Shown one piece after another: positions 1-25,412 of a stretch of DNA of 25,412 nt. The stretch spans positions 1 through 25,412 of the IMG/VR virus record IMGVR_UViG_3300044237_002656; one strand, 5' to 3'. The stretch comes from a virus. Each line of letters begins with the position of its first letter. Within the stretch, counting starts at the first letter, position 1. The position numbers were made by a program, and so were the translations under genes. The notes below the pieces were generated by a model, which did not search any database, had not been told where the DNA came from, and worked only from the letters and a program-made list of their open reading frames with translations.

Positions 1-1
1 T

Positions 2-268
2 ACACCAGGAAGAGGACAGGATAAGCATTCACGAGTTAATGCCTGTGCTCCAATTTTCGAGTCGGGCCAAGTCTACTATCCAAGAGATGAACATTGGGCA
101 GAAGAAGTTATTGAAGAATGTGCAGCATTTCCACATGGGGAACATGACGATTATGTGGACAGCACTACCCAGGCTATGTTAAGATACCGACAAGGTTCTT
201 TTATAAAGACTTATTCTGACGAGGATGAGGTACAATCTTATAAAGAACGTAAATATATATATTATTAG
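2..268 (+). CDS. Terminase large subunit, C-terminal end (5' truncated)
   Basis: Open from the window edge to the TAG at 266-268, giving 88 residues with no start. The protein is the ATPase/nuclease motor that cuts and packages phage DNA through the portal. What is seen is the tail of the RNase H-like nuclease domain: a PGRGQDKHSRV stretch, a GQVYYP segment, and the pattern FPHGEHDDYVDSTTQAML, whose HDDxVD is the usual last acidic motif of large terminases. It is followed by a charged tail ending in KERKYIYY. The next genes are a small basic protein and the portal, the normal order for a packaging module. The ATPase domain lies outside the window, so completeness and subfamily cannot be judged. 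Confidence 0.88.
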   Translation, partial: TPGRGQDKHSRVNACAPIFESGQVYYPRDEHWAEEVIEECAAFPHGEHDDYVDSTTQAMLRYRQGSFIKTYSDEDEVQSYKERKYIYY

Positions 269-278
269 GAGAACAGAC

Positions 279-743
279 ATGTCGAGAAGATCAAGAAAAA
301 GAAACTTAGTTTTAGGTGCTATAGGTTTAGGAATGGCTGCATCTAAACTAGGACTTTTAAAATCTGCGATGGGTAAATCAGATGTTGTTAGTCAAGCAGC
401 TAAAGCTAGAAAAGCATCTATCATGCCAATAAGAAATTTACCTAAAGCAAAAGAAGCAGTTAAAGGTATAACTAAATTAAGTCCTTCAGCCGTAGTTGGA
501 AAAAATCCAAAATCTATTTTTAGAAATCCTGACGGATCAATTACTAAAGGTTTAGAAAAATTTAAAAATAAAGAAGCTTTCTCTAAGGCTATGAGAGAAA
601 GAAGAGGCGAACGGGGTAGCGGTGGCTTTAAAAGTTTTATGAATAAATTTATCTTAGGACCAAAATCTCAATTAAGAACAGGAAAAATGGTAAAGGCTCG
701 TGGTGGTGGAATGGCGAGAAATAAACCAACTAAACTTTATTAA
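279..743 (+). CDS. Small basic protein, unknown, probably virion-associated
   Basis: A 154-residue, strongly basic protein. The upstream frame is open to an ATG at 225, but that would overlap the terminase gene. The ATG at 279 sits 6 bases after an AGGAGA at 267-272 that overlaps the terminase stop, so I chose it. The N-terminus (MSRRSRKRNL) is Arg-rich and is followed by a short hydrophobic stretch (residues about 10-25, LVLGAIGLGMAASKLGLL) that might be one weak membrane or amphipathic helix. The rest is Lys/Gly/Ser-rich, and the C-terminus contains KARGGGMARN. No family was recognised. Its place between terminase and portal suggests a packaging or virion role, which is inference. Confidence 0.75.
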   Translation: MSRRSRKRNLVLGAIGLGMAASKLGLLKSAMGKSDVVSQAAKARKASIMPIRNLPKAKEAVKGITKLSPSAVVGKNPKSIFRNPDGSITKGLEKFKNKEAFSKAMRERRGERGSGGFKSFMNKFILGPKSQLRTGKMVKARGGGMARNKPTKLY

Positions 744-751
744 TTTTTAAT

Positions 752-3076
752 ATGGCTGAAATAGAAAAAGCAATTGTCGAGGAGAAAGAAACTCCTGAGA
801 CAGAAGAGGTTGATGTTGAATTAGAATCAGATAACACCGATCAACCCACTGTTGATGAAGCTGTTTCAGAAACTGAACTATTTTTTAAAAACCTTGCCGA
901 AGACATGTCAGACGAGGTTTTACAAAGAATGGCTAATCGATTACTTGATGATTATAAAAAAGATAGAGTTTCAAGAAAAGATTGGGAAACTTCTTATACA
1001 AATAATTTAGATTTACTTGGGTTAAATCAAAGAGAGATGACTAGACCTTTTAGAGGTTCAGCAAGTGTCACTCACCCATTGTTATCAGAAGCTGTTACAC
1101 AATTTCAAGCACAAGCCTATAAAGAATTATTACCTTCTCAAGGACCTGTAAGAACAAGGGTTCTTGGAAGAGAGGATAACGAAAAAATAAATCAAGCTCA
1201 ACGTGTTCAAGATTTTATGAACTACATGATTACAGAGGAGATGGAAGAGTATACTCCAGAGTTTGATCAATTATTATTTTATTTAGCTTTAGCAGGCTCA
1301 GCATTTAAAAAAGTTTACTATGATGAAGTGATGCAAAGAGCTGTATCAAAATTTATTCCTGCAGAAGATTTAGTAGTTCCATATTATTCTACAGATTTAA
1401 TGGAATGTGAAAGAATTACCCATGTAATAAAAATGGGTGAAAACGAAATATTAAAAAAACAAGAAGCAGGATTTTACAGAGATGTAGAATTAAAACCAAG
1501 TTCTAAAGGTCCAACAGATATTGAAAAAAAATATCAAGAGTTAGAAGGAATTACACCTTCAGCTGACAAACAGTATTCTTTTTCAATACTTGAAATGCAT
1601 GTTGATTGTAATTTAGAGGAGTTTGAAGTTCAAAATCCAGAAAAACAAGTAAAAATTCCATACATCGTTACTATTGATGAAGGCTCAGGACAAATATTAT
1701 CTATCTATCGTAACTATGAAATGAATGATGAAACTAAAAAAAGGAAAGAATACTTTGTTCATTTTAAATTTTTACCCGGATTAGGTTTTTATGGGTTTGG
1801 TTTAACTCATATGATAGGTGGATTAAGTAGAACTGCTACTCAATCACTAAGACAATTACTCGATGCAGGTACATTATCTAACTTACCAGCTGGATTTAAG
1901 TCTAGAGGTATAAGAATTAGAGATGATGACCAACCTTTTCAACCAGGAGAGTTTAGAGATGTCGATGCACCGGGTGGAAATATCAAAGATCAGTTTCAAA
2001 TTTTACCATTTAAGGAGCCATCAGCTACATTATACCAATTGATGGGCTTTGTTGTACAAGCTGGACAAAAATTTGCAGCCATAACTAACATGGATACTGG
2101 TAATGACCTACAAAATAGAGCTGTTGGTACTACTGTTTCACTGTTAGAAAGAGGTTCGAGGGTCATGAGTGCTATACACAAGAGATGTTATTACTCAATG
2201 AGAAGAGAATTTAGACTTTTATCAAAAGTTTTTGCAACATATCTACCACCAATCTACCCATATTCAGTATATGGAGCAGATCAAGCGGTAAAAGCTACAG
2301 ATTTTGATGATAGAGTAGATGTAATACCGGTTGCAGACCCAAATATCATGAGTATGGCTCAAAGAGTTACGATGGCAAACGAAAATTTAAAGATTGCTTT
2401 ATCAAATCCGATGATGCACAACTTAAGAGAAGCATATCGAAGAGTATATGAGGCTTTAGGCACTCAAGATATAGATCAATTGCTTATTCCACAAGAAAGA
2501 CCAGTGCCAAAAGACCCAGCAACAGAAAATATGGAAGCTATTATGATGAAACCTTTAAAAGCTTTTCCAACTCAAGATCATATGGCACACATAACTGCTC
2601 ATAGAGCATTTATGTCTACAAGAATGGTGCAAATTAATCCACAAGTTTACGCTTCATTGCAATCACACATCTCAGAACATATTTCTATGTTAGCTCAAGG
2701 AGAAATCGGTGCAAAGATACAGGAAGATCCTATGATGCAACAGATGTTACAGGCTGATCCACAAGGTGCGGAGATTCAAATAGCTTCAATGATAGCAAAT
2801 AGAATAGCAACTCTAACTTTAGAGTTAGCTCAAAGCGAAAACATGGGTAAACAAGACCCATTAGTGATGTTAAAACAAAGAGAATTAGATATAAAAGCTA
2901 TGGATTTACAAAGAAAAGCAGATCAAGATATGATGTCTAATGAAATTAGAGAAAACGAAATAGATGAAAAATTAGATATAGAAAAAATGAAATTAGAAAA
3001 TAATGAAGACCAAGCAGCTGAAAGAATTAGAATAGCTGATGAAAAATTAGAGATAGCAAGAAAGAAGGCTAAATAA
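752..3076 (+). CDS. Portal protein (P22-like)
   Basis: At 774 residues this is close to P22 portal (about 725). A dodecameric portal forms the DNA entry vertex of the head, docks terminase and later binds the head-tail adaptors. Order seen: an acidic N-terminal extension (1-45); a helical start with RMANRLLDDYKKDRVSRKDWE; the RGSASVTHPLLSEAV segment typical of this portal group; a mixed alpha/beta body with the LALAGSAFKKVYYD motif (about 178-192); a GLGFYGFGLTHMIGG region; and a long charged helical C-terminus (about 690-774) resembling the barrel helices of P22-type portals. No clear Shine-Dalgarno precedes ATG 752. Its stop overlaps the next start (TAATG at 3074-3078). It follows terminase, the expected order. 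Family assignment is from recognition of conserved blocks, not a search. Confidence 0.88.
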   Translation: MAEIEKAIVEEKETPETEEVDVELESDNTDQPTVDEAVSETELFFKNLAEDMSDEVLQRMANRLLDDYKKDRVSRKDWETSYTNNLDLLGLNQREMTRPFRGSASVTHPLLSEAVTQFQAQAYKELLPSQGPVRTRVLGREDNEKINQAQRVQDFMNYMITEEMEEYTPEFDQLLFYLALAGSAFKKVYYDEVMQRAVSKFIPAEDLVVPYYSTDLMECERITHVIKMGENEILKKQEAGFYRDVELKPSSKGPTDIEKKYQELEGITPSADKQYSFSILEMHVDCNLEEFEVQNPEKQVKIPYIVTIDEGSGQILSIYRNYEMNDETKKRKEYFVHFKFLPGLGFYGFGLTHMIGGLSRTATQSLRQLLDAGTLSNLPAGFKSRGIRIRDDDQPFQPGEFRDVDAPGGNIKDQFQILPFKEPSATLYQLMGFVVQAGQKFAAITNMDTGNDLQNRAVGTTVSLLERGSRVMSAIHKRCYYSMRREFRLLSKVFATYLPPIYPYSVYGADQAVKATDFDDRVDVIPVADPNIMSMAQRVTMANENLKIALSNPMMHNLREAYRRVYEALGTQDIDQLLIPQERPVPKDPATENMEAIMMKPLKAFPTQDHMAHITAHRAFMSTRMVQINPQVYASLQSHISEHISMLAQGEIGAKIQEDPMMQQMLQADPQGAEIQIASMIANRIATLTLELAQSENMGKQDPLVMLKQRELDIKAMDLQRKADQDMMSNEIRENEIDEKLDIEKMKLENNEDQAAERIRIADEKLEIARKKAK

Positions 3077-3351
3077 TGGCAGACCCAGTTAAAGGCACAG
3101 GTAAAAAACCAAAAGGTTCTGATAGAAGATTATATACTGACGAAAATCCTAGGGATACAGTAAAAATAAAATTTGCTACACCTAGTGATGCTAGAGCTAC
3201 AGTAAAAAAAGTTGTGAATATAAACAAACCATTTGCAAGAAAAATACAAATATTAACTGTTATGGAACAACGTGCTAAGGTTATGAAAAAAAATGAAGTT
3301 GTAAAAATAGCAAAAGCAGGAAAAAATAAAATTAGAAGGATGTTTGGATAA
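3076..3351 (+). CDS. Small basic protein, unknown
   Basis: A 91-residue, Lys-rich protein translationally coupled to the portal (TAATG) and to the next gene (TAATG at 3349-3353). It opens with MADPVKGTGKKPKGSDRR and a LYTDENPRDTVKIKF segment. From memory this start recurs in small proteins next to the portal in marine phages, but I cannot name a domain. The middle is predicted helical with repeated basic residues (VMEQRAKVMKKNEVVKIAKAG), ending in IRRMFG. No signal peptide or membrane segment is visible. Position immediately after the portal suggests a head or packaging role, which is inference. Confidence 0.8.
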   Translation: MADPVKGTGKKPKGSDRRLYTDENPRDTVKIKFATPSDARATVKKVVNINKPFARKIQILTVMEQRAKVMKKNEVVKIAKAGKNKIRRMFG

Positions 3352-4046
3352 TGCCACTCACAGCTAAAGGAAAAAAATTAAAAGCAAAATTCAGAGACCA
3401 ATATGGTAAGAAAAAAGGTGATTCTGTTTTTTATGCTATGGAAAATTCTGGTAAGTTAAAAAAAGTTATAAAAGCTAGAGGTGGTAAGGATGCAGCAGAT
3501 TTTGGTAAAAGCACATCAAATAATGATTCAGATAATAATAGAGAACAATATGGAGCTAAAGGCCAATATACTGGAAGAGGAAACAAAGGTGTTGGAGGCA
3601 ATGAAACAAAAAAAGTAACAGTAAGAACAGGACCTAGATATTTTGATCCAAGACCATTAGGATTACTTACTCCACTATCTTATCAAGTAGGTGTGACTGC
3701 ATTAAACTTAGGTAAAAAAAAGACTTATGATAGAAAAAATTTAAAAGAACAAAGAAAAGTAGATGTTCTTGGTGGAGAGATGTTAACAACAGGACCTACT
3801 GGGCCTACTGGTCCAACTGACAAAGGAGGAAATAAAGGTATTACTCCAACACAACCTATTCAACCAATTGCTACAACAAAAAAAATAGATCAAAGTTTAG
3901 TGAGTCCCAAAGATAATTTTTTTAATTTTGTAGCTTATAAAGTTGGTGGATTATCAGGTGGAGTTAGTTATGGACCACCACCCAAAAGAGGACCTAATTC
4001 TCAAGTACCCCCAGTAAAAATGAAAAAAGGAGGATATAAAAAATAA
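3351..4046 (+). CDS. Basic protein with a short collagen-like GPT run, unknown
   Basis: A 231-residue Lys/Gly-rich protein coupled to both neighbours by TAATG overlaps. The N-terminus (MPLTAKGKKLKAKFRDQYG then KKKGDSVFYAMENSGKLK) is a recognisable start found on many marine-phage proteins of unknown function. The middle carries an LGGEML motif followed by three GPT triplets (about residues 148-156), a very short collagen-like stretch, then Pro/Thr-rich sequence. The C-terminus is MKKGGYKK. Low complexity and charge suggest a flexible, perhaps virion-internal or surface protein. Function is unknown. The next gene is the two-TM holin-like protein. Confidence 0.75.
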   Translation: MPLTAKGKKLKAKFRDQYGKKKGDSVFYAMENSGKLKKVIKARGGKDAADFGKSTSNNDSDNNREQYGAKGQYTGRGNKGVGGNETKKVTVRTGPRYFDPRPLGLLTPLSYQVGVTALNLGKKKTYDRKNLKEQRKVDVLGGEMLTTGPTGPTGPTDKGGNKGITPTQPIQPIATTKKIDQSLVSPKDNFFNFVAYKVGGLSGGVSYGPPPKRGPNSQVPPVKMKKGGYKK

Positions 4047-4432
4047 TGTGGTTATCAGCTATTAAACTTGCAATATCTGCAGGATCAAAAATTTATGCTA
4101 ACAAGCAAAAGACTAAAATGGCAATGTCTGATGCACAATTAATGCATGCAGAACGTATGGCCAAAGGCGAAGAAGCTTACCAAGGTAAACTTCTTGAGGC
4201 TAGACAATCAGACTGGAAAGACGAGGCAGTTTTGATAATTCTTAGTTTGCCCGTGTTGGTGCTCGCATATGCAGTCATCTCAGATGACCCAACAGCGATG
4301 GACAAAGTAAAATTATTCTTCGAGATGTTTTCGCAGCTCCCGTCATGGTTTACAAATCTCTGGATTTTAGTCGTGGCATCGATTTACGGAATCAAAGGCA
4401 CACAAATCTTCAGGAACGGAGGGAAGAAATGA
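4046..4432 (+). CDS. Two-TM membrane protein, holin-like
   Basis: A 128-residue protein. Residues 1-58 are polar and partly amphipathic. They are followed by two hydrophobic segments, about 61-79 (AVLIILSLPVLVLAYAVIS) and about 101-118 (WFTNLWILVVASIYGIKG), and a short basic tail NGGKK. The two-TM hairpin with a basic C-terminus is the form of class II holins, which permeabilise the inner membrane at lysis, but the long N-terminal region and the distance from the M15 endolysin at 15588 make that only a candidate. A structural membrane protein is the alternative. It overlaps the previous gene (TAATG) and the next by ATGA at 4429-4432. A GGAGGG at 4418-4423 inside its 3' end serves the next gene. 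Confidence 0.6.
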   Translation: MWLSAIKLAISAGSKIYANKQKTKMAMSDAQLMHAERMAKGEEAYQGKLLEARQSDWKDEAVLIILSLPVLVLAYAVISDDPTAMDKVKLFFEMFSQLPSWFTNLWILVVASIYGIKGTQIFRNGGKK

Positions 4433-4590
4433 TTTGGGCTTGGATAAAAAGTTTATTTAACTCTGAACCACAGAAAGACCCTCACCTACAGTTGTATGAA
4501 GACCCTGATTATTCGACAATGTCTAAAGGTGATTTAAAAAAATTGTTAGCACAAGGTAAAATTAAATCTATTTACAAACCTTGGGTTTAA
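4429..4590 (+). CDS. Small protein, unknown
   Basis: A 53-residue protein starting at the ATGA overlap with the holin-like gene, preceded by a strong GGAGGG. The same frame extends upstream to an ATG at 4345, but that start lies deep in the neighbour and has no ribosome site, so it was not used. The N-terminus MIWAWIKSLFNSE is amphipathic and could lie on a membrane. The remainder is acidic then basic (LYEDPDYSTMSKGDLKKLLA, then QGKIKSIYKPWV). The DLKKLLAQGKI segment resembles a short helical recognition segment, but no family was recognised. Confidence 0.65.
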   Translation: MIWAWIKSLFNSEPQKDPHLQLYEDPDYSTMSKGDLKKLLAQGKIKSIYKPWV

Positions 4591-4606
4591 TTATATAAAA
4601 ACTCAC

Positions 4607-4813
4607 ATGAGTTTTAGATTAGCTTTACTGAAAGCGTTAGAGGATAAATACGATGCTGAAATTTCATCTGCCGATGCAACAATAAAAATTTATTTAGAAA
4701 AACCTGTTGGTATTGGAGAACATCCACAACACATAGAAGAGTTAGATAAATTATTTCAAAAGATTGTAGACGCAGAAGAAAAAAAGAAAGCACTCATACC
4801 CTTTAAATTTTAA
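4607..4813 (+). CDS. Small acidic/basic protein, unknown
   Basis: A 68-residue protein with no Shine-Dalgarno before ATG 4607 (the gap is TTATATAAAAACTCAC). It is predicted mostly helical: an N-terminal LALLKALEDKYDAEISSADATI segment, a middle with EHPQHIEELDKLFQ, and a helix VDAEEKKKAL. It ends in IPFKF. Nothing marks a signal peptide or membrane segment. It is the last gene before the AT-rich cassette. Codon use and gene size fit the other small phage proteins here. Function unknown. Confidence 0.65.
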   Translation: MSFRLALLKALEDKYDAEISSADATIKIYLEKPVGIGEHPQHIEELDKLFQKIVDAEEKKKALIPFKF

Positions 4814-4816
4814 ATA

Positions 4817-6424
4817 ATGAACGTGCTAGCTTTTCATCTTGGACACGATGGATCTATAACTGTCGTTTCTGAGAATGAGGTAATCGCTCATCATCAATTA
4901 GATAGATACAATAAATTTAAACATCAATCTTTATATACTTTTGAAATATTACAAAAAGTAAAAGATTTTAAAATTAAGTTTGATAAAATTATTTTAACCT
5001 CTATGGGACCTTTATGGGGTGCAGCAACTATTATATTTTTAAAAAGATTTTTTAATGTAAACATAAATCAAATAATAATATTAGGACAAACTCAACATCA
5101 CATATTTCATGCATATTGTGCAAAATTTTTTTATCAGGTTGATAAAAATTTTATAATATTTGTCGCTGACGGTGAAGGTGCAACACAATTTTTTAATCAC
5201 CCTTCTAGACATATAAATAATTTAAAGATTGTTGAAAATGAAACAATATATAACGAAAATTTAGAAAATATTTACAATAAATTTTATACAGAAAGACCTC
5301 TTAATTTTATAGACAAAAAAACGAAAATAATAAATTCAATATCTTTAGGAAAAGGTTATGAACAACTTACTTATGAATTAGGTTTGAAACAAGCAGAAGA
5401 GGGAAAAGCTATGGCACTGTCTTCTTATGGCACAGCACGTGAAAGTATAATTAATAATCTAATTCACAGAGATAATTGGAATAAAAATATTATTGATAAT
5501 AAGGTAGAATTTTATGACAATACAAATAATTTTAATAAATTTTTGTTAAATCACGACATTAATCATTTATCAAAAAATTCACCTAGTCTGGACTTTGTAA
5601 GTTCTTTTCAAAAAGCTTTTGAAATTTTATTTTTAAAAACTCTAAATAAAATTAATTACGAAAATAAAACAATACTTTTGAGTGGCGGTTGTGCACAAAA
5701 TGTTTTAAATAATACTAATCTAAAAAATACTTTAGATAATAAAATTTTACCTGATCCTTTTAATGGTGATTTTGGAATATCATTAGGTGCAGCTTTGTGG
5801 GCTACAAATAATAATGTAAAACCTTTAAAACATATTTGTTCGGGTTTTAAACCTGAACAAGATTTGAATGCTTTCTTACCCTATAAAAATAAAAATATAA
5901 GCATAGAAGAAGTTGCAAACATTTTAATTAAAGAACCAGTAGCAATAATTTCAGGCAAAAGTGAACAAGGCCAAAGAGGTTTAGGTTTTAGATCATTGTT
6001 AGGAAATCCTTTAGATGAATCTATATTAAATAAAATAAATGAAATAAAAAAAAGAGAATGGTACAGACCGTTTGCTTGCACTGTGTTAGAAGAATATGCA
6101 TCAAAATTATTCGAAATAGAAACAAATGAAACATCACCTTACATGATGTTTGTTTATAAATCTAAAGACAAAAGATTAAAAAATGTATGTTCGGTAGATG
6201 GTTTTAGTAGAATACAAACTTTAAATAAATCTTTCCATCCAAAATATTATGATCTCATTAATTCGTTTAAAAAACTTACGGGTTTACCCGCAGTATTAAA
6301 TACTTCTTTAAATTTACCTGGACATGTTTTATGCGAGGAATATAATGATGTTAAATACATGATGAAAAATTCTGAATTAAAATATTGTTATATAGCAGAT
6401 AAAAATAAATTAATTTATAAGTAA
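4817..6424 (+). CDS. O-carbamoyltransferase, NodU/TobZ/CmcH family
   Basis: A 535-residue enzyme of the family that moves a carbamoyl group from carbamoyl phosphate, through carbamoyl-AMP, onto a hydroxyl, often of a sugar. Seen: an N-terminal ASKHA-like start (AFHLGHDGSITVV); HHIFHAY with the metal-binding HxxxH pair (H94, H98); VADGEG with D118; an LSGGCAQNVL turn and DPFNGDFGISLGAAL later in the N-terminal domain; and a C-terminal YrdC-like adenylate half with GKSEQGQRGLGFRSLLGNP, EWYRPFACTVLEE and LTGLPAVLNTSLNLPG. Both halves look intact. It starts 3 bases after the previous stop with no Shine-Dalgarno, is strikingly AT-rich, and couples by TAATG to the oxygenase gene. The acceptor is unknown; a sugar, glycan or modified nucleotide are all possible. 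Confidence 0.9.
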   Translation: MNVLAFHLGHDGSITVVSENEVIAHHQLDRYNKFKHQSLYTFEILQKVKDFKIKFDKIILTSMGPLWGAATIIFLKRFFNVNINQIIILGQTQHHIFHAYCAKFFYQVDKNFIIFVADGEGATQFFNHPSRHINNLKIVENETIYNENLENIYNKFYTERPLNFIDKKTKIINSISLGKGYEQLTYELGLKQAEEGKAMALSSYGTARESIINNLIHRDNWNKNIIDNKVEFYDNTNNFNKFLLNHDINHLSKNSPSLDFVSSFQKAFEILFLKTLNKINYENKTILLSGGCAQNVLNNTNLKNTLDNKILPDPFNGDFGISLGAALWATNNNVKPLKHICSGFKPEQDLNAFLPYKNKNISIEEVANILIKEPVAIISGKSEQGQRGLGFRSLLGNPLDESILNKINEIKKREWYRPFACTVLEEYASKLFEIETNETSPYMMFVYKSKDKRLKNVCSVDGFSRIQTLNKSFHPKYYDLINSFKKLTGLPAVLNTSLNLPGHVLCEEYNDVKYMMKNSELKYCYIADKNKLIYK

Positions 6425-7050
6425 TGGAATACCAAGCCCTACCCTTATTTTCAAAATTATTTTATTTAAAAAAATTAAACATAGATACAAAAAGAATTAT
6501 ATCAAGAATACAAGAACCATTTATTGAGTCAGGCTATCAAAAAGAAAATAATGTAGAAAATATTGCAGCAGCTTCAAAATCTAAAACTGTATTAAATAAG
6601 CCAGAGTATAAAGATTTAAGAGATTTAGTGTTAAATGAATTTTATTTTTTTAGTAAAGAAGTTTTACAATATAGTAATAAATTTGATATAACTACATCTT
6701 GGTTTACAAGAACAGAAAAAGGCCAAAGTTCAAATTATCATAATCATCATAATTCTATGTATAGCGGTATATTATATTTACAAACCGATGATAATTCTGG
6801 AAACATAAGTTTTGAAGATTATAGTAATCATAAAAGATTTTTGTGTGATCCAATTAAATGGAACATTTATAACTCTTCAGAATATAAATTTAAACCTGTT
6901 GATGGTCTTCTAATTTTTTTCCCTAGTGAAATATACCATAAAATATTAAAAAATAATTCTGATATTATTAGAGTTTCTTTGGCTTTTAATTTTTTACCTG
7001 TGGGTAAAGTTGGTCATGGTGATAGTGAAATGAATATTAAATTAATTTAA
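6424..7050 (+). CDS. 2OG-Fe(II) oxygenase-like protein
   Basis: A 208-residue protein resembling the putative 2-oxoglutarate/iron oxygenases of the 2OG-FeII_Oxy_5 type. Such enzymes couple 2OG and oxygen to hydroxylation. Seen: YHNHHNSMYSGILYLQ (H106, H108) in the position of the first iron ligand; GNISFEDY; then LLIFFPSEIYHKI with H172 as the distal ligand and IIRVSLAFNF with R183 as the likely 2OG-binding residue. The second iron ligand is not a plain HxD/E and needs a model. Its start overlaps the carbamoyltransferase stop (TAATG). A 38-base gap with no Shine-Dalgarno separates it from the aminotransferase-fold gene. It is AT-rich like its neighbours. It might act on a product of the sugar cassette or on a protein or nucleotide; the substrate is not visible. 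Confidence 0.72.
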   Translation: MEYQALPLFSKLFYLKKLNIDTKRIISRIQEPFIESGYQKENNVENIAAASKSKTVLNKPEYKDLRDLVLNEFYFFSKEVLQYSNKFDITTSWFTRTEKGQSSNYHNHHNSMYSGILYLQTDDNSGNISFEDYSNHKRFLCDPIKWNIYNSSEYKFKPVDGLLIFFPSEIYHKILKNNSDIIRVSLAFNFLPVGKVGHGDSEMNIKLI

Positions 7051-7088
7051 ATAGTTTACAAATCTTTAGTTTAATTGTAAAAGTTTTT

Positions 7089-8309
7089 ATGCCTGAAAAA
7101 ATATATTATGCTAACGCTGTCTATGATCAAAAAGAAATACAGGCTGTAAATGAAGTTTTAAAAAATCATTTAACATTAATGGATGGTCCATTAGTAAAAA
7201 AATTTGAAAGTAAAGTTGCTAACATCTTTGGAAAAAAATATGGAGTTATGGTTAACTCCGGTTCTTCAGCTAATTTAATTGCTTTAGCATCTTTAGACTT
7301 ACCAAAAGGTGGTGAAGTTATTACACCTGCTTTGACGTTTGCAACAACAGTTGCACCAATATATCAATGCGGACTTATCCCTCATTTTGTTGATGTTGAA
7401 AATTGTGAGTTTATAACTAACCCAGAATATATTACAAAAGCCGTTAACAAAAAAACAGTTGCAATTATGTTACCTAATTTACTTGGAAATGTATGTGATT
7501 GGAAAAGTATTTATAGAATTGCAAAAAAACATAAATTAAAAATTATAGAAGATTGTGCTGATACAATAGGTTATAAATATTGGGATAGTAAAGATGGAAC
7601 AACGGGTAAATTTAATGATTTAGTCACAACAAGCTTTTATGCATCTCATATTATTACAGCTGCAGGTCAAGGCGGAATGGTATGCACTAATGATAAAAAA
7701 TTACTTGATAAATTAAAATTACTTAGAGGATGGGGAAGATCATCAGCACTTTTTAATGAGTCAGAGGAAATAGAAAAAAGGTTTAATACTAAAGTTGATG
7801 GTATTGACTATGATTCTAAATTTATATTTACAGATATAGGATATAATTTTTTACCGTCAGAAATATCTGCTGCATTTGGTTTAGAGCAATTAAAAAAATT
7901 ATCAAATTATAAAAAAATAAGACAAAGAAATTTTAGATTATTAAACGATTTTTTTATGCCTTATTCACATATTAGATGGGTAGGAAGAGTAGGTAATGGC
8001 CACGCTGATACACCTTGGTTAGCTTATCCTCTAGTTTTAGATTCTAAAGCACCGTTTACAAGAAAACAAATGCAAATATATTTTGAAAAAAATGGTATTC
8101 AAGTAAGAACTATTTTTACAGGAAATATTACAAGACAACCTATTATGAAAAATAAAAGGTGGAAAGGTAATAATCAATTTTTTGTTGCAGATGAAGTTAT
8201 GAAAAATGGTATGTTATTAGGAGCACATCAAGGTATGTCTCTAAAACAAGTAGATCGTATTAAAGAAGTTTTCACTTCACTCGCAAGAGAATATAAAAAT
8301 CATGGTTAA
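7089..8309 (+). CDS. DegT/RfbH-type PLP enzyme, predicted sugar 3-dehydratase
   Basis: A 406-residue fold-type I PLP enzyme of the DegT/DnrJ/EryC1 family. Blocks seen: VNSGSSANLIAL (phosphate site), GGEVITPALTFATTVAPI, FVDVENCEF, KIIEDCADTIG with D155 facing the PLP nitrogen, TSFYASHIITAAGQGGMVCT, and GNITRQPIM. In sugar aminotransferases the FYxxK lysine forms the Schiff base; here it is H187, as in RfbH/DdhC and ColD, which remove the C3 hydroxyl of 4-keto-6-deoxy sugars. RfbH enzymes carry a cysteine cluster after the WGR motif (CxC...C). Here residues 213-232 read RGWGRSSALFNESEEIEKRF with no Cys, so the Fe-S site is absent. It has no Shine-Dalgarno and overlaps the glycosyltransferase by 8 bases. 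Sugar 3-dehydratase is a prediction; a PLP enzyme with a different reaction is the alternative. Confidence 0.82.
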   Translation: MPEKIYYANAVYDQKEIQAVNEVLKNHLTLMDGPLVKKFESKVANIFGKKYGVMVNSGSSANLIALASLDLPKGGEVITPALTFATTVAPIYQCGLIPHFVDVENCEFITNPEYITKAVNKKTVAIMLPNLLGNVCDWKSIYRIAKKHKLKIIEDCADTIGYKYWDSKDGTTGKFNDLVTTSFYASHIITAAGQGGMVCTNDKKLLDKLKLLRGWGRSSALFNESEEIEKRFNTKVDGIDYDSKFIFTDIGYNFLPSEISAAFGLEQLKKLSNYKKIRQRNFRLLNDFFMPYSHIRWVGRVGNGHADTPWLAYPLVLDSKAPFTRKQMQIYFEKNGIQVRTIFTGNITRQPIMKNKRWKGNNQFFVADEVMKNGMLLGAHQGMSLKQVDRIKEVFTSLAREYKNHG

Positions 8310-8898
8310 AATTTGGACACATGTTGCTTGGGATAATACCGGAAAGAAAGATTTAGGTAAGGCATATAATGCTTGTTTGAATGAACATGCAGATGAAGAT
8401 TGGGTAGCATTTTTAGATCATGATGCAATCTTTACAACTAACGACTGGTACTTACAACTTCAACAAATAATTCAAGATAATCCTAACTGTAAAGGCATAT
8501 GTTCTAGAGTAAATAGAATGAATACACTTGAGCAAATGGTAGTGGGTATAGACCCCTATAATTTTGATTATGGTTATCATAGAAATGTAGGAAAATTTTT
8601 AGCAACAAAGTATAAAAATCAATCTAAAATTATAAAAAAGAAAGGACACATGTCGGGAGTATTTTTTGCTGTTAATGTTGGAGTGATGAAAAAATTAGGG
8701 GGATGTGTTGAAACAGGTCGTCAATTAGGCACAGATAATTTAACTCAAGCTAAAATTATTGATGCAGGATATGAATTTAGAATTGCAAATGGTATATATG
8801 TTTTTCATTGGTACAGAGCAGAAAGCCCATATGAACATGCAAAACACTCTTTGCAACAATTAGAAATTGCTCATTATAATTCAATAAGGTTAACATAA
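8302..8898 (+). CDS. Short GT-A glycosyltransferase-like protein
   Basis: A 198-residue protein of GT2/GT-A type, which transfers a sugar from a nucleotide donor. Seen: KDLGKAYNACLNEHADEDWVAFLDHDAIF, with D39-H40-D41 as the metal/nucleotide DxD; GHMSGVFFAVNVGVMKKLGG, the usual acceptor-side block; and a later TDNLTQAKIIDAGYEF segment. It is shorter than most GT2 enzymes: the N-terminal strand that normally precedes the DLGxAYN helix is minimal, so the donor domain may be trimmed. It overlaps the PLP enzyme by 8 bases and starts without a Shine-Dalgarno, so it is likely translationally coupled. It probably transfers a sugar made or modified by the cassette, or acts on an existing glycan. The acceptor is not visible. 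Confidence 0.72.
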   Translation: MVKIWTHVAWDNTGKKDLGKAYNACLNEHADEDWVAFLDHDAIFTTNDWYLQLQQIIQDNPNCKGICSRVNRMNTLEQMVVGIDPYNFDYGYHRNVGKFLATKYKNQSKIIKKKGHMSGVFFAVNVGVMKKLGGCVETGRQLGTDNLTQAKIIDAGYEFRIANGIYVFHWYRAESPYEHAKHSLQQLEIAHYNSIRLT

Positions 8899-9101
8899 TG
8901 TTGGACCCAACCACAGTAGATCAAATTAGAAATACAATTAATAAGCAAATAAGAGATATTAAAGATCATATTTGTTATGGGGTTGAAACGGAATCTCAGT
9001 TGATGTATGCTAGAGGCAGACTCAGCGGATTAGAAACGCTGCTTCAGGATATTAAAAACCTGCATAAGGAGGATAACGATGGTACAATTGATAAAACCTA
9101 A
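8898..9101 (+). CDS. Small helical protein, unknown
   Basis: A 67-residue protein, TAATG-coupled to the glycosyltransferase. It is predicted helical: MLDPTTVDQIRNTINKQIRD, then IKDHICYGVETESQLMYARG and RLSGLETLLQDIKNLHKED. It overlaps the GroES-like gene by 23 bases, whose Shine-Dalgarno AAGGAGG lies inside its 3' end. In marine phages small proteins with this start recur between head genes (from memory, no name). No membrane segment or metal motif is visible. Likely a phage housekeeping or head-associated protein rather than part of the AT-rich cassette. Confidence 0.68.
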   Translation: MLDPTTVDQIRNTINKQIRDIKDHICYGVETESQLMYARGRLSGLETLLQDIKNLHKEDNDGTIDKT

Positions 9102-9522
9102 GCTTACAGATTTTGGTAATGACCAAAAAAAAGAAGCAGAGGTTAAATCACAAATTCCAACAGACCCTAAAGGCATCAAAGAATATCTTGAAATCATACC
9201 AAACCCAGTAGGATACCGAATGTTAGTTAGACCATGGTCTGGTAAGGCTAAGACTAAAGGCGGTGTTATTTTAGCAGATGAAACTCAAGACAAAATTCAA
9301 ATGACAACAGTTGTTGGATTAGTGGTCAAAATGGGTGATCTCTGCTATCAAGACGAAAAAAAATTTCCAAACGGGCCTTGGTGTAAGGAAGGTGAATTTG
9401 TTGTTTATGGCAGATACACTGGATCAAGATTTCAAACTAAATACGGTGAACACCGTATACTCAATGATGACGAAATAATAGGAACTATAGGAAAGCCAGA
9501 AGATATTCTCCATTTATTTTAA
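9079..9522 (+). CDS. GroES-like co-chaperonin (phage Cpn10)
   Basis: A 147-residue Cpn10-fold protein that would cap a GroEL ring so that large or awkward capsid proteins can fold. Residues 1-40 are an unusual charged extension. Then come NPVGYRMLVRPWSGKAKTKGG, the flexible mobile loop with GGVILADET (about 55-72, matching the GG-IVL contact of GroES), VVGLVVKMG, CYQDEKKFPNGPWCKEGEFVVYG and EHRILNDDEIIGTIG. It is longer than GroES (97) mainly from the N-terminal extension and an inserted roof segment (about 88-125). A strong AAGGAGG (9066-9072) precedes ATG 9079. It sits just before the scaffold-like gene, the setting of other phage co-chaperonins that help the capsid protein fold. It would use the host GroEL; no GroEL is seen in the window. 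Confidence 0.85.
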   Translation: MVQLIKPKLTDFGNDQKKEAEVKSQIPTDPKGIKEYLEIIPNPVGYRMLVRPWSGKAKTKGGVILADETQDKIQMTTVVGLVVKMGDLCYQDEKKFPNGPWCKEGEFVVYGRYTGSRFQTKYGEHRILNDDEIIGTIGKPEDILHLF

Positions 9523-9534
9523 AGGAGGATAAAC

Positions 9535-10611
9535 ATGGCAGAAGTAAAAGACTATAGTGCAGAAGCATTATTAGCCAAAGAAAAAGAAGTAGAACTTGAT
9601 ACGGATGATGTAAAAGAAGAAAGCATCGAAGTTAAAGAAGATACTAAAAAAGACAAAGAGCCTGATCTCAATGTTGGTGAAGTAGATCTTGGATATACCG
9701 AGCATCCAAAAACTGACCAGGAGAAAAAAGAAGAAAAACCTCAAATAGAAGTTAAGGATGAAACACAACCTGAAGTTTCACGTGAAACATCTGAAACTAA
9801 AACTGAGGAAAAACAAGAAGAAAAGCCCGACCTTCAGGGGGAGAGAAGAAATTATCAAAAAAGAATCGATAAACTTGTCTATCAAAAAAAAGAAGCTGAA
9901 AGAAGAGAAAAAGCAGCTCTTGATTTTGCGAAGGGATTACAAAAGAAATTTGATGTAAATGTTCAAAAGCTAAACTCTACTGACGAACAGTATCTTAAAG
10001 AATTAGATGCAAGAGTTGATGCTCAAAGAGAACAAGTCAAAGTAGCTCTTAAAACTGCAATTGAAAGTAATGACCCGACCAAGATTATGGAGGCTAACGA
10101 TAAGTTAACTCAGCTAGCTGTTGAAAAAGAAAAAGCTAGATTAGAGATTGCTAATCGGGAAGAACTTAAAAAAGCAGCAGAAGAGAAAAATAAACAACAA
10201 AAAAACGTACAAGCTGATACCTCAAACAGCGGATCAGATTCTATGCCACAAATTACACCAAAAGCTAAAAAATGGGCTGAGGAAAATAAATGGTTTGGAA
10301 CTGATGAAGTCATGACTAATGCTGCTATCACTATACACAACAATATTTCTCAAGAGGGTATTGAAGTAGACAGTGATGAGTATTATAATGAAGTTAATTC
10401 AAGACTAAGGAAATATTTTCCAGGTAGTTTTGATGACACTAAAGATGAGCCAAAAAAAGAGACACCGAAACCCGTCCAAACGGTTGCCTCGGCTGGTCGT
10501 AGTCAACAGGGACGCAGAACTGTGAAACTCACCAAGTCACAAGTAGCTATTGCTAAACGATTAGGGGTGCCACTAGAGGAATACGCTAGATACGTGAAGG
10601 AGGATAGATAA
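9535..10611 (+). CDS. Scaffold-like protein
   Basis: A 358-residue protein with the composition of a capsid scaffold, which shapes the procapsid and leaves it. Residues 1-110 are very acidic with many Lys/Glu pairs; about 110-240 is a charged helical region with YQKKEAERREKAALDFAKG and long Glu/Lys/Gln runs, likely coiled coil; then a compact part with KKWAEENKWFGTDEVMTNAA; and a C-terminal basic helix-turn-helix (KLTKSQVAIAKRLGVP, then LEEYARYVKEDR) resembling the capsid-binding end of P22-type scaffolds. A strong AAAGGAGG precedes ATG 9535. It lies between the co-chaperonin and two further head genes before the major capsid protein, as expected. The call rests on composition and position, not sequence identity. 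Confidence 0.7.
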   Translation: MAEVKDYSAEALLAKEKEVELDTDDVKEESIEVKEDTKKDKEPDLNVGEVDLGYTEHPKTDQEKKEEKPQIEVKDETQPEVSRETSETKTEEKQEEKPDLQGERRNYQKRIDKLVYQKKEAERREKAALDFAKGLQKKFDVNVQKLNSTDEQYLKELDARVDAQREQVKVALKTAIESNDPTKIMEANDKLTQLAVEKEKARLEIANREELKKAAEEKNKQQKNVQADTSNSGSDSMPQITPKAKKWAEENKWFGTDEVMTNAAITIHNNISQEGIEVDSDEYYNEVNSRLRKYFPGSFDDTKDEPKKETPKPVQTVASAGRSQQGRRTVKLTKSQVAIAKRLGVPLEEYARYVKEDR

Positions 10612-11082
10612 ATGAGTACAATAGATAGAACTTCACGGGAGTCAGATAAGAAAGCTTCAAAAGAAGCAAAAAAATCTTGGACTCCACCATCCAGTTTGGA
10701 TGCACCACCTGCACCGAATGGGTACGCCCACAGATGGATACGTACAACCGTTCAAGGTTTTGAGGATACAGCTAATGTATCTAAAAAAATGAGGGAAGGT
10801 TGGGAATTTGTAAAAGTTGATCAAGTTAGAAACGAGATTGGCGATAACAGTTACCCATTCTATACCGAAGGTAAATACGAGGGGTGTATAGGAATTGGAG
10901 GCCTTGTGCTGGCAAGGATACCAGAAGAGATTTTGGTTCAACGTGCTGAGTATTTCAGAAGAATTACTCAAGATAGAATGAACGCTGTTGACAATGATCT
11001 TATGAAGGAACAGCACCCAGACATGCCTATCAATATTGATAGACAGTCGAGAGTGACCTTTGGTGGTAGTCGTAAAAAATAA
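10612..11082 (+). CDS. Virion-associated protein, unknown
   Basis: A 156-residue protein immediately after the scaffold-like gene, with GAAGGAGGAT before ATG 10612. Seen: a Ser/Lys-rich N-terminus, then APPAPNGYAHRWIRTTVQGF, a VSKKMREGWEFVKVD segment, a GCIGIGGLVLARIPEE strand region, and EYFRRITQDRMNAVD near the end, closing in SRVTFGGSRKK. The GYxHRWIR and EGWE features recur in phage proteins beside scaffold genes (from memory). No known domain was assigned. The gene order (scaffold, this, decoration-like, capsid) suggests it takes part in head assembly. Confidence 0.72.
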   Translation: MSTIDRTSRESDKKASKEAKKSWTPPSSLDAPPAPNGYAHRWIRTTVQGFEDTANVSKKMREGWEFVKVDQVRNEIGDNSYPFYTEGKYEGCIGIGGLVLARIPEEILVQRAEYFRRITQDRMNAVDNDLMKEQHPDMPINIDRQSRVTFGGSRKK

Positions 11083-11144
11083 TTTTTTTGCAATACCTAC
11101 TTGGTCATTAAAATAAACTGTTAGTTAAATAGGAGAACTAAACT

Positions 11145-11729
11145 ATGGCAAATCAACTAGAAAAGTTTGGTCTAAGACCATACAGAAAACTAGACGGTTC
11201 ACCATTAGTAGGAGCTCAAAACAGATACGTGATTAAAGCAGGAAGTGCTACTGCAATTTACCAAGGTGATGCGGTTATCCCTACATCAAATGGTAACATT
11301 GAAAGAGCAACTGCAAATACATCGGATGCTGTTGTGGGCGTGTTTAACGGATGTTTTTATAATGATCCAACAACTCAGAAGCCGACTTACAGTAATTACT
11401 ACCCTGGCTCAATTACTCCAACACAAGGCGATATAACAGCTTTTGTTGTAGATGATCCAGACGCAGTATTTCTGATGAACGCTGATCAGAGTTTTGTTAG
11501 AGCAGACTTATATAAGAACTACTCTTTGTCAAACACTACTGGTGTAACACAAACAGGAATATCAAAAGTGCAACTTGATGTATCAGTATCAGGTGTTGCG
11601 ACTACTTTTGCTGTACAAGCAATTGACATTTCACAAGATCCAGAGAATTCGGATGTGACTACGTCAAATGCTAATATTCTTGTTAGAATCAACAATCACT
11701 TTTACAGAAGTGGTACAGGCTTAGCATAA
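11145..11729 (+). CDS. Probable head decoration or capsid-associated protein
   Basis: A 194-residue beta-rich protein beginning MANQLEKFGLRPYRKLDGSP. It contains YVIKAGSATAIYQGDAVIPT, DAVVGVFNGCFYND, DPDAVFLMNADQSFVRADL and ANILVRINNHFYRSG. Two properties suggest a capsid-bound role: it sits directly before the major capsid protein with a tight 12-base gap, and it has a strong AGGAGAA site (11132-11138), like the capsid gene itself. Phages often encode decoration or cement proteins here. Gene order is the main evidence; the sequence did not match a named family I can recall. A 62-base gap precedes it, with no convincing terminator. Confidence 0.65.
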   Translation: MANQLEKFGLRPYRKLDGSPLVGAQNRYVIKAGSATAIYQGDAVIPTSNGNIERATANTSDAVVGVFNGCFYNDPTTQKPTYSNYYPGSITPTQGDITAFVVDDPDAVFLMNADQSFVRADLYKNYSLSNTTGVTQTGISKVQLDVSVSGVATTFAVQAIDISQDPENSDVTTSNANILVRINNHFYRSGTGLA

Positions 11730-11741
11730 GGAGAATAAACT

Positions 11742-12659
11742 ATGGCTATATCAAGAGCACAGCTAGTTAAAGAACTAGAGCCAGGTTTGAATGCTTTATT
11801 CGGCCTGGAATATAATAGATATGAGAATCAACATGCGGAGATTTTCACGTCTGAAACATCTGACAGAGCTTTCGAAGAAGAAGTAATGTTAAGTGGTTTC
11901 GCTTCTGCACCAACTAAACAAGAAGGTGCTGGAGTAGTATTTGATCAAGCAGGTGAAACTTTCACAGCTAGATACAATCACGAAACAATCGCTTTAGCAT
12001 TTGCTATTACTGAAGAAGCAATCGAAGACAACCTATATGACAGACTTGCAGCGAGATACACAAGAGCTCTTGCAAGATCAATGTCTAATACGAAGCAAGT
12101 TAAAGCTGCAAACGTATTGAACAATGCACAAGTTGCTACTGTAACTGGTGGAGATGGAGTATCATTAATTAATGCTTCTCACCCATTAGCTACTGGTGGT
12201 GTCTTTTCAAATGTTCTTGCAACTGCTGCAGACCTTAATGAAACTTCATTAGAACAGTCATTAATTGACATCGCAGGTTTTGTTGATGAAAGAGGTTTAA
12301 GAATCGCTACTCAAGGTAGAAAAATGATAATTCCAAAAGAATTACAATTTACTGCTGAGAGATTGATGAAATCACCTCAAAGAGTCGGCACAGCTGATAA
12401 CGATATCAACGCAATTGCAAGCATGGGTATGGTACCAGAAGGTTATTCAGTGAATAACTTCTTAACTGATACTGACTCATTCTTCTTATTGACGGACATA
12501 CCTAACGGACTAAAACACTTCGTTAGATCACCGATCAAAACTGCAATTGAAGGTGACTTCGATACTGGAAATGTAAGATTTAAAGCTAGAGAAAGATACT
12601 CTTTCGGATTTTCTGATCCAAGATGTATTTTTGGTAACGGAAATTTACCAACTAGCTAA
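11742..12659 (+). CDS. Major capsid protein (HK97-fold, Mu gpT-like)
   Basis: A 305-residue protein with the sequence of a Mu gpT-type HK97-fold capsid protein. Seen: VKELEPGLNALFGLEYNRYE at the N-terminus, FEEEVMLSGFASAPTKQEGAG, YNHETIALAFAITEEAIEDN, LYDRLAARYTRALARSM, INASHPLATGG, then RGLRIATQGRKMIIPKEL, AERLMKSPQRVGTADNDINAI and FRSPIK-like FVRSPIKTAIEGDFDTG, ending in YSFGFSDPRCIFGNG. A TAAGGAGAATAAAC precedes ATG 11742. It follows scaffold and decoration-like genes and is followed by a strong terminator at 12687-12718, as expected for a highly expressed capsid operon. Its codon use and GC are higher than those of the metabolic cassette. Confidence 0.88.
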   Translation: MAISRAQLVKELEPGLNALFGLEYNRYENQHAEIFTSETSDRAFEEEVMLSGFASAPTKQEGAGVVFDQAGETFTARYNHETIALAFAITEEAIEDNLYDRLAARYTRALARSMSNTKQVKAANVLNNAQVATVTGGDGVSLINASHPLATGGVFSNVLATAADLNETSLEQSLIDIAGFVDERGLRIATQGRKMIIPKELQFTAERLMKSPQRVGTADNDINAIASMGMVPEGYSVNNFLTDTDSFFLLTDIPNGLKHFVRSPIKTAIEGDFDTGNVRFKARERYSFGFSDPRCIFGNGNLPTS

Positions 12660-12663
12660 TAGA

Positions 12664-12683
12664 TAATACTTTTTTTAGTATTA
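12664..12683 (+). other. AT-rich hairpin after the capsid gene
   Basis: TAATACT (12664-12670), a TTTTTT loop, and AGTATTA (12677-12683) form a perfect 7-bp inverted repeat just past the capsid stop. It is A/U-rich and so weak as RNA. It lies immediately upstream of the strong terminator, so the two hairpins could act in tandem or protect the capsid mRNA 3' end. Confidence 0.4.
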
Positions 12684-12686
12684 CTT

Positions 12687-12718
12687 AAAGGGGCGGTGTT
12701 CACATCGCCCCTTTTTTT
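12687..12718 (+). terminator. Rho-independent terminator after the major capsid gene
   Basis: GGGGCGGTG (12690-12698), a TTCA loop, and CATCGCCCC (12703-12711) form a 9-bp stem with one G-U pair, extended by AAA/TTT, followed by seven T at 12712-12718. It is the strongest intrinsic terminator seen in the window and is GC-rich against an AT-rich background. It lies 30 bases past the capsid stop, so it ends or attenuates the head operon. A promoter-like pair overlaps it (see next entry), so it may separate the head and tail transcription units. Confidence 0.88.
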
Positions 12719-12727
12719 ATGTATAAT
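12699..12727 (+). promoter_or_regulatory. Putative sigma-70 promoter overlapping the terminator
   Basis: TTCACA at 12699-12704 (5 of 6 to TTGACA) lies inside the terminator hairpin loop and arm, and TATAAT at 12722-12727 (6 of 6) follows after 17 bases, the ideal spacing. A start would be near 12734, giving a leader of about 78 bases before ATG 12812. In an AT-rich genome -10 matches are common by chance, but the exact box, spacing and position between terminator and next gene make this the best promoter candidate here. Confidence 0.6.
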
Positions 12728-12746
12728 GAAAATACCTAGATTAAAT

Positions 12747-12800
12747 ATTTTGTAGACTGACTAGGCAGACGGTATAGAGACTACAAAATTAACGCTATAC
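12747..12800 (+). promoter_or_regulatory. 5' leader with possible H-type pseudoknot before the 159-aa gene
   Basis: ATTTTGTAG (12747-12755) is perfectly complementary to CTACAAAAT (12781-12789). Within its loop, GTATAG (12772-12777) is complementary to CTATAC (12795-12800). The two pairings cross, the topology of an H-type pseudoknot, and the second stem ends one base before the AGGAGGAT ribosome site (from 12801). Forming it could hide the site. The last connecting loop is 5 nt across a 9-bp stem, which is tight, so full formation may need partial melting. I do not match it to a known riboswitch class. Confidence 0.45.
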
Positions 12801-12811
12801 AGGAGGATATT

Positions 12812-13291
12812 ATGGCAAGAACTACATTTTCGGGACCGATAAAATCGGGAACGATTCAATATACTACAGGTACTGTACTTGGACAAAATAGAGCTAATGT
12901 TGGTTTTACAGAAGTTGGAAAACTAGCACCCACTCTTATCAACTACAATGATACCACAGCTACAGCGACTGGATTAATTATTCCAGCGTACTCGCAAATA
13001 ACAGAAATTTCAATTTTTGTTGAAACATTATTTGCAAACTCATCTACAACTACTTTAGCTTTAGGTGATGGTTCAGATAATGCTACTGACATTGCAGCAG
13101 CTCACAACATTGCAGCAGGAGCAGTTGGACCATTAAGAATGCTACAATCAGCTACTGATAGATGGCAAGTTGGAGCAACAGATATTGAGTTATTTGCAAT
13201 TGTTGTAACTAACTCAGCTACAGCTGGACAAGCAAGAATCGGTGTAAAATATTTACAAAATTACCATAACGATTCGGCTCAAAAAGTATAA
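12812..13291 (+). CDS. Putative virion structural protein
   Basis: A 159-residue protein with a strong AGGAGGAT site and the leader described above. It is beta-rich and low in charge: MARTTFSGPIKSGTIQYTT, then a segment GLIIPAYSQITEISIFVETL, an Ala-rich stretch DIAAAHNIAAGAVGPLRML, and ARIGVKYLQNYHND near the C-terminus. The composition (Thr, Ala, Asn, Gly) and position right after the capsid gene suggest a head or tail surface protein, for example a head decoration protein. No family was recognised. A UUCG hairpin follows at 13302-13321 before the next gene. Confidence 0.65.
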   Translation: MARTTFSGPIKSGTIQYTTGTVLGQNRANVGFTEVGKLAPTLINYNDTTATATGLIIPAYSQITEISIFVETLFANSSTTTLALGDGSDNATDIAAAHNIAAGAVGPLRMLQSATDRWQVGATDIELFAIVVTNSATAGQARIGVKYLQNYHNDSAQKV

Positions 13292-13301
13292 TAAGTAAAT
13301 A

Positions 13302-13321
13302 GTGGCTCCTTCGGGAGCCAC
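13302..13321 (+). other. UUCG-capped RNA hairpin
   Basis: GTGGCTCC, a TTCG loop, and GGAGCCAC form a perfect 8-bp stem closed by the very stable UUCG tetraloop. The next bases are AAACTAGGAG, without a T tract, so it is not a standard terminator. It sits 11 bases after the stop-proximal region and directly before the Shine-Dalgarno of the 109-aa gene, so it may stabilise or process the mRNA. Confidence 0.75.
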
Positions 13322-13335
13322 AAACTAGGAGAATT

Positions 13336-13665
13336 ATGAGTTTTAAAAATGATATACAAGCAACAAGATTTACGGCTGCCAGTGGTACTGCGATTATTGC
13401 ACAACCAATTAGACTAAGAGGAATTTTTGTTTCATCTAATGGCGGTGGTGCAGGATCAGTTGTTTTAAATACAGAAAAAAAAGCAGGCGGAACTAATTTA
13501 TTAACTGTTGATATACCAACAGGTGATGTGGTCAGTTTAAATTTTCCAGAAGATGGTATTTTATTTCCACAAGGTATATTTGCTTCAACAGTAACAAATG
13601 TTGCAGCAGTAACTTTGTTAACAGATAAATACTCTGGACCTAATTTAACAACAACTAATAAATAA
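13336..13665 (+). CDS. Small virion-like protein, paralogue of the next gene
   Basis: A 109-residue beta-rich protein with AGGAGAA before ATG 13336. It shares its core with the following 101-aa protein: an RLxxI strand (PIRLRGIFVSSNGG here, ARLTSIQAKGHANG there), then FPEDGILFPQGIFASTVTN here against FPGSGVLFKEGITAVITN there. The pair therefore looks like a tandem duplication that diverged. Composition and place in the tail-side operon suggest virion structural proteins. Two small paralogues side by side could form a hetero-oligomer or decorate the same site. Confidence 0.68.
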   Translation: MSFKNDIQATRFTAASGTAIIAQPIRLRGIFVSSNGGGAGSVVLNTEKKAGGTNLLTVDIPTGDVVSLNFPEDGILFPQGIFASTVTNVAAVTLLTDKYSGPNLTTTNK

Positions 13666-13667
13666 TT

Positions 13668-13973
13668 ATGCCAGGTGGGGCTTCGTTTATATCCGACCAA
13701 CAATCGGTACACAAAGCTACCGGTACGCATGTCATGCGTGCAGCAAGAGCTCGGTTAACTAGCATTCAAGCTAAAGGCCATGCAAACGGCACTGTTGAAT
13801 TTCATGATTGTAAAACTACGGGTGCAGTATCTGCTAGCAATCTTAAAGTAAAATATACATTTGGTACTGAAGGATTAGATTTATATTTTCCTGGATCAGG
13901 TGTTTTATTTAAAGAAGGAATAACTGCTGTAATCACAAATTCTGGTGGTTCAACAATCAGTTACACAGGATAA
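13668..13973 (+). CDS. Small virion-like protein, paralogue of the preceding gene
   Basis: A 101-residue protein starting 2 bases after its paralogue. Seen: MPGGASFISDQQSVHKATGT, the RLTSIQAKGHANGTVEF strand region, and YFPGSGVLFKEGITAVITNSG, which aligns with the end of the previous protein. Its stop overlaps the next start (TAATG at 13971-13975). It is beta-rich and uncharged. No named domain was assigned. Comparison with the neighbour shows the shared turn FPxxGxLFxxGI is the most conserved part, a possible packing or contact surface. Virion role is inferred from context. Confidence 0.65.
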   Translation: MPGGASFISDQQSVHKATGTHVMRAARARLTSIQAKGHANGTVEFHDCKTTGAVSASNLKVKYTFGTEGLDLYFPGSGVLFKEGITAVITNSGGSTISYTG

Positions 13974-14281
13974 TGGACGAGTATACTTTAGAATTATTAA
14001 GTTTTAAAAAAGGTGGGATGCCACCTAGAAATAAAAAAAATTTCAGGTCTACTAAAAAAGGAGCTGGAATGACAGAAGCAGGTGTTAAAGCTTACAGACG
14101 TTTAAACCCTGGTTCTAAATTAAAAACAGCGGTTACTGGCAAAGTTAAGCCTGGGTCAAAAGACGCAAAGAGACGTAAGTCATTTTGTGCTAGAAGTGCA
14201 GGACAAATGAAAAAATTTCCTAAAGCAGCAAAAGATCCTAACTCTAGACTAAGACAGGCTAGGAGAAGATGGAAATGTTAA
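13973..14281 (+). CDS. Small basic protein of a recurrent marine-phage family
   Basis: A 102-residue, very basic protein starting at TAATG overlap. An internal block GMTEAGVKAYRRLNPGSKL, AVTGKVKPGSKDAKRRKSFC and ARSAGQMKKFPKAAKDPNSR, then ARRRWKC, is one I recall as a conserved small phage/virus domain (possibly DUF6321; unverified). The N-terminus carries SFKKGGMPPRNKK. Three Cys lie in the C-terminal half. The high Arg/Lys content fits nucleic acid or capsid-interior binding, but no function is known to me. It is directly abutted by the next gene (TAA then ATG). Confidence 0.7.
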   Translation: MDEYTLELLSFKKGGMPPRNKKNFRSTKKGAGMTEAGVKAYRRLNPGSKLKTAVTGKVKPGSKDAKRRKSFCARSAGQMKKFPKAAKDPNSRLRQARRRWKC

Positions 14282-14956
14282 ATGGCTTATCTGAACGCAA
14301 ACATACCGCCAATATATTGTAAGATAAGAAAGGAGTATCTTTATGACCTTAAAGAACATCATGGAGAAAGTGAAGACTGTGTTATCTTCAGTATCACGAG
14401 TATCTCAGGTAGGGCCATCTTATTTAACATCATGTTACCGAATGGTGCGTGTTATTGGAGATTGCCTATCTCAGCGTTTTTCCAAAAACATCTTTCTAGA
14501 AGTAAAGTGCCAGATATGCAAGTCCACGAGTTGGAATTGTGGAATTGTTTTAGCTACTGGCCTAGTGTTACTTGCTTTGATTGGTTGGACGGTTTAAAAG
14601 GAAAATTTTTAGGACTAGATAAAAAATTTTATCATGGCAAATATATATTCACGATTGATTGGGCAAGTCCAGATGTTAACATTTTGGATACAGAACATTC
14701 TGAAATACCTCAAGAACATAAGTGTGCACATATATTGGAGCTTGATAATGGTAATTTTGCAGCTCAGCCTAATAATCGTCTTTTGTGGCACTGTACTAGC
14801 TATACTACTGATAACAGCTGGCCTGACTATAAAGTCCAAAATACATATTGGGATGCAGAAGAGTCTAGCATGGTAACAGAAGATTCTGATAATATGTTTT
14901 ATGAAATGGAGGAAGTAAAAGATTTAGCTGGAGATAAAACTTTTGAAAATGAGTAA
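14282..14956 (+). CDS. Conserved-looking Trp/Cys-rich protein, unknown
   Basis: A 224-residue protein that begins on the base after the previous stop, without its own Shine-Dalgarno. It is rich in Trp (8) and Cys (7), with clusters WRLPISAFFQKH, LELWNCFSYWPSVTCFDWL, FTIDWASPDVN and LLWHCTSYTTDNSWPDY. Its last third is acidic (EEVKDLAGDKTFENE). Aromatic clusters suggest a compact enzyme-like or binding fold rather than a fibrous protein. I recall similar unnamed proteins in marine phage genomes near the lysis genes. It overlaps the next gene by 8 bases. Function is unknown. Confidence 0.62.
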   Translation: MAYLNANIPPIYCKIRKEYLYDLKEHHGESEDCVIFSITSISGRAILFNIMLPNGACYWRLPISAFFQKHLSRSKVPDMQVHELELWNCFSYWPSVTCFDWLDGLKGKFLGLDKKFYHGKYIFTIDWASPDVNILDTEHSEIPQEHKCAHILELDNGNFAAQPNNRLLWHCTSYTTDNSWPDYKVQNTYWDAEESSMVTEDSDNMFYEMEEVKDLAGDKTFENE

Positions 14957-15371
14957 GAAACCATTAAATATATCTGAAGAAGCAGCCGTGCAGATGCCTA
15001 TGAAGACGGTTGCTAGTTTGATCATAATCGTTGCTCTCGGTACGATGGGTTACTTTCAAATTTTAGAACGTCTTAACATTGCGGACACTAAGATACAAAT
15101 AATGGAAAAAGATCTTGGAGAAAATACAGAGTTTAGAATAAAATGGCCACGTGGACAACTAGGTTCATTGCCCGCCGATTCGGAACAATTCATGATGATC
15201 GAGGATCTTTATAAGACCACGGACAAGCTAAACAAACATATAGAATCTATGGCTTTAAATAAAGTAAATATAGAATTTTTAAGAAAACAAATGGATAAAG
15301 TATTAATAGACATCGAAAAATTAAAAGATGCAAATAGAGAAATGAAATATACAAACGGGAGTTCACAATGA
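14949..15371 (+). CDS. Membrane-anchored coiled-coil protein, spanin-like candidate
   Basis: A 140-residue protein using ATG 14949; an in-frame TTG at 14943 is inside the previous gene and is less likely. One TM segment at about residues 19-38 (KTVASLIIIVALGTMGYFQI) is followed by a periplasmic-side helix-rich region: IMEKDLGENTEFRIKWPRG, then SLPADSEQFMMIEDLYKTTD and repeats of Lys/Glu (QMDKVLIDIEKLKDANREMK). N-in topology with a long coiled coil is the form of an inner-membrane spanin, and the next genes are a small protein and an M15 peptidase, a lysis setting. The conserved RIKWPRG and PADSEQF blocks recur in marine phages (from memory), but no domain name is assigned. Confidence 0.65.
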   Translation: MSKKPLNISEEAAVQMPMKTVASLIIIVALGTMGYFQILERLNIADTKIQIMEKDLGENTEFRIKWPRGQLGSLPADSEQFMMIEDLYKTTDKLNKHIESMALNKVNIEFLRKQMDKVLIDIEKLKDANREMKYTNGSSQ

Positions 15372-15580
15372 TTGAGGCTGTAGTAGGATTACTTATGTTT
15401 GTAAATGGAGAGATCAAGGAGGCACGTTTGCAACCCTCGATGGCAATTTGTTTACGGGGCAAGCGTGAAGCGGAGAGAACTTTTTCAGAATCAATCACTT
15501 ATAAATGTTGGAAAGGTAAAGCTGAATTAGAAGATAATATTGATGGTAGTAAAAGCATTAAAAAATTGATAATTAACTAG
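15368..15580 (+). CDS. Small protein between membrane protein and endolysin, unknown
   Basis: A 70-residue protein starting at ATGA overlap (15368-15371). Residues 1-13 (MIEAVVGLLMFVN) are hydrophobic and could be a short anchor or uncleaved signal. Then comes an EIKEARLQPSMAICLRGKRE strand/helix region and a C-terminus ending in IDGSKSIKKLIIN. There are two Cys (CLRGKR and YKCWKG) but no lipobox, so it is not a classical outer-membrane spanin lipoprotein. It is coupled to the coiled-coil protein and lies 7 bases before the M15 peptidase, so a role in lysis is plausible but unproven. Confidence 0.6.
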   Translation: MIEAVVGLLMFVNGEIKEARLQPSMAICLRGKREAERTFSESITYKCWKGKAELEDNIDGSKSIKKLIIN

Positions 15581-15587
15581 GAGATAT

Positions 15588-16064
15588 ATGAAGCTTACAC
15601 GGAACTTCAGCTTGGCAGAGCTTATTAAATCAGACACTGCAATACGTAGGGGTATTGATAACAACCCCAACGCAGATCAAATAGAAAAATTAAAATTACT
15701 TTGTGAAAATATTTTACAACCGGTGCGAGACCATTTTGGCAGAGTAACGGTGACCAGTTGCTATCGTAGCCCTGAGTTATGTGTAGCTATCGGCAGCAGT
15801 TTAACTTCACAGCATACTAAGGCAGAGGCTGTCGATTTCGAATGTCTGGGCACAGATAATGCTGAAGTCTTTGACTGGATCAAGGCAAACCTAGATTGGG
15901 ACCAAATGATACTTGAGTTTTACACTCCTGGTGAACCAAACAGTGGGTGGGTCCATTGCAGCTACGTATCTGAAAATCCAAGAAAACAATTGTTGAGAGC
16001 TTTTAGAGAAGATGGTAAGGTTAAATATAAACCAATAATTGGTAACGCAAGAGATTTAATATAA
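15588..16064 (+). CDS. M15 peptidase, probable endolysin
   Basis: A 158-residue protein of the Peptidase_M15_3 type (zinc D-Ala-D-Ala carboxypeptidase/endolysin). Such enzymes cut peptidoglycan cross-links or stem peptides. Seen: RVTVTSCYRSPELCVAIG, then the zinc site SQHTKAEAVDFE (H76, D83) and WVHCSYVS (H123), the canonical SxHxxGxAxD...HxS pattern with T in place of the usual glycine at the third position. A TAGGAGATAT site precedes ATG 15588. Size is typical for a single-domain phage endolysin with no signal peptide, which implies release by a holin. Follows the TM coiled-coil protein and the small protein. Export is likely by the 128-aa TM protein or another holin. Confidence 0.88.
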   Translation: MKLTRNFSLAELIKSDTAIRRGIDNNPNADQIEKLKLLCENILQPVRDHFGRVTVTSCYRSPELCVAIGSSLTSQHTKAEAVDFECLGTDNAEVFDWIKANLDWDQMILEFYTPGEPNSGWVHCSYVSENPRKQLLRAFREDGKVKYKPIIGNARDLI

Positions 16065-16083
16065 TATATTTAATTTTATTACT

Positions 16084-17568
16084 ATGAAAATATTGATTGT
16101 AGGAGGTGGAAGTGCCGGTTGGATGACTGCTGCTACCCTAGAATCACAATTTCCAAATCATGAAATATCTTTAATAGAATCAAAAAATATAGCAACAGTC
16201 GGTGTAGGAGAAAGCACTCTTGGACAAATTTCAGATTGGATGCGTTTGCTTAAAATTGAAGATAATGATTTTATTAAACATGTAGAAGGTAGTTATAAAT
16301 TAAGTATAAAATTTACAGATTTTTATAAAAAAGGTGAAGCTTTTCATTATCCCTTTGGTCTTCCTTCAATAACAGATGCTAAAGCAGGGACTAATGATTG
16401 GTGGTTTAAAAAAATATTATATCCAGAAACTCCATATTCAGATTATGCTAATTGCACATATCCACTTCAAATGGCTTTTGTAAACCAAAATAAATTTGAT
16501 ATAAACCAAGTTATAAGAGCATATCATTTTGATGCTACTAAGTTTGGTCTTTGGTTAAAAAATAATTATTGTAAAAAGATAAAACATATTGTTGATGATG
16601 TTGTTTCTATTGAACAAGATGAAAATGGAATTAAATCTTTAAATAATAAATACAAAGCAGATTTATATATTGATTGCACTGGTTTTAAATCTTTATTATT
16701 AGACAAGACTATAAAAGAACCCTTTGAATCTTACAGTGATATGCTACCTAATGATTCTGCTTGGGCTACAAAAATTCAATATAAAAATAAAGAAAAAGAA
16801 TTGGTGCCTTACACAAATTGCACAGCAATAGAAAATGGTTGGGTTTGGAATATTCCTTTGTGGACACGAATAGGAACTGGATATGTTTATTCAAGTAAGT
16901 TTGTTGATGATGATACGGCTTTAAAACAATTTAAAAAACATCTAGGACAAGAAAATTTAGAATTTAAAAAAATAAAAATGCGTGTAGGTATTCACAATAG
17001 ACTTTGGGTAAAAAACGTAGTTGCAATAGGACTATCTGCTGGATTTATTGAACCATTGGAAAGTAATGGATTATTTTCTGTTCATGAGTTTTTAATTAAT
17101 TTAGTTAAAAATTTACAAAGAGATAAAATATCACAATGGGATAAAGATAATTTTAATTTTCAATGTAAACACATGTTTAGATGTTTTGCTGAATTTGTTG
17201 CTTTGCACTATGCATTATCTCATAGAGATGACACTGAATATTGGAAACATTGTTTAAATAAAAATTGGGATAAAAATTTAATAGATTTAGGTACAACAAA
17301 TATTAAAGGTTTTTTAGATGCTGTTTACAGAAAAACTTATGATTATAAATATGATGATTTTTCAGGTCTACATTCTATAGCAGCAGGGATGCATTGGGCT
17401 CCGACAAGTAAAGAAACTTTAATAAAAAATGGAGGATTTAAAGAAGAAGATTTAAAAAATGTTTTTGATCCTTATGTAAAAAAATTAAATAATAGAGTAA
17501 AATTATGTGAAGAATCTATAAAAAATGTACCAAGTTTATTTGAGGTTTTAAGCAACATACATAAGTAA
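16084..17568 (+). CDS. Flavin-dependent tryptophan-halogenase-family enzyme
   Basis: A 494-residue flavin-dependent halogenase homologue. These use FADH2, oxygen and halide to make HOX that reacts through a lysine. Seen: the FAD-binding GGGSAGWMTA near the N-terminus; SYKLSIKF with K72 in the place of PrnA K79; GWVWNIP (W253, W255), the WxWxIP signature; and FIEPLESNGLF, which fits the FxxPxxSxG motif with E326 and S327 in the place of PrnA E346/S347. Length is close to the 500-540 of bacterial tryptophan halogenases. The start has no Shine-Dalgarno and base composition is lower in GC than the virion genes, unlike the endolysin just upstream. No flavin reductase is seen in the window, so FADH2 must come from the host. 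Substrate and halide are not visible from sequence; phage halogenases of this class are known. Confidence 0.88.
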   Translation: MKILIVGGGSAGWMTAATLESQFPNHEISLIESKNIATVGVGESTLGQISDWMRLLKIEDNDFIKHVEGSYKLSIKFTDFYKKGEAFHYPFGLPSITDAKAGTNDWWFKKILYPETPYSDYANCTYPLQMAFVNQNKFDINQVIRAYHFDATKFGLWLKNNYCKKIKHIVDDVVSIEQDENGIKSLNNKYKADLYIDCTGFKSLLLDKTIKEPFESYSDMLPNDSAWATKIQYKNKEKELVPYTNCTAIENGWVWNIPLWTRIGTGYVYSSKFVDDDTALKQFKKHLGQENLEFKKIKMRVGIHNRLWVKNVVAIGLSAGFIEPLESNGLFSVHEFLINLVKNLQRDKISQWDKDNFNFQCKHMFRCFAEFVALHYALSHRDDTEYWKHCLNKNWDKNLIDLGTTNIKGFLDAVYRKTYDYKYDDFSGLHSIAAGMHWAPTSKETLIKNGGFKEEDLKNVFDPYVKKLNNRVKLCEESIKNVPSLFEVLSNIHK

Positions 17569-17578
17569 AGGAGAAAAA

Positions 17579-17713
17579 ATGGCAATCACAAGAGGACAAA
17601 TAAGCAAGCAAGTAGAAGGTAAATTAAGAGGTGCGAGAGATGAAAAAAAGAAAAAACAAAAAGTTATTGCATTACTTAAAAAAAAATCCAATTCTAAAAA
17701 AGCTAAGGTCTAG
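17579..17713 (+). CDS. Very small basic protein, unknown
   Basis: A 44-residue protein found by eye, starting at ATG 17579 with a strong AAAGGAGA (from 17567) that overlaps the halogenase end, and stopping at TAG 17711-17713. It reads MAITRGQISKQVEGKLRGAR then Lys-rich DEKKKKQKVIALLKKK, ending SKKAKV. A start of this type (MAITRGQI) is common on small phage proteins. Good ribosome site, clean frame and charge support it as a real gene. No function is recognised. Confidence 0.6.
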   Translation: MAITRGQISKQVEGKLRGARDEKKKKQKVIALLKKKSNSKKAKV

Positions 17714-17732
17714 AATTTTTAGTCTCAGGGTG

Positions 17733-17753
17733 GTACAATCAAAAAAATTGTAC
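17733..17753 (+). other. Short AT-rich hairpin upstream of the 131-aa gene
   Basis: GTACAAT (17733-17739), a CAAAAAA loop and ATTGTAC (17747-17753) form a perfect 7-bp inverted repeat in the 62-base gap after the 44-aa gene. There is no T tract, so it is not an obvious terminator. The TACAAT repeats resemble -10 boxes, but no clear -35 at the right spacing was found. Confidence 0.4.
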
Positions 17754-17775
17754 AATAGAAAAAGGATTAAAAATA

Positions 17776-18171
17776 ATGACAAAATTATGTTCTAGAGGTA
17801 AAGCTGCAGCAAAGCGTAAGTTTAAGGTATATCCCAGTGCATACGCTAACGCATACGCTAGTAAAATTTGTGCAGGTAAAATTAAAGACCCATCAGGTTT
17901 AAAAAGAAAAGATTTTAAAGGTCCTAAACCAGCTGGTAAAGTTTCTGGAGGAGAGGCTAAAATTAAAAAAGTTGCTGGTGCTTTACATAAAGCTTCAAGA
18001 CTTCATAAAGCACAAGCTAAATCTTTAGATTCAATTGTAAAAGCTTCTGACGGAAAATTTGCACAAAATTTACAACCATATGACGGTAGCTATGTAAAAG
18101 GTAATTTGGCAGGTCACGAGGTTTCAAATAAAAGTCTTTCTAATTATTATAAAGGAATGATTGATGGGTAA
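17776..18171 (+). CDS. Small basic protein with YPSAYAN motif, unknown
   Basis: A 131-residue basic protein preceded by AAAGGAT (17760-17766). The start MTKLCSRGKAAAKRKFKVYP then SAYANAYASKICAGK is a motif I recall from many phage and algal-virus small proteins, with no named function. The middle is Lys/Gly/Ala-rich and helical (KIKKVAGALHKASRLHKAQA), and the C-terminus is SLSNYYKGMIDG, which matches the tails of two neighbouring proteins. Its end overlaps the next gene. Packaged or capsid-interior role is inferred from composition and from the shared tail. Confidence 0.7.
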   Translation: MTKLCSRGKAAAKRKFKVYPSAYANAYASKICAGKIKDPSGLKRKDFKGPKPAGKVSGGEAKIKKVAGALHKASRLHKAQAKSLDSIVKASDGKFAQNLQPYDGSYVKGNLAGHEVSNKSLSNYYKGMIDG

Positions 18172-18667
18172 GAAAAAAGGAATTGATATCACTGGTGCAC
18201 TTAGTGCATTTGATAACGAATACGTTACTGAACCAAAAGCAGAATTAGGTGTAAAAAAAGGTGACAAAAAACTTGATGTAAGTGTATCAAAACCTTTTAG
18301 TAAAGTATCTAAAGAAAATCTTAATAGCACAATAGGAGCTACTTTTACTAAAGAGGGTAAAGATTCCTCTCTATCTTTAACTGGTTCTAAAACTGGTAAA
18401 AATAAAGAAGTTATTTTTTCATTTTCAAAAAGTTTTGACAAAGGTAATGAAGTTAAAAAAGGTAGAATGTTTACTGCTGCAGAAGTTAGAGCCTTAGATG
18501 AAGCTAAATCAGCAAAAAATTATAAAAAGAAAGATAGAATTAAATCTAGTGGTGATAAAGAAAGAATTCAATTAATGGGTACCAACTTAAAAAAATATAC
18601 TAAAGGCGGAATGTGCCGAGGAGCAGGAGCAGCCATAAAAGGCACGAGTTTTAAAGGTATATTCTAA
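18164..18667 (+). CDS. Basic virion-associated protein, unknown
   Basis: A 167-residue protein starting at ATG 18164 (an in-frame TTG at 18161 is less likely), overlapping the previous gene by 8 bases. It has MGKKKGIDITGALSAFDNEY, a beta-like repeat region (VSVSKPFSKVSKENLNSTIG, then FTKEGKDSSLSLTGSKTG, then KEVIFSFSKSFDKGNEVKKG), and a C-terminus ALDEAKSAKNYKKKDRI followed by KYTKGGMCRGAGAAIKGTSF. Alternating hydrophobic/basic strands suggest a small beta sheet. It couples by TAATG to the next gene. No family was recognised. Confidence 0.65.
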   Translation: MGKKKGIDITGALSAFDNEYVTEPKAELGVKKGDKKLDVSVSKPFSKVSKENLNSTIGATFTKEGKDSSLSLTGSKTGKNKEVIFSFSKSFDKGNEVKKGRMFTAAEVRALDEAKSAKNYKKKDRIKSSGDKERIQLMGTNLKKYTKGGMCRGAGAAIKGTSFKGIF

Positions 18668-18939
18668 TGGGACTAAAAAAATGGTTCAACGAAAAATGGG
18701 TAGACATTGGGGCACCGAAGAAGAATGGAAAATTTCAACCCTGTGGAAGGAAATCAGTAAGTGGATCAAAAAGAAAGTACCCAAAATCCGTCCCACTTGC
18801 AAAAGCCACACGAATGACAAAGTCAGAAAGGGCCTCTGCTGTCAGCAGAAAAAGAAGTAAGGCTCAAGGAGTCGGTGGTAAACCAACTAATGTCAGCACC
18901 TTTACCAAGAAGTATTATGGTGGTATGATAGAAATTTAA
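18667..18939 (+). CDS. Small basic protein, unknown
   Basis: A 90-residue protein of recognisable start: MGLKKWFNEKWVDIGAPKKN, then GKFQPCGRKSVSGSKRKYPK, VPLAKATRMTKSERASAVS and RKRSKAQGVGGKPTN. The WVDIxxPKxxGxxxxCGR pattern recurs in small proteins of marine phages (possibly DUF5872; not verified). It ends TFTKKYYGGMIEI, a tail that resembles those of the 131-aa and 132-aa neighbours. High Lys/Arg/Ser content suggests nucleic acid or capsid contact. It overlaps the previous gene by TAATG; the next gene has its own AAGGAGAA site 9 bases later. Confidence 0.65.
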   Translation: MGLKKWFNEKWVDIGAPKKNGKFQPCGRKSVSGSKRKYPKSVPLAKATRMTKSERASAVSRKRSKAQGVGGKPTNVSTFTKKYYGGMIEI

Positions 18940-18947
18940 GGAGAATT

Positions 18948-19346
18948 ATGGTTAAAAAAAAATACACCGCTGGTGCTGGACAAAAGTTTATACAAAAACG
19001 TCAGCTTTCAAGTCCATCCATGTTTCTTCAACTTTTAAAAAAAAGTATATTAGGAAAAAATTTAGGAGGAGAAATGTTAAAGAACCCAAAAAAAGCTGAT
19101 CTAGATAAAGATGGAAAATTATCTAGCTATGAAAAAAAAAGAGGTATGGCAATAGAAAAAAATATGAAAGTAAAAAAAGCTAATGTTGGAATGGCTGCTA
19201 AAAAAGTTAGAGAAAAAGAAATGATGAAAGCATCTATGGGTAAATCTGTTAGAGGCTATGGTGCAGCTAGAACATCAGGCATGGGCTTACAAGATGAGAG
19301 TTTACCTCCAGGAAAATCTTTAGACTATTATAAAGATTTAATGTAA
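18948..19346 (+). CDS. Small basic protein with an EF-hand-like loop
   Basis: A 132-residue Lys-rich protein, with AAGGAGAA before ATG 18948. Residues 51-62 read DLDKDGKLSSYE, an exact EF-hand calcium-loop pattern (acidic at 1, 3, 5 and 12, Gly at 6, Leu at 8). Flanks are basic and partly helical, so it could be a single calcium-binding turn, though isolated loops also occur by chance. An internal AGGAGGAGA (19064-19072) precedes an in-frame ATG at 19074, so a 90-residue shorter product starting at residue 43 is possible. The C-terminus LDYYKDLM resembles the tails of the two preceding genes. It is followed by the head-tail adaptor gene. Confidence 0.65.
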   Translation: MVKKKYTAGAGQKFIQKRQLSSPSMFLQLLKKSILGKNLGGEMLKNPKKADLDKDGKLSSYEKKRGMAIEKNMKVKKANVGMAAKKVREKEMMKASMGKSVRGYGAARTSGMGLQDESLPPGKSLDYYKDLM

Positions 19347-19352
19347 TGAATT

Positions 19353-20264
19353 ATGGCTACGTCAGGAACTACAGCATTCGATCTTCAGATCGATGATATT
19401 GTTGAGGAAGCATACGAAAGATGCGGTCTAAGAACTAATAGTGGTTATGACATACGTAGTGCAAGAAGAAGTTTAAATCTTTTATTTTCAGAGTGGGGTA
19501 ATAGAGGTATTCATCTTTGGAAAGTAAAACTTAATCAAATTATTTTTACTGCAGGGGTTGCAACTTATTCAGTTCCAACTCAAGTTAACGATGTTCTTGA
19601 AGCTTACATATCTTCAACAGGGGCTGCTAACGGAACGTTATCAAGTGCTTTAACAAGTTCTGCTACAACTATTTCTTTGACAGATGCCTCTGGATTTGCA
19701 TCAAGTGGCACTATTCAAATTGGACTTGAGTTTATAACTTACACTGGAAAATCTTCTAATGATTTAACGGGTGCAACTAGAGGAGCTAGAGGTTCAACGG
19801 CAGTGGCTCATGCTTCTGGAGTAGTAGTTCAAAATATATCAGGACAAGCGACTGCAGATACAAATGATATTGCTTTAACAAAAATTGATAGATCAGCCTA
19901 CTCTGCTTTACCAAATAAATTATCTACAGGACAACCTTCTCAATATTATGTAGACCGACAGACACAACCAACAATAAGTGTTTACTTAGCACCTGATGCT
20001 TCTACATTTACAACTTTAAAATATTACTCTATTAACAGAATAGAGGATGCAGGAGCGTATACAAATAATCCAGATGTGCCTTTTAGATTTTTACCATGTA
20101 TGTGTTCAGGTTTAGCTTATTATTTAGCTCAAAAAAAAGCACCAGATAGAATACAATTATTAAAACAACTTTATGAAGACGAATTATTAAGAGCTTTAAA
20201 TGAAGATGGCTCTAGAACTTCTGTTTATATTTCACCACAAACTTATTTTGGAGATGGAGTATAA
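19353..20264 (+). CDS. Head-tail adaptor-like protein with inserted beta domain
   Basis: A 303-residue protein, P22 gp4/tail-tubular A-like, which would bind beneath the portal and join head to tail. Seen: IDDIVEEAYERCGLRTNSGY and SARRSLNLLFSEWGNRGIHL at the N-terminus, VATYSVPTQVNDVLEAYI, and the C-terminal RFLPCMCSGLAYYLAQKKAP. Between about residues 91 and 162 there is an inserted segment rich in Ser/Thr/Gly (SATTISLTDASGFASSGTIQ, then LEFITYTGKSSNDLTGATRG), a beta-rich module typical of phage surface proteins and distinct from the helical adaptor core. It is coupled by TAATG to the next gene. Adaptor function follows from the core motif; the insert's role is unknown. Confidence 0.72.
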   Translation: MATSGTTAFDLQIDDIVEEAYERCGLRTNSGYDIRSARRSLNLLFSEWGNRGIHLWKVKLNQIIFTAGVATYSVPTQVNDVLEAYISSTGAANGTLSSALTSSATTISLTDASGFASSGTIQIGLEFITYTGKSSNDLTGATRGARGSTAVAHASGVVVQNISGQATADTNDIALTKIDRSAYSALPNKLSTGQPSQYYVDRQTQPTISVYLAPDASTFTTLKYYSINRIEDAGAYTNNPDVPFRFLPCMCSGLAYYLAQKKAPDRIQLLKQLYEDELLRALNEDGSRTSVYISPQTYFGDGV

Positions 20265-20701
20265 TGAGTTACGCAAGAGGTAAAAGATCACAAGCTATTT
20301 CTGATAGATCAGGTCAAGCATTCCCTTACAGAGAAATGGTTAAAGAATGGAATGGTGCTTTAGTGCATATTAGTGAGTTTGAAGCTAAACATCCACAACT
20401 TGATCCACCTTATCATAAGCCTGATGCTATAGCCTTAAGAAATCCAAGGGTTATGAAATTTCAACAACCTTCTCAGGAATTTGCAAATGATCAAACAGTT
20501 TCAGATTCAGGAGGTGCTAGAGTTGGTGTAGCAAATCTAACATTACCAGGAGACTTTGCTTTTCAAACTCAAACTTTTCAAACAACAACAAATGGTTTAA
20601 CAACTTCGGTTTCATCTATGGTTCCTGAAGACCCATCATTACAAAATAGAAGAAGACAACTTGATTCTATATTAGGTTCAATAACAGTGAGTATAACATA
20701 A
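20264..20701 (+). CDS. Virion protein, unknown (adaptor region)
   Basis: A 145-residue protein coupled on both sides by TAATG. It begins MSYARGKRSQAISDRSGQAF, then REMVKEWNGALVHISEFEAK and HPQLDPPYHKPDAIALRNP, with a later VGVANLTLPGDFAFQTQTFQ and Thr/Ser-rich end. I recall this start from marine-phage genomes next to adaptor genes, without a functional name. No membrane or enzyme motif is visible. Its position between two adaptor-like genes suggests a neck or connector component. Confidence 0.68.
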   Translation: MSYARGKRSQAISDRSGQAFPYREMVKEWNGALVHISEFEAKHPQLDPPYHKPDAIALRNPRVMKFQQPSQEFANDQTVSDSGGARVGVANLTLPGDFAFQTQTFQTTTNGLTTSVSSMVPEDPSLQNRRRQLDSILGSITVSIT

Positions 20702-21351
20702 TGGCAATAACACACGCAAATTTTATAACTCAAGTAAGAAATTATACTGAAGTTGGTAGCACTGTTTTAACAGATGCAATCATTCAAGATTTTATTAGAT
20801 CAGTTGAATTAGATATTGCGGGTAAAGTCGATTACGATGATTTAAGAAAATATGCTACATCTAATTTTACGGCAGCTAACAGATATGTAAGTTTACCATC
20901 AGACTTAATGATTATAAGATCTGTTCAAGTAATAACTGGTGGTACTAGAACATTTTTAGAAAAAAGAGACACAAGTTTTATATCAGAATTTAACAGTTCA
21001 TCAGCTCAAGCCCTCCCAAAATATTGGGCTAATTGGGATGATTTCAATATATTAGTTGCTCCAATGCCTGATCAAGCTTATCAGGTTCAAATAAACTATA
21101 TAATTGATCCTCCAAATTTTACTTCAACAAATGATACGTTTATTTCAAAATATCAGGAATCAATGTTATTACATGGTGTATTAGCAGAGGCATTCAGATT
21201 TTTAAAAGGACCTGATAATCTGTACAACCTCTATAATTCCAAGTATAATGAAGAAGTACAAAATTTTGCTCTGCAACAAATGGGCAGAAGAAGACGAGGA
21301 GAATATACAGATGGAGTGCCTCGAATAAAAGTAGACTCTCCATCACCATAA
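20701..21351 (+). CDS. Phage adaptor/connector-like protein
   Basis: A 216-residue protein. The pattern ITHANFITQVRNYTEVGSTV, then IQDFIRSVELDIAGKVDYDD, SLPSDLMIIRSVQVITGG, ALPKYWANWDDFNILVAPMP and YQVQINYIIDPPNF resembles the phage adaptor group that sits between portal and tail (tail-tubular-A or gp6-like). The C-terminal half is helical (YQESMLLHGVLAEAFRFLKG) and ends in a basic tail. It overlaps the previous gene by TAATG. No Shine-Dalgarno of its own. This would be the second adaptor in the neck region. Confidence 0.7.
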   Translation: MAITHANFITQVRNYTEVGSTVLTDAIIQDFIRSVELDIAGKVDYDDLRKYATSNFTAANRYVSLPSDLMIIRSVQVITGGTRTFLEKRDTSFISEFNSSSAQALPKYWANWDDFNILVAPMPDQAYQVQINYIIDPPNFTSTNDTFISKYQESMLLHGVLAEAFRFLKGPDNLYNLYNSKYNEEVQNFALQQMGRRRRGEYTDGVPRIKVDSPSP

Positions 21352-21369
21352 ATTTAAAGGAGAACTATT

Positions 21370-21816
21370 ATGGCAATAACAACTAATGCAATTTGTAATA
21401 CTTTTAAAAAAGAGTTATTACAAGGTAAACATGACTTTGATACATCTTCAGATACATATAAACTGGCTATGTATACGTCAAACGCAACTTTAGGTGCGTC
21501 CACTCAAAACTATACTACTTCAAACGAAGTATCATCACCATCAGGATATACAGCAGGTGGTGGGACGCTTGTAAATCAAGGGGTTAAAGTTTCATCAGGA
21601 GTAGCGATAACTGACTTTGCTGATTTATCTTTTCAAAACGTAACTCTTACTGCAAGAGGTGCATTAATTTATAACACAACGACAGACGGTGGTTCAGGAA
21701 CTACTGATGCAGTTGCTGTTTTAAATTTTGGAAGTGATAAGACTGCAACTTCTGGAACTTTCACTATTCAGTTTCCAGATTTCACAACCTCTGCTGCAAT
21801 ATTAAGAATAGCTTAA
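21370..21816 (+). CDS. Virion structural protein, unknown family
   Basis: A 148-residue beta-rich protein with AAAGGAGAAC before ATG 21370. It has CNTFKKELLQGKHDFD, then TYKLAMYTSNATLGASTQNY, NEVSSPSGYTAGGGTLVNQG and TLTARGALIYNTT, and ends in SAAILRIA. I recall this pattern (KLAMYTSxATLGxxTxxYxTxNE) as a common phage structural protein of unknown exact role. It lies between adaptor and fibre genes, so a tail or baseplate role is likely. No transmembrane or enzymatic motif. Confidence 0.72.
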   Translation: MAITTNAICNTFKKELLQGKHDFDTSSDTYKLAMYTSNATLGASTQNYTTSNEVSSPSGYTAGGGTLVNQGVKVSSGVAITDFADLSFQNVTLTARGALIYNTTTDGGSGTTDAVAVLNFGSDKTATSGTFTIQFPDFTTSAAILRIA

Positions 21817-21833
21817 ATTAAGGTCCTGGAGCT

Positions 21834-23345
21834 ATGGCCACTTATACTTATACTGTAACCGTAGCTTCAGGCAATTTATATGGCGGTGGCACTGGCAACG
21901 TCTTTTATTTAGACGGAGTAAGAAATGCCACTGGTCCAGGAACGGTAACTTGGGTTGAGGGTGGCACACTTAGGTTTGATCAAAGTGATTCGTCAAACGA
22001 TAATCACCCTTTAATTTTTTCAACAACAACAAGTCAAGCTCAAATAATTTCATCTGGAGTAACTTATTATCTAGATGGATCGAGCAATCAATCTGATTAC
22101 ACAAACACCACAACATTTAATGCTGCAACGACTCGTTATGTTGAAGTAACTCCATCATCTCAAACAGATTTTTATTATTTATGTTGGATTCATGGAATTG
22201 GTATGGGAGGAATTTTCGACATAACTTCTAATACTTGGGGAGCTATGAATTGGAATCAAGGAAGTTGGGCTGCTCAAGGTGAAGTAAATTTATCATTAAC
22301 TGGTTCGTCACTAACACCTGCAATAGGAAGTGTTGTTGTAGATGGTGAGTTACAAGTTGGATGGGGTGGTGATACGTGGGGTGAAAATGAATGGGGTGAT
22401 TTATCAGGATCACAACCTATTCTTGCAGGACAATCATTAAGTATAAGTTTAGGTTCAGTTACAGAAGCCGTAGTTGTCGATGTAAATGTAAGCGTTACAA
22501 ATCTTGGTCAAATGGCTTTCGGTACTCCATCAGCAATCGGTGGAACTTCTATTTTAGAGCAACCTACAGGATTTGAGCTTTCTATATCAGGTGGTACACA
22601 AGTTGTTGGTATAGGTGTAGACGTAACTGGTGTTCAAGCAAACTCAAATATTGGAGCGATATCCATTGATGATACTACACTGACAGGCATTGGTTGGGGC
22701 AGAAGAACTTGGGGTAATTTAGCTTGGGGTGGTGCATATTCTGCACAAGCTTTAGGTCAACAATTAACTTCAACTATAAATTTCCCTGCTGATAATGCGT
22801 TTACAGATGTAGTAGTACAACCAACTGGATTACAATTAGATTCTACATTCGCAAATCCTGCTTTCTCTGTAAAAGTTGATTCTGTTTTAACAGTATTAGT
22901 TTTTGAGGATGATATGACAATTACTGTAGCTCCACCTCAAGAAGTTGGTGGTTTAGCTAACGTAGATGCTCCAAGTGCAGGACAAGCTACAATGTCAATA
23001 GGTAATACTGTGGGTGGATTAAAAACACCGGTAGATGTTACTGGCATTCAATCTACAATGAGTTTAGGAAATACAAACCTTGTTCAAACGACAATAGAAC
23101 CTGTAACTTCACCAGCAATGACATTGTCACTAGGACAAGCAGCAGAAATACCAGGACAAAAACAAGGAGTTTCTGGTTTTCAATTAAGTTCATCTATTGG
23201 CTCAGTGACTATTACGGGTACAGGAATTGTAGATATTACAGGCATTCAAATGACATCTTCAGTAGGAAATACTAATATTACTGCTTGGGCTGAGGTTGAT
23301 CCTGGTGTAAATAATAATTGGACAGATGTTGATTTGGCAGCTTGA
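21834..23345 (+). CDS. Tail fibre-like protein with N-terminal cupredoxin domain
   Basis: A 503-residue protein. Residues 1-130 form a cupredoxin-like beta domain with a complete type-1 copper set: H58 (DNHPLIF), then C117, H120 and M124 in LCWIHGIGMGG. The rest is repeat-rich: Trp/Gly-rich blocks (NTWGAMNWNQGSWAAQG, GGDTWGENEWGDLSG, GWGRRTWGNLAWGG) alternate with beta-strand repeats of the type VDVTGxQxxxSxGxxxI up to the C-terminus WTDVDLAA. This resembles modular phage fibres. A GGAG at 21828-21831 precedes the start. The copper site is predicted from pattern, and binding could instead be lost. It is followed by the second fibre gene. Confidence 0.72.
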   Translation: MATYTYTVTVASGNLYGGGTGNVFYLDGVRNATGPGTVTWVEGGTLRFDQSDSSNDNHPLIFSTTTSQAQIISSGVTYYLDGSSNQSDYTNTTTFNAATTRYVEVTPSSQTDFYYLCWIHGIGMGGIFDITSNTWGAMNWNQGSWAAQGEVNLSLTGSSLTPAIGSVVVDGELQVGWGGDTWGENEWGDLSGSQPILAGQSLSISLGSVTEAVVVDVNVSVTNLGQMAFGTPSAIGGTSILEQPTGFELSISGGTQVVGIGVDVTGVQANSNIGAISIDDTTLTGIGWGRRTWGNLAWGGAYSAQALGQQLTSTINFPADNAFTDVVVQPTGLQLDSTFANPAFSVKVDSVLTVLVFEDDMTITVAPPQEVGGLANVDAPSAGQATMSIGNTVGGLKTPVDVTGIQSTMSLGNTNLVQTTIEPVTSPAMTLSLGQAAEIPGQKQGVSGFQLSSSIGSVTITGTGIVDITGIQMTSSVGNTNITAWAEVDPGVNNNWTDVDLAA

Positions 23346-23382
23346 TTAATGTAAAATTAAAATAATTTAGGAGAAAAAATTT

Positions 23383-24741
23383 ATGGCAAGTTCATATTCT
23401 ACAGATCTCAAACTAGAATTAATGGTAACCGGTGAAAACGCTGGTACATGGGGTGATAATACAAATAATAACTTAAATCTTATTCAACAAGCTATCGCTG
23501 GTTTTGAAGCAGTCGCTTTAAACAACGGTGGTGCTGTAACTTTAGTAATGACTGATAAAACTATTTCTAATGCTAGAAATATGGTCATTAAATTTACAGG
23601 GACATTAACAGGTGCATCAACTGCAACTGTTCCTGACGGAATAGAAAAATTTTACATTTTTGATTGCTCTGCTGTTGTTGGTCCAACAAATTTAACAATT
23701 AAAACTGCATCTGGCACGGGCTTTACTTTAGATAGAGCAGCAATTTTTGCAGCTTACGCAGATGGCACAAATTTAAACGAAATTTCTTTAGACACTTTAG
23801 GTGGCAGTATTGGTTCTGCAGCAATAGCTGATGACGCAATAACTTCTGCAAAAATTTCAGCTAATCAAGTAACGACAGCTAAAATTGCTGATAATGCAAT
23901 TACAACTGCAAAGATTAGTGCCTTACAAGTAACTCAAGCTAAAATTGCAAACGATGCTGTTGGTCCAAATCAACTTTCAAACACTGCAGTAACTGCAGGT
24001 TCATACACAACTGCAGATATAACAGTTGATGCTCAGGGAAGAATAACGGCAGCATCTTCAGGAACAGCTGGAGCTTCTGTTGCTGGATTTAAATTAGCAA
24101 AATTTGGTCCTGCTACAGGATCAATTACTGTTAACCCTGCAGCAAATAATATTTACATGATACTTCAACAAAGTGGTGGCGGTGGCGGTGCAACGTCTTA
24201 TCACGATAACTCTCCTCACCCTGCAGGACAAGGTGGTCTTGGATTAACAGGATTTTTTGAAGTACCAGTTTCTGGAGGAGCTACTGTTCCTTATACACTT
24301 GGAGCTGGAGGAAACGGAGGAAACGCTTCTCACAACTTTGGAAACGCTGGAAACGCTTCAACAGCGAGTGGCCTTCAAGGTCAAACATACACTAACGTTG
24401 CAAACGGTGGTCAGGGAGCTCAGTTTTACGGACCTCCAGGTTCACAAGGTACTGATTCAACATTTGCTATAACTCCAGAAGTAGATATTCAAGATAGTAC
24501 TGATGTAATTAACACAGTTTATGATGCTTATCTTTTTCCAAATTTAGGTGGAGCAGCTGGTCTTAGACCAACAAATTCACCAATTCAACTAGGTGAGTGT
24601 TTTGGAATATTACATCAAAATAGAAGTAACACACCACAAAATTATCAACTTGGTAGAGCAGGAAGATATTTACCAGCACCTGCACCTTCAGTAGGACAAC
24701 CTGGTGGTTCAAGTACAATGTTAATATTTGATTTATTATAG
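23383..24741 (+). CDS. Tail fibre with AKI repeats and glycine-rich tip
   Basis: A 452-residue fibre. The N-terminus (LKLELMVTGENAGTWGDNTN) is a signature of phage fibres in this group and likely attaches to the tail. Residues 146-195 are about 20-residue repeats of AITxAKISxxQVTxAKIAxN, typical of trimeric coiled or beta fibre shafts. Residues 206-227 contain TADITVDAQGRITAASSG, another fibre motif. After about 263 the sequence is glycine-rich (QSGGGGGATSYH, LGAGGNGGNASHNFGNAGN), recalling polyglycine-sandwich adhesin tips. AGGAGAAAAAATTT precedes ATG 23383. The tip should contact the host receptor; the receptor is unknown. Reading to the end at TAG 24739-24741 is intact. Confidence 0.82.
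   Translation: MASSYSTDLKLELMVTGENAGTWGDNTNNNLNLIQQAIAGFEAVALNNGGAVTLVMTDKTISNARNMVIKFTGTLTGASTATVPDGIEKFYIFDCSAVVGPTNLTIKTASGTGFTLDRAAIFAAYADGTNLNEISLDTLGGSIGSAAIADDAITSAKISANQVTTAKIADNAITTAKISALQVTQAKIANDAVGPNQLSNTAVTAGSYTTADITVDAQGRITAASSGTAGASVAGFKLAKFGPATGSITVNPAANNIYMILQQSGGGGGATSYHDNSPHPAGQGGLGLTGFFEVPVSGGATVPYTLGAGGNGGNASHNFGNAGNASTASGLQGQTYTNVANGGQGAQFYGPPGSQGTDSTFAITPEVDIQDSTDVINTVYDAYLFPNLGGAAGLRPTNSPIQLGECFGILHQNRSNTPQNYQLGRAGRYLPAPAPSVGQPGGSSTMLIFDLL
23818..23967 (+). repeat. Tandem repeat region encoding AKI/VT fibre repeats
   Basis: The coding DNA contains imperfect repeats of about 60 bases. Protein repeats AITSAKISANQVTTAKIADN and AITTAKISALQVTQAKIAND differ at a few positions. 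The segment sits in the shaft of the tail fibre. Such repeats can change copy number by slippage or recombination, changing fibre length. Confidence 0.7.
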
Positions 24742-24748
24742 GAGGCTT

Positions 24749-25189
24749 ATGGCATACGTATTTTTTTCACCAAATAAACAAGGCGTAATTTCTATAGCTG
24801 CAAATGATGCAGATAAATCTCAAATCGCTGGACATTATTTAAGCGGAAGTTTTGTTGAAGAAACAATATCAGATGATGATTTTACAAAATTAAGACAAGG
24901 TACTTGGGCTTATGATTGTTCTCAAAATCCACCTGTTTTATATGAAACTCAAACTGGATATGAAAAACAACAAGGATTAGATGATTATATAGCGTTTAAC
25001 CTAATTCAACCAATCGATGTTTATTTAGAAAATTGGAAAGGTTCTGCTAATTATGATCAATGGTCAGCTTACAAAACTCAATTACAAAATTTGGATACGT
25101 CATCATTAACTTATCCAATGACGGTGCCATTAGAAAAGTATTTTGCTGATCAAGGACAACCATATTATTCAGTTTTAGAATTACCATAA
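24749..25189 (+). CDS. Probable tail fibre assembly protein
   Basis: A 146-residue protein using ATG 24749, 7 bases after a TAGGAGG that overlaps the fibre stop; an upstream ATG at 24728 lies within the fibre gene and lacks a ribosome site. Seen: MAYVFFSPNKQGVISIAAND, SDDDFTKLRQGTWAYDCSQ, YETQTGYEKQQGLDDYIAF and a C-terminal LSLTYPM-like LTYPMTVPLEKYFADQ. A gene right after a fibre, with a small Tyr/Asp-rich product, is typical of fibre chaperones, and Pro-rich YP motifs near the end recall that class. Function rests on position and general resemblance. Confidence 0.6.
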   Translation: MAYVFFSPNKQGVISIAANDADKSQIAGHYLSGSFVEETISDDDFTKLRQGTWAYDCSQNPPVLYETQTGYEKQQGLDDYIAFNLIQPIDVYLENWKGSANYDQWSAYKTQLQNLDTSSLTYPMTVPLEKYFADQGQPYYSVLELP

Positions 25190-25206
25190 TTATGATATAA
25201 AATTTT

Positions 25207-25412
25207 ATGTTTTCAAAAGACATAAAATTTTTAGCACCCAAAAAATATTTAGAATGGACAGATAAATCTTTATTACCAGTACCAGCTACAAAAACTATAC
25301 CTGATTGGTTTAAAAAATTATCTAATGATGTAGATAATATGACAGTAAAACACTGTAAGCCATTTTTAGATACCTACACTACTGGATATATTTTAAAAAT
25401 GCCATATGATCA
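25207..25412 (+). CDS. Partial gene, unknown (3' truncated by window)
   Basis: Starts at ATG 25207 and is open to the window edge, 68 codons. Seen: MFSKDIKFLAPKKYLEWTD, VPATKTIPDWFKKLSND, NMTVKHCKPFLDTYTTGYIL, then KMPYD at the edge. The IPDWFKxL and VKxCxPFLDxxTxGYI patterns recur in unnamed proteins of marine phages (from memory). No Shine-Dalgarno is obvious before it, and the leader contains an AT-rich stretch. The gene cannot be completed here. Confidence 0.6.
   Translation, partial: MFSKDIKFLAPKKYLEWTDKSLLPVPATKTIPDWFKKLSNDVDNMTVKHCKPFLDTYTTGYILKMPYD

Follow-up and report, generated by a model that had tools for sequence, protein, structure and literature searches.

The four adjacent genes at positions 4817-8898 fill a cargo slot, variable between relatives, within the late structural operon of a pelagiphage. 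Two of them, a predicted nucleotide-sugar 3-dehydratase (DEHY) and a short glycosyltransferase (GT), form a conserved two-gene core module. The other two, an O-carbamoyltransferase (CARB) and a 2OG-Fe(II) oxygenase (OXY), make up a separate module, added on in this population. The virus probably decorates its own particle or the surface of its host with an unusual sugar. SAR11 and the phages that infect it are dominant in surface ocean waters, and phage recognition and competition in this group are poorly known.

The cargo slot and its four genes

The window (the whole stretch of 25,412 nucleotides analysed) comes from an HTVC023P-type pelagiphage, a podophage infecting SAR11, a bacterial group abundant in the ocean. 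Its portal matches that of Pelagibacter phage HTVC023P at 87.7%, and the gene order of HTVC023P is followed from the portal (gp31) through the tail genes. The relevant features are as follows:

4046-4432: putative holin-like gene (phrog_2524)
4607-4813, + strand: g08, 68 aa (phrog_1811), left border of the cargo slot
4817-6424, + strand: CARB, O-carbamoyltransferase of the Nol/TobZ type with both domains, 535 aa (Pfam, phrog_1601, PDB TobZ)
6424-7050, + strand: OXY, 2OG-Fe(II) oxygenase (2OG-FeII_Oxy_5), 208 aa (Pfam; residues compared with PDB 3bvc)
7089-8309, + strand: DEHY, predicted nucleotide-sugar 3-dehydratase of the PLP/PMP fold, SAR11-type, 406 aa (Pfam DegT_DnrJ_EryC1; alignments)
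8302-8898, + strand: GT, short GT-A/GT2-like glycosyltransferase, partner of DEHY, 198 aa (Pfam Glycos_transf_2)
8898-9101, + strand: g13, small gene, 67 aa, right border of the cargo slot
9079-9522, + strand: GroES-like co-chaperonin gene downstream of the slot (PF00166, 4e-9; phrog_3188)
16084-17568, + strand: HALO, flavin-dependent (tryptophan) halogenase in a second cargo slot (Pfam Trp_halogenase, 3e-107; phrog_2928)

The preliminary description of this DNA had reported four adjacent genes; all four are intact, and the open reading frames lie exactly at its coordinates. The end of CARB and the start of OXY share the letters TAATG, as do the end of GT and the start of the next gene; DEHY and GT overlap by 8 nt, and the sole gap within the run (38 nt) separates OXY from DEHY. 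The run recurs at 99.94-99.97% identity in three more contigs (L082, L083 and L003, which stops within DEHY), and a fourth, L002, is 99.8% identical over its overlap with it. The run is therefore not an assembly chimera.

The run had been placed between a holin-like and a co-chaperonin gene in an otherwise virion-only operon, and neither point was borne out. Slot 1 lies between two small genes, g08 and g13, upstream of the co-chaperonin gene; the gene at 4046-4432 is probably the holin-like one that was meant, and the same operon carries HALO. Across relatives the slot measures 0-4 kb, and g08 is kept at its left side in most of them. It is vacant in some, HTVC023P among them, and filled in most relatives examined. 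Its usual occupant is a methyltransferase, while other relatives carry GT alone, DEHY with GT, a halogenase with GT and DEHY, or a sulfotransferase with a methyltransferase-GT fusion. Homologs of the halogenase and of CARB shift between slots among relatives; a 66% homolog of HALO, for example, is in slot 1 of L100, beside GT-DEHY. Such genes had been called unusual for the head operon of a phage, which holds only in part: in this phage group the slot normally carries decorating enzymes. This mostly decorating cargo suggests strong selection on surface chemistry, with shifting targets or direction.

The DEHY-GT pair and the host sugar pathway

DEHY matches the DegT_DnrJ_EryC1 family of Pfam (7.7e-79), and its best PDB matches, both distant, are E1 and ColD (phmmer, 170-195 bits). 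A catalytic His replaces the aminotransferase Lys (SFYASH in DEHY, compared with SFYPAH in E1 and SFYSNH in ColD), a change shared by all the phage and SAR11 members that were compared. The four-cysteine [2Fe-2S] motif of RfbH/E1 was absent from all seven pelagiphage sequences and from all aligned SAR11 homologs, and the Fe-S cysteine region of E1 (CYCAPGCDNTC) aligns with SALFNESEEIE in DEHY. DEHY also scores below the cut-off of the NCBIfam RfbH equivalog (PRK15407; 303.8 bits, cut-off 423). ColD-like enzymes, with the His and no Fe-S cluster, are set apart from E1-like ones on this point (PMC8987622). Because the His is kept and the RfbH/E1 cysteines are absent, DEHY is predicted from its residues to be of the ColD type in mechanism class, which would entail deoxygenation at C3 with glutamate-coupled recycling of PMP. 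Orthology with ColD was not supported: DEHY falls among homologs from SAR11 and Patescibacteria and not with ColD, and its SAR11 context is rmlA/rmlB/rmlC. Thus, of the earlier label "RfbH/ColD-like", the ColD-type residues stand and RfbH does not, and the closest relatives are found with SAR11 dTDP-sugar genes.

These nearest relatives are SAR11 chromosomal genes (about 57-63% identity), present in about 22 of 197 Pelagibacteraceae genomes and often placed in rml operons, with the order rmlB-rmlA-DEHY-rmlC in L160, L161, L162 and L164. Phage and SAR11 genes cluster in an 18-taxon clade (support 0.97); the branch uniting the phage genes directly with the 60% SAR11 clade has weak support (0.264). 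DEHY was apparently taken from a host deoxy-sugar pathway of SAR11. Outside the close SAR11 group, DEHY homologs also adjoin CDP-glucose genes (L111), so that the nucleotide used by DEHY may differ from dTDP. CDP-glucose was rejected as the obvious donor and dTDP is preferred, because RmlB scores above its cut-off in 107 of the 197 Pelagibacteraceae genomes and an RfbF-type cytidylyltransferase in only seven, and because the close homologs lie in rml operons.

GT matches Glycos_transf_2 of Pfam (1.5e-5; 25.4 bits, gathering score 23.3) and has an invariant DxD-like motif, DHDA. Its predicted model, of moderate confidence (pLDDT 65.9, pTM 0.66), shows weak resemblance to GT-A enzymes, its top PDB matches being mostly these and sugar nucleotidyltransferases (TM about 0.4, none at E <= 0.001), and a profile search of PDB sequences returned a chance match only. 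No similarity was detectable between GT and the glycosyltransferase found beside a SAR11 3-dehydratase in L126, which was discarded as a relative. DEHY and GT are adjacent in 10/10 relatives where both are readable (L084, L085, L087, L093-L098 and L100), with the order swapped once, in L100, and the pair is retained across 73-86% identity. Both genes are under purifying selection (dN/dS of 0.09-0.24 against relatives). GT also occurs without DEHY, in L099 and in a 50-53% subtype, and can therefore use other donors; its donor sugar is not readable from the GT sequence.

With somewhat better than even confidence, we propose that DEHY-GT taps the host sugar pathway for decoration of the virion or of the host surface, CARB-OXY being a second module. 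Host RmlA and RmlB would supply an NDP-4-keto-6-deoxyhexose, most likely dTDP-4-keto-6-deoxyglucose, and DEHY would divert this intermediate to a 3-deoxy derivative, a 3,6-dideoxy sugar, perhaps finished by host enzymes (an RmlC-like epimerase and an SDR reductase). GT would then move the sugar onto an acceptor made late in infection, either a virion protein or glycan or a host surface polysaccharide. Genes for a 4-keto reductase or for sugar-nucleotide synthesis were absent from the window, so the proposed path depends on the host. These make a testable chain, from a host rml-operon gene through a phage copy that always has one glycosyltransferase as its partner to the sugar predicted as product. 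If the product is on virions, a tailed phage would here have a deoxy-sugar step of its own for decorating its coat, which is uncommon; if it is on cells, this would be a case of host surface remodelling. More tentatively, and with considerable doubt, the head operon of HTVC023P-type phages may hold a dedicated slot whose genes exchange one surface modification for another (methyl, sulfo, halogen, carbamoyl, hydroxyl, glycosyl) on the virion or infected cell. In this population the slot would carry a two-gene tap on the SAR11 dTDP-sugar pathway, leading to a carbamoylated 3,6-dideoxyhexose coat of a kind not known from SAR11 or its phages.

CARB, OXY and alternative readings

CARB matches both Pfam domains of its family (Carbam_trans_C, 3.4e-42; Carbam_trans_N, 1.3e-18) and aligns with PDB TobZ (6e-26) at QHHIFHAY (HxxxH) and DGEG (DGxG). 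It scores 122.9 bits against the NodU equivalog, whose cut-off is 1000, and is therefore not NodU itself. A further HTVC023P-type genome, L149, carries a 65% ortholog in its slot 2 (12658-14265), and comparison with this ortholog indicates purifying selection (dN/dS 0.23, dS about 1). OXY matches 2OG-FeII_Oxy_5 (1.7e-19; 70.5 bits, gathering score 27), its HxH...H...R residues (HNH, distal H, R) align with PDB 3bvc, and it falls narrowly under the TIGR02466 cut-off (61.3, cut-off 62.5). The enzyme families first assigned to the four genes are supported, with Pfam matches far beyond chance for each. CARB and OXY probably add decorations, an O-carbamoyl group and a hydroxyl group respectively, to the sugar, to its acceptor or to some other substrate. 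Relatives of the two adjoin each other in Pelagibacter phage HTVC008M and in L151; distant ones occur in L085, in a different slot from DEHY-GT. An apparent CARB-oxygenase fusion in cyanophage S-SCSM2R was discarded, as the open reading frame has only the length of CARB and "2OG-Fe(II) oxygenase" is a label error. A search of the open-access literature for a pelagiphage carbamoyltransferase or for dideoxy sugars in SAR11 phages returned nothing relevant.

The preliminary description had joined all four genes in one coupled pathway of deoxygenation, hydroxylation, carbamoylation and transfer; on this reading, one carbamoylated deoxy sugar would be the product. The tight, mostly overlapping gene order fits this, the hydroxyls of sugars are substrates of known O-carbamoyltransferases such as TobZ, and another HTVC023P-type genome has CARB and GT, though in different slots. 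However, the four-gene run was seen, among the relatives surveyed, only in near-identical contigs, ten relatives have DEHY-GT without adjoining CARB or OXY, and relatives of CARB and OXY occur without DEHY. The GC content is also lower in CARB (25%) and OXY (24%) than in DEHY (29%) and GT (31%), as expected for separate arrivals. The slot survey rules out one conserved four-gene pathway, and a single pathway in this virus is unlikely. What stands of the original proposal is the idea that sugars are tailored, at the least by DEHY and GT. Independence of the four genes in relatives, named then as a refutation, applies to CARB and OXY; DEHY and GT stay together. Their linkage outlasts an order swap and the sequence divergence seen among about ten relatives, which would be difficult to account for if the two had no functional tie. 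This makes it decidedly improbable that the slot merely tolerates insertions of unrelated cargo, each enzyme acting on its own substrate, even though many different enzymes occupy the slot and the CARB and halogenase homologs change slots.

Two further readings concern the product. DEHY belongs to the DegT superfamily, the PseC and LegC aminotransferase models match it too, and the 3-dehydratase SpnQ transaminates in vitro (PMC8987622); DEHY could then be an aminotransferase or other keto-sugar enzyme giving an amino or other sugar instead of a 3,6-dideoxyhexose. We consider this very improbable, since the Lys to His change is a mark of 3-dehydratases and the best PDB matches point the same way. 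A DNA-base target is unlikely as well. DNA can be a glycosyltransferase substrate and some HTVC023P-type clades have hypermodification genes, but these lie near PolA, outside the structural operon (PMC9599517), and the window yielded no gene for base modification. Close DEHY homologs are in operons of the surface-sugar type, and restriction-modification is reported from a single genome among over 100 of SAR11 (PMC7029224). Hypermodification of phage DNA bases by the cassette therefore deserves scarcely any credence.

Comparison with known systems

DEHY shares its fold family and the His-for-Lys change with ColD (GDP-4-keto-6-deoxymannose 3-dehydratase) and E1/RfbH. Like ColD and unlike E1/RfbH, it lacks the Fe-S cysteines, but its close relatives are in dTDP-sugar (rml) operons and not in GDP-mannose operons. 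The Kyanoviridae phages S-H68, S-B05 and S-CAM7 also have a 3-dehydratase-like gene near a glycosyltransferase and other sugar genes, which in S-CAM7 lie near a tail fibre gene. Their operons are long, and S-H68 and S-B05 carry their own dTDP-glucose 4,6-dehydratase, whereas the pelagiphage window has only DEHY and GT; the S-H68 enzyme, unlike DEHY, retains the E1/RfbH cysteine region. CARB has the two-domain architecture and the HxxxH and DGxG motifs of TobZ/Nol-type O-carbamoyltransferases. Its family (phrog_1601, "Nol-like") is present in cyanophages, and it is about 28% identical to proteins of P-SSM2 and HTVC008M. HALO belongs broadly to the class of VirX1, a viral flavin-dependent halogenase encoded by cyanophage Syn10 (PMC8407142).

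The auxiliary genes already reported for HTVC023P-type pelagiphages include three glycosyltransferases and 2OG-Fe(II) oxygenases of eight kinds (PMC9599517, Wittmers et al. 2022). In the main text of that paper there is no mention of an aminotransferase, methyltransferase, halogenase or carbamoyl gene, and the paper does not seem to describe a head-operon cargo slot. The host recognition cluster of pelagimyophages and cyanomyophages is likewise variable, contains glycosyltransferases and lies inside the structural genes, and it has been proposed to alter host O-chains and block coinfection (PMC7029224). That cluster averages about 45 kb and includes tail fibres (PMC7029224), whereas the slot described here is far smaller, is found in podophages upstream of the co-chaperonin gene and holds another set of enzymes.

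Gene content of slot 1 and of other variable sites

ORF calling on the window recovered the four genes of the preliminary description at exactly the same coordinates, all of them intact:

CARB, 4817-6424, + strand: carbamoyltransferase, both carbamoyltransferase domains present
OXY, 6424-7050, + strand: 2OG-Fe(II) oxygenase, by family match
DEHY, 7089-8309, + strand: DegT-fold enzyme, best solved relatives CDP-4-keto-6-deoxyglucose 3-dehydrase (E1) and GDP-4-keto-6-deoxymannose 3-dehydratase (ColD)
GT, 8302-8898, + strand: short GT2-like protein, by family match

The run is found at 99.94-99.97% identity in three further contigs, and a fourth matches across its overlap, which excludes an assembly chimera for these genes. 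Purifying selection acts on DEHY, GT and CARB. The GC content of the four genes is low (CARB 25%, OXY 24%, DEHY 29%, GT 31%) relative to the window (34%) and its structural genes (mostly 33-41%), a difference to be expected of acquired cargo. The portal is 87.7% identical to that of Pelagibacter phage HTVC023P, whose gene order the window follows; as a 25.4 kb record of a roughly 60 kb genome, the window leaves more than half of that genome outside view.

The interval between the small flanking genes g08 (4607-4813) and g13 (8898-9101), hereafter named slot 1, was compared across all fetched relatives. Its commonest content is a ~195-aa Methyltransf_24-family protein (35 loci), and it is empty in seven relatives (L028, L030, L037, L048, L050, L079 and HTVC023P, where nothing lies between the equivalents of the flanking genes). 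Some relatives carry GT alone and others DEHY and GT. Further combinations are halogenase, GT and DEHY (L100), a Methyltransf_24-family methyltransferase with an oxygenase (L029) or a PAPS-reductase-like protein (L049), and, in L026, a SAM-methyltransferase domain naturally fused to the slot GT (7206-8351), adjoining a sulfotransferase-like gene whose match is below the Pfam cut-off.

A second slot, around g25-g28, holds in the window a flavin-dependent (tryptophan) halogenase (16084-17568; WxWxIP motif present as WVWNIP). Its 66% homolog in L100 lies in slot 1 beside GT-DEHY, so the halogenase moves between slots. L149 carries a 65% CARB ortholog in the second slot and only GT in the first. 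Beyond the tail fibre lies a third variable region, with oxygenases and relatives of CARB and the halogenase (L089, L150, L151).

Window 15588-16064, the positional counterpart of HTVC023P gp49 "peptidase M15", probably encodes an endolysin, and cargo genes cluster on either side of this counterpart in relatives (L149, L085). Small basic proteins like g28-g30 (17776-18939, after the halogenase) have their genes upstream of slot 1 in phages of a more distantly related group (L084, L094, L095), and their position left of DEHY there shows module shuffling. The phrog_3704 "ferredoxin" label on 14282-14956, which comes without any Pfam match, is probably a propagated error.

Association of DEHY with GT and possible association of CARB with OXY

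The four genes had been proposed to form a single coupled pathway. The slot content argues instead for two modules: among the fetched relatives, CARB and OXY occur in slot 1 only in the window's own population, and DEHY and GT are paired elsewhere. The latter two are adjacent in all ten relatives where both are readable (L084, L085, L087, L093-L098 and L100, some of them near-duplicates), with the order swapped in one. GT occurs without DEHY in L099 and in a 50-53% subtype; DEHY without GT was not seen among the relatives, except at contig ends.

CARB relatives tend to have an OXY relative nearby, directly adjacent in Pelagibacter phage HTVC008M and L151, and separated by a halogenase in L089. 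Identity among these OXY proteins is only about 30%, and oxygenases of this kind occur commonly in the phage group; the CARB-OXY linkage is therefore suggestive only. A CARB homolog (25-40%) in L152 reads as two overlapping ORFs (2547-3969) and is possibly broken or frameshifted.

Class and relatives of DEHY

DEHY has a His in place of the aminotransferase lysine (SFYASH), as in E1 and ColD, and lacks the cysteine motif that binds the Fe-S cluster of E1. A review draws on this difference to tell ColD-type reactions (hydrolysis, with glutamate renewing the PMP) apart from E1-type ones (Fe-S, reductase) (PMC8987622). By this criterion, DEHY is predicted to be ColD-type in mechanism, and the earlier label "RfbH/ColD-like" should be narrowed accordingly. 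DEHY is an ortholog of neither ColD nor RfbH (E1); its score against the curated RfbH model is below cut-off (303.8 bits, cut-off 423). The Fe-S-free 3-dehydratase family (L109-L135) is present in Patescibacteria, some archaeal genomes and SAR11, and all members tested are below the curated NCBIfam RfbH cut-off.

In a genome scan, DEHY homologs at 42-51% turned up in SAR11 and Patescibacteria, and also in a small number of archaeal genomes. Some adjoin CDP-glucose genes; in L111, these are a cytidylyltransferase and a CDP-glucose 4,6-dehydratase above cut-off. Among 197 Pelagibacteraceae genomes, a DEHY match at E <= 1e-60 is present in 29, and in about 22 of these the identity is about 57-63%. 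Ten such loci were read: four carry rmlB, rmlA, DEHY and rmlC together (L160, L161, L162, L164), and in another three rmlC or further rml genes lie near DEHY (L157, L163, L165). In trees, the phage DEHY proteins form one clade (support 1.0) within a phage and SAR11 group (0.97, 18 taxa); the branch placing the nearest SAR11 lineage is weakly supported (0.264). Of the 197 genomes, 107 score above cut-off for RmlB and seven for the CDP-glucose cytidylyltransferase. The simplest reading is that phage DEHY draws on host dTDP-4-keto-6-deoxyhexose.

The SAR11 rml/3-dehydratase islands also carry unassigned SDR-like ORFs, of 284 aa before the 3-dehydratase (L160, L161, L162) or of 235-239 aa (L163, L164, L165; the one in L164 weakly matches RmlD), which could be the missing 4-keto reductase.

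Proposed pathway and comparison with known systems

Host RmlA and RmlB would supply dTDP-4-keto-6-deoxyglucose, from which phage DEHY would remove the 3-hydroxyl. The sugar, possibly completed by a host epimerase and reductase, would then be transferred by phage GT, whose structure model lends a GT-A fold only weak support. CARB and OXY would place carbamoyl and hydroxyl groups on this sugar or on some other substrate. Since the genes sit in the late structural operon, the acceptor is probably one available late in infection, either the virion or the cell surface. A change of the host O-chain against coinfection was proposed for pelagimyophages (PMC7029224), and capsid glycosylation by phage enzymes is suggested in a mycobacteriophage study (PMC11256854). 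DNA is a less likely target, because the hypermodification genes known in the HTVC023P-type group adjoin PolA (PMC9599517).

Phage sugar-tailoring genes are already known, marine phages are known to carry 2OG oxygenases and Nol-like carbamoyltransferases, and cyanophages have full nucleotide-sugar operons. Three features are apparently new, none being found in the open-access literature searched: the slot with its range of enzymes, the constant pairing of DEHY with GT, and the tie of this pair to the SAR11 rml operon.
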